Positions 1 to 64,000 of a stretch of DNA of 64,000 bases are shown here, piece after piece. Under the pieces are notes generated by a model that saw only the letters and a program-made list of their open reading frames with translations, was not told the origin of the DNA and made no database searches. This DNA comes from Patiria pectinifera (taxonomy: Eukaryota; Echinodermata; Asteroidea; Valvatida; Asterinidae): positions 18,998,863 to 19,062,862 of the forward strand of contig CM057135.1 of NCBI GenBank assembly GCA_029964075.1. Reading direction: 5' to 3'. Both the position numbers and the translations under genes were made by a program. Positions within the stretch are counted from its first letter, which is position 1, and each line of letters opens with the position of its first letter.

Positions 1-43
1 CCTCAATAAACAGTTGATACAGGGGCTGGATCTGACAAACAGC

Positions 44-167
44 CTAATTGGTGTCTTGACTAGTTTCAGGCAGGACCAGGTTGCCCTCATGTCTGACATT
101 AAAGGCATGTTTTCCTAAGTCTCGGTGTCCAGGGATGGCAGAGATCTGCTGAGGTTGTAATGGTGGG
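44..167 (-). pseudogene. Tail of the gypsy pol ORF
   Basis: The last about 40 codons of the gypsy polyprotein lie here in the minus direction, ending at a stop at 44-46. They are proline/glutamine-rich (PPLQPQQISAIPG). They are separated from the integrase part (901 onward) by the MITE at 168-900. The upstream codons of the ORF that ends here (168-340) come from the MITE, not from pol. That this is the continuation of pol is inferred from orientation and position. Confidence 0.5.
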
Positions 168-900
168 ACAATTCGTCGCAGAGCTGACAAACCGACGAAT
201 AAGCGAAAACCTTGTTTGGAGTAATTCGCGTTTGAAGTTGGACACTTCTCCGGGCGCCGTATTTTACCCTTAATGTTTCGATAAAAAACTTTTAGGATAT
301 ATTCTGAATAAAATATGAAACTAAGTATCCACCAGGTCACTTATTTAATCAAAGAAGTTGTGCGATATGGTTTTATTTGATCGTAAACGCATTCGTCAGT
401 TTGTCAAATTACATTAATCTGCAATATCCGGTTGTTCTTCACACTGTTTGTATGATATTCGTCAGTTTGTCGGATCGCGCGTGCACGCACGCGCAATCCG
501 ACAAACTTGCGAATAACATTCGTTGGTACTTTGAACGCACACCTTACATGAGCTGGTTACCAGCGAAATGTTTGTATGCTATTCGTCAGTTTGTCGGATT
601 GCGCGCGCACGGCGCGCCAATCCGACAAACTGACGAATGACATTCGTTGGTACTTGGAACGCACACCTTACATAAGCTGGTTACCAGCGAAATTTCGTAT
701 TCGTCACTATGTCAAATTGTGGATTTGCTTTTGTGATTTTTTCGCCACAAGGGGGGCTATGAGTCTCAAAATCCAGACAAATGTTAAGAATTTTGGCATA
801 AATACTTGAAAGAGCAACCTTCATAAAGCCTAAAAAAAACCAAAAATCGAAATCGCCAAAATGGTCGATTCGCCGGTTTGTCAGCTCTGCGACGAATTGT
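168..900. mobile_element. MITE with ~32-bp terminal inverted repeats and two internal hairpins
   Basis: The two ends are inverted copies of each other: ACAATTCGTCGCAGAGCTGA at 168 and its complement ending at 900, continuing to about 32 bp with one visible mismatch. The centre holds two tandem units of about 125 bp (from about 450 and about 575). Each contains a long palindrome (457-514 and 581-638) whose arms read ATTCGTCAGTTTGTCGGAT. There is no transposase. It interrupts the 3' end of gypsy pol. I see no convincing target duplication. Confidence 0.75.
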
Positions 901-3900
901 GACATCAAGAAACCCTTGACAGAGTACTGCCTGAAAGTACATGTCTTTGGTGCGATCTCTTCTCCTTCATGTGCGAACTACACTTTGAAGAAGACAGCAG
1001 ACTCTATATACAGGCATGTCAGGGTTGACACGGTCAGAGACTACATGAACAGCCGGATTCCAGTGATCTGCAAGTTTCTGCTTGCCTTGCAATCCAAAGT
1101 TCTTTACCAAGACCCGGTCACCTGGCCGGAGGGTCATAGCCTGTCACGCGCCTGTCATGACAAACTTTGTTTGCACTGGCTAACTTGACAGATTTGTCTT
1201 TAGCAAGCTGATATGCTCGAGACAATTGCTCTTTCAATCCTATGACATAGTTGGAGTGTTCAGCATGAGAGTGACCATCAGGGTTCACCCCAAACCGCAG
1301 GTCAATTGGAAGCCTTGCCTCCCGGCCAAACATAAGGAAGTACGGGGGAAAACCTGAACAGTCATGTTTTGTACAATTATAGGCATGTACAAGGGCACTG
1401 ACGTAGCGGCTACACGTTGCCTTCTTCTCACTCTCGAGAGTCCCCAGCATGCTCAAGAGTGTTCTGTTGAACAGTTCTGGCTGGGGATCTCCCTGAGGGT
1501 GGTAGGGGGTAGTGCGTGACCTTTTTTTATACCAAGTAAGTTGGTTAATTCCTTAACGACCTTACTCTCAAAGTCACGTCCCTGGTCAGAATGTAGGCGC
1601 TTGGGCAGGCCATAGTGCACAAAGACATTTTCCCAAAGGATCTTGGCGACGGTACGGGCCGTTTGGTCTTTTGTGGGAAAAGCCTGCCCGTACCTGGTGT
1701 AATGGTCCGTCACAACAAGTATGGGCTTCTTGTTTGTGCTATCTGGCTCAAGGGATAAAAAATCCATGCACACCAGCTCCAGTGGACCACTTGTCCTGAT
1801 ATTCACTAGAGCAGCAGCGGACTTGGAGTTTGTCTTTCTGGCTATGCATCGACCGCAGTGCCTCACCCAGTCGTCGATTTCCGTGGCCATGCGGGGCCAG
1901 TAAAAACCTGTCCCGAGCGAGTGCCACTGTGCGTTCAACACCTAAGTGCCCCGGCTCATTATGGAGGCCCCTGATCACCTGGATGCGATATTGTGTAGGA
2001 GCACAAACTGGTACACTTTCCTGCCCAGGTTGTTAATGACACACCTGTACAGGACTCGGTTGGAAATCCTCAGTTTCTCAACTTCTTGCAGGATAATCTT
2101 TGCCTCAGGTTGGAATTCGGCCAGCGAATCCGGTTTGTTTCCACCTTCAACACACAGTATAACCTGTTTGATTGATAGATCATCTCGCTGCACCTTGGCC
2201 CAATCAACCATTTGGGAACTTGGCTCAGGATCATACGAGTCAGGCAAGGCATTTGCATGAGCAGGGAAAGAGTGGACAAGAGGGACAGAATCTGGAGTTG
2301 GGGAGTGAAGCGGATTTGTTGATATGGCCACACCATGCACTGCACCTTGAACATGTGTTGGGGAATAGAGGGCACATATGGCCTGTTTAAGACAAATCTC
2401 ATCCTTGACATCTGCAATTCCTTTCAGGCGGGCTTCCAACATTCCCAGTCTATTTTGCTGCTCGTGTTCATATTTCTGGCTGAATTCTAAACCATGTGGC
2501 CTACGCGATAGCGCATCTGCATCCACATTGGTCCTTCCTGGTTTGTATTGGATGGAGAAGTCAAACGAGGAGAGTGCTGCAAGCCATCGGTGGCCTGTTG
2601 CATCCAGCTTAGCTGAGGTCAAGACATAGGTGAGTGGATTATTACCCGTCATAACCTTAGTCCCTTTCGCCGTGTACAAGTAGTCTTTGAACTCATCGGT
2701 AATCGCCCATTTTAGAGCTAAGAACTCCAACTTGTGTGCTGGGTAGTTCTTCTCACTTGGGGACAATCCCCGACTGCCATATGCAACTGTACGGAGTTTA
2801 CCGCCTTGATCCTGATACTCCACCTAAGCCGTCTCTACTCCATTAATGTGGAGCACGAACGGTTTTGAGAGGTCTGCAAAAGCAAGTACTGGTACTGTTA
2901 CAAGCCGTTCCTTTAGAGTGAGGAAAGCCTGCTCACGTTCTGCAGTCCACAGATCACCAAATGGCTCATCAGCCTTACGAGTGACAGAATCGGAATTGCG
3001 CCTGAGTAAAGGACGGGCCAGAGTGAAGGCCTCGCTTCTTGTGATAGACTACACCCGCCGTCAGGTTATTTAGGGGACGGGAAATCTTTGAGTAGTTTTC
3101 GATGAACCGCCTATAGTAGCCGGCAAAGCTAAAAAAAGATCTTAATTGTTTTACATTGGCAGGCCGAGGCCATTCTTCCAGGGCAGACATCCTTTCAGGG
3201 TCTGTTTGAACACCTTCTTCAGAAACCACATGCCCAAGGTATTTAACAGATCGACAACAGAGCTGGCACTTTTCGGGGGATACTTTCAACCCGAATTCCG
3301 CCAGCCTGTCAAGGACCTTTATGAGACGCTGCTCCATTTGTTCTAAATCGCTGGCAAAGATGATTAGGTCGTCCATATAAACACAAGAGTCTCGACCATG
3401 TTCAGTCCGGACATGCACTTTTCCATTAACCTCTGGAAGGTTGCTGGCGCACCCTTCACCCCCTGAGGCATGCGTTCGAATTGGTAGAAGCCAAAAGGAC
3501 AAAGAAATGCTGTCTTCTCTTTGTCTTCTTTGCACATCGGGATCTGGTAAAACCCAGAATTCAAGTCAATGACAGCGAACCAACAGCTGCCATTGAAACA
3601 GTCGATAACTTCCTGAACAAGAGGAACTGCATACTGGTCAGGAATCGTTCGGGATTGCAGGGTCCTATAGTCCACGCACATCCTCAAAGAACCATTTTTT
3701 TTCTTACAAACACAATGGGTGATGCGTAAGGACTGCGCGATTCTTGGATAATGTTTTGGTCGAGGAGCTGCTGGAGGTATTTACGCAAATCTTGGAAATC
3801 GGATGGAGCTATACCCTCCTAGATCTTTCCCGAAAAGGGGTGCTAACCTTAATTTGGTGCTCAGCCTCTTTGGATACACCCAAATTCCAATCATGCCGGG

Positions 3901-4776
3901 AAAACACCTGAGAATGCAACTTGTGTTTTGTCTAGGATCCTTTGTTTCCATTCAGGCGAGATTGGGCCCCATTTGAATGGGAGGTCCTCTAAATCATCGC
4001 CAACAAAGGGTGTCGGTCCTTTTCCGACCGATGCCGACGAAGAGAAAGCCGTGCACTTCACGCCTTTAGTTGGGGCCTCAACAAACCATTCAGGTTGGAA
4101 AACATCAGACAAGGAGCAGTTTCCTTGGATAGTGATGGGCTGATTGGACTGGTTGGTAACCATCAGCTTGACCGAACAAGTGGAATTACCAGAGAGTTGG
4201 GTGATGAAAGGCATCACCTCCAACCCTGATGGAACCGGATGCCTCATACGGGCCTCCACGAGAGCAGGCGTGGGCTTCCGTAATGTGCACCTGAATGTCC
4301 CAGATACACTTCTTTGCTCACCTGGTATGAGACAGACAGTGCGTTTGGCCCCGGTCCTCACAACACCCAGTTTGTCATCCTTGGAGATTTTCCTTTCATT
4401 TGCAATGTCCCTGTAAATCTGCTGGCAGGTAGCACTGATATTAAGATGGTTTACAAAACCCATGCCAGCTTCCTGCCGACATAAGTCAAAACAACTCCGA
4501 AATAAACCAGAGTTTGTCTCCACTATCACCGGCTGGGCAGTTGACTGCAGACTATCGGAAACAACTAGAACAAATGTTTCGAACTGATTGGCGGTCCCCG
4601 CAAATGAGTCGTCCAAACCCATTGACACATAACTCCATCCCAGATATGGAATTTGGCCACCACCCCCATGAAAAACCATAAGATCCTTCAAAGGGTAAAG
4701 CTCACGGTTTAAGCGAGCGAACAAGCTCTGGCAAATTAAAGTGACCTGAGACCCACTGTCTAGCAGACAATGAGTC
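901..4776 (-). pseudogene. gypsy pol: protease, RT, RNase H, integrase (broken)
   Basis: In minus-strand order: a retroviral-type protease site LLDSGSQVTL near 4750-4780; a long linker (3891-4724); reverse transcriptase at about 2975-3690 with FYQFERMPQGVKGAPATF and the catalytic YMDD box; RNase H at about 1975-2823 with a DADALSRRP end; an integrase zinc-binding region near 1850-1975; and a DDE core with MDFL and HSDQGRDFE, then a degenerate glutamate region near 1500. Frames change near 4830, near the RT/RNase H border (a stop immediately precedes the RNase H reading frame at 2824-2826) and near 1500. The family function is copying and integrating element RNA. This copy cannot encode an intact polyprotein. 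Confidence 0.85.
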
Positions 4777-6113
4777 TCAGTGCCATCGACCCAACACCGC
4801 GTCGTTATAACATTGCCGACTAGTCCAGAAATTTACAAGAGTGCCCCTGTCTTCAGCACCCATATTATAACTCCTCTGGCCAGACCCACGTCGTTCACCC
4901 TGTGGTCTAGGATGCGTCATTGAGTGACGGGGAGCAGGCACTGGGAAAGCCGAGTGCTGGAAGAAATGAGGGGCAGAGGGAAAGAATGATGGCACATGTG
5001 GTGAAAGATGCTGCAGATGATGTGCTCCTTGATGTTCAGCCGGCTGGCTCCGATGTGCCAGCTTGGTCTTTGCTTTGTCCTCTTGTTTCCTCACCAGGGA
5101 CAAAAGGGTGAGAAAAGTGGGAGGCAGGTCGACTTTGTCCTTTAAATGAAGGTTCACCAGTAACATTTCGTCGAAGGTGATTCCCCTTATGAACTGCGTG
5201 AGGCAGACCCTATTGGACTGGTCCTGAGGGATTATACCCCTCCTAAGGGCTTTCCGTAGGGTTCCCTGTAGCCTAGTTAGGAACTGGGAGGGCTTCTCCT
5301 CTCTCCTCTGAGTCATACTGAGGAATTTGACAAAGAGCTCATCATTTGTTTCAGTATCCCCAAAAGCCATGTAGAGGGCTTTTAGGTAGTCACGGGAGGT
5401 CGCAAGTGGATTCTCCCTACGGAGATCATTAATGATGCTAAGGGCTGGTGCCCTTAATGCCTCTCGTACCCTCTTCCTTCTCTCCGCATCGTCGAGGTCT
5501 TGCCATTCATCCATTTGGCCCTCGACGTGGTCTATCCATGTTGTGTAGCCATCTTCGTCCTTTGATGGTACGGCAAGTCCCGAAAACATCTCAGTTTTCG
5601 GTAATTGGCTGCGAGAGTGCAGCGAAAAAAGGAATTAGAAAAGTCAGAAGGAAGGGGTTGGGAAACAGAAGTCCCAACAGAGGTGGAAGGTATCGCCGGA
5701 ACTGACTCAGCAGAATTAGGTCTGGGCCTGTTCCGCCATTCGTCAAGGGCTCCGTTCTTCGTGAGGTCACTGATACGGACTCGGCTGCTCTTGGAAGGAA
5801 AGTGAGAGGGAGAATCATCCAAACGGATGACGCGACAAGAAGTCGGGAGTGGTTGGAAGTTCAAGGTGATTTCCGACCCAAGCTTAAGGAAAGCGACAGG
5901 TTTGTCAAAATCACAGAGAACGAGGCTCAGATCTTGCCCCACGTCCTCTCGTCTAGAAATGCCTACAATATTGGGGAGACAATCTGTCAGTGCAAGCACA
6001 ATGGTTTGGGTAGGGGTTGCAACCAACTTCATAGACAAAAGTATAGAGTGACTCGGCCTAGTCTCTTTCTTTTTGCACCAGTCCAAAGCCATTTTCTTAA
6101 GTGATTCCTCCAT
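4777..6113 (-). pseudogene. gypsy gag, PNMA/Arc-like, split by a frameshift
   Basis: Two overlapping minus-strand ORFs (5532-6113 and 4777-5589) make up the gag. The first starts with a stretch resembling the PNMA N-terminus (LKKMALDWCKKKE). The second carries the capsid-like domain with LRAPALSIINDLRRENPL and SQFLTRLQGTLRKALR, typical of gypsy/PNMA gags. They are in different frames, shifting near 5600. A His/Pro-rich tail follows. The product would form the capsid. The shift could be a mutation or a programmed change, but the many lesions downstream favour decay. Confidence 0.75.
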
Positions 6114-6399
6114 ATTGACAGCACGTCAAATTTGCCAGAAATATACAATATCGCAATTAAAGGGTTGGACTAGTATGAATGTTGGCTCTCTGTTGCAGGT
6201 TTGTGTCAATTCCTGGAAAATCTGTTATGTCAAAGCAATTAACAGCCAATACACGGGGAGAGACACATCATACACATATACAACAAAAATAATGCCAAAT
6301 CGATAATAAACAAAGTTTCTTGCATACAAATTCCCTACCAGTCAGTACAAAATTGACTCATCAGAATCAGTGTCAGTTAAATAAATTTCCCGGACAAAA

Positions 6400-6687
6400 T
6401 GTAACCCGTGGTTCACCTTCATCAAGCAGGAACCAATTTCGAGTATTGACCCCCTCTGAAAGAATACACTGATTTACATTTAAAGATTTTGCATGCACAG
6501 AACTTGGTTTATTAATTAATAGTAGGCACAGAAAATGTCACAAGACATTTTTATGCACATGAAACAATAAGATAAACACAAGCAAGAATCAAAGGCAACA
6601 AAGTGAGCTCAGAAAAAAAATACAACGGCGTCAAAATCTAATATCAAAGTTCTTCACAGAAGCTCCAAGGCTCAGGAGGACGATGAT
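6400..6687 (-). repeat. Candidate gypsy 5' LTR part
   Basis: The region between the gag leader and the BEL insertion begins TGTAACCCGTGG on the plus strand and has an AATAAA on the minus strand near 6510, as expected of an LTR read leftward. The rest would lie beyond the BEL element, from 30052. With no second LTR in the window this rests on position and end bases only. Confidence 0.35.
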
Positions 6688-7288
6688 TGTTATGGAATGG
6701 CAATGGGGGAAAGAAAATGACCGGTGGAGAGACTGGGCGTAGCAGACAACGGTACATTTATTAACATGTTCTTGCTTGTGTAGATAAAAAGCCCTGGTAA
6801 GCACCGTGGTATCCCTTGTTAAACACTGAGGATCGAGTGCCCATCATGAGCCCATAAGCCCATTATCCCTGGCAGTGGTAAGCCCGTTCTGAAGGGTAAC
6901 AAGGAAACAATGACAGAATTAAACAAGTGCAAGAGAAACACGATGTCAAAAACCTAAATACATGCACATGTACATTCACTATATATATATATACGGTGGA
7001 TCGATGTTCTTTACATGCGTGTATTTCCGACACTTTGAGATTGAAGGATTTGAACCCGAATTAACAACTGAATAATCTCTCATTATAAGAATCGATCATC
7101 TAATTATTGGAATTATACTATAAAAGATCATAAACAGTTATTATAAGGGAAAGAGATGCCCTCACCATCTTTATCCGGTCATGGTTTTCCCCCAATTCGG
7201 CTTGCCGACGCTTGACCGTTTACACACGCGTTTGGATCGCGCCGCAAGGTGGCGTCCTTTTAAATTAGCGGTGGCACTTTTCTCAACA
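6688..7288 (-). repeat. BEL 3' LTR (601 bp)
   Basis: Plus-strand ends are TGTTATGG (6688) and TCAACA (7288), so it has TG...CA ends read either way. It matches the three 5' LTR pieces base for base over long stretches, including the TATATATATA tract near 6980. It contains short regions similar to those at 28996-29286 and 29872-30046. Confidence 0.88.
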
Positions 7289-9037
7289 CAGCCGCAGGAG
7301 GAGCAGGAATGGCGGAGAATGCCAACGGCTGCTTTCACCCAACTGACTCAGCTTCAACCCTCTGGTGAGGTCGTCAGCTGGATTGTTTGCTGAATCTACG
7401 TACCGCCACACTGTGTGGTCAGTAAGTCTCTGAATTTCAGCAATTCGTGCTCCAATGTATCGGTTGTAACGGCAGGACTCTGACTTGATCCACGACAACA
7501 CTGTTGTACTATCACTCCAACAAGTGATTGGCATCTTCATCTTCATTTCGTCTTCTAGCAGCTCCACCAACTCGGCTCCACTAACAGCTGCTAGGAGTTC
7601 CAGGCGAGGTATGGTCTGGACACGCTTTGGAGCCAGCCGTGAGCGGGACATCACAAACCTCACACTGACTTCAGACGACGGAACTGTAGCTCTTAAATAA
7701 GCCACCGCACCATATGCCTTTTCAGAGGCATCGGTGAACACGTGTAGCGCATACTTGACAAGGTCGGGCTCAAAGTGAGATGGAATATAGCACCTAGGGA
7801 GGTGAATACTGGATAAATCGACGAGCTCTTCTCGCCACTGGATGTGCTGCGCTCGTAGCCCTTCATCTCCTTTATCAGGGAACCCATCATCCCAACCCAA
7901 AGGCTGTTTCCATAGCTCCTGCAGCAACATATTGCCTCTGACTATATCGGGCATAAGGTATCCAAGTGGGTCTTTGCCAGCGCACTGCATGACATCACTA
8001 AGTACAGTTCGTCTGGTCGGAGTTGGCCAGTCTTTCAGAGAGAGCTGGTACGTCAAGGCATCATCCCTAAAGTTCCATCTCGGCCCCAGGGCTGCTTCCT
8101 CTGGGGAATTGCCACTCAGGTTGATCCAGCACTCTGCATTGTTGGAGCGAGCTTCTAGAGGGAGATCATTCACTACAGAGGGGACATTGCTGGCCCACTT
8201 GACAATAGGGAACCCGCCTAAGCGTAATGATCGGACCAACTTCTTCACCAACACCTTCGCTTCTCCGGCAGTTGGTTTGCCATCCAAGCAGTTATCAACG
8301 TAAAATGCTTCCAGCACACTTCTGGTTATGTCTGGCTCCTGGATCACATCTCTCACATGTTTCTGGAGAGCATATGTGGCGCAACAAGGGCTGCAAGTTG
8401 TCCCAAAGGGTAAGACATTCCACTCCAACTCATCTGGGTCAGCAGTGGATCCAAGTTCCCTTCAGAGAAAGCGAAGCGCTGATCGGTCTTCTTCAAGGGT
8501 GAGGACACGGTGAAACATGGCCTTAATGTCTCCTGAGACGGCTACAAGGTGTCGACGGAACCTCAACAAGACTCCAACCAGAGTGGAGCCAAGTGTGGGG
8601 CCCGGGAGGAGATTGAGAGACTCTCCCAGATATTGAAAGGCGCAGTTAAACACCAGTCTGTGTTTAACATTCTGCTTGACAACGTGGTATGGAATATACC
8701 ACTGACGCTGGGTGAATTTCTCTCTTCCCTCAGCTGTCAGAGTGCGAACAAGTCGAGCCTCTTTTAGCTCTTCAATCTTCTTGCGGTGGACATCAGCAAG
8801 ATCAGGGTCCCTTTGAAGGCGTTGTTCATTTCTTCTGAGAGCTGGCAAAGCTGAGGATGCTGGACTGGAGAATGTGTCTTCATCACGTCTCCACAGGAGT
8901 GGTGTTGCTACCCGCTGGACACCATCCAACTCGACAAAAGTAGATTCGGATTCCAGGATATCTACGGCTCTTTGATCCTGCTTGGAGCGGGTCACCTGCT
9001 TACGTTCATTGTACATTTGTACATCATTTTGCCACAT
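7283..9037 (-). pseudogene. BEL pol: reverse transcriptase and RNase H
   Basis: Two ORFs (8462-9037 and 7283-8428) separated by a frameshift near 8450. The first has RT fingers with WYIPYHVVKQNVKHRLVF and SGDIKAMFHRV. The second has the Pao-type active site AFYVDNCLDG, the Peptidase_A17-type linker (LGYLMPDIVRGNMLLQELW) and an RNase H domain (HVFTDASEKAYGAVAYL; IPRLELLAA; CWSDSTTVLSWI). The ORF ends a few bases inside the LTR. The integrase that should follow RNase H in BEL elements is absent, so this is a deletion derivative. Confidence 0.88.
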
Positions 9038-9289
9038 CCTGCAGACATTCTCATGCAGGACCTCATCGGCTTCACGGTCCTTGCAGGTGATTCACCCCAC
9101 CTCCACGTCTGTAGGTGAGCGTGGGACCTTGCACTGCCCAACCTAATTTGGTTCGGACGGCCACTGGTGCCCCCTCTGGGCCAAAGTGGCTCTCTATTGG
9201 GACTATCAGGTCAGGTCTGTCACTGCCAAGGAGCATCAGAGGACGGACATTCCTACAGTCATGAAGAGGAAGGTCCTTAATAGGTGAGC

Positions 9290-9757
9290 CTATTTTTTCT
9301 GCAGATCTCTAGCTGGGACTGAATGTTCGGATAGACGCAGCATTGGGGATGCGAAAACTTGGGACAACAGAGTCTTGTTTTCAGGGTCATCTTCGAGAGC
9401 GATCTGGAGCTTCAGCAGGGTTCCTTTACAGGTGGTACACTCCTCTCGAGCAGTGGCTATAGGCATCTCTGTGCCTTTGCCTTTGAGACGGAGCCTGACA
9501 GCCTCTGGTAACATCATGGTAAAGTTGGCAGCATCATCTAGAAGACAGTGAGTCTTCAGCTGGGTCCCGTTACCGTAAAGAATAACATGAACGATCTTCA
9601 TGCTCACATCTCTGGGACGCCATGGATTACCATCACTGTAAAAGGCGGAAAAAGTGGGATTGAAGTTGCAGTAGTAGACTCCGTAGCCTGGTTGAGCGAC
9701 AAGATTGTGAAGGATGGTGAGATGGAGCTGATCACACTCCCGGCAGGTTTTCTTCAA
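9290..9757 (-). pseudogene. BEL protease region
   Basis: A minus-strand ORF starts in the zinc-knuckle spacer (CRECDQLHLT) and continues into an aspartic-protease-like segment with HCLLDDAANFTMMLPEAV, the position of the active-site Asp in BEL proteases (DUF1758-like). The usual LLDxGS reads LLDDAA, so the site may be damaged. It lies between gag and RT, as expected. The link to RT at 9038-9289 has no long open frame. Confidence 0.7.
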
Positions 9758-10345
9758 GTCGCAGCTCTGACCTTCTTTTTGCAGGCGTGCACACTGCTAA
9801 CAGCGACGACCATCTTGGATGCACTTCAATCGCTCTGCTACTGTGAGCTTGCCAAACTCGTTGCAGCGGGATAGCCAGTGGTCATTTTTGCAGTGAGGAC
9901 ACCACTTCCTGAATGGCTTCTTTCCACTGCCTGGTGACTGGTTGACAGATGTGTTTCAATTGCTGCTACTTTTTCCAGCCGACTGGCTTTGGCTCTTGTT
10001 TCCACTCTCGGTATGGTAGGTGGACACGCCTCGTCGTCATGGTCATGGTTACTTTGGGAGCCGACTCGTAGGCTGTCTTCAAGTTGCACCTTTTTACGTG
10101 CAACGGATGCAGTTTCCTTTAACCAACTGTTTAGATCGATCAAGGAAAAGGTATGGATGCGCTTAGCTTCCATTTGCTTCAGGAAAGCTGTTTGGTGCTG
10201 GTTTGACAGTCGGCCATACAGAACACAGGCGGTGGAGTTAGCTCGAAGCTCCTCCTGTCCCTCGGGAGCGGTTTCAAGTTGGGTGATGAGGGTGGAGACT
10301 GCTGAGGCAAATTCAACTAGTCCCTTTGAGTCATTTGCTGCTACT
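9758..10345 (-). pseudogene. BEL gag, 3' half with zinc knuckles
   Basis: The C-terminal gag continues from 19587 after the copy B insertion. Removing copy B and one copy of its TACT duplication joins the two halves in frame (...PRV then AANDSKGLVEF...), a BEL-gag-type sequence (DUF1759-like). Zinc-knuckle cysteines (WCPHCKNDHWLSRC) follow after a frameshift near 9925, and a TAG lies near 9800. The product would package RNA in particles. Confidence 0.78.
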
Positions 10346-10354
10346 CACGGCCGT

Positions 10355-11627
10355 CTCAGCGCGCATTAAAGCGTGCGCCCTCAGCGTTAGCGTACGGGAA
10401 ATTTAATTTACGCGATAAACGTAATACAAGTTTAGGGTTCGTTTCATAATGAATGGTTTATTTTTCGCCCAAGATTTATTTCAGGTTTGTATAAAAAGGG
10501 TGATAATATTTGTTTTTGATTTTTTATTTGTCACTTTGTATTAGTTAGGTGTTCTTGTATGTATCAAAGTTATTATTAGACGGATGTAATTTTTTTCGGC
10601 GGTGTAAAGTACAGCGTAAGCTAAATGGATAACGTCATGGGGTTAACACCCCGTGAATTTTGTGTTCAGAAGTACGGTTATTTTCGGAGTCCCCAAGTTT
10701 TCATCATCATGAACAGCCACAATCCATAAAGTTGAAGACTTTTTCCACAACATATTTCGGCAGGACAGTTCGGACAAGGTAAGATTCGTTAAAATAAAAG
10801 GCAGATTGTTAGGTTATTTTTTGTTCGTAACACTGTGAATGTACGAAAATACGTTTATTTACATGTATGTACAATGCACACGGCATTACGCGTACGTGAC
10901 TGAACAATCACTTCAAACAAACCTTACATAAAATCAAAAGTTTAGATGAAAAAGTAACTGTTACCTAAAAATACATTATCAATCGTGTTTTACAAATACT
11001 ATTTTAGATATTTACAATAATCTAAGTCAATAACAGCAAGGATGGCTTGTGATGTTTTAGATTGTATTTGAAGACCATCACGTTTGCTACCGGTACGTAG
11101 AACTAGGATTGCTGAAAAACAGTACAGGCTTATGTTGATATTGTGATAGGCCTACTTCTGCACTTTTTTGTACGATGAATTTTATCAATCATGTTTATGG
11201 ACCGGATGGTAAGGTTACACACTTACACGCTTTTGCCTTGCCCTTGGGCGCAAGTACAGCCATTTTACAGCTCACAGTCACACATTAATTAGTGATCCTA
11301 ATGAGTAAAAGTAAAACTTTACATTCTAACGTCATCAACGTCCAGACGTCAGGCCTTGCCAAAATATTTACATTATTACATCTACAAACTGTAGGCTACA
11401 TCGATGATAGTGACCAGCAACCAGTCTTCATGCCAATAAATTAATTGTACATTGTAGGTGTAATTTTATTTGAAATTATGAATCTGGTGGTGTGAAGCAT
11501 AAAAATGAACATATGAATAAGAAAATTGTTTTCCCCTGGTTTAATTTACATACACCTGGTTTGATTTACATACACACAGTTTGAAAAAGGCATGCGACTC
11601 TCATATGTGTACAACCTGATTGATATT
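10355..11627. other. Left arm of copy B, non-coding
   Basis: About 1.3 kb between the terminus and the last transposase exon. AT-rich with a few CA/TG-rich spots. No ORF or repeat array that I can support. Confidence 0.6.
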
Positions 11628-12536
11628 TTATTCCTCCTTATCCTGGACTTTCTGCCTTTTAGGTGGACGATGTGCCTGTACTCTGGCTATCACCTCGGGT
11701 GTTGTTGATAGATTATGCCGTTTCATCACCGTCATGAGACGCTGGAGGTCATCTCGCATGCAGCTGACGACACGTCCAGTTCTATTGAATTCTGTGTGAA
11801 TTAATTAACCACCCTGCTCGACCAGCAATCCAAAGCCGACCCCGAATCGTGTCAGTTGACCGATTGCATGATCCTCCAGTAAGTGCATTTTGAGTGTAAT
11901 TGATGCAGTTGGAACATGCAGCCTGTAGGCTCTCATGAAGGATGTTATGCAGATATCTGGCAGGAAACAACATTAATGTACATTAATATTCATGTTAACC
12001 TTTTTAGAAGTGATTTTTCCAATTTGAATAAACTTTACATAAAAATAATCGTAACCAAAATCACTCACCAACTCTTTTCAGATCAGCTGCTGTTAGATCC
12101 TTTGCATGGTTCATTGCAAAGTGTACGTCAGCATATTTGAGGAAGACATCCTCAAATTTGAAGCCAATCTCTGCAGCCTCTCGAACGAGTTTCTGGTGAT
12201 TGAGTACAGGAATGTCTTCACAATCCATGGCTCGGAAGATGCGAGATGGTGCTGAGGTAAGATCTTTTATGACTGGCATCTGATTGAGAATTTAATATAC
12301 ATTTATGCACATGTGAATTCCTAAATATTACATAAGACCCTTACAAGTTTTTTTTTCAACAAGTCTTGATAAATTCCACATACAATGTGTCTTACCTGAC
12401 AACACTTGTGAACATGGTTTCCAACGAATGCCTTTCCGTGATATGCTTGACGTTTGACATTGTGGCGTTGCAGCACAGCATCAAGTGAGCTAGCTATTGG
12501 GCCAGCTCCAAATGGAAGATCAACTGTTTGTTTTTC
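11628..12536 (-). pseudogene. Copy B RAG1-like transposase, exons 8-10
   Basis: Three minus-strand exons match copy A exon for exon: exon 8 12396-12536 (141 nt, same length as in A, with AYHGKAFVGNHVHKCCQ), exon 9 12070-12279 and exon 10 11628-11956. Exons keep GT/AG borders. Exon 10 keeps the H-x4-H zinc pair (MHLLEDHAIG) but has TAA at 11815-11817, exactly the codon of the presumed catalytic Glu (GGE in copy A, GG-stop here). The family acts as DDE transposase. This copy cannot. Confidence 0.85.
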
Positions 12537-12764
12537 CTGTTGTATTTCAAGAACAAAAATAAGGAATAGGTTTAAAAACATTGTTTTCTGTAATTCTTTA
12601 CTGACTTCGCATATTCTTTACTGACTTCGCATATAACTTGATTATTATACTCAGACTCACATAGAAATTTGAAACAGGACAAGTGATTTTATGTGTTTGT
12701 GCCACAGTCAAAATTTTATTTCAAATGTGCGGGATACCGAATAACTGGCAAAGCCGGACACTGC

Positions 12765-12930
12765 ATCAACTAAGTGGGTACACCTGACCCCAAAACCAAG
12801 TGGGTACACCTGACCCAAAACCAAGTGGGTACACCTGACCCCAAAACTAAGTGGGTACCCCTGACCCCAAAACCAAGTGGGTACACCTGACCCCAAATCA
12901 AGTGGGTACACCTGACCCAGACCTGAGTGA
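12765..12930. repeat. 26-bp minisatellite
   Basis: About seven units of CAAGTGGGTACACCTGACCC plus CAAAA, with small changes and one shortened unit. It lies inside copy B next to exon 8. The ORF across it on the minus strand is a by-product of the repeat. Confidence 0.85.
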
Positions 12931-13310
12931 TACATGTACATGTATAATAGACAAAATTGAAAGCTTAGATGAAATGCATTTGTGATCGAAGAAAGTATAC
13001 AATGAATACAAGTCGGTGCAGATGTGTTCCCACCAATGGTGAAAATTTGGTCAGGAGCATAGCCTTTTGAAACATGAAGCACTATGACTACTGCACTTTA
13101 CATGTACATTAAATTGCATATTTGCCACGGTTAAATTCCACAATTAAAACTCCTCAATGTTCGCAGCACTATTCATATTTTACAATATTTTAATGGCGAA
13201 ACAGGGGGTTTACTGGCTGTCTGCCTGGAAAAATGCCACTCGCGCACCGCGCGCCTACAGTAAGACAGGCAGGACAACCCCAATGAAATGCCGACATTAA
13301 AATGTTGAAT

Positions 13311-13868
13311 CTAATGACTGATATGCGACAAAATGCATTGACGCAGGTTATGTACAAAAAGCTTCGTCCCCTTAGGGGACAAATGCACGCCATCATAACG
13401 AAACAGTGACAATTCTGACCACACGAACTGGGGATGGTGCAAACAAGATGCAAATGGCAGGGCCGCGCATTGTGACTTTGCCCAGCGATTAATTGTGCGG
13501 CGCTTCAGTTCAACAGCAGGTTTGGAGCGGGCCCCAAAGTAAAAAACTCGCGGCAAAATGTCTGACCAAACAAACCATGTATTAGGGAAGAAAGCGGCAT
13601 AGTCTTATAAATGAACAGAGATCTTTTGCCGGAGGCCATACTCGTCAATATCCACTAAATTATTTGTGCCAAGGTGAATGATTAACAACGCCGGTGGGGG
13701 CTGGGTACGACTGAGGTCGTCCAGCATGGAAGGAAAATCAGGGGTCCCTGCACCACCTTTTCTTCGCCAAGTAACCCGAACAGGGAGACCAAGCTGCTGT
13801 TGTGCCCGGCGGATGAGCGAGTCCCCAATTATCCACACAGCATCTGTATAAAATGCGAAGGAATGCAA
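13311..13868 (-). pseudogene. Ngaro SGNH/GDSL hydrolase-like ORF (frameshifted)
   Basis: Two minus-strand ORFs carry the SGNH blocks in order: block I GDS in VWIIGDSLIRRAQ, a block III-like LIIHLGTNNLVD, and the C-terminal D-x2-H in RYDGVHLSPKG. The frame changes between 13605 and 13556. Such hydrolase domains accompany vertebrate and invertebrate Ngaro elements, but their role in the life cycle is not settled. Placement directly after the recombinase fits. Confidence 0.75.
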
Positions 13869-13970
13869 GACTAATTCTAGCGGGAAGTATATGGAGAAAA
13901 CTAAGCCACAAAGCCATAATTTCTGGGGGGGGGGGGATGGCCTGTTTTCCTAACCGGCGCACCCTGCAAT

Positions 13971-14928
13971 TCATGCACTACCATGAGACTGTAAAGTAAC
14001 AGGTGAGGCTGCTGTCAAATGGCAAACTGGAATGGGCCGGATATATGATTTAAACGCATCCGAACGCCAACGCCCCATGTCCCGAATGTCAACCTCAGAT
14101 AGTCCTAATTGAGAGGACGAGGACGCTGCCCCGATACGAAAAGAATGCCCCCGAATGCCCTGATCCGAAAGCCCAGCAAAAGCAAGTGCCTTCTGTAACA
14201 CTGCATTAAATTGGTACTGTGTAAGTGGGAAACTATCATAGTGACAGAAAAAGGGGGTGGCACCTTGTTGGCGCAATGTTGAAAATTCCCACAGTGCACG
14301 TACTAGACAAAGAGCCGTATTACGAGACGGCACCAAGCGGATGGATTGGGGAGGGCCACGCTGATTATTTTTGGCATGCCGAAAGACAATGACCACAGAT
14401 GTAAGGACAGAATCTGAGGAGCAAAACTGAACATCACTGTAAGACAAAACTGACTTTTGAACGTGTCGTCGAGAAGAAGCAGCAAACTCGCCAATGCGCA
14501 TAAAACCAAAAAAAAAAAGGCACTTAAGAAGACAGCGTTAAACATGGTGGTCTCATAGCTGGACGCACAAATTGATCTCGAAGCTCTGGTTAACTGCTCC
14601 AAAATTGGCAATGAAATTGGAAGCCGGCTGTCCCGAGATGGATTTTCCCGGCGAGAGCCCTCAATCAATTTTGTTACCAAAAAAATCCCTGGTTGGGTCC
14701 GAGTGACCCCCGAATTTATGAAAATAGCTGATGCCCGCAACATAAGTGGCAATTGTAGCGGGAGCCAAGTGGCGCAGACAGCCATGCTATAAAGCGGCAA
14801 ACTTCTGCTACCGAAGCCGGGGACGCGCCCGATAAAGGTTGCTGCCGGAAACAGCAAAAGGATTTGCAGCCCGCTTCATAAGTCTTGTGCGAGTTGGATG
14901 CAGTGGCGGCGGCTAGCAGACGATCCAC
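13971..14928 (-). pseudogene. Ngaro tyrosine recombinase
   Basis: The N-terminal SAM-like part is at 14716-14928 (NSHKTYEAGCKSFCCF). A degenerate middle follows at 14303-14715. The catalytic part is at 13971-14501 with MRIGEFAAS (the first Arg region), RGHSFRIGAASSS (the H-x2-R box) and GRWRSDAFKSYIR (the Tyr). The enzyme would integrate circular cDNA by strand exchange, with no DDE integrase. Frames break near 14500 and near 14720. Confidence 0.82.
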
Positions 14929-14936
14929 CTCAACAT

Positions 14937-15290
14937 CTAGTACACCTGAGGAAGAACCGGCATTGGGGTCATAATCAATTCTGCATTCGGAGCTGCTCTG
15001 CGAAAACGGGTCATCTGAAATCGGGACAAAGCATCAGCAATCTCATTAAACTGGCCTGGTACGTGTACTGCTTTAACTGAAACATTGAAGCGGGGACACT
15101 GTAATACGAATGGCCGCACAAGCTGCATGATTAATGGACAAGGTGAGGACTTCTTGTTGATGATATGCATAACAACAACATTATCGGTGTGAAAACGCAC
15201 CTTGCAACCAGGAAACATGGGGGCCCAACAGAGCACAGCAACCAGGATTGGATAAAACTCCAAAAATGCAATGGAAGGGGGGTTGCGCAA
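14937..15290 (-). pseudogene. Ngaro RNase H
   Basis: Motifs of DIRS-type RNase H: FLEFYPILVAVLCWAP, VRFHTDNVVVMHIIN and a final VPGQFNEIADALSR. The preceding ORF ends in the first Asp segment (LELFTDAAGSIGFGAYF, near 15330-15380). The two frames are separated by a shift or stop near 15325. Confidence 0.8.
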
Positions 15291-15326
15291 AATGTCATCT
15301 GGCCAACAGCCTTGAATCCACCTACC

Positions 15327-16477
15327 CTAAAAATAAGCCCCAAAACCAATGCTGCCTGCTGCATCAGTAAAAAGCTCAAGTGCCTCATTGGATCGCCACT
15401 CCCTCTTAGCAAACACAGAAAAACCATTGTAATGGATCAGAAAATCCAACCACAGAAGTAAATCACCTCTAGCACCTGTAGAAACGCGCATAGTATGATG
15501 AGGCCTGTTTAGCCCAAGGGAGAGTGCAATCAGACGCCGCAAAAAAGCTCGGCCAGGGGAAATCGCCCTGCAGAGGAAATTCAGTGAGCCAACTAATGAC
15601 TGTACCCCGTGAAGGGATATCTTGCGTTTACCCAAAACTGCACGAATGTGCTCAGAAGTAGCCTGTACTTTGTCTGGAGGGATACGCACTTCTTCTCGCA
15701 TGGTGTCAATCTCCAAACCCAAATAAGTAATGACTTGTACTGGACCCACTTTTTTTCTCAGCTGCAAGTGGAACGCCCAACTCCCTACAAACTGACTGGA
15801 AAGTGCTTAACAGCTGTGCACAATCTTGTGCACAGGATCCCACAAATAAAAAGTCATTTAGATAGTGCGTAACGTTTGCACAACAAGCGAGGGACTTAAC
15901 TTTAAATTCCAAAAAAACATGCTAAACTTCTCAAACAATGCACAAGAAACACTACATCCCATGGGCAGGCATTGATCATAGTAAAACTTCTCCTCAAATG
16001 TGAAACCTAATAACTCATAATCCAAAGGAGAAACTGGCAATAAACGAAAAGCGGATTTAATATCAGCCTTGGCAAGCCATGCACCGCGCCCGGCTTTTGT
16101 AACCAACTCTACTGCCTTATCAAATGAGGCATAATGCACTGCACAATGTTCCTTGTCAATAAATCATTCACTGACTCACCTTCTGGGAAAGAAAGGTGAT
16201 GAATAAGCCGAAACTGATTTGGGTCATGTTTTGGTACCAAACCAATTGGGATTGGGCGGGATGCGAACGGACCTGCAATTCTTTCTAATTGAATCTCGCT
16301 TGCCAATTTATCCTTAACAATGAGTGGACGAGCAGTCGCCGAAGCAAGACAGTGTGAGTCGCGCGCCACCCTAGGACCAGAGTAATTCAGCCTAAAACCA
16401 TTTGTAAAACCATAACGTAAAAGTTGAACATCACTCAAAACAGGGTAGTCCACCAACCAATTAAGCAAAACAGGCAC
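15327..16477 (-). pseudogene. Ngaro reverse transcriptase, in four frames
   Basis: Successive minus-strand ORFs give RT blocks in order: RPIPIGLVPKHDPNQFRLIH and LSFPEGESVNDLL (16109-16477); WLAKADIKSAFRLLPV and LPMGCSVSCALFEKF (15858-16139); the active-site region THYLNDFLFVG (15706-15912), with LNDF where YxDD-type boxes sit; and VITYLGLEIDTM (15327-15767). At least three frameshifts make it inactive. Confidence 0.82.
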
Positions 16478-16616
16478 ATTAATGGGTGTTTGGAGGGACG
16501 AAAAAAATTATGCAATGCTCTCGCCGTGGACGCAGGTACCGCCGTGTTTACCATTCTTCAACAACGACCCAGAGAAATTCTTCAAGGCACTTTGTTAGAC
16601 AGACCCCGATGAGGAC

Positions 16617-17661
16617 TTAGAACGAACATGGTAGGGGTGGACTTGAAGGCGTTTGCCGGCTGAAATTCAGGGCGTTAAATCCACGCGCATAGCCGCCCAC
16701 GCGACAACGCGTTGCGCCATGACCAGAGCAGAAGGCAGTAGGAACAAGAATGCGCATACTTGCAATCAGAAAAATGGCAACCTTGGAACAGGTGAACGCA
16801 AAACATTTGCCCAGTTCTACCGAGGTTGGGCCCAATCATGTTGACCTGCGCAAATGGGGATTGCCGTGATGGATTGCCACCCCGTACCAATGACTGTATT
16901 AAGCCCAGACGAGCAGCCACGGTAGCCATAACTCTGAATCAAGTTCACCCCCTGACCGAGCAGGATTAGCCTCACTGCTTCAACCTGAACTGCTCATCGT
17001 ACAATTTCCACCCTTGCCCTGGGAATTGGATGAGGCCAAATCGAATGATCTCGGGAATATTTGAGTAGCTCCGCAAAACGATTGGTATGTTTGACCAGAT
17101 AGATTGCCAGATACGTGTGAAGGCAGATTGCCAGGCCTCAAAACTCTCGATCTTTTTGCGAGCCATCCCCGGTTTCGAATCACTAGGGAACCCCACTCTA
17201 GAAGCAAGTGTAAGATTACCTGCTGAGGATTGCTCAGCTCTGGCCAACACAGCAGTGGCAGATTCATGAGACAACACAGGCAAGATCTGACGAGCAAAAA
17301 CACCCCTGCCAAATCTTTTCTTTCAATGCATGAGGTACAGAAGACCCAAAGGTGCTTACACCAGCACTATGAAGGAAGGGTTCCGGACGGCTGAGCATTT
17401 ATTTAAATCAACTTGCCAGAATTCGGAGGGCAAACATTAGGAGACGTTGGGTGGAAATTGAGCCTGTGTACATGATGTATGCATAAGTGTAATGAACTCA
17501 CCCCCCACCAAGACATTGGGAAATATCCCGGTGCTGGGCCCACGGCTTGAGACGGCATGGCCGGCAGGCACAGTGCGCGCTACACCTGCGGTTGTCATGG
17601 TTTGTGTCTTGAGCCGGTTTGACACGGTACAGCTGGCATGGCGGCCGGTACAACCACTGAT
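16617..17661 (-). pseudogene. Ngaro gag-like region
   Basis: Minus ORFs at 16675-17312 include IESFEAWQSAFTRIWQSIW and WKLYDEQFRLKQ, a pattern of DIRS/Ngaro gag proteins, then a C-rich motif (FQGCHFSDCKYAHSCSYC), consistent with a CCCH-type zinc finger. 17437-17625 may be the N-terminal part, running toward the gap. Frames are broken. Identification rests on motif pattern and on the position upstream of RT. Confidence 0.6.
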
Positions 17662-18161
17662 NNNNNNNNNNNNNNNNNNNNNNNNNNNNNNNNNNNNNNN
17701 NNNNNNNNNNNNNNNNNNNNNNNNNNNNNNNNNNNNNNNNNNNNNNNNNNNNNNNNNNNNNNNNNNNNNNNNNNNNNNNNNNNNNNNNNNNNNNNNNNNN
17801 NNNNNNNNNNNNNNNNNNNNNNNNNNNNNNNNNNNNNNNNNNNNNNNNNNNNNNNNNNNNNNNNNNNNNNNNNNNNNNNNNNNNNNNNNNNNNNNNNNNN
17901 NNNNNNNNNNNNNNNNNNNNNNNNNNNNNNNNNNNNNNNNNNNNNNNNNNNNNNNNNNNNNNNNNNNNNNNNNNNNNNNNNNNNNNNNNNNNNNNNNNNN
18001 NNNNNNNNNNNNNNNNNNNNNNNNNNNNNNNNNNNNNNNNNNNNNNNNNNNNNNNNNNNNNNNNNNNNNNNNNNNNNNNNNNNNNNNNNNNNNNNNNNNN
18101 NNNNNNNNNNNNNNNNNNNNNNNNNNNNNNNNNNNNNNNNNNNNNNNNNNNNNNNNNNNNN
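17662..18161. other. Assembly gap (500 N)
   Basis: Exactly 500 unknown bases, probably a placeholder of unknown true length. It hides the junction between the Ngaro gag and exon 1 of copy B. ORFs drawn across it are meaningless. Confidence 1.
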
Positions 18162-18872
18162 GTTAGCTGGTACCGTATTATCCGGGGGGAAATGACACAT
18201 CTTCGTATGAAACTGTCGACTTGCATGTTGGGCAGGGAACTTCATATGAGTCATTGTGGTAAAACCACTGATACAAGCATGATGCACAAAAGTTATGCTC
18301 ATAGGGGGTTTGGACGGAGGGAGAGCCAATAATACATTGGAATCTCACACAAATAAAGAGTGTTTCTTCATGTGGGTCTTTGCCTAGTATGCAGAGCTTG
18401 TGTGAAACTGTGTGTTCCTCTTTGATCTGGAGATTAAATGGATCCTCGGTAGAATCCCGAAAAGAAATCTTAGTGTCCTTGTGTTTACTTTGTGCAGAGT
18501 TACCAGTAGATTTAGCTGGACGGCCCCCTTTACTTGCCTTCTTTCAGAGAGAGTATCTTTCACATGTTGTACATGTTCCAGTCCGAGTATGTTTTGGCCA
18601 CTCTGAAACACAAACTGTGAGCAAACTAGTCACACTCGAATCCCGTGTCTGGTCTTTAAGGTGCCTCAAATTTCTTGCACATCTCCAACACACCTTTGTG
18701 GGATGACACTCAGGATCATCCAGCCAAACGCTGACGTTTACAGAGAGCAGTTCTTTGTTGAATTCAGAACACACAGTTCGGCTTTCTGCTTGCTCGAATC
18801 TCTGACCGAATTTAACTTTCCACAGACCCTACACAGCCGTTCTACACACTGCTTGTGGAAATCCAAACTCAT
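18162..18872 (-). pseudogene. Copy B RAG1-like exon 1 (zinc/RING region), broken
   Basis: Matches copy A exon 1 in order: ERLCRVCGKL near 18840, HPTKVCWRCARNLRHL, WPKHTRTGTCTTC, then a RING at 18170-18340. Lesions: a frameshift after the first zinc motif (near 18780), a TGA at about 18541 and loss of RING cysteines (CPIC reads CVRF; PCEHNFC reads PYEHNFC). It retains CASCLYQWF and VPCPTC. It runs into the N gap. Confidence 0.85.
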
Positions 18873-19573
18873 TCTCCACCATTTTCACACAATTTTACAG
18901 CCCGAAGAGAGAATTAAATACAAGACGTGTTTACGACGCCGCGACTAATGCAGAGTGAGGCCGTATAATAATAAAGTGACCGAAAAAAAATCATATCTCG
19001 CGCCGAAACACGGCCCGAGGCGCCCGGCTACTCCACCCCCGGCTTTTAACGCGCTGTATGCCATGCAGAAGGCAGGTTTCCATACCGTGCATAAACATTT
19101 CACCGAGCAGACGTTCATTTTTAGGGCAAGAAAATCGTCTTTCAACCACACATACCACTTGTCCGTCTAGTAAAACTTAAAAAGAAGTTAAAACTTTTTT
19201 TATAATCTTTACAATTATACATTTTATTTGCTGAGGAAAATTTGGAATCCAGAATAATACGTATTTTTACGTCGATACTAATGATCATTTGTAGCAAAGG
19301 GAAAATATGCGAAAAATCAGCTTTATTCTCAAAATATATTCGTCGTGACCAATTTGATAACCCATTTCGTAGAGAAAAAACTATTTTCATTAAAAAAGTA
19401 CTGTTGAATGTTTTGATAGATTATGGTTCTTGAGATATTGTAATTTTTCTGCAGTTATTTTAGTTTCGCGCTACTGCGAAAGTAGCCGCCATTTTGTTTT
19501 CGTATCATGCATCATTGGACGAAACATTTGTTTGTCGCGCAAACTTTGCGTGAGTTGTGGCAATGCACGTGAA
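18873..19573. other. Right arm of copy B, non-coding
   Basis: About 700 bp between exon 1 and the right terminus. It holds a GC-rich patch (19000-19060) and then AT-rich sequence. Short ORFs on both strands show no domain. The promoter of the B gene would lie here. Confidence 0.5.
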
Positions 19574-19586
19574 ACAGCCGTGTACT

Positions 19587-21119
19587 CTCGGCCACGAGGT
19601 GAGACGCTCAATTTTGGCGCGAATGAGTACACCTTTGTCACCATAGAGTCGCTTTAGTGTTAACATGGCCTTGGTGAAGGGGGTTTGGTCATGTTCCAGT
19701 CCCAAAATATCTTTTTTGGGCTGGCCACTAAGCTTTGACTTTACAATGAAGTATTTCTGCAACTCACTCAAGTGTATCAAGGGCTTTATGCAGCCGTCGA
19801 TCATGGTTTCAAAGCACCGGAATTCAGATGGATCGCCTCCACTGAAATGGGGGTACTTCCATGTTTATTCCACCTGCTGATGCAGGTAGCATGGAACTCA
19901 GCATCATCTGGTTCATCAAAGCAGGACTAAAGGGCACTGGTGCCATCATAGGTAGATCTGCGGATGGGCCCTTCGGGGGCGGAGACTCCATGGGGGGAGT
20001 GATTGGCTGGGAAGTTTCATGGCAAGTTTCCGTTGAAGACTTACCAGTTGAAACTGAATTCACCCATAGATCACTGAAAAGACCAGCCAGAGGAACTGGC
20101 TGGGTTCTCACAGGCACTGGTGCACACGGTATGGGCGTGGTCAGGAGTGCCGTCGGTGTGGGACTGGTGCCCAACTGACGAGAGGATTGCAAGGTTGCAA
20201 TTGGATGACCGGAAATGTCCGACGGAGAGGCGGACATGTGTCCCAGGGGTGCTATGGTGCCAAGTGAAAACGAGTTCTGGGGTGTGATCAATGTGGCAAC
20301 TGTACATGTACCTGTATTAGGAAATGAAACAGATGTGGGAAGAAAAGTAGGTCCAGAGGACACACACATGTATGGAAAGGAATTCACAAATGAACTGCTA
20401 TGCAGGGGAGCAACAATACTGGATTGAGACAATGCAGCGCTCAGCGGGGGCAATGCATTACACGGTGGGGGCAATGCAACGCTCGGTGAGGGTAATGCAT
20501 CGCACGGTGGGGGCAACGCATTACTCGGTTGAGTAAATATGGCGCTCGGTTGAGGCATGGGAAAATGCGACTGTACGCTGCAGCTTTCCCGTAAAGCATT
20601 GCTTACATTTGCAGACAAGGTTTGCCGCTGAGGAATTTTGTAGCCTGCATTTGGCCCTTCGGATGGTGAGAGATTCGGTTCCCCCAAATTGTCTTTGGAG
20701 ACAAGTTCTGAGTCAAGTTTTGCATGTGCAAGATTGATCTCGGCGTTCCGCAGTTGCAGTTCCATCTGCCTGGAAAGGTTCTCCTTTCTCTTGAGAAGAT
20801 GTTGTTCCTCATTCAGCGCTGCTAGTCGAGCTTGCTGAGCCTCAAGCAGCCGTGCGTCGATCGCGTCTTGCTCTGCTCTTGATTTCATCTCGATCTCCAG
20901 GCGGAGATGGGCAAGCGCAAGTTCTTGCTGTCGCAGGTGAACATTCTTCTGTGACCGCTGCGATGAAGACGCATGGCTGCTGCTTCCGCTCTTGGACGAT
21001 CCTTGGACACTACGTTGATCATCAAGCAGTGGTATGGAAACAACCGGTTGGATTTCTACAGGAGGTTCTGCAGCATGGGATCGCAGAACTCGGCGTGTGA
21101 TATTTGAATCAGTTTCCAT
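19587..21119 (-). pseudogene. BEL gag, 5' half
   Basis: The long minus ORF 19824-21119 starts METDSNITRR and has a Ser-rich stretch, a charged coiled-coil region (AHLRLEIEMKSRAEQDAIDA...) and a long Pro/Ser/Thr-rich linker with LPPPCNALPP-type repeats. After a one-base shift near 19850 it continues as GGDPSEFRCFETMIDGCI and FTKAMLTLKRLYGDKGVLIR, typical of BEL gag. It is cut by copy B at 19586. The start lies just inside the 5' LTR and primer site. Confidence 0.82.
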
Positions 21120-21177
21120 TGTAACCGCACAATAACTGTCAAGCTGTTGATTGTGAAGCTAGGTGTATGCTCGGAAC

Positions 21178-21195
21178 ATCACGTCTGGGTCACCA
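21178..21195 (-). other. BEL primer-binding site
   Basis: On the minus strand the 5' LTR ends ...CCATAACA, then TTT, then TGGTGACCCAGACGTGAT. A TGG-initiated 18-mer in this place is the expected tRNA primer site. The tRNA identity was not determined. Confidence 0.7.
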
Positions 21196-21198
21196 AAA

Positions 21199-21330
21199 TG
21201 TTATGGAACGGCAAATGGGGAAAGGAAATGACCGGTGGAGAGACTGGGCGTAGCAGACAACGGTACATTTATTAACATGTTCTTGCTTGTGTAGATGAAA
21301 GCCCGGGTAAGCACCGTGGTATCCCTTGTT
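21199..21330 (-). repeat. BEL 5' LTR, piece 1
   Basis: Matches 6688-6822 of the 3' LTR (TGTTATGG... to ...TCCCTTGTT). It breaks exactly at the copy A terminus. Piece lengths 132 + 291 + 175 (duplications counted once) give 598, against 601 for the 3' LTR. Confidence 0.88.
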
Positions 21331-21384
21331 CACGGCCGTCTCAGCCCGAAATAAAGAGGGCGCCCTCAGTGTTCTGAAAGGGCC
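21331..21384 (+). repeat. Copy A left terminus
   Basis: CACGGCCGT is the terminal inverted repeat, and ACGGCCGT within it is an 8-bp palindrome. A-rich AATAAAGAG starts 19 bp in, followed by the palindrome GGGCGCCC and CTCAG. The last part is also present in copy B and is a candidate transposase-binding site. Confidence 0.8.
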
Positions 21385-23901
21385 ATTCGAAACTCGCGCT
21401 TGTTGTTTACGTGCGTCGTGCGCTACTTAAAAAATATTCAAATCGGTCAGGCAGGCGCGCCTGGTGTGTTTGTATTTCTCGTATGCCCATTGGTTAACGG
21501 CTTGATGCAAATGAAAAGGTATGCAAATAAAGGGCAAAGGTCACATTTACGTTGATATTTAAATACCAAACCTTCTAGACGGCCCTGGCAGGAACTAGGT
21601 CGCAGTTTGTGTGGGTCACTCACGTGGTGTAACTGCGAGCTCGCACGAAGGGAATGTTTTATGAAGTATGAAAAAACCCTCATTTTTAACGGGAAAAATC
21701 ATTTTTGATGATTTTTGTGGCATACCATTGGTGTAATCGATAACTACTTGTGTGGATTGAGATGGTTTTAAGGTAAGGGCAAGCATATTTTTTGTTTTTG
21801 AATGCCAGGAAAAGAGGGTAGATTTTGAATGACTGCGAGAGAAAAGGTGAGCGTATGCATGTATTGTACTGTGTGTACATGTACATGTACAAGTAGTATG
21901 TACATGCACATCGTACTGTACATGTACATGCACATTGTACGGTGTGTATGCATTTGTACGTACATGTACAAAATGTACATGTACATACAGTGGTTACCCA
22001 TACAGTGACATACACGTACATGTACATGTACTTCCAACTTCCATAGCATTTACGCTGTGTAGCTGCACACATGTACACATGTCCGTCCATGCAATGTGCG
22101 CATGAAAACTCATGCATATGATTATGAACATGATGAAGAAAGAAGTACTAGGCCTAGCTAGACAATATTTGTGGAGGATCAAACTGAAATGCAATGAACT
22201 GCCAAATAATCATTCCTTTATTCACACAACGATTACAATTACAATTTACGAAAACAAAAAACCTGAATGTTAACATGGTTAATATAATAATTATTCATGT
22301 AAACTGTACAAATTGTTATATGAATAGGCCTAGGCTATATGTACATGATTGTATACCACCTGGATAGACACATTTGAAACTCCAAATCATCACGATGTTT
22401 GTTTGGAAATAGTTATTCATACTGAACTACATTGTAGTTCATCCAAAAATGTATTCCATACCAGGCAGGGCAAGGAAAGTCGTTTATACTGCACTTATCT
22501 GATTTTTCAACAAATTAAATGTCTCCTTTCAAATTCCATCCTATAAAATTTGAGTCTTCCTTTATTTTTTGATGGAAAAGGTAGGATAGCTAGAGAAGCT
22601 TTTAAAGTATTAAATATTGTAGGCAGAGGTTACATTACATACTATTTTATTTAAGTAGCACTTTCACAATAATATGTACCAAGAATAGACGCGGGAGAAA
22701 TCATAGAATTTTTAAATGCGCGCATGCTGACTGACATGGTACTGGAAGCGCAAAAGTTTTAGTTGATGATGCGTACAAAGCAACGTGTGAACATTTGCCC
22801 CATGTTTAGCAAGATGGCGCGTATACAGTAAAACTTATTTAAATCATGTTTAAAAAAAAATATGTTTAATTATATGTTAAATATTCCTCTGTCCTTCACC
22901 ACTTCTCTTTTTTCTATACAAATTTGAAGTTTTGCAAATACTGATCATTGTAATTGAGGTACAGGTTTTAATGCATACATGCAGATCACTTTGATCATAG
23001 TTGATGCAGCAAACAGGATTCACTTTTATTATTTACAAATGTACATGTAGCATGATGATAGAAGTGCAGTTTTGCTAGATTGCTATACAAGTGACTTATG
23101 GATGGAACATGTTTCATTTATTTTTGTAAAATATGTACTTAGTATATTCTTGAATCACCTTAAACCATCCAGGCTTCGTCATATACAATATTCATTTGTT
23201 TACCTTATTCCTATACATAACGAAAAATGAAAACGTGGTAAACTCTTGTGAACAGCTATAAGTAGTGATTTCATTTTCTTTGTATGTATATTCTGTGTAT
23301 CCTCTAGGTACTCTGGAAATAAGAAAGTACAAGAATAATGGCAACATGTACTCAGTACCCTACACTTGCTGCATTTGGGCATTTCATCAAATGAGTGCTG
23401 ACACACCTGTTTGATTTTCAAGTGATGGGTAAGTTGGGAGTTTTTGGTTTGTGTTTTTACGACAAGACTTTCGTCTGTTGCCTGCGAAACTGCCTGCTTC
23501 GCCGCATGTTATCTGCAAAACTGCCTGCTTCGCCGCCTGTTATCTGCGAAACTGCCTGCTTTGCTGCCTGTTATCTGCGAACCTGCCTGCTTTGCCATCA
23601 AGTGCCCGCTTTGTAGTTGAGTGCCCACTTTGCTTCGCATTTGAGCGCCCGCTTCGCATTGGAGCATATGCATGCAGTGATTAATTCTAGTACATGTACT
23701 TACTACTGTACTATACATGTACATGTGTAGATGTACATGTACCGGTACATGTATGTCAACTTCGTTTCATTTGATATGTTATAGACAATATGATTCTTTT
23801 CTCTTTTTCAGGGTAAGGCCCCAGTTAAACTAGGACTTAAAAATATTTATGTGTCAGGTGACTGAAGTAAATTTAAGCTCTCCCTGAAAGAAAATATCCC
23901 T
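21385..23901. other. Left arm of copy A: non-coding, CATGTACATG-rich
   Basis: About 2.5 kb downstream of the transposase stop. 21860-22040 is packed with overlapping TGTACATG palindromes, and more occur at 23690-23755. No credible protein. Sequence at 22200-23400 is plain and AT-rich. Confidence 0.7.
23470..23605. repeat. 31-bp tandem repeat
   Basis: About four units of GCGAAACTGCCTGCTTCGCC plus GCCTGTTATCT, grading into related ...GCCCGCTTTG... sequence to about 23655. It lies just beyond the 3' end of the copy A gene. ORFs rich in LPASP/CLLC across it are repeat artefacts. Confidence 0.85.
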
Positions 23902-26900
23902 TCATTCTTCAATTATTCTCTTTCTTTTTACACCTGCAATTACTTTAGAGTTGACCTCAGGAGCTGTTGCGATGTGGTGGCGCCTCATCACAGTCATCAA
24001 CCGTTGCAAGTTGTCCTGCATCCCACTGACTGCCCGGCCTGTACGGTTGAATTGAGTGTGGATGAGCTCCCCACCCTGCTCATTCAGGAGACCGAATCCC
24101 ACACCGAAGCGTCCCAGCTGGTTCACCGCATGATCCTCTAGGAGGTGCATTTTGGGAGTAATGCTGGCCTCAGGAAAGTGCTGCCTGTATGTGTGCAGGA
24201 AATCCTTGATGCATGCATCTGTGTGTATGAGAAACAGTGAGGAATAAGAGTGACAAACAGCAGTGAATCCAATCGCATCGTTAATGCATAAAGGACGATT
24301 TCAACCCACCAATCATTTGCAGGTCAGCATGTGTGATGCGGTTGGTGTGGTTTATCCCATGGTGCACATCGCTGAACTTCAGGAGCACATCACTGAATTT
24401 GTTGCCGACCAGTGCTGCCTCACGTATCATCTCCTGGTGTTTCTTTACGGGAATGTCATCACATGGGAGATTCTGAAGGACTTTACGAGGAGCAGAGGTC
24501 AGGTCAGCTATGACATTTGGCTGTATGGAACAAAAAAAAAACAGGGAAGTAGCAGTCATATTCTAATTCTGCATAGTTCTTTTGATTCATTCCCAAAATA
24601 ACACAATGAATTCGTGTAATGATTGAGTTACCTGGCAGCATTTGTGGACATGGTTTCCGACAAACGACTTCCCATGATAGGCCTGGCGTTCTACCTTGTG
24701 GCGCTTCAAAACATCATCAAGGGAACCTGCGACAGGTCCAGATCCATGGGGAAGGTCAAGGACAACACTTTCCTGTATCAATTAACCAAAGGAAATTTAG
24801 TTATTATTTGCAACTGCCAAGTGCATGTGTTGTCAAGATTGTAAATGGAATCGGCTGCTCGCAATTACAAAGAAACTTTACCAAATCTTTGAGCTGTGCT
24901 CGTAGTGTGAAGGCACGATTTGCCATATTTTTGAAAACTTCGTCGGCATGCTGGAGATTGTTTTGAAGCAACTGAAGGGGAAGCTCATCCTCAATCTCCT
25001 CAAGCTCATCGTGCTTCTTAGCAATATCCTGCTTCAGATTCTCTTGTTTTAAGAACTCTGCAGTGACTTGTTGGTCGAAGTTGTTCTCACAATCTTCTGA
25101 GGGGTCAGCATGCTGCACGCGGAGTTTGAAGATTTTCAAGTCGATCCTGTGACACTCTGCTTCAAGCATGTCAAACAACTTCTTGAAGACCCCCAGGGAT
25201 ATATGCAGACTTGGAAGCACAACCTATGTATGAATAATACAAACAAATGAAATGCTTTTAAATGTGTTCGTTTTTAAATGTGTACATGTACATGTAACTG
25301 TCTTTTTTTAATATTGACTTTAAAGACTTTCTGGCTCACGTGATCAATATCGACGGCAATCATATGCTTAGCAACGACACTGTGAGACACATCCTTGGCA
25401 TGGCTTTTGCGAGAGCCGTCTGCTTTGTATGCCTGAAAGTCATCATCGAGGCTTGATAGTGTCCTGGGGGTTGCTAAATGCTCACGTTCATCTGGAGGAA
25501 GTTGCATTTGCTTGCGGGTTGTATGGCAAAACAAGCAGCAAAAACGAGCTGTTGGGGGAAAAAATAGAGTAATGTTACATGTACATGTACAGTATAAGAC
25601 TAGCACATGTAAAAAATGTGGTTCATAGATGCACAGGCATGCACAGGTACATGTATTTGCTACTTGGAATTGAAGCATTAACTTACCATTACAGCTGCAA
25701 ATTCCATAGGTCTTCGTCAGCAGCTCGTAGTCCCCAAAAACGAACACTCGGAAAGACTTTCCTCTGTAACAAGTTATTAACAGAAGTTGAAAGTTGAAAT
25801 TGTTATGAAAGATGAAAGATCTACAAGGACAAATGTACATGTATGTACCAATGTATGTTCATGATATTACTGATAAGATATCAAAAACAATGACAGACCA
25901 CGTACCTCCAATTCTGAGTTCTGAGGCTTGACACTTGATGAAGCACAGGCTTTATGTGTTGTAAGTTTGCCGTTGAATCTTGAGCCTCAAAACAGCAGAA
26001 CACAACTGTGTTTTTGGATGAGTTGGGATGGACTGTGTTGACAATCTGGAAGGCAAATTTAAATGACTTGCCCCCCTTATCACCACCAACCTTTATCCAA
26101 ATTTCATCATCTGGAATGATGCCATCATGCCAAGTGAGGGTTCCATTTCTAAATGGAAACGGAAAAAAAAAAGATAGAAATATCACACTTCATGAAATTT
26201 AAGTCTGGTGCAGCTGTAACTTTTGATTTAAAAAAACACACACCAAAACTTACAGTTCATGCCTATTCAGGTAGTCATCGATTATCCCATGCAGATCCTT
26301 GACATGCACATATGGAGCATCAAGTGTCTTCATGCCATCCATACCGTTTGCTTTATTTGATGGGAAAAGCATTGGTTGTAGGGACCCAATCAGGTTGTCA
26401 CTAAGGAGAGCTGCTTGTCGCTTCCTCATGGCCCTCTCTGAAGTGAGGCAGTCAACACCTCCAACGTATCTGCATAAAATTGCATTTGAAAATTAAAACC
26501 ATGGACTGGCATGCAAGTACAATGTACATGTATGTATATTTGTACATACATATGCATGAATATGGGTCATTTATTTTGTTTTATTCAGAAAAATAATTAC
26601 CGTCTTAACTTTCGAAGTTGTTCCCATGTAAGCTGACAGTCATGCATCATTGCCAGGCTTTGGTCAGGTCCCATGGCATCACAGACTGTAGTTTTGTTGC
26701 TGCAAGACTTTGCAGGGGGCGTGCACTTTGGTGGCCGCTTCATTTGCACATACGCAGGCTGAATGTGAGAAAGTATTTTGTAAAGAAATTAAAATATTGT
26801 TTTGCTCCCCATGTACATGAATATTTAAATTTCTGTAATGAATTAAATTTTGTAATGAATTAAATTAATTATTTGAATTTGTATTTTTTACCAAATCATA

Positions 26901-28254
26901 TATTATTAAACAGCAATGCGTGTCTCTCTCTCTCTCTCTATGTATATATGTTCTGGGTAACACTGGCTAAATGTAATGGCTTCATTTAGATTTACATTCC
27001 TAATAATTCTGATATAGTGGTTTGATAAACTTTTGACTGATTATTTGTACTGTTTTAAACAGGAAAGGTTGGAATATTAACATGTACTCTATTTTCACGT
27101 TAATGTACATGTACATGTTTGTAATAATGTTTGTAATATTTTATTAATTAATAATATATCAGACATTTTATGTATATACTATTTTATAATAATATTTATT
27201 CAATAGTTGCAATCTAAACTGAAATACAAACCCTTCCCGGTGTTTTTAGCTGGGCAACTCTGTCAGTGTTTAGGAGCTTCAGCCATGTCCAAGCATCGGA
27301 AGCTGCTTCAATTTCCTTGGGTATGGGGGACCCTTTGGAATGCCTAGAAGCTTTGGTCCTTAAGACCTCTGCTGCTTTGATGACCTCTGCGTCCACTCTA
27401 GGCTCATTATTTTGGGGTCGGGGGGTCGGTGGGGATGAACATATGTCACAGTGGCAAGTGGCTGGTTTTGGGGGCTTGGTTGGGCATGTGTGGGAACCCA
27501 TTTTGTCCACTTTGCCAACACTTCCACACTTGGAGCATACTGTGAGTAGAACATCAAGTTGGAGTCGAAGGACTCTTGGGATTGGGGAAATTTGTTTGAA
27601 ACTTGTTAATTTCCTACATACTGGACAGGGGACCTCAGCTCTGTTCTTGTAAGTAAACCACCCTGCCAAACAGTCGGCACAGAAATTGTGTTCGCAGGGA
27701 GTCTGCACAGACGGTGAACCCAAGATACACTGGCAGATGGGGCAAACAAAAATAGTTTCCTCGTCTTTACTTTTACCAAGAATATCAATTAATGGCGTGA
27801 TACATGTAGAGTTTTCATCCACATTGAAGGGATTAGGTGGCAATTCCGAGTCATGCTGAACTTCTGTGCTTAGTGGGCCTCTGTATATTTTAGTTTTAGA
27901 AGACCGACCCTTACTGTTCAGTGTCGTGCATACTTTACATCCCCCTACTCTTGGGTGCTTCTGCCAAGAAATGACTTCAATCCTGGTTGTGGAGGGTGGG
28001 TCTCTGTTTCCTGATGAAATGTACCTTAATGACCTTGCACATCTGTAGCAGACAGACTGAGGGTGTATCTCGGGCTCATCAGCCCACGTACTTAAATTGA
28101 AGGCAGTCAGAATTTCTTTTCTGTAGTTGCTGCACAACACAGGCTTAGTGTTACTCTTTACATTTCTTTGTGTAACAAGTCTACGGCCACAAATCCGGCA
28201 TAATTTATCAAGAGAAGAACGATGAAATTCCATGTCTTGTAGAAAATAAACCAA
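23902..28254 (-). CDS. RAG1-like DDE transposase, ten exons, intact
   Basis: Exons (minus): 27232-28254, 26601-26758, 26254-26469, 25906-26148, 25687-25763, 25340-25548, 24882-25223, 24632-24772, 24310-24520, 23902-24218. All introns are GT/AG, phases agree and there is no internal stop. It gives 978 codons from 28254 (971 from the Met at 28233). Domains: zinc motifs C19/C22, H64-C69/C72 and H100-C106/C109; a C3HC4 RING (C171, C174, C187, H189, C192, C195, C210, C213); and C240/C243 with H255/C257. The core has D489 (KVGGDKGG), D558 (FVFGDYE), C577/C580 (CLFCHTTR), a Glu/Lys-rich inserted helical segment (~690-750), H898/H903 (MHLLEDH) and E924 (NEQGGE). These match RAG1 D600, D708, C727/C730, H937/H942 and E962 in order. 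D558 to the first Cys is 19 residues, as in RAG1. Expected role: cutting and pasting the surrounding element. Splice choices are by eye. Confidence 0.9.
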
Positions 28255-28981
28255 GATTTAATTGGATGATAAAAACCTCTTTGTGTGTCCATCCATCAGT
28301 TGTCCGATGCAGCGAACCATCCCCATTGTCCGTGCGTGCCGTGTGTGTGTACGTACACATACGGTGAAAATGTAAACATTCCCACAGATTCATATTTCCC
28401 GCGCCACACGTACATGTATATGGGCCGTACGTGCACACAATACGTGCGCACATAATGCACGCATTTCAATGGGGAAACTCCGCACAACCTTCGCTGTTCG
28501 CGTAAAAATGACCGTGAAATCGACCCTCAAATCTCAAAAGTTATACTTGCCCTCACCATTCTACTTGGAAAAATACTGCCAAGAGGGGTATTTTAACCAA
28601 ATTTTTGTGCCAGATGTTCGGGAAAATGACGATTATTTAGTAATTTGGCTTTTCAAAAAGAGTGTAAAAATCTCGGTGTATCGAATTTCTGCCACGTACG
28701 GATTCACTTCAAACGTAATTTTATCATGTTTTTAAGCAAATTTACAATATTTTAAGTCTAGAAAATAAAACATCATCTACATCTGCAATAGTTATGGACA
28801 CATCTTTCATTTATTCTGCAAGGGAGATAAATGGGAACAAATTTTATGGCGCTATCGGCAACGGATGTATACGCCTGTTCGCCGCCATGTTTGTTTCTGG
28901 TGTTAGAATTTTTACTGGAGTAATCAATTTGTTAAACAAACGAACGCTACAAGTTTCTTTGCGTGCGTGCAGTGTACATGG
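28255..28981. other. Right arm of copy A: promoter-side non-coding region
   Basis: About 730 bp upstream of the transposase start. It has GTACGTACAC-type sequence at 28340-28450 and a plus-strand ORF of 88 codons (28469-28735) without recognisable domains. It must hold the transposase promoter. I see no clear TATA box at a set distance. Confidence 0.5.
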
Positions 28982-28991
28982 AACGGCCGTG
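28942..28991 (-). repeat. Copy A right terminus
   Basis: Read inward: CACGGCCGTTCCATGTACAC, then GC-alternating sequence, then CAAAGAAAC beginning 30 bp in. Copy B shows the same start with C-to-T at position 7. Confidence 0.8.
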
Positions 28992-28995
28992 TGTT

Positions 28996-29286
28996 AAACA
29001 CTGAGGATCGAGTGCCCATCATAAGACCATAGGCCCATTATCCCTGGCAGTGGTAAGCCCGCTCTGAAGGGTAACAAGGAAACAATGACAGAATTAAACA
29101 AGTGCAAGAGAAACACGATGTCAAAAACCTAAATACATGCATATGTACATTCACTATATATATATACGGTGGATCGATGTTCTTTACATGCGTGTATTTC
29201 CGACACTTTGTGATTGAAGGATTTGAACTCGAATTAGCAACTGAATAATCTCTCATTATAAGAATCGATCATCTAATTATTGGAAT
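28996..29286 (-). repeat. BEL 5' LTR, piece 2
   Basis: Near-identical to about 6823-7112 of the 3' LTR (AAACACTGAGGATCGAGTGC...). It ends at GAAT, where the 581-bp insertion begins. Confidence 0.88.
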
Positions 29287-29867
29287 GTGTAGCCTCCGCG
29301 CTACAGATCGTCAAAATAAAAAAAAAAAATGTTTCTCAGCAATGAGACGCACCGATGACAAGATGTAAATTCAACTGGAACGATGACTTTAATGTCAGGA
29401 GTGGCAAACTTCAATAATTGGGGTGACACCGACAGTTTAAATGGCAGTTTGGTGGCTAAATCAATAATACTGTGACTTGGTGGCAAGTGACAAAATAGAT
29501 GACAAAGTTCGGTGACTTGAAATAAATTGCCGTAAATAACTTGGTGTAATCTGGTTAACGGTGGTGATTCTACGTTGACAGTGGCGTACGTTTGGTGATA
29601 GTGGTGGTTGGCGATACTGATAGTGGTGGTGCTGATACTAGTGGTGGTTCGATTTGCTGAGCTGACGAAGTCTTACAAAATTAATGGCAAAATAACGGCA
29701 ATTTGTCTCTGAATATCTATCGTTAACTTGTCGAAATATGGCGAGATAAAAAAATTGATGCGCGCCAAACAGCGCCCTCTGGAGACTAGAAAAGATTAAT
29801 GCACAACACGCAGGTCGCTGCACTCGCGCAAAGCAAACAAATGCGAAAGGATATTCTTGCCGCTATA
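29287..29867. mobile_element. 581-bp insertion in the BEL LTR, possible solo LTR
   Basis: It interrupts the LTR, and GAAT occurs on both sides (29283-29286, 29868-29871). Ends GTGTAGCC...GCTATA are weak inverted repeats. It has GGTGGT/GATAGT-rich sequence at 29560-29650 and GCGCCCTCTGGAG near 29770. No ORF of note. A solo LTR or a non-autonomous DNA element are both possible. Confidence 0.65.
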
Positions 29868-29871
29868 GAAT

Positions 29872-30046
29872 TAAACTATAAACAATCATAAACAGTTATT
29901 ATAAGGGAAAAAGATGCCCTCACCATCCTTATCCGGCCATGGTTTTCCCCCAATTCGGCTTGCCGACGCTTGACCGTTTACACACACGTTTGGATCGCGC
30001 CGCAAGGTGGCGCCCTTTTAAATTAGCGGTGGCACTTTTTTTAACA
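29872..30046 (-). repeat. BEL 5' LTR, piece 3
   Basis: Matches about 7113-7288 of the 3' LTR, including the run CCCCAATTCGGCTTGCCGAC, and ends TTAACA at 30046. ATGAT follows as the BEL target duplication. Confidence 0.88.
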
Positions 30047-30849
30047 ATGATGATGGTAGAAAACCCTCACGGTCCTCAGCTCCATTGGCTGATCATCCAG
30101 GCTGTACTCCTCTTGTTTACTGGTAGCACAGTAGGACCATGGGACACAGCGGTGTTCCTGCAGCACTGAGTGGACTGATGAAGGACAGTCTAGCACTTTG
30201 CCAAATTCTGGTCCTATAACAGAGAGTGGTCCACGCCATAATCAAAATTGATATTCACCAACATACTGGCGGACCTCATAATCAAATTATGGAGTTTAAA
30301 CATCCTCAGTACTACCATAAACTAGGGTGACAGGAAAATTCTTTTCTTACGATAAATCAGTTGTCAATAAGCAGAAACAATCTGCCCTTGCATACCAATA
30401 AAACCAGGGTCAGCCAGTGGCCCACTGCACAAGGCCATTTTCAATTGATTGGTCTTGAGACGTACAAGCTGCCCAAAACTTTACAGGGGGAGGAAAGTTG
30501 TTTTTGTTTCTCCAATAAAGTATCGAACAAAATCTTAAGTAAAATTAAAGTAAATGTACTCTCAATCTTTATCGCAAAACAAAGCTAATACTTGCAAGTG
30601 TTGATCATATCCAACACAATGGACATACATGTTATTAACTGAAGCATCAAAATTGATCACAAACTTTTCAGTAAAGAAATAATTTCTTATGATGAATTTT
30701 CATGATTGTAACTTATTACCCAAGGACGATAATTGTCTTATTCTTGGGATCATATCATACTCATACTGATGCAAACAGAATAATCAACAAGCAAAAAATG
30801 CACCCTACTTCTACAATAATATAATTATAAAGAATTATTTAACCGTACC

Positions 30850-32191
30850 GACATACAGATCCTTGTCATTTGATTGGTGGAACTCACATCACGTGGCATT
30901 CGTTATTGCTCCCATTCATGCCGTGGCTCAAAAAGTACTATCCGCCCATTAGTAGGGGGGCCAATGTGCAGATTTGGGTTCCCGTCGAAATTTCATGTTA
31001 ATTTAAGGCAACCATTATAAATGTAATCTTATGAGTCCTGTGAACAAAAAAATTGATGTTGCCATTTTTTCCATTGACCTTTAGTGACCTTGACCTGAGG
31101 TCAAAGTTCATGGGTCATTTTCCTCTAAAATTTGCCTTTCGGAAGGGTTTGCGAAGATTTTCGAGGCAAGTGAGCACATATTGTATTTGGTTGAGAGTTT
31201 CTCCATTATAATAAATGTTATTATTAATGTATTTATGGGTTTTCCTGAAGAAAACATGGGAAAATGTCACTTTTGCCAGAAAAGGGCCGGGTTGTTTTGA
31301 CCATTTCACGCAGATAACGCCCCCCCCCCATGACCTCGGCCATCGAGTGACGAAAAATTATGAAACCTGGTACCTGCATAGAACAACATAACATGAACAA
31401 ACCCAAGAAATTTCATGACTATGGGTCAAAGGGTTTTGGAATTACGGCTAATTAATTATTCATAAGCACGTATGGTAATTCAAATGTGTACACTACGTAT
31501 ATGGGGAAATTCAGTTTTGACGGAGGGTAGCGCAGAAAATATTTCGCTGCGCGGCAACCTGTGTTTCGAATTTTATGTTTTTGGTATCAAAAGATGTGAA
31601 AGACTCGAGGCTAAAAAGTCAAGACAGCTCAGGCCGCGAAATAAATAAATACCATAAATACCATAAATACCATAAATACATTAATAATAACATTTAATAT
31701 ATTGAAAAAACTCTCAACCAAATACAATATGTGCTCACTTGCCTCGAAAATCTTCGCAAACCCTTCCGAAAGGCAAATTTTAGGTAAAAATGACCCATGA
31801 ACTTTGACCCCAGGTCAAGGTCACTAAAGGTCACTGGAAAAAATGGCAACATCAATTTTCTTGTTCTCAGGACTCATAAGATTACATTTATAATGGTTGC
31901 CATAAATTAACATGACATGCCAACGGAAGTACATTGGCCCCCCACTACATGGGGAATGGGAAATACTATTCAACAGTTAGGATCATAACGCGGTATTTGT
32001 GTGCAAATAAATGCTGATGTGCGCGTTCAGCGTTGCGCGTAGCGCGTTTTGTCCCAAAGAGCCAGCGCTACAGCGTTGAGTTCAAACATTTTCGTGAAAG
32101 GGTGGTTTGGAAGAGAGAAATACATTTTCCTCCAGCTTTGTATTGAAAAAAAAAAGTTCAAATATATAAAATGACAAGGATCTATATGTCA
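30850..32191. mobile_element. Outer foldback element (MITE-like)
   Basis: The left end ACATACAGATCCTTGTCATT (30851) recurs inverted at 32170-32191 (AATGACAAGGATC...ATGTC). The same motif occurs at 53053-53093 and 53702-53745, so this is a family. No transposase inside. Confidence 0.55.
30952..31945. mobile_element. Inner foldback MITE with ~250-bp inverted repeats
   Basis: Arms 30952 to about 31210 and about 31690 to 31945 are inverted copies (GGGGGGCCAATGT... and ...ACATTGGCCCCCC). TA stands on both sides (30950-30951, 31946-31947), fitting a Tc1/mariner-type insertion. The spacer has no ORF. Confidence 0.75.
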
Positions 32192-32221
32192 GTTATATAA
32201 AACAAATATTAAGTGGCTTTA

Positions 32222-32345
32222 AATTGTGAAAATGGGAGGAATATTATCGCTCGGTAAAATCTGGACTTTTCCAGTTCACTCGGCTTCGCCTAGTGAGATG
32301 GAAAAGTCCAGATTTACCTTGCGATAATATTCCTCCCATTCCACG
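32222..32345. repeat. ~120-bp hairpin
   Basis: ATTATCGCTCGGTAAAATCT and TGGACTTTTCCA pair with inverted copies ending at ATTCCTCCCATT. A half-length relative starts at 52925. Confidence 0.75.
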
Positions 32346-34450
32346 CTGAGACACTCAATATTTGTATACTTATCAATTGTCAATTATCATACACACCAAA
32401 ATTCGAAGCGAAACATATCCAAAGTTTTATATCATGGTTGAAAAAGTAAAGCAGTCGTAAGTATCGGAACAACTAACTTAAACTTATCATGTCTTCCTCA
32501 AATTCCTGAAAGATATCATTAAATCATGTATGACCTCAATCACACAAGATCTTTGGGAGTTCATCTTAATAAAACAACTTTAGACTTTAAAGAAAACTCA
32601 AAATATAATTATCGTGTACTGCTTGTCTCCCCTCGTGTGTTGTCTCATTCAGAAATTCTCAGAAAATCATAAAATATTAATTCATTGGATCAGTGGTTTC
32701 ATGAAAAATCTGCTTATTTCTGATCAATCCAAAATTTACCGAACTTTCAAATTAATGAGACAAATCAATAAAACTTCACCAGCACTAAGAAAAATTAAAA
32801 GAAAACAAAATGTGAACTCACCTATAACAGAGAGCCATTATTCGTATAGATGAAACAAAGCAAAATTCTCCAATTGCGATGAAACAAAGCAAAATTTTCC
32901 AATTGCGAGATTTAAATATATATCTCGGCTTCCAACGAGATCATGAGAGGAGATGGAGAGGCACAGTCTAACCTGCTCGGCACTGGCTTGTTAAATGGTG
33001 ATGTGGCAAGGAGAGAAATGACCAATATGCATGTACATGCAGTCACTCTATCTGACCATCCAAATTTTGTTTGGTCCAGCGTGGCACTCCCCAGAGAAAA
33101 CCAGGCCAGCAAGCTCATTCCAAAGTCACAAATGGTGTTCGAGGGGATTTTCTGCTGAGGTAGTCAATTGCACCTCAGAACACATGAAAATATACTATCG
33201 GTATAAATTGAATATACACTAACAATAAAAAAATGGATATAGTTTATACAAACATATCAATTTGTGAGCGCTCCTTTTCAAGCGTCTACACCGGAACTGA
33301 TTTTCCGCTATGGGAATTGCCATCAAAAACGGCGCCTCGATGTTTTTTTTTTTTAATACACTATTGGAAAACGGAGCAACGCTTTGACTTGTTAAAAGAA
33401 TATAAGACAGACAATTTATTCTACATCATACTGATATAAAATATTTAATTTATATTAAAAACAAAGCCCGTACTTTTCAGGATATATATTGTTGTTTTAG
33501 CAGAATTTAACACGATTTTGTGTGTAAATCGAGATTTTCATTAAACCTGCAATGCTTCAACTCGCCGTAAACACAAACAGCGCCACCGTACGGCATTGTT
33601 AAAAAAAGTGTTGTTAGGGAAAATTCTGGTCTAACTAATTATTTAACATGATGTATTCTGATTGGACATTGTTAAGGCCCGTACATTTAGGATTGAAGGA
33701 GATGATCGCCAATCATAACCCTGCTCAAATACGTCGTAGGCATTGCGTTGTGCGTGCGTGCGTAGTGTACGCACTGTACTACGCTCAAGTCTTGTCACGC
33801 CGGCCGGCAGCTCACTGATAACACCGTTTTCTCTACCATTGTAAGTAAGTTTATCTGGATTTTCTTCTCTGATTTGTGTCATGTGCATAGTAATGCTGCT
33901 CCAGACATTCTTGTTGTTATGATATTTATTTTATCTGGTGATCTACTTTCCATAAAACCACTCTCAAAGTGAGCCTTCGTCTGTGCGTGAACGACTTGTG
34001 TGTGGGGACGGGAAGCCAAAACAACAAGAAACTTGGCCTTTTGTCACGGCGGTCAACTGTCACAAAAAGTCAAGTTTCTACCGAAAAGTTGAATTCCAGT
34101 TTTCCACTAAAATAACCTTGGTATTGGTTAAGTAACTGATAATAAAGATGCTGAATCTCAGCTCAGTTTACGATTGATTTTAACAACAAATGTTATCACT
34201 TCTTAATGTCCAATTCCTAAATCAAGTGTAGGCTAGGCAAGGCCCATGAACGTGTGGACATTTCTAGGCTAGGCTACAGTGCACAGTGACAAAGCTATTT
34301 TTGTTGCTGGGTCACACCATTTTATTATTGGGGGTATCGTGTTGGATATCGTCAGTTTTGCCAAGACTGTTGTTTACCTTGAATTTTATTGAAGGGGCTG
34401 GAAGTCAGAAAATTTAAGTCAGTTATGTGTTTTATTTTTAATCTACAGAT

Positions 34451-36193
34451 ATGGAGTTGAGGTCAATATGCAAAATCAACTATAAGTTGTTGGGCAGAGG
34501 CGCAGATCTAGATTTCATCACAGGTCTCAAAAACATAACTTGGCCTGTTCGAAAGCTTTGGAGATTGAAGGTAAAGATTTTGAACTATTTTTGCAAATAT
34601 TTTGAGAGCCTTTTTATAATCTGTTTATTTGTTTGGTTTAAATGGGACGCGATCACAGTACAATTGATGAGACGAACCTCTTTTTCAAAATAATTTTTAA
34701 AAATTAAAAGTTATGCTGAGCGTGCTTGTTAAATTATATTGACAATGGCACAAGATAATCTATTATACTTCATGGTAAGTTTTCGCAGATTTTTGTGGGT
34801 TTCTGACACCTGTAAATATGTTAATCACAGGTGATAGATGAGACTGAGGATAAATTCAAGGTTCACTACATAGGATGGGACAGTTGGTATGATAAGTGGC
34901 TACCAAAGAACAACATTGTAGACATTCCTGATGGAGTAGAGGAAGAAGATGCATACGGAAATCTGAAGCAACAGATCAAAATTCCGGCAGGTATAATTTT
35001 GCTTTCATATAAAAGTAATTTAAAATCAAACAATTAACTGTTGAGAATGCTATATGAGGATTTAGTTTGGATGCCAAGCACACTGTGGATAGCTGTTTGA
35101 AATTGATTTGAAAGTGTCAATACACAAATAAAATGTGATTATTTTATCCAGAGGGGTACTTACATGTACAATGGTACTTTCCCTGCTTATACTTTCGGGT
35201 CACGCTACCAACCCTGTTTTTCATAAAATGCAACTCCTAAATATGTTGCCGGTATAAGAAATAGAATCAATTGTGATACCTGTGTTCTTTTTCAGAATCA
35301 CCAACCCCATATTAATTTTCTAGAATAATTCAGTTTGGAAAGAATTCCATACACGGCCGGCACTAATATTTCCCTGTAATGAACTTTCAGCCATCAGAAA
35401 GCGTTAATATGTCCTAAAAAGTCAAATTGTGCAATGAAAAATATTGAAGCATTTACTGAGAAAACATTGACAATTTTTCAGACAAGCCTCATAGGGTTTG
35501 TGCACAGGGTGTCAAGTGCCGGCCGTGTACGGAACTCTTAATTTCAGTTCATTCAAAGACCTGCTTTGTGCACGTGATCAACAAGATTGCTATTTAAAGC
35601 AAATTCATTCCTACCCTGCAGCTTTTTGGATTGAACTTCTCCCACACACTGACTGGGTCCATACTGCGTGCTACAACTACACAATACCAAACAAACAAAA
35701 AGGCAAAAACTGAACAATATTATACACCAATAAATCTTATTCAAGTTCTAACTAAGCTCTGTTTTTAATTTGTACTTTGTTTCTGTCTAAATTACAGGTG
35801 AAAGAGAGCCTCAACATTGCCAGAGGATATGACTCGGAGATAACTATAAAGGTACCATCACAGAGGGAGGCAATTGAACATTTCTTGACAGACATCAATG
35901 CCCAAGAGCATAATCGAGTAGGGGGAAGGGTCATATTTAGATCCGACATTGGAAGTGTTGGATCAGTTTCAGGTACTCAAGACTGGTTCTTCAGAATCAA
36001 TAATGCTGTAGGTGATTTTGCTTACATTTTGAAAGACACATTACAATTTTGGAAATTTGAAAGAGCACCTTTAAGAGAATATACCAGGAATCTGCAGCCA
36101 AAACTTACTCATAGAGGTTTCCACCTAACAGTTCGATTTGTAAAGGATTTTGGAAGCCAAGCAGATTTACACCACCTTGACACGTACAAATAG
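34451..36193 (+). CDS. Multi-exon gene with chromo-barrel-like segment (hypothetical)
   Basis: Exon 34451-34570 starts MELRSICKINYK and ends in GTAAAG. Exon 34831-34990 gives FKVHYIGWDSWYDKWLPKNN, the aromatic pattern of chromo-barrel/Tudor-knot domains (MRG15/MSL3-like). An exon from 35798 gives VKESLNIARGYDSEITIKVP to a TAG at 36193. Joining exon 2 directly to the last one breaks the frame (phase 1 into phase 0), so an exon is missing from this model, perhaps within 35480-35620, or the gene is broken. It may bind chromatin, or it may be part of the same mobile unit as the DUF6589-type gene that starts less than 200 bp later. Not recognised beyond the barrel pattern. Confidence 0.5.
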
Positions 36194-37109
36194 GTCTTTG
36201 TGATACAAGCACTGAACTGCAAGATGAAAAGTTGTAATATTTTCATTGCTGTAATTACACTGTACCTTGCAGTTGTAAATGTAAGGAGCATTTCTAGTGA
36301 TGATTGGGTTGTTCCAATAAACAAATATGCGTTGTATCAAATGGTCACTCAAGATAACGGTATAATGACGAAGCCAAGTATGTTGTGTCCGTACTTGAAA
36401 TATTTTTTGAGTCTGACCATGATTCCATTAGCACAGATTTAGTGAATAAAGGTGTAATTTGCCGAGTACAAAGCACACTTAAAAATATGTTCAGCAAATT
36501 GAAAACAGTGACAGGCAAGGGGGGGGGGAACAACAAGCTTCCTTGTTAGAATCTTGGAAGAACTCTGTGTACAAACTCCGCTTTATAGGTGGTGTTAAAA
36601 GGAAACTTGAACATGACCTAGTGTGGGAATCTAAGAGGAGAAAAGTGTGTGAAATGGAACTCAAAAAGGAGAAGGACAAAAATAGTCTCTTGATAAAGCG
36701 AAATCGTGAAATGGCGAAAAAGTAAGTAAAAAAATCTATCAAAAGTGCCAGAAAATTGGCTGCAAATGGAAACAAACCTTACTCACGGTCATATCGCAGG
36801 AAGCGAAAGCAAGTGTTGTTGGAATCCATCAAAGAAAAGTTTTCCATGTTGCAGGAAGAGGGGTACAAACCCCTTAGATTCCAAGTAGCTGACATGTATG
36901 GAAACATTGTTTACTTTTTGGCCCCAGATCAATCTCCAGCAGATAATGAGAAAGAAGTAGTTCCCATCGAAAAGGCAGTGTTTTTGAAAGACACTCTTTC
37001 CTTGGCTGACAAACAGTATACTAGGATGAGGCGTACATGCGAAAGTCTTCCAAGTTTAGGAAAAATTAAAGATTTAAACTTTGAAATTAGCATATTTGAA
37101 GGTATGATA

Positions 37110-37996
37110 GGTGCATGGCGGTCAATCGTCGACGAGTCGCAAGGCCAAGAATACGCCAAGGCGTAGAGCCCGTGCTACCTACCCTCTTCCCGATGGCGTT
37201 CCACCGGCCAGCCCGGCCCCGGGTTTGGCGGTCCCTCCGTGTAGTGGAGACGGCTCGACGGTATACGTCCCGACTCGACCGGTGTTCTCGTCGGCCGGTG
37301 GTATTTTCACCATGGCCCCGCCCCGGTCAGGCCAGTCGTCAGTCAATCTGGTAGATCGATCTTGCCTCTCACCCTGTGGTTCCTTTGGCTAGCTGTCCCG
37401 TCACTCTCAGTGGATCCCACCGCTGCCACCGATGTAACGTGCGTCACCTAGTCGGTCCCTTGCCTCTCTGGCCCAGTCCCGATGGAGTTGGAGCACTGCG
37501 ATTGGAAGCCACAGCACCAAATGTCATTCAGCACTCCCAAATCTGCTCCACCACGGGAAAGCGCCAACTCAACTTGTGTTCAGAGTATAGGGGATTGGGT
37601 GGGTTAACCTGTGGTTTTGGGTGGATAAGCCTGTTGTTTGGGTGGTTTAGCCTGTGGACTGGGTGGCCCACCGGTGGCTCAGGGTGGCTGGCCAGTGGCT
37701 TTAGTGGCTCAAATGGGGGAGACTTGCACCCTAATTAGCCACAATTAGACAATAAAACAGAGACAGGAGACTTCTTTGACTTCTTTAGTCCCACCAAGCG
37801 AAGAAATGAGATTTATTCTTTCAAACTGTGCCTTTCATAGGCCAACACGATCGTATACATTCACGTACAATAAATGCCCCTTATTACTTAAGTACACAGG
37901 GTGATTCAACAAAGAAAGTGTAGTATTGTTTAGTAGATGACTTAAGCCACGCCCACTAACACGTATAGTTGATGATTCATCACATTATTCCACCAG
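37110..37996. mobile_element. GC-rich insertion, possible LTR-element remnant
   Basis: Base composition jumps to high GC at about 37110-37520, then GGTTTTGGGTGGAT-type short repeats (37600-37700). It splits the DUF6589-type pseudogene. On the minus strand a TGACA edge at 37522 is followed by TTTGGTGCTGTGGCTTCC, which could be an LTR end plus primer site, with an LTR at 37522-37982. Overlapping ORFs in three frames have no domain. It is not rRNA as far as I can judge. Confidence 0.35.
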
Positions 37997-38947
37997 CCTT
38001 CGAGTGATGGGGATGATTGGTGGCCATTTCAACTGTGAGCTAATTGACTTGGTCAAGAAAAGAAAGCGATTGCGGCTCATTGGAGACAATGTGAATTGGG
38101 CAACTTGGGTTCATGGTGAAAGAGTGACACGCCAGAGAAGACATTATGCACCACGCATTTGCCTCTGCTGCCCTTACTCAAGCAATGGATTTCGCGGACA
38201 AGTCAGTGACAAGGCCAGAAAAAGATTGTGATCAAGTATCTGTCATGGACTTCATCCCCAGCAAGGAAGAAATTAGGGAAATAAAACATGAGTATGCTAT
38301 TTTGATCGCCCACACAGCCACAAGACTCATTCCAGCCTTTCATCATCTAAAGAAACTCATTCCATCCATGGTATCAGGTGAATACAATGACCACTCAATG
38401 GAAAGAAAAAATGTCATCCCTCTGCCAATCTTGTTCAAAAATGAACAATACTATGCCCAAGTTGTAGATATATTGGACTTCTATGAAAAAATCCCGGCAG
38501 ACACATACAGATCAGCAAAGCAACCACTGCAAAAAGTTCACATTGGAGAGGATCAGCTCACTCGTGAACGATTTTCTTGTGCTAAAAGACTTAAGACAGA
38601 CCATCAAACTGCTAGTGACAAGTTCAAGCATCTGTCCTCTATCACATTCGAGCTGTTCCACCTTATGATGAACTTTCTGTCCAGGATGATCAAGCAGCTG
38701 TACAAGGTGACCAGTAGCAGAGAACAGGGTACACTGAAGTCCCTCCAAGACCGCATGAAGACAAAAGTAAAGGAAGATGTCAGGCTGGCATATGATTGTC
38801 TGTCAACGCATACATTTGTGTGGCTGCCTTGGATTTTTTGGGGATGAAAATCCCAAAAGGCATGCGCCACATGCCACAAAAGAAGAGCTGAGTGTCTGGT
38901 TCATGGAAAGTGTCAACTCATGGTGGACGAAAATGTACTGCATCCGA

Positions 38948-39557
38948 TTTCACGAAGCGCTGCGACGCGTCGCAACTCGAGTTACGACGTGTAACACGTC
39001 GCAACACGCGACGCGTCTGCGATGTGTTGCACGCGTCATAAGTTCATTGACAACGGCTTAAACCACGTCGCAAGTTAAGACGTGTCTAGTGGTCGACGCA
39101 AAATAAGAAGAGTCATTTCTAAGTAAGTTTTATGCTATAAACGTTACATTAACGAAATTTTAATACTGAGGCAATGTATGTAAAGTTGTAAATAGAAAAT
39201 TCATTGAATAATTTGAATTAGACCGGAATATTAGAATTGAAATTTCAAAGTAGCTATACAGTCCAATGAGAGTTTTTCCTTCAAAAATGCGTCGCACGGC
39301 CGCCATTTTGTTTTACGTTTTAACAAATTTCGAGCTCAGATCCGACGACTCTTTGTTGAATATCAGACGACTATTTACTGTACGCTGACTAAATACATAA
39401 AACAGTCACCAAGTTGTGCTATAAATACACCGACGCGTCGCACTAACGACGTGTTTTGTGAAATGGATCGCAGGACGCGTCGCAGCTGCGACGCATCGTA
39501 GAGATACGACGCGTCGCATCGCTGCAATGCATCGTTAGTTACGAAGAGTTTCATGAA
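38948..39557. mobile_element. MITE-like element rich in ACGCGTCGCA palindromes
   Basis: Both ends are dense in CGACGCGTCGC motifs in opposite orientation (38955-39085 and 39430-39540), and the termini read TTTCACGAA and TTTCATGAA. It sits in DUF6589-type coding sequence, which resumes afterwards. The spacer is AT-rich and has no ORF. Confidence 0.6.
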
Positions 39558-42500
39558 ATCGGGTGCTGGACACCTTGAAGGACAAACTGCTAGACCAAGA
39601 AGACAGTGTCGAAGGAAAGGAACTACAAGAAAGGGTTTTAAAAACTTCGTTTTCTGTACTACCCAACCATGCATGAACATGTTAGAAAAAATACAAAACA
39701 ATGACAATTGTTTGCTTTTGCGCCGTGGAAAAATCTTAGTTAGCTGTTTCAAAGTTTGGTAAATCAATTACATTTGCTTGTGCTCTATTTGGCCCTCTTA
39801 GTTTGTGATTCATCCATACTCATTCCCTAAAAAAATATTGGGCACAAAATATGTGTCAAATTTATTGACCGTCAAAATTTAAAGACGACAATGTTTTGTA
39901 AAATACCCAATACCGTCAGTTTCTACACCAGCTTAACCTTTAATTGTCGAGTTACGTTTTCTTTTTTAACCATAGCAATGGCAAACTGTTTGGATCGACT
40001 TTGTATGCTACAATATTCTCTCTTTTTTGGCAGTTGAAGGACATGATGCCCTGACTGTCGAAACAACTGATGGAAGGCTGGTTCAACTTTTCATCAGACA
40101 TGTTCAGCACAACAGTAATTTGCAGTGATGACAATCTAGACCATGTGAAGAACTATGGCCATTTGATTCTTGAATTAGGGCTTCTCTTTAAAGACGGTGT
40201 CTCGTGGAGCTTTTTGGTCTGTACAGCAGTCGGAGGATTTAGCCTTGAGTAAGGACACACATGCAGACCCTACACTATAAACCACTGTTTTATCAATCAA
40301 CAGTCAGATCAGATAATTGACCACAAAGTCCCCAATGGTCAGCCTGGCTACTGCCAGCCACTGGTCGTAAACTTAATGGTTCCCGTATGGATGGGCTGGG
40401 AGCTAATGTTTCTTATATACAGCTTATTCATATAACAATACACGTAGTCTGGCACAACAGAGGTATTTGTGGATGTTCTGAAAAGTTTTTGGAACATTGT
40501 AAAGATGGAGAATTAGTTTTTCCTTCCTAGGGTATACCACACTCATCCACAAACTGTCACTGATTATGTTTTAAACATTTATGCTCAACAAGGCAAGGGC
40601 AAATTCACAATTTTTTGGGGACTGGCATTTTATCTACGAATCAAAGAGTTTGGTTTATTTGGTGTGATGAATGATATTCATATACCAGTAGGGCCCATGT
40701 TATTGCTATTCATATACCAGTAGGGCCCATGTACATTTCTTTTATTTTCTTGTTATAACTGTCCCGATTGATATTGAGCAACATGCAAATGTTAAAATTG
40801 TCATGTTATTTTGGTACTTGATTTCATTGATTTTATCGGTAAGATTAAAATACAAAGTCTACTCCGCAATTGGGATTTACCCACGTGATTTTGTCCATGA
40901 GTATGATTGACCACACTGAAATTAATTCAAGCCATATTTCTATCGACTACATTATATGTGCAACCTCTCTAACTAAAATGGGATGCATTTTTTTGTTCTG
41001 ATAAGATGCAAAATTGAACTGGGATAATACCTATTTCGACTGACTTCTGATACAAAACCAAATGGTCGAGGCCAATTGTTTAATGACGGAAATTCCACGT
41101 TATAAATTAGGTAGGCCAGATCATTTATTTGCTTTTTCTGGTACGGTACATGTACTTGTTTACATTATAATACAATCAAGGTCATCCAACCTAACATTTT
41201 TTTTTAACCATGGAAAGCAAAAACGGTAAAGGTAAAAGGGTGAAAAAGAGTAAATGCTACACAAAGGAGAATGACATAAACAATACAGATTCGTTTTAGT
41301 CATCGTTGCTTTTTGAAATTTGGCAAGATTAATACTGACATGGATGAGCTTGTACAAGTTTTGTTTATGCATTTTTTGATAGCCAGTACATTGTGTATTA
41401 ACAATTCATTCAAATTTAAGTCACATGGTTTTGGAAAGTTGGTAAATTTGTACACGATATATATTTACAAAATTACATTTAATGCCTATGGCGAAGTTGT
41501 GGATGTAACCGGAAGCCACGTCCTGTTACATCCAAACCTTGCTTTGTTCATAATTAATGATTCAAAATGGTTCAAATTCACACCAAACTTGAGTTTATAA
41601 TATAGCTTCATTTAATAATATCCATACTTATATGCTTTTAAAGACTGCTAAAATTGGTATTTCCAACAACAAAAAAATAATGGTTGTGGATAACGGTAAT
41701 TAACATCACAATGCGGTATTCTTTACCTAGATAGAAATGTCCCCAAATCTATGTTTCAAGGGCAATTGCAGATGGCAGGTCATGATTTTCATACTTATTT
41801 TAGGCATGGTCATGTGAACCGGTTGTGGATGTAACGACACCATGTGCCCACGGGCATAACATTTTCTTTATATTTGGCCAAAACATTTATTTCCATAGAC
41901 TACGATCACATTATTTTACAAATACCAGTTCAATCAAGAAATACTGGGGTCAATCCGACCTAAATTGCTGCAAATAGGACATTTTGCACAAGCCAGTTTT
42001 GAATGTAACATAATATGGAACAAGGGACACCATATGTTACCAACACAAGCCAATTTGAAATTGTGCATGCCATTTTGGAAAAAAAATTCAACATCTGATT
42101 TTTTTTTTTTTCAATAGAAAGGGTACATCTTCCCGCTATAATTTGTAAAAAACCTCAACTCCAGTCCACTTGTTTTCTTTTTTAAATTGAGTTATTTTTG
42201 AACTGTAGGTTTTTTTGCCGTCACACTTTTTTTTTTGCCGGACGCCATAACGTTTACAGAATTTGGGTATGAAAGTTACTTTTTTGAATATCGTCCAGCG
42301 TGGTATCATTTAAAAGCTTATCTAACAGCCTCATTGTCAAATGGCATTTGTTTTAGAAATAACTATTCCATAACAACATGTCGTCACCGTTTTAAGAGAG
42401 AAAAGTGGCAAGAAATATTCCTATTTTCAAAATTCTGTTTTTGGACTTAATTGAGTAGATGAACAACTACAAACATCCTGGCAAACTTCTGTTTTGTCAA

Positions 42501-42714
42501 AATCAGTTTAAATCAATGAAATCACGCTTTTCTCTCTTCGTGAAAACGCTAAAATGTGTTTTGCCCTCTCCACAGTCACTTTTCTCTCTTCGTGAAAACG
42601 GTACGCGCTGTACGCGCAGTGGCGTAGTGGGGTAAAATGCACCTTCGCTATTCGAGAAAACGGTACGCGCAATACGCGCAGTGGCGTTGTGCGGTAAAAT
42701 CATATAGCTCTTAT

Positions 42715-43503
42715 GACCCAAGTCTAAAAGTTGGCTGTTCGTGACATGAACAGAATTTTCAGATGTGTGAAGATTCGTATTTGACCCCTGGTGACTTTTA
42801 TGAGGTCGATAAACTTTGCATATCCTATTTGCCGCTATTTATCATATGTAATATTCCAAATGACACCTTGTCATAACTTAATTCTAAATAGTTCAATACA
42901 AGTGTATTTTAAGTATTATTCTACAGCATGTCATGAATATTCAGACCCCAAAGATTATTTTGTTATGACCTCTGATCTCCATTTTCCTTTTTTCAAGGGT
43001 ATACAGGGGCGCAACAGAAAACAAGAGGTAAATTAAACAAGAATCACACTCTTACAATGACCTGTGGGCTAAAAAGGTAAAAAGGTTGAAAATGTGGTGA
43101 CCAAAATCCATCTGGATACCACATAGTGTAATAATTTCAGAAGAGTGACTATTGTCAGACATTTGTACATATTACATTGTAAAGAAAGTCCAACAGTCTT
43201 CTATCCCAGTCGCAACATGTTGCGTCTGCCAATTAAAAAAAGGGAAATGGAGGTCAGACGTCACCCCATTTTTTTTTGTGGATTTGAATTCATTACGTGA
43301 CTGTATAATAATAGGTGCAATACCTTTTGCAATATTGAGGCTTGGGTCACAAAAAGGGCGTTTTGGCAAAACAAATAAAAAATAGCGAAAAATAAGGTAT
43401 AAAGTTCATTGACCTATTAAAGGGTACCAAAGGTCAGATTATGATGTCCTCATATCTGGAAATGTTTTTCATGTCACATAGAGTCAACTTTTAGACTTGG
43501 GTC
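42715..43503. mobile_element. Foldback element (789 bp)
   Basis: GACCCAAGTCTAAAAGTTG at 42715 recurs inverted at the right end, finishing at 43503. Homology continues inward with mismatches (GTGACATGAA) and further in (GACCTCTGATCTCCATTTTC against its inverse near 43235). No transposase and no clear duplication. Confidence 0.7.
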
Positions 43504-43589
43504 CTGAAATAGTTGGGTTTTGAATAATAAATCTTATAAATTTATATCACTCAACAACCCCACTATTGACGTTCTTGATACGTTAGGAA

Positions 43590-43760
43590 ATGGGCTCCCC
43601 AAGGGAAGGGATTTACTTAAGGGAAGGGTTTTCCGTAAGTAAAAGGCAGTTCCTTAAGGGACGGGATTTACTTTGAAGGAGGTGTATCCGTAAGGGAAAG
43701 TGAGTTTCCAAGAGGGAAATGGTTTCCTTAAGGAAGGGGTTTCCTTAAGGGAAAGATATT
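43590..43760. repeat. Degenerate TTAAGGGAAGGG array
   Basis: Around ten irregular repeats of a 16-20 bp motif built on TTCCTTAAGGGAAGG, partly palindromic. No coding content. Confidence 0.7.
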
Positions 43761-44678
43761 TTCTTCAATAAAAGTGCTTCACTAGCAAGATCTTTCAAGA
43801 ATTTCTAGAAAAGCAAATGGGGAATTCCTACACAGAGGGGACAATAATTAACCCAATTTTGTTGTCTTCAGTCGTACGAGTGTTTAGCTTTACAACCAAC
43901 TGAACTCAAAGATCAGCTCCACAGTTGCAACACTCATTAATTAAACAGCTGCTCAACACTCACGGTAAGCTACGCGGTCTCTCCAAGTCTCGGCCTGGCC
44001 CGTCACCAAGGCGGGCCTGGTGGGGCCGGGCCCCAGCGCTGTCTCAACGAAGTTCTTTTAGTCTGGAACTCAACGGCGCGCCAAAACAGTCAACCTCGTC
44101 CCCACGGTGTCGAACAGTACGCGTCCATCACTACCTGCTCTCTTATCCTAGTATTGGATAATTTGCATGTGCAAGATTTTTGAACACGTATATAAATTAG
44201 TCTCCCTCTGGGCGATGTATTCTTGTGGCACGTAATAGTCTGGTTCCGAATTGAACTTAACATCTTCGTCACATTCCTAGTGTAGTCTGTGTGGTCTAGA
44301 ACTAGATTTAATAATTTGATTGGAAAATTCATACAATGCAAGGCAGGCCATATCTAGTTTTCGTCGTGAAAAACAACCGTTGCCGATTGCTGATGTTGAA
44401 AACAAAGGTAAAAAGAGGTGAATCCATGTTTATATTGACATCTTGCAAACAGAAAACTGACCAGACATCATAACTTTAGTAGGGCACCTTACATCTTCTC
44501 TTGTTTTCTTATTTATTACGTGGTACTGGAAACTCTATACATACGCGTATGAGTGTAACTCAGACAATGTCAGATTATCATGACGTCGACAAGTTTCAGT
44601 CAGGTTGCTAAAACTATTTAGATTGTGCATTTTGGGGCTACTGCTACTAAACTACTGTACGAGTAATATCTACATCTG

Positions 44679-45500
44679 ATGGCTGTTTCTTCGATCGGCA
44701 TGGAGTTACCGGCATCGGCAATGTCATCCTGTCAAATGAACAGCTTTTGGCCCTCAGTGAAATACGCATTAAATCAGTTAAAACTAGGTGTTGATCTCAA
44801 ACCTGCACAGTGTCGGGCATTATGGGAACTGTTCAATGGACATGATATCTTTGTCATTCTTCCCACATGCTATGGAAAAAGCCGTACTTACCAGCTAGCT
44901 GTTTATATGCTTGGACATGAACTAAATATAAAAAAACCCAAAACTTCTGGTAGTCACTCCTATCAATGCAACAGTTCAAGATCAGGCTTCAAAACTTTTT
45001 AGAATTGGGTCCAAGTTGCTATACTTCGTGACCATATGACAGGGTCTTGTCCTGATCATCAAGTGATGAAGAAGAAGAGACAAAACGCATTTCATCTACA
45101 GATGTTTTTATTGCTGGGAGCACCGAGGAACAACTACGCAAAGCAAATATTGTGTATGCCCATGAAGCAGTTAAGTCATTTCGCCCCTTTTTACCGTCTG
45201 TTGCAATCCAAAATACCGTGGTTGCTTCGGTGGGAGATGAGGCACATTTCTTAGTAGAATGGAGTCTGTATTTTAGACAGGACTTTGCAAAGTTAGCAAT
45301 TTTAGCTAGCCAATTTCCACACACTCCAACAGCTGCAATGATGCAACCGCTCCCCAAGATTACAGAGAAGCCATAATTAAATTACTTTGCTTGAAGAAGT
45401 CTGTAATTATTTGCAGCAATCCTGACAGAGAAAACATCGTGCATGCAATAAAGAGTCAATTGCCCTCTACCCATGGTGTTCAAAGTTACCACATTAAAGT
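44679..45500 (+). pseudogene. RecQ-like helicase fragment, decayed
   Basis: The first ORF has LKPAQCRALWELFNGHDIFV and a Walker A position reading LPTCYGKS instead of LPTGxGKS. After a frame change, KSFRPFLPSVAIQNTVVASV is followed by DEAHFLVEW, the motif II region, then remnants of later motifs near 45390-45480. Stops and shifts near 45002 and 45376. It is a diverged relative of the gene at 49012. Confidence 0.72.
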
Positions 45501-47795
45501 TACATACTTCATCCAATAGCCATCAAGTTGCTTGAGAACGCATCTGTTATCCATCCACTATCGTTTACATGAAAGTAAAGTACTGCGGCTACTAGGCTAT
45601 TTGAAAATGTTCTTGGAGTTCATCAGTACTGTGACGGGGATCTCCCCGGGCCAAACAAAATGTCGTTGGGACCTAGTCTGACACCTATTACAGTGTAGCT
45701 GATCTTCCCGAACTCAAGCTTTCCCAAGACGAGAGACCACTCAGAGCGACAACAAGGCTTAGGGAGCAGGTCCGTTTTGGAGGAAATATACCGCCGATTG
45801 TGATTACATTATGTTAATTGCACAATAAACCAACAACAAATACGCCTGGACAACAGGAATGTCGGCACCACAAATATGATCGTAATTTATTAAACAATAA
45901 TCAAGAAATGTGAAGTAGTGATTGAGTCTTAATGAGGTTGTTAATTATCAGGGTCACTTAAATACACTTGCGAGTCAGCTAACAGCTCACCTAAGCAGCA
46001 ATTAACGCGCACACCTTGAGCAATGCGCCCAATGTAAACAATGCACTGGTAAGACAACAATGTACACTAATGTAAACAATGCACGGCTAAGTCAACAATG
46101 TACACTAATGTAAACAATGCACGGCTAAGTCAACAATGTACACTAATGTAAACAATGCACGGCTAAGTCAACAATGTACACTAAGTAAACAATGTACGCT
46201 AAGTAAACAATGTACACTAAGTAAACAAAGTACACCTATGTAAACATTGCACACTAAGTCAGCAACGGACACTAATGTTAGCAATGTACGCTCATGTAAA
46301 TAACACACCTATGTAAGTAACGTACGCCAATGTAAGTAGTGTACGCCAATGTAAATAACACACGCCAATGTAAATAATGCACGCCAATGTAAAAATTACA
46401 CGCTGTCAGCCTTAACCTGATTTACGCTTTATCCATGCAAGCTAGCGTCAGCATCGTACAGTACATTCACTAGTACGGCTGCGCGTCAGCATCACACAGC
46501 TCAACTTCAGCACAGTCAGGGCCAGCGCAATTTACACAGTGCACGTCAGCATTACCCAAAACACAGAGCGCGAGCAATGCACGACCTTACCGTCCGCTGT
46601 CCACAGCACAATTTCTCCGCGCGATCACGTGAATAGCCCTCACGTGAACATGCATAGGCCGCACCAACACATATGCATGTACTAAACCTATTGGCCTTAG
46701 GCAAACAATAGCGTACGTGCATTCAGCCCCTGGGCTCTTACGCTCCGCCCAGTCTCCAACACACACTGAATTAACGTTAGTGCAATAGGAATGACGCGGT
46801 AAAGTCCCTACACTTTCAGCTACATAGCTCGAGCACGGTGGGGTATGACCTCATACTCCATAACCATAATAAAAATATATGGAAAGTGTACATAAACCTT
46901 AACTTCCTCTTTATCATTCAATATAAAACATAAGACTTAATTTTCCCTTTATAATTCAATAGAAAACATGAGGGGCAACTTTTTCTTTATAATTCAATAG
47001 AAAACATAAGAGGGGGGCTGATTTCAAAGCTTATTTAATATTCACAAGATTTTGTACACAGTGTAAACCGCACAGAACACCAAAATTTACCTCATTAAAT
47101 ATTCACACAATTTCACAGGGTATGATTTTACAGAATACGAATCAAATGTTGCTCATTAAATATGCACAGGAATTTAACAGAAAATTTACTCTACATTTTA
47201 CACAAATTCATCAGCAGACATTTTAAGATAAACTTAAAACAAATTTTTGAGGCGGATTTTAACTACATGTATATGTACATGCCTATACGTGCTGGAAAAA
47301 ATGGGACCTTTTTAGAATAACTTAGATCCCGGATAATGGACAGACTTCACTTTTTAAGAAGTCACCACTTGGAACACTAATTTTTAAATTTCCAATTTAC
47401 ACTTATTTTATACATGTATATGTATATTACAAAAGTTCACTTTACACAAATTACAAGTTTACAAAAGATGTTTGCAGATTAGAAAATGGAATGATTTCAG
47501 TAAGTAATTTTACACTGAATAAACAGAAATTTAGCCTATGTACAAGATTATTTACACTTTCGAAGTTTCAACAAATTTAAATATTTACCCGATTGTCAAT
47601 TTCTAGGCAGAATTAACTCGTGCATCAATTAAGTGTCTCTTTGCATAAAATTTGGTTTTTCACATAATTTTAAATCGGATGGCCGACAAAAACTTTAAAT
47701 AAAACACTTAACTCATGAAAATGTTAGACTTGTGAAAATGTTTAACTTTAACATCAAACTTTAAAAACTTTGAACAAAAGAATTATGTAAAAACT
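45501..47795. other. Non-coding, with minisatellite
   Basis: 45640-45830 has short moderately GC-rich sequence. 46020-46400 is a minisatellite. 46400-46830 is GTCAGCA/CAGC-rich and may be its degenerate continuation. 46860-47790 is AT-rich with three partial repeats around TTTATAATTCAATAGAAAACAT (46910-47010). No coding sequence. Confidence 0.6.
46020..46400. repeat. ~39-bp minisatellite
   Basis: Units such as ACTAATGTAAACAATGCACG plus GCTAAGTCAACAATGTAC repeat at least four times almost exactly (46030-46180), then shorten and degrade into TAAGTAAACAATGTAC and CACGCCAATGTAAATA units. Confidence 0.85.
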
Positions 47796-48560
47796 TTACT
47801 TTCCGGTTGGTCGGTTCTGCTCGTCCACCTCGATAGCCTTGACGTAGGATGTCCGATGTTTCTCCTTCTTGATCAACGCTCCGTCCAAGAACACCTCCAC
47901 TCGGGTGAACTCCTTCACCTGGGCCTTGCGCGTCCTTCTGGGCGAGGCGGTAGACCTGGGTGTCTCCATGGACATCTCACTGCTGAAATTCTGGCCTTCC
48001 AAGGAGGGCATGGATGATACTTGGCTATGGGGTGGGGACGCCTCCAACGTGTTCATCAGCTGGAACATAGCTCGGGGCTTACCTCGCTGTCCATAGGGGG
48101 AATCGGCAGGCAGTGGAGACCGGACTGGACCCAGCAGGGGTGACAGGGGGTGGGCGAGAGGGACAAAACAGCCGTGTCTTGGGTCGTCTCATCATTACTG
48201 ATTGGGCAGTTGCAGGGGTCTCTGGTGGGGGGTTTGCTGGACTTACCGGTGTGTCTTTGGGAGCTAGTGGGCTCCCAGTCACTACCGGTTCTGCCAAAGA
48301 GTTGGACTGGTATCTGGCCTTCTTTATGGCTGGAGTTGAGATGCCTGGTGGACCATCGTTGGCTAACAGCTCAGGGTGGCACATCTGTATATGCCTCTGC
48401 AGAGTGGAGACGACATCGGCCTGGTAGGCGCACTTACTGCAGTGCAGGACGTTGACACCCTTGTGGACGTCTTTGATGTGGCGCCAAAGACTTGGGTGAT
48501 TCACAAACCAGATGGGGCACTGCCTCTCTTCTCCTGCGGCATTTTACTCTGTGTATCTAT
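47796..48560 (-). CDS. Zinc-finger protein fragment, likely retroelement ORF
   Basis: The minus ORF 48079-48504 and upstream codons give a degenerate C2H2 finger (CPIWFVNHPSLWRHIKDVH, second Cys replaced by Trp) and an intact one (LHCSKCAYQADVVSTLQRHI...CHPE). A Pro/Ser/Thr-rich tail ends at GAGGTAAGC, a possible donor. A second ORF in another frame (47796-48068) is rich in charged residues (RVEVFLDGALIKKEKHRTSY). The arrangement resembles ORF1/gag-like zinc-finger proteins of non-LTR or related elements, but no RT adjoins. Function unknown. It may be broken. Confidence 0.45.
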
Positions 48561-48995
48561 TATCCTGAGGGAAAGTACAAGAAAGATCATTAATCAACAA
48601 CAACTAATCAACTTAGGCTATTTACAAACACTTTTCAGGGTCGAGTCGTCACCAGAACCCTAATCTATACCGCAAGGGTAGTTGATGGGTTCTTTTGGGG
48701 AATCGTCTGGGCGGTGACAAGTCTTGCTGCCCCGACTGATTGGCTTGACTTTGAGACTAGTCTTGGTTCCAAGACGTTACTATCTGCTTTGTTTGTGTAT
48801 GTGTGTAATCATACTAATGAATACTTTTGTAAAACAATTGTTTTCAATCAACAGAAGGCGCACTTCACAGGACCACAGCGCGCATATCGATCGCGGACGA
48901 TTAATTATACGCGGTACATTACAGAAGTAACGTCTTGGATATTTTATTTTTGAGGGCGTGGCCAGTTTATGGTAATTATCTCCGCAGACTTTCCT

Positions 48996-49008
48996 AGGAC
49001 CAATCAGC
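48996..49008 (+). promoter_or_regulatory. CCAAT box upstream of the RecQ-like gene
   Basis: GACCAATCAG lies a few bases before the ATG at 49012. Its closeness means translation may begin at a later Met (49066) if this is a promoter element. Confidence 0.35.
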
Positions 49009-49745
49009 GATATGGATGGCCTGAATATATTAACGGGTCAGGGTACCGGGTACGTAAGGTCAAACATGGTCAAACACATCGTGCAAATGGCTGCCAGTGC
49101 CAGTGTGTGTGTTACTGACACCGAGCGATTCGAAGACGAAAAAAAGTATGCCTGTGATAAGCTAAACGTGAAGAATTTGAAACCGAAGAAGTCAGAAGCT
49201 ATAGATGCTGTACTAGGTGGCAAGGACGTCTTCGTTTGTTTACCCACCGGCTCCGGTAAAAGCTTAATTTTTCAGTCTGTACCGCTCTGTTTTGATTTTA
49301 TGAACAACTTCACCTTCAAATCTCTCGCGATAGTAATTGTGCCTCTCAAATCATTGGCCTTGGACCAAGCTGAACGACTTAAAACATTGGGGATAGATTC
49401 CACCATCGTAATAGGGGAATTCACTGACCAAGACATCGACGATGCTGCTGCAGGCCAGTACTCCTTTTTGTTTGTAAGCCCGGAGGCCCTCTTCAGCCCT
49501 AAGGGACGGGAGTTCCTGCAACTGGACTCGGTTTACAATCGAGTATGCGGCCTGTTTATTGACGAGACTCATTGTGTCACAAAGTGGTGAGTATTTTATT
49601 TTTATCTTTCCGTTTTATTTCTTTCAAATTTCAGTTGACCTGCCAAGAATTATATGCATGTCCCTAATTTTTTTCCTGCATTGACCTACATGTATCCGCA
49701 CTCATCAGAAAGTGACAACAATATATGTACTAAAATGAGATTTTG

Positions 49746-50284
49746 GGGTGTCAGACGCTTCGCCCCATTTCCACGTCGCCCCTAACCACTTCGCCCCATC
49801 CCCACTTCGCCCCAACCCCACATCGCCCCATCCCTGCTTCGCCCCATCCCCACTTTGCCCCATCCCCGCTTCGCCCCATCCCCACTTTACCCCATGTAGA
49901 TTGGTTCCTTCACGAGTGAAATTAGGATGTCAAAGGCATTGTCGTTCTCAGATAAGTGGGAGACGGGTTGGTATAGCCGGGTTGGGAACAAAGTTGGATC
50001 TTTTATGCCAAAAAAAAAGAAGAATTCTCTCCGTTGGTTAGCAATTAGTGAATCTGTTGGAATTGTTTTTAAGCCAATAAAATAGATGATATTTTTTTTT
50101 TTTTACTTTTTACATGTAACTGGGGCGAAGTGGGGATGGGGCGAAGTGGGAATGGGGCGAAGTGGGAATGGGGCGAAGTGGGGATGGGGGCGATGTGGGG
50201 ATGGGGCGAAGTGGTTAGGGGCGACGTGGTTAGGGGCGAAGTGACATGGGGCGATGTGAAAATGGGGCGAAGTGTCCGACATTC
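49746..50284. mobile_element. MITE with 8-bp duplication in the RecQ intron
   Basis: The 8-mer AGATTTTG flanks it (49738-49745, 50285-50292). The ends GGGTGTCAGACGCTTCGCCC and, inverted, GAATGTCGGACACTTCGCCC match at 17 of 21. Inside each end are tandem CTTCGCCCCATCCCCA-type repeats (49760-49890) and their complements (50120-50275), so it can fold on itself. An 8-bp duplication fits hAT- or P-type mobilisation. Confidence 0.75.
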
Positions 50285-51527
50285 AGATTTTGCATACATG
50301 TAGCCCAACTTCTGTGGCCTCAGTATTGCTGCCTACCTACGGGAGTTTAGTCCAAAGCCTGGCGCACCTTTTTGGGGCATTTTTTGTTCACACACCACTG
50401 CATACGATTGTATTCTGTGATGCTTTATCTTTTGCCCCCCGGGAATATAAGGTAATCTTTGTTCAATTTTTCAGAGAAATTTGGACATCTTTCTGGAGTC
50501 CTCATGGGCACGTTTCGCACCTAACTCCTCACAGTAGATTGGGAAACCAGACTTGTGGCCTAACGTACAGCGCAGCAATACAGAGGCCACACAAGTGGGG
50601 TTAGATTTTGCAGGGAAAATATTGAAACCTTTAATGCTCAGTCTTGGGCAAATGATTTGCAATCCCAAACCATACTCGTACCATACTTTCAATGGGAGCG
50701 CTGTTCAAATCCGATCACTTTTAATACTCCATGTACATGTATATTAGGCCAAAAAAATTAATAAGTCGGTCTCTGGTCAGCCCGCGCGTCGATTTTAAGC
50801 ATGCGCGTCGATCTTTTTTTTTTTTCCAAAATGTTCTGCGGTAGCTCCAACAGCGCCCTCTATTTCCGCACCTCCTCATTTTTTTGTACCAAAGAGCACC
50901 AAGGAATGGGAAATTGCACCAACGCAAATGATCGAAAGCACCAAGGCAAATTATGGAGGAGCCAATGTACATGAGGACACCAAAAAAGCAAAATAGTACC
51001 ACACCTTGTCTGTACAATCCAAGCTTGAAGAAAAAAAGAAAAAAGAAAAAAAAAAGCCGCGTGGCTGTGCCAATTCTGGAACTTTGGTCTGACCAGAGAC
51101 CGAATAATTTTTGTTATGGCCTTACAAAAAGTGTACAAATACATGTACCCTAACTGTACGGCTTTGTACGCATTTGGTGCACAGATGGACATGATTACCA
51201 GTATCATTTTTTTGGTGTCTGAGGGGGGGGGGGGGTGTTACACTCACTCACTCACTCCGTCGCCCACAGGCAGGCTCGATGATGGTTTTTCCAAGTAATT
51301 CGGTCTTGCATGAGGATGCCAGTTAATTTTTTTTTTGGGGGGGGGGGTTAAGATTTTCTTTAATTAATGAATTTCTACTATGAAAAAGTAATGGGGGGGG
51401 GGTGACAGCTGGGTTTATTCCCCCCCCCCCTCCCCTTCTGGCTCCGTGCCCGATCTTGTAAATATACTGTGCTAGATAATTCTAAGCTGGTGTTGGGTTT
51501 TTTTTTTTGTTCCTCATCTTGTTACAG
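50285..51527 (+). other. Rest of the RecQ intron
   Basis: No coding content. GC/AT-mixed sequence, poly-A near 51030, then G- and C-runs (51225-51440) with a short CACT microsatellite at 51240. The acceptor is TTGTTACAG at 51519-51527. Confidence 0.6.
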
Positions 51528-52803
51528 GGGCCAATCATCAAAAAAGACATGTGCTTTCCGAAAGCTGTATGGAGAAGTTGGGCAACTTCGAACTCTATTG
51601 AAGCCTGGCACTGTGTTTGCTGCCATGACAGCGACAGCAAGTTTTTCCACTCGAATGGCTGTTGCTGATGCACTGCAAATGAGAAATGCAGTGCTTGTTC
51701 AACAGAGTCCCATCCGTGACAACATCAAGCATGTTGTCCTGAACACAAAGCTCAAAGATGTGGAGGAAGTCTTTGACTGGCTTTGTGATGAAGTGTTCAG
51801 GAAAAAAGAAAAGATGGAGCGTATCATTGTGTACTGTCAGTCAAGGAAAACGTGTGCTGAACTTTACTCCATTTTCTACTCCCGGCTTCCAACAAGTCAT
51901 CACCAGTTTTTCAACCTGTATCACACTAATACAGAGAGTGATATTCAAGAGGACATTCTCCTCAGCTTTTCGGAGCCCGAGGGAGTTGTGCGGTTGTTAT
52001 TTGCAACAATAGCTTTTGGACTAGGAGTTGATGTGAAAGGAGTTCACAACGTAGTCATCTTTGGAACACCAAGTGACATGGATGATTACATTCAACTGAG
52101 TGGTAGAGGTGGCCGTGATGGGCAAGAGAGTTTAGCACTTCTCATCCAGTACCCTGGTTACCGAAGAACGCCCCTTGGGGAACAGATGAAGGACTTCACT
52201 ACCACACAGCAATGTAGAAGAGAAGTAATCCAGGCAGCATTCTCAGTGGCAGGCTCACAAACTCACAAAATTGTTGCACATAACTGTTGCGATATCTGTT
52301 CAGCTTCTTGCTGCTGTGGAGAGCTTTTTTGTTTGGCTCCTCCAAGTTATGTGGAGAACAACTTCAAAAAGAAGCTACATGTGCCCTCATCACCAGTCAG
52401 TTCCAAAGTACCGACTCGTTGTGTATCACCAGAAGAATACACATCAGTCCAAAATGGTCTTCAAGAACTGAGAGAAGAAGTGGTTGGTACATTGAAACAT
52501 GTATATACTGGACCTGATGTAGCGTGAGGCCTGTCAACCAGCACAATTGCCAAAATCTTAAATGAGCTTTCATTTGCATTTTCTTATTCACACTTCTGTA
52601 AAAGATATGTGTTCAGTAGTAATGAAATAAGAGAACGTGTTTGGGCTATTCGTAACAGCAGCCTAATCAATTCATCACCCACTGGCAGTGCTCGTGTCAC
52701 CCAAGGTCTTTCTGATACCGACTCTAGTGATGATGAATGTTATGAAGCTGTTGATGAATATGCTGAGCCACACGTAGAACACAGTGATGATGACAGTGAC
52801 TGA

Positions 52804-55800
52804 GTTGATTCAGAATTCACTGCAGTAAAACAGTACATATAATTAAGTGTATGTTATTAAGTTTGCATAGCAGAGTACGTATATCGGAAAGAATGTTATA
52901 CAAATATTGAGTCGTTCAGGGTGGAATGGGAGGTATATTATCGCAAGGTAAAATATGGACTTTGAAAAATGGAAGAGTTCAGATGTTACCGAGCACAGTA
53001 ATAATCCTGCCATTTCACAATTTTAAGAGACCCAGTACTTGTGGTTTTATATAGCTGACATACATGTACATGTAGATCCTTGTCATTTGATTCAATGAAC
53101 AGTAAATCCCATTCCCAAAAGGCAAATGGGACTTTATAAGCACCAGCTTAGGCCAAAAAAAAAAAATGCGTACGCGTCGCCCTTAGCCATTCGCGTTTGC
53201 AAAATGAAAAAAGTTTGTTTTTTCAATGTAAGATGATGTTTCAAATTGCCAAACTCCCTGGTTTGACTGGAATCCTGCTGCTGCACAATTTTAACATGTT
53301 TTTAGATTGGGTTATGATCAAGTAGTGGCCTCTCTAGACTCCCAAATATTTTGCACTAAATTTAGTCTGGCACCATTTGCAGTCATCAGCCGACATTTGA
53401 ATAAAAAAAAAAAATAGCCACGTCGTCGCACCACTTTCGAGGCAAGCTCCATACCAGAAACTGCAGACTTTTTTTGGCCTAAGGGGGGAAATAATGAATG
53501 TCAAACGATGTGGGTTCCACTAATCAAATTACGAAGCTCTGTATGTCAGTTAAATAAAGTATCCTGACGACAATTTAGCAGATGTGTACAATTCTATGGT
53601 CAGTCAAGAAAAAAGTGTTTCCTAACAAAATTGGAAATGTTTCTCAGTCCGTGTCTTTTCTACCTTGCAATGACTGACCTTTATTGAGATTTATACATGT
53701 ATAGCTGACATACATGTACATGTGCAGATCCTTGTCATTTGAATCTATCCTGAATGTTTTCAATTGTTCATAGTCATATATTTTTTGTACTCGATACAAT
53801 TTACAAATCAAATGATTTTAGAGGCACATTAAAAGTCGCAAGAGATTTGAGATTTGAACAAATTTGTTCTTGAAATCAAAACTGCAGCACCAATAGAAAA
53901 ATTTAGCTTTTACCTTCACCTTTATTAAAAGTACAATAATAGTATACATGTTGATGCACTTGCTCAAACTTTGTATTATTTACATTTTTGTAATAAGTTA
54001 GACATGTAAGCGTTGACATTTAATAGGAAATACATTTGTAATGTTTAACCATTTTTTTAAGAATTAAAAATGGTTGTAAATGCTTGCCACTTGGGATATG
54101 ATTTACAGAGGATCATAACTACATATACATTTGTTTCAGAGGAGCACTCCATCTCTCCATAATTATGTTATGAACCAGATTGAGTAATTAGTATTTCCCT
54201 AAAATGCAAACAAATCTTTCCAATTTATCTATAAAAAAATGGGCTCCAATTCCTTCACATAAATGTGTAATATTGAGAAATCTCTGGTAATGATATAAGC
54301 CTACAATTTAATTGAATTTGAAATGACTTGCATTTAAAGTACACGTACTGTATTGTGTACATTTAATAAATCAATTTGTCTTGCACTTACACAGTTATGG
54401 GAGATGATCTTTTCAAAGTTTTTATATCTTTTTTTTAAAGAAAAACAAACTGCAAAAATCTACTTAATGCCGGGATTGACCTACAATATGGAGAGTAAAA
54501 AAGTGTCAGTTTAGGGACTTTGGATTATCCAAAGGATACATGTAATTAGAATATCATGGTCAAGTTACACTTCTGAAGAATGGGCCAAGTAGTACATGTA
54601 CAGTGTGTATTTTTTAAAGATTCTGTTTCAACAGTTTGAATTATCCCTTCTTGTGGAAGGTCAAACCATTATCATTATGTTAAGGAAGATATTAATTGGA
54701 TTTAAGATTTAGAGTCACATACATGTACAATCTTAATCAGGACAGGTCCAATTCAACCTAAATCATTAACAAAACAAATGCTAGGCTATACAATTAAATT
54801 AATTACAATGATAAAATGGGGCAGTGTTTGAAAAAAACACCCATTTTTCAAAAGCTGGTTGGCTGAACAGCGTTGGAATTTGACACAAAATTTATAACCA
54901 CTTTTTTTTTTTGGAATTATAGCACTACAGGTGTCAATAGTTTTACAGGATATATGTACATGTACATTAGACTGTCGTTCACTAACAGTCCAGTAAGGTA
55001 TTTCATAATAATTTAGTAAATTTACATTTTAATCTTAAATAATAATTACCAGGGAGTTACATTTACTGAAGTTACATAACTCAGATTTGTTTTAAATTAC
55101 CCTCCAAGGCACAGGGGGATTTTTTAATGGTTTCAAAACATTGAAATTTGAGGCCATTGTTGGTAAAAGAAAGTTATAATGTAGAATTAACAATTGGTGA
55201 CCTATGTCTTGGATGTTTTTGAAATTTGATGAACATAATCACGAAAACAAACTGCAGTAAACACAACAATCATGACAATCTAACATCAACTCACGTGCAT
55301 GTTGCGTGCTCAAAACAGCTGATTGTCTGCTAGTTCGCTGCGTTTTATGTGTGGAACGTGTACGTACACATACGTAAATTAAACATGCGATCAGTCTAGG
55401 CCAATGAAAATACAGTATTCAAGACAGAAGAGGTATAACAATTGTTATTTACAATGTACATGCATACATTGCCATATCTGCAGGAAACTCTTCATAGAGT
55501 CCATGTTTGTCAGGTTTGGAATCCCCCCCCCCCCAAAAAAAAGGCCCTATACGTGTATTTTATTTATGTTTAATCAAAAGAGAGGATGATTTTTGGGTAC
55601 TTTTTCATTCCCTTACAGCTCACATACATGCATTCCATTCAATTGCCATTGATTTATTAAAACAAAGCAAAAAAGTGTGCACTTTCATAACTGTGCTGAA
55701 TATCCAATAAACGTGGGTTTGGTTATAACCTACATGTACAATGTTACTCAGTAGCTTCATCAAAGGGTCATATTTTAAACCCATTTGTTACATGTATATC

Positions 55801-56900
55801 ATGTGCTTGGATTCTGTAATTTCATTGGTTGAGAATGGTCCTGTATCCAGTTTGTAAAAATGCTTATACATTTGTACATGTACAACGGTTAACCTCATAT
55901 ACAATGTGCGTTGGGCGTATACACGCACTAGTTCGAGAATGAGAAGTGTAACGCTCAGTTCCCTGTCGGGAAAGAAAACCTGCAGTTTATGTAAATATGG
56001 CATAGGATGTTACAACCATTTAGGGTTGGACTTATTTGCATGATATACAAACCAATACATAGGTGACCGCTGCAATGTGGGATGTCATTTTAACTCTCCT
56101 TGTGATGCATACATGTAGCATCCTCTGCTTTGCCTGGGGTGTAACATACTGTATAGGCACTGGGTTGTTAAACAGCATATCCCACATCATAGCGGTCGAC
56201 ACTTGTTAAATTATTTGCATTACATTGAATGTTTTTGGTACACTTGTACATATAAAAAAATTGTCATGCTCACATACTAGTGGAATACTGTGAGTGCAAA
56301 GCCATGTAGTGAAATAAAATGTTTTGTGTGAATCTAGAGGTATTTGTAAATTATTTTTTTCTGTGGTTATTTGTAAACATAATTTTTCAGTACACATTTC
56401 AAAATTAGTTGTCGAATCAGATATTAATCATGTTCTTGCTCCAGAACCTCACCACCAAACTTCGCCATGATTTCGATGTGTTTATGGGGCACATGCAAGG
56501 GAGGGGCTGAGTTCTTATTTTTGGGGCTGGGATTTAGTTGATTTAGTGCTGGAGATCCTGTCAATAAGTATGTTTTATGCACAAACTACTCAAATGAATG
56601 AAATTTGCGGCTCACAATTTGTTCAGAAACAGCCCCCTCAATAAATAAGGTCATTTTGAATATTGAAAACAATGCACTATTACAGAAACCAAAAACCAAA
56701 TGGAGAGCCTCACAGTTATAAGGCATGGATATTTGTTGCATGAATCCTTTATAATTATCAAGCTTAAGCATTCCACTTTACAAATTATGATGCTGCTCAT
56801 TTCTAAAAATGTGGTGTCGTTTCAAGGATTTAAGTGTGGTCTGTATCCACAGGTACAGATCTTGAACATTTAGACCCATGAGCACAGAAGAAGGGTAACC
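52804..56900. other. Non-coding region with repeat-family members
   Basis: 52925-53010 resembles one arm of the hairpin at 32222. GACATACATGTACATG and GATCCTTGTCATTTGA at 53058-53093 and 53705-53745, with an inverse at 53520-53560, belong to the foldback family at 30850. 53760-56850 is AT-rich. ORFs of 60-70 codons there have no domain. Confidence 0.6.
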
Positions 56901-59716
56901 TGGAAATGCATGATAATGCCTCCCTTGATGATGCTCGTACATTTTGCTTGATGCATTTCCAACGCCAGGGCTACAACATCCTTCTTATTACTTGGTGTCA
57001 TATGTTTCCCTGATTGTCGCTTGACAGATGTCTGCTCATCAACGTGACAAAGCATCTCATGAACAACTTGAGCAGAGTGACTAACCCTGTCAACACTTTT
57101 TGGACTTATTTTCCCATGGAGTGCTTTGCACTGAGTCTTGAATGTTCTATTGTGGTGCTCCATTTCCCTGTCCACTTCGATGTTGCCTTTGTGTTCACAA
57201 AGCGATTCCAGACGAGGCTGTACGACATCTTTTCGGGGAGGAAGCACTGAACCTGTGCTAGGAGTCGCAAGGTCTGGAAGCTGTACTTTGGTTTTCCTGC
57301 GGCCTTGTAATGAAGTAAGAAGCACTTGTACATTCTCATAAGGCGTTCCCCATCTCCCATTCGTCTTGCATCAGTGAAATTCAAAGCGAGTAGGCCCAAA
57401 CTTGCTGCACATCGAGCATAGTTGAACACAGCATCCTGCAAACCATCATCTGATGACTGATGTGATGTCACTGGTCTGGTGGCTTGTACAAAGCTGTGCT
57501 TATTCTAGAGATGTCTTTTTAGCCCAGTCTTTGTTTTGTACGATTTGGTGCTCTGATTACACTGTATTTTGGGAGCCTTGGTACTCAGTTCGTCATTTGC
57601 AGGGATCACATACTTGTCAATAATTTCAGACAAAGTGTTCAAGACATACACTTTCCTGTCCTGGTGTATCTGGAAGTTGAAACTGTTTTTCTTGGGCTCA
57701 TCCTGTGCGCTGTCCATCCCAAAGAAGTTCATTGCAGCTGCAACAATTAAAGACTTTGTGTAGGTTTCCAGCAAATCTGATGCTGCATTGATGTTCTGCA
57801 TGGGGTCTTTGGTGACATGTCGGGCGTTCAAGAAATTTCTGGCACTGTACAGGGTCCCCTTGTCTGCACTGGAAGATGTATCATACAGCTGCTTCCAGAC
57901 AACCTGTGCAAACGAGAAAGTAAAGTGGAATATGTAAACTAGGAGTCTTTCAGGGAATAAAGGGGAAAAGGGATTTTGGGAAACAATTTTTTTGGCAAGT
58001 TTAATTTCACTGTTCACTGACCTCCAGAAAATTTGCATAAGCATGAACGTCGGCGATAACAGGCATAAGTCCTTCCAAACATGCACTGGGTGATGTACAG
58101 TTCTGCCGCTCTTCCTGACAACTGCTCTCACGCTCACAGGTGAGGAGATCACCAGCACTTATAACCCTGCACAGACGGTCTGTTCCATGGCCAGGAACAT
58201 ATTCATGCATGCGTTTCATGATTTTCAAGATCCCTTCGGAGGTGTTTTCGTTTTCCATTATCACACTAAGATTGACCTGAGTGTAACATAAGAGAACAAA
58301 AAATGAGGTAGTAAGTGAACACATTTAGTTAATGCACCTAAACCACAAACCTGTTCGCATGGATGGGTATAAAGTTAAGCATGAATTTGGATTACTCCTT
58401 TTCAAGAACAAATTTTATGCATTTTTGGCAATAAAGCCTACTCTTGCAATTATTTTCAGAGGGACTCCAAAGTATTAAAATTCTTTTTGAAAATTTTCTT
58501 TTGAATCTTTTTAAGAATTCATTATACCTCTCAAGATAAGTTTTTAGCACATTCACAACTGGTGGCCGACCATCGTAACAAATTGATACAAAAATTAAAC
58601 TGGGATGGGCATTTCCACAGGCAAATCTGAGATCACGGACAAATCTAGGGTGGGCACTTCTGCAGGCACATGTAGAGCGGTCAATTGTGAGCAGCAAATT
58701 AACTGTGAACCAATTCACTTTACATACCACTTCAGACTTTCGTTTAGCTTCTGCCATGTGGCGGTGGGGTATCTCATTAGGCAGTTCACGTTGAATCCAC
58801 TGAAGTGCCGGAAGGTGATCAGCAATAATGTGCCCAATAAGCACCATCCAGTTATGTTTCAACCTTTCATTGTCAGTCATAGATGGGAGGAATGTGCCCA
58901 AATCAATGTCACTAATATTTATTTGTGGTTTATCATTGGACAGATGCGATGAGTCAACACGATCACGGACAGCCATAATGTTTGCCATATGATAATCACA
59001 GCCATGGTGCTTTCGAGATGTACGTCTTGCCCGCACATTCATGTCCACGTTATCCATTACAAGTTGAAAAGATCTGGGCGACGAATTAACTGCAGGCACA
59101 TCTACAAGAACTTCTGCAAATAAATCTGAAGCCAGGGGCAAATCTGGGATAGGCACTTATGTAGGCACATCTGAGACCATGGGCAAATCTGGGATGGGCA
59201 CTTCTGCAGGCACATCTGAGACCATGGGCAAATCTGGGATGGGCACTTCTGCAGGCACATCTGAGACCATGGGCAAATCTGGGATGGGCAATTCTGCATG
59301 CACATCTGAGACCATGGAAAAATCTGTGATGGGCACTTCTGTAGGCACATCTGAGACCATAGGCAAATCTGGGATGGGCACTTCTGCAGGCACATCTGAG
59401 ACCATGGGCAAATCTGGGATGGGCACTTTTGCAGGCACATCTGAGACCATGGGCAAATCTGGGATGGGCACTTCTGCAGGCACATCTGAGACCATTGGCA
59501 AATCTGGGATGGGCACTTCTGCAGGCACATCTGAGACCATGGGCAAATCTGGGATGGGCACTTCTGCAGGCACATCTGAGACCATGGGCAAATCTGGGAT
59601 GGGCACTTCTGCAGGCACACCCTTGTCAAAATCTATGTTGTTGGCTTGCCATATTTCAGCTCCCCACTCTTTAACTTTGTTGTCAAAGCCCTTGCCAAAC
59701 ATCATCTGTTTCTTAA
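56900..59716 (-). pseudogene. DUF6589-type gene, broken by LTR insertion and stops
   Basis: Exons (minus): 58728-59716 (cut 5' by the LTR), 58022-58276, and 57903 down to about 56915, all GT/AG. The first holds the 42-bp coding minisatellite, then LVMDNVDMNVRARRTSRKHH and RVDSSHLSND. The second is VNLSVIMENENTSEGILKIM with GDLLTCERESS. The third is WKQLYDTSSSADKGTLYSAR, AAAMNFFGMDSAQDEP, a finger-like GLKRHL-NKH segment, FLLHYKAAGKPKYSFQTLRL and EMEHHNRTFKTQCKALHGK. Lesions: TAA at 59157-59159, TAG at 57505-57507 and a shift near 57190. Function unknown. Motif order and the shared DN pair and FELFH/MNFFGM-type blocks link it to the copy at 36362. The first roughly 21 codons of the open frame reaching 59780 are LTR sequence, not gene. 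Confidence 0.82.
59150..59630 (-). repeat. 42-bp in-frame coding minisatellite
   Basis: About eleven units coding VPIPDLPMVSDVPAE-type 14-residue repeats on the minus strand. Because 42 is a multiple of 3 the array is open in several frames on both strands, giving false ORFs. One unit carries the TAA at 59157-59159 where others have GAA. Confidence 0.92.
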
Positions 59717-60295
59717 TGTAGGGATACCAAGTGCGCCCTCTGTTGTTCTCTAAAAGTTTTGCGAGTGATTTGCATATCATGACCTTTGGGCTTCCCGCGT
59801 AAAGGCAAGTTGTAACGAGTTTTCTCCTGTGGGCTTCGAGCAGAGAAGACCGATATAAAATTGTCTCCGAAAATTCTCTCCTTTTGTAGGGAGCATGGCT
59901 CCTGCCATGCTCCTGAGATATATCATTCTGGGAGGGTACTTCATAGAAAGTTCCCAGTGAGTATTTAGCTGTGTTTCATCATCATTTTTGTGAGAGAAAC
60001 TGTGTATTTTCGGGATGAGACATTCGTTGCATTGTACTGTCATGACTGTGTAGTTTTGTATTATAGTGTGTAGCGTACATGTGTTGAACTTTGACACACA
60101 CACACACACGCATTGTAATGTGTATACTGTCGTACTTAATCTATTTTTGTGCATAGGGCTTTGAATACTTGAATTGTTTTAAGAATAAATTTATTGTAGT
60201 TCATGTTATTGGAAATAGTCGTCATATCATCAATTTTGTTAGAACACTCGTCCTCTTTAAATAGAGGGCCGGCCTCCTTTTGCCGTCCCGCTACA
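59717..60295 (+). repeat. 5' LTR (579 bp)
   Basis: Begins TGTAGGGATACC and ends CCCGCTACA, a 5-bp inverted pair TGTAG/CTACA. It contains GATATAAAATTG (TATA-like, about 59850), a (CA)n run near 60095 and AATAAATTT at about 60184 as a polyadenylation signal. Antisense ORFs here and in the 3' LTR are not genes. Confidence 0.88.
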
Positions 60296-60298
60296 AAA

Positions 60299-60450
60299 TG
60301 GCGTCGTAGACAGGATAGAGTGTTCTGATTTATTTCTCCGAGATGATGTCTACCCGCTACAAAATGGCGTCGTAGACAGGATTGAGTGTTCTGATTTAAT
60401 TCTCCAAGATGATGTCTACTCGCGCTACGAAATGGCGTCGTAGACAGGAT
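60299..60450 (+). repeat. Three tandem primer-binding sites
   Basis: TGGCGTCGTAGACAGGAT occurs at 60299, 60365 and 60433, each within a 66-68 bp repeat that also contains the CGCTACAAAA/CGCTACGAAA junction. The first copy is 3 bp after the LTR end, the normal place for the tRNA site. The 18-mer resembles tRNA-Ser-type sites in Mag-like elements, which is unverified. Confidence 0.8.
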
Positions 60451-61224
60451 TGAGTGCTCCGACAGTTGACATCTGTTTCTACATTGCCGTGAACTTTTTA
60501 TTGACGACGCGTTTTGATCCGGACTTTATTTTCCCCGGACTTTAGATTTTCTAGTGCACCGGAATTCGTGTTCACGAATCGCACTGAATCGCTTCCGTGT
60601 GTTTGATTGTCGCGATCATGGACGTCATGGTCATCATCTGATTTTTGCCTCACCCTGCGTTGAGAGGACTTCATTGACAAGCTACATTGTGTACTGTGTA
60701 ACTTTCATTGTAACAATCTATTTTTAGAATTGTATTTAATATTTGACCATTTTGTATCCAATCTTAGATCTGTTCAGTTTTTAGGCAGTTGTGCCTTAAT
60801 TGTGTGAATCTGTAGTAGGTTCTATATTAGGCGCAGATAATTATAGAGCCAGTTGTCGGCCTGTGCTTTGGATTGAGTGTTTGTGAGTCAAATACTAGTA
60901 TTGCTTGTTGCACACACACACACACCATTGTAACTTCTGGTTTTCAGCTAATTGCATTTTCATGACATTTTACACCAGTGCATTGTGTCATTTGCTTCTT
61001 GTATTATTAGATTGTCTTGGCATTTTTGGGTGTCTTTTTAGACCGTGTCAGTTGGAGATTTTTAGAGTGGAATTGTATTTTTGTCTACAGTGTAGTTAGA
61101 CATATTTTTGACTTGTATTTTATTGTCTGTTTGTATGCAGACTTGATTGTAGGTCAGTGATTGAGGCCTGATTTTGTAACAAGTCATATTTTTGTGTGTG
61201 CATTCCAAGGTAATTATTCCAACC
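60451..61224. other. Leader of the LTR element
   Basis: AT-rich untranslated leader with a second (CA)n run near 60910. No ORF with support. Confidence 0.6.
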
Positions 61225-61812
61225 ATGTCTGTGCCAGACTCTATTTCGAAGTCAAATAGTGCTTTAGCTAGGACCATAGTTAGTGCCTTCACAAATATTT
61301 TATGTGAACATAATGAAGATGCTTGTCCTATTGATAGAAATGCAGTGAGTAGCATTGAAGCTGCACTGAATAATAGATTTGCTGCTATTTTGAAATGTTT
61401 CGAGAAGCCTAGTAAAGACAGGGTTCATGAATCGCAGTGTCCTGACCTTGTTATGTGTTCTCATACAGTTGAGGTGGTAGATGCTATTTTTGAAGAGGCT
61501 AAGCCGCTTCTAATTGAGACGGTTTTACTTGAAGCTGCTGATTTTTGTAATGTGCAGGTGGAAGGAGTAGTTTCTGTTTCTCCCACTGTGAGTATTTTCG
61601 ATGATAGCCTTCATGTAGTTAGCTACAGTAATGTAACACACCCCTCACTTAGTTTGTCAGATGGCAAAGCCCAAGAAAAAGTAGGGAACCCTCCCTTGTC
61701 TTTGGGTATCGCAGCTTATTTGTGTGTGTTGGCAGTAGTGGTGACCATAATGACTGTTGACAGGAGTACAGTACCTCATATTCGGGGTCTGTGGCCAAAT
61801 GCCATTACTTAA
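61225..61812 (+). CDS. Single ORF of the LTR element, unknown, one membrane segment
   Basis: The ATG at 61225 sits in CAACCATGT, a fair Kozak context. An upstream GTG in frame is less likely. It encodes 195 residues: a Ser/Ala-rich start (MSVPDSISKSNSALARTIVS), helical stretches (FTNILCEHNEDACP; EVVDAIFEEAKPLLIETVLL), a Ser/Val-rich region, then a hydrophobic segment near residues 160-182 (LGIAAYLCVLAVVVTIMTV) and a short tail. There are six or more Cys. No gag, env or host family is recognised. Being the only open frame between the LTRs, it may serve the element, or be captured host sequence. Confidence 0.6.
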   Translation: MSVPDSISKSNSALARTIVSAFTNILCEHNEDACPIDRNAVSSIEAALNNRFAAILKCFEKPSKDRVHESQCPDLVMCSHTVEVVDAIFEEAKPLLIETVLLEAADFCNVQVEGVVSVSPTVSIFDDSLHVVSYSNVTHPSLSLSDGKAQEKVGNPPLSLGIAAYLCVLAVVVTIMTVDRSTVPHIRGLWPNAIT

Positions 61813-63565
61813 AAGTACTTGCGTTTATCTATGCCTAGCATGATCATTGTACATGTATTTGGCTATGTACTGATAGCTCAAGCTGCCCCTCCATATTTTA
61901 CTGTATAAATATTGGTGTTTTGCTCTTTAAATAAAAAGGGACACAGGATTTATCCGCACCATATTTACTTATTTCATTGTATAAACTTGTATTTTATATT
62001 TTTTCAATTTTTTGGAAATTGTTGTTGTCATTCACATGTTTGAATGAGATTATTGTACAAATTGTTGTACAACTATACATGCCTTTTATAATGTTGTGTT
62101 TTTATAGCATGTTTATGTAGGTGTGTCTTTTGTATGATGACTAATTGATCATTATAATTTCATGATTCAGGCAGATGCATTTTAGGTTTTTCCTGACTTG
62201 TCAAGGTTGGTTCACAGAGACGTGGTATTTTCATGTTTTTCTCTCTCTTTCATTTTGTATGGGATAGGAATTTGTGTGTCTTTGTTTACATTTCCAAATT
62301 TATTCCCTAAGAACGTTTAGTGACGGGATTGTGGATTCCTAATTTTAGTGTAGTTGCTAAGTGGAACATTTTGTCAGCAGTTTTGTAGTTTGGTGTATTC
62401 CAACTATTTTTACTCACCGATTTTATGGGATATTTTTGTATACCCTTTTTAGTGAGATTTGGCTGGCACTTTCACCATGCAATCTACCATTTATAGGACC
62501 ATTTTCAGGAAATGTATGTGTGTATGTACTTAGTAAATTCCTCTCCTATTGTTGTTGCCCTAAGTACTATTAGTGATGGGTGTTGCTCCTACCAGTTTAG
62601 CTGTGTTTTGGGTAGAAATGTAATTGTTTTCCTAGCCTTGTGTGGGTGAAGGATGTTGTAGTTGGTTGAGTTGTCCAACTGTTTGTTCTCACAGTGTGAA
62701 CGAGATTTTGTATTATTCTACCCTGCAGTCTACCTGGGGATGCACTGAATTGTTTGAGAAAAAAAACATTTTGCCTCGGTGCTTTGTTGAAAAACGAGTG
62801 TATTGACAGCCACTTGTATCTGAGACCTATATGTAGTGTATGAACCTCCTGTTTGCCTGCCACTTCATATCCAATTGTTCCATTAGAGCAAAAATTCACT
62901 TCTATCTTACTACAGATTCAATGTGATTTAGATTTCATTACCTTGTTTATGCATATTTAAAATTATAACGAGTGTATGTTCAGAGTTGTTGGCATGAAAC
63001 CACAGTTTTATTGTATAGTGTATGGTGCATGCAGGGGTGCTCTGTTATAATTTCACCATGTACATGTACATGTATTGTGTTTAACCGTGGTTGACCACAT
63101 TGTATTACAATGTATCAATTTTGGAATGAGATTGAGTGCAACACTATTGTACATGTACTTGTTTACTTATACTGTGTACAGATCTCGACATGTGAAAATT
63201 TTCCAGACAGGGTTTCTGTGATCATTTACATGATTTTGAGCTGACTTAGGAAGGTTTTGTGGAATATTAATTCCATCATGTATTTTATGTCAGTCTAGAC
63301 TTACTGATGGTTTATATAGCAAACCTTGAGTGGATATGTACGTTATATTTCCCTTTATCTTTCAAGGATTATTGCATGTTTATAATTCTTGTGATGAAAG
63401 TAATATTACATTGAACCGGTTTAATTTGATGACTGCATTTAGATATGTAACATGTATTCATTGCAAATCACTTAGTTATTGATAATTGTATAAACTCAAT
63501 CAGGTTGCCCTTGTATTTGTGTTATAAGGGACCACTCGGGTCGCGTGGTCTTAAAGTAGGGAACT
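61813..63565. other. 3' internal region of the LTR element
   Basis: About 1.75 kb of AT-rich sequence with short ORFs only (70 and 100 codons, no domain). CATGTACATG palindromes near 63060. It ends with the purine-rich AAAGTAGGGAA at 63553-63563, the candidate polypurine tract. Confidence 0.6.
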
Positions 63566-64000
63566 TGTAGGGATACCAAGTGCGCCCTCTGTTGTTATCT
63601 AAACGTTTTGCGAGTGATTTGCATATCATGACCTTTGGGCTTCCCGCGTAAAGGCAAGTTGTAACGAGTTTTCTCCTGTGGGCTTCGAGCAGAGAAGACC
63701 GATATAAAATTGTCTCCGAAAATTCTCTCCTTTTGTAGGGAGCATAGCTCCTGCCATGCTCCTGAGATATATCATTCTGGGAGGGTACTTCATAGAAAGT
63801 TCCCAGTGAGTATTTAGCTGTGTTTCATCATCATTTTTGTGAGAGAAACTGCGTATTTTCGGGATAAGACATTCGTTGCATTGTACTGTCATGACTGTGT
63901 AGTTTTGTATTATAGTGTGTAGCGTACATGTGTTGAACTTTGACACACACACACACACATTGTAATTTGTATACTGTCATACTTAATCTATTTTTGTGCA
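63566..64000 (+). repeat. 3' LTR, truncated by window end
   Basis: Same as 59717-60151 with few changes. The last 144 bp or so lie outside the window. Confidence 0.88.

Follow-up and report, generated by a model that had tools for sequence, protein, structure and literature searches.

The window, a stretch of 64,000 nucleotides of the Patiria pectinifera genome (C7:18998863-19062862; genome searched, 613.5 Mb on 1,020 contigs), almost certainly carries an autonomous and structurally intact DNA transposon of the Chapaev family (CMC group), in which a single ten-exon gene encodes a 971-aa transposase with a Chapa domain, a RING domain and a DDE core. The whole element spans 21331-28991 (7,661 bp) and its gene lies on the minus strand.

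Ends and insertion site

The element is flanked by a left target-site duplication (TSD) at 21327-21330 and a right TSD at 28992-28995, both of which read TGTT. The terminal inverted repeat CACGGCCGT is located at 21331-21339, the gene-downstream end, and its reverse complement at 28983-28991, the gene-upstream end; the best local match between the two element ends stops at these 9 bp. The left flank ends with ...CCCTTGTT and is followed by CACGGCCGT at 21331, and the right end reads ...ACGGCCGTG up to 28991 and is followed by TGTT. The 5´-CAC...GTG-3´ termini, with CACGGCCGT at both ends, are present in all three full-length copies found in the genome, and each copy has a 4-bp TSD (TGTT in the window copy, TGGT and GATT in its two siblings). 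The TSD of CACTA elements is 3 bp. Because the 9-mer alone is common in the genome (872 + 882 places, compared with 691 + 703 for the reversed control), the ends were judged from the full-length copies and not from the motif.

A query formed by joining the left flank to the right flank (255 bases) has 16 matches in the genome, seven of which span all 255 bases uninterrupted. Three of the seven were aligned. One (C7:19005551-19005806) is window 6689-6944 and matches at 96%; the other two, C7:13854024 and C7:13847073, match at 92%. Each contains one TGTT and lacks the element. These uninterrupted targets with their single TGTT show that the 4-bp duplication is genuine and that the transposon landed inside a pre-existing repeat. 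The preliminary description had proposed an intact transposon with an exact TGTT duplication and CAC ends, and its coordinates prove exact. Chance as the source of the ends or the gene was considered and is ruled out by the two further full-length copies, which have other TSDs, and by the empty sites.

The older host repeat that the transposon interrupts is observed at window 19824-21330 and 6689-8461. A Pao-type peptidase ORF (7286-8461) lies near the uninterrupted copy at 6689-6944, and a Bel/Pao retrotransposon is thus a possible identity for this repeat. No Pfam match at E ≤ 0.001 is obtained for the 444-aa ORF at 19824-21158.

Predicted gene structure

The predicted gene comprises ten exons and nine GT-AG introns, with 971 codons and a TGA stop. 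Donor and acceptor consensus was judged by eye among 3,888 GT-AG combinations that are open into exon 10, and the predicted splice choice is supported by its conservation in the two sibling copies. Exon 1 (27232-28233, minus strand, as are all the following) encodes residues 1-334, which include the Chapa zinc region (1-119, PF12560), the RING (164-207, zf-RING_2) and a further CxxC. Exon 2 (26601-26758) is bounded by GT-AG and open in all three copies, and exon 3 (26254-26469) is placed by the splice model and the sibling alignment, as is exon 9 (24310-24520). The remaining exons are assigned from the splice model and protein alignments, in the case of exon 4 also from Pfam. Exon 4 (25906-26148) carries D482 of GGDKGG, within the DUF1280 match at residues 357-535, and exon 5 (25687-25763) carries D551 of FGDYE. 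The C(2)C motif CLFC (570-573) is encoded by exon 6 (25340-25548), the LH motif (L641-H642) by exon 7 (24882-25223) and the conserved RQAYHG-SFVGNHVHK by exon 8 (24632-24772). Exon 10 (23902-24218) contains H891-x4-H896, the EQGGE glutamates E913 and E917, and the stop TGA. The ten exons and the open frame of the preliminary description are retained, and its approximately 975 codons become 971 in the present predicted model; its D489, D558 and E924 are D482, D551 and E917 here, a constant offset of 7 that we put down to a slight difference in splice choice.

Sibling copies and coding constraint

When the left 801 bases of the element are used as a genome query, two other copies of this end are found, and both align from element base 1 to 7661. 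These siblings, further copies with CACGGCCGT ends of the kind that the preliminary description proposed to count, carry the same gene, are 7,570 and 7,537 bp long and show 95.6% and 94.9% full-length identity to the window copy; one is located on the 10.6-kb contig C180. Aligned across the three copies, the ten exons have no gap column in 2,916 nt and no internal stop, and the 18 splice dinucleotides are kept, with GT and AG at all nine introns in all three copies. Within the coding sequence, the window copy is 98.7% identical to either sibling; outside the exons, the figures are 96.0% (139 gap columns) and 96.3% (212 gap columns).

The dN/dS ratio is 0.20 between the window copy and the first sibling (dN 0.0071, dS 0.0352) and 0.16 between the window copy and the second (dN 0.0062, dS 0.0385). 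The two siblings differ from each other by few changes (dN 0.0035, dS 0.0063, dN/dS 0.56). The constraint on exon 1 (dN/dS 0.34 and 0.39 between window copy and siblings; 13 and 14 differences) is weaker than that on exons 2-10 (0.15 and 0.09; 25 and 24 differences), and the five exon-1 differences between the siblings all alter the protein. The 23 checked zinc, catalytic and motif residues are identical in all three copies. The siblings thus keep the gene intact under coding constraint, which supports the predicted splice model and a recent mobility of the lineage.

Domains and relatives of the encoded protein

The N-terminal half of the protein contains CxxC motifs at 12/15, 62/65 and 99/102, a C3HC4 RING with the ligands C164, C167, C180, H182, C185, C188, C203 and C206, and a further CxxC at 233/236. 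In the C-terminal half, CLFC (570-573) is followed by HTTR, and H891-x4-H896 is also present. The RAG1 landmarks listed in the preliminary description (three zinc motifs, RING, second finger, CxxC, TR and H-x4-H) are therefore all located in the protein. Pfam models place a Chapa domain followed by a RING, with RAG1_imp_bd (PF12560) at residues 1-119 (E 5.4e-6, 26.6 bits, cut-off 23.3) and four RING models above their cut-offs at 164-207 (zf-RING_2, E 7.6e-8), and DUF1280 (PF06918) matches residues 357-535 (E 8.8e-19, 68.4 bits, cut-off 25). The RAG1 core family PF12940 is absent among the 11 Pfam families listed at E ≤ 5, a scan in which the HMMER filters discard most matches above about 0.1, and the Pfam search at this threshold thus gives no direct match to the RAG1 core. 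No match at E ≤ 5 was obtained for Transposase_21 and DUF1258, the Pfam families of other CMC transposons. The best 60 of 81 matches in a PDB sequence search are nearly all RING proteins, with the RAG1 N-terminus at E 0.08.

A search of 5.8 billion proteins finds 28 relatives, all marked DUF1280. The closest are two sea star proteins of 989 and 1,025 aa, aligned along 99% of the query at identities of 46% and 44%, the 989-aa protein of Asterias amurensis being the best; the others come from sea urchin, sea cucumber, crinoid, lancelet, Hydra and sponge or are unnamed proteins. Both Asterias proteins (P0001 and P0002) align to the window protein through its N-terminal zinc motifs, which predicts that one gene carries both halves in Asterias too. 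Among nine relatives scanned with Pfam, P0014 has RAG1_imp_bd, RING and DUF1280 above cut-off, five have two of the three domains and three have DUF1280 alone. In a whole-protein tree of the window protein and 26 of the 28 relatives (758 columns), the window protein is placed beside the two Asterias proteins with support of 97/94.

Aligning the window protein with 10 of the 28 relatives shows no variation at D482, D551, C570, C573, L641, H642, H891, H896, E913 and E917. When 26 relatives are aligned, the two D, two H and two E are invariant and C(2)C is kept at ≥ 90%; the LH motif is in neither the invariant nor the ≥ 90% list of this alignment. The third catalytic residue of the RNase H-fold DDE core is most likely E917.

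Work on Chapaev transposons includes that of Kapitonov and Jurka (2007). According to PMC4079192, Chapaev elements are marked by TSDs of 3-4 bp, by CAC/GTG ends and by the motifs C(2)C, LH and H(4)H; PMC3985635 names DUF1280 as the Chapaev transposase. The window element has a 4-bp TSD, CAC/GTG termini, the C(2)C, LH and H(4)H motifs and DUF1280, and judged by its sequence the encoded protein is a Chapaev transposase. CACTA/En-Spm and Mirage transposons share the CMC group and CAC-type ends with it and belong to other Pfam families, Transposase_21 and DUF1258 (PMC3985635, PMC4079192).

Relation to RAG1 and RAG-like transposons

The Chapaev protein was compared with RAG-like (RAGL) proteins by profile-profile alignment, with a Chapaev profile built from the window protein and 10 of its 28 relatives (11 sequences) and a RAGL profile built from 24 of 47 proteins that were found using a broken RAG1-like copy from the P. 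pectinifera genome as query. With hhalign E-values that each refer to a single comparison, the whole profiles align at probability 99.9 (E 5.8e-31) and the N-termini at 99.9 (E 5.3e-31); the Chapa region alone reaches 99.3 and the RING region alone 98.4. The cores align at 95.9 (E 5.2e-9 over 505 columns), and the part from residue 470 on at 87.4 (E 3.7e-6 over 294 columns). In the controls, Chapa and the N-terminus against the RAG core give 0.4 and 0.2 (<1%). These comparisons suggest a relation to RAG1 for each half, arranged in the same order; the N-terminal half appears closer to RAG1 than the core does, and the core relation appears remote. The core alignment pairs D482, C(2)C, H(4)H and E917 with the corresponding RAG1L residues, and it does not pair D551 with the aspartate of the RAG1L MIDEKL motif. 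The term 'RAG1-like protein' in the preliminary description thus suits the N-terminal half (PF12560) and overstates the core, for which the profile match to RAG1 that it called for is found with hhalign, D551 remaining unaligned, and not among the Pfam families. An independent study groups RAG1 with DUF1280 in a small clade of the RNase H-like superfamily (PMC3985635).

The N-terminal tree (303 columns, unrooted) contains 26 Chapaev rows (the window protein, 16 other copies from the same genome and nine database proteins) and 19 RAGL rows. The own-genome loci are L012-L028 without L021, and the database rows P0006, P0009, P0013, P0021, P0024, P0026 and P0051 (the last a RAGL protein) were left out. 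Chapaev and RAGL rows lie on opposite sides of one branch with support of 98/94. The placement of several long branches is unsure (P0010, P0014, P0019 and P0023 of Chapaev; P0053, P0056 and P0066 of RAGL), and the program warned of a possible false joining of P0014 and P0023. Because the groups split at one branch, a recent exchange of the N-terminus is disfavoured and one old common architecture fits; an ancient single transfer of the N-terminus would give the same tree pattern.

RAG-like transposons (ProtoRAG, TransibSU) and vertebrate RAG1 share with the window element the order of zinc motifs, RING (where present) and DDE core, the C(2)C and H-H motifs, and CAC ends (PMC7204232, PMC4411706). 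Features of RAG-like transposons that the window element lacks are the PF12940 core, the CCGHC C-terminal tail (no cysteine occurs beyond residue 869 of 971) and the 5-bp TSD of the RAGL/ProtoRAG/TransibSU type, which is 4 bp here. RAG-like transposons also carry a RAG2L gene; in the window element, 10 of the 17 ORFs of ≥ 60 aa outside the gene were scanned for RAG2-like kelch and PHD domains and gave no match at E ≤ 1. The claim of the preliminary description that both RAG1-like halves occur in one gene outside the Transib/ProtoRAG lineage is borne out by the 4-bp TSD and the DUF1280 core.

Comparison with described Chapaev transposons

Kapitonov and Koonin described in 2015 two Chapaev subgroups with the RAG1 zinc (Chapa) domain followed by a RING (PMC4411706). 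The window element therefore adds a fresh example to a described type. It shares with these elements a Chapa domain, a RING and a catalytic core in one transposase, CAC ends and a 3-4 bp TSD, and no categorical difference from them was found; what it adds are a new host, three intact copies and ten exons. The bearing on RAG1 assembly that the preliminary description put forward is not new, since the inference from such Chapaev transposases was already stated in 2015 (PMC4411706). Beyond that work, the sequences point to a split of the Chapaev and RAG-like N-termini at one branch with no sign of recent swapping. Within open-licence literature, no sea star Chapaev was found in print; 'sea star' and Chapaev co-occur there only in PMC4411706, where 'sea star' appears once, in the legend that describes its TransibSU element. 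Aplysia has N-RAG-TP (Panchin and Moroz 2008), a transposon protein that resembles the RAG1 N-terminus and is described in PMC8355894 as consisting entirely of RAG1-N-terminal-like sequence, whereas the window protein joins such an N-terminus to a DDE core.

Proposed mechanism and alternative origins

If it works like RAG1/Transib and other DDE transposases, the enzyme would pair the CAC-ended terminal repeats and excise the element, and the excised element would then be joined to a target cut with a 4-bp stagger, giving a TSD like that observed. The Chapa-RING part would aid dimerization, and it could have E3 ubiquitin ligase activity directed at the transposase itself or at host proteins.

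CAC ends, an N-terminal zinc region and RING as in RAG1, and the remote core similarity (hhalign 95.9, E 5.2e-9 over 505 columns) would also be expected of a member of the RAG-like (ProtoRAG/TransibSU/Transib) lineage that lost RAG2L. That reading is contradicted by the TSD length, which is 4 bp in all three copies compared with almost always 5 bp in RAGL elements (PMC7204232), and by the core family, DUF1280 in place of PF12940 at E ≤ 5; the CCGHC tail is missing and the N-termini are separate from those of RAGL at 98/94, and we consider such a descent extremely improbable. The much stronger similarity to RAGL at the N-terminus (E 5.3e-31) than in the core (E 5.2e-9) could instead reflect a recent chimera, in which a Chapaev core was fused late with a RAG1-type N-terminus from a RAGL element. 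The 26 Chapaev rows and 19 RAGL rows on opposite sides of one branch argue against this, as does the occurrence of the architecture or its parts in sea star, sea urchin, crinoid and sponge relatives, and a late fusion is very unlikely. A domesticated, non-mobile host gene family would account for long open frames in many diverged copies and for the constraint on the coding sequence, but the exact ends of the window copy, its TSD distinct from those of the siblings and the empty sites leave this explanation with next to no credence.

The element is thus best described as a Chapaev transposon that is intact, multi-copy and probably recently active, with a full RAG1-like transposase layout. It offers a test system for the origin of RAG1, in which the question of whether transposases already had the zinc and RING parts of the RAG1 N-terminus before V(D)J recombination arose could be put to a bench test; the idea itself is not new. 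A broader reading, which we regard as a long shot, is that Chapaev and the RAG lineage inherited the Chapa-RING-DDE architecture from a common ancestor, with the window element as a living active representative, and that local transposition or heterochromatin targeting, with the RAG1-type N-terminus involved, confines the Chapaev families of this genome to one gene-poor 23-Mb chromosome block. If so, the RAG1 N-terminal region would first have served transposon target choice or self-control.

Genomic distribution of Chapaev copies

Contig C7, which makes up 7.3% of the genome, contains 82 of the 124 exon-1 matches listed. After merging within 5 kb, at least 61 of 89 loci are on C7, 60 of these 61 in its first 23.3 Mb (the window is at 19.0 Mb), with at least 14 other loci on C22 and at least six on C20; Chapaev copies in the C7 counts are not mutually independent. 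By the author's count, 58 of 78 DUF1280 family matches are on C7. Hand counts of the matches listed place 31 of 94 hAT matches on C7 (24 in the first 23.5 Mb), 15 of 110 piggyBac matches (nine), seven of 133 protein kinase matches (none) and one of 129 RRM matches (none). All these counts are lower bounds, with the best candidates scored (120 of 464 for exon 1, 127 of 1,293 for kinases and 150 of 244 for RRM). Among the matches listed, Chapaev is the most concentrated on C7 of three many-match transposon groups (Chapaev, hAT and piggyBac). Tested against hAT and piggyBac, the C7 concentration proves to be only in part a general transposon effect. The C7 block is rich in transposons and free of listed matches to two host domain families, protein kinases and RRM. 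The first 23.5 Mb of C7 may be poor in genes or sex-linked, or may be an artefact of scaffolding.

Identical or near-identical exon-1 N-termini occur across chromosomes, in L012 (C7:19109479) and L013 (C6:11109740) and in L014-L016 (C20, C20 and C7), which suggests that several other Chapaev families have been recently mobile. The Patiria miniata Chapaev protein P0004 matches eight pieces on C20, with identities of 94-99% in six of them and of 85% and 88% in the other two. Pieces of RAG1-like (PF12940) transposons give five matches in the genome (L053-L057, at C7:13017885, 5681019, 40842313 and 41403910 and at C21:13982476); four of the five contain stops and four are on C7.

Other features of the window

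A second, decayed Chapaev exon-1 fragment (18187-18780, minus strand; 42% identity, one TGA) adjoins an N run (17662-18161) near the intact element. Another retroelement is located at 1978-5634 on the minus strand, with a PNMA-type gag ORF at 4780-5634 and an RT RNase H ORF at 1978-2823. On the plus strand, an ORF at 38128-38844 matches DUF6589 (E 1.7e-16), and a RecQ-like helicase C-terminal piece (Helicase_C, E 2e-17) is observed at 51406-52524 within the transposon-rich block. An ORF at 59157-59975 on the minus strand contains ten tandem VPAEVPIPDLPMVSD-like 15-residue repeats.
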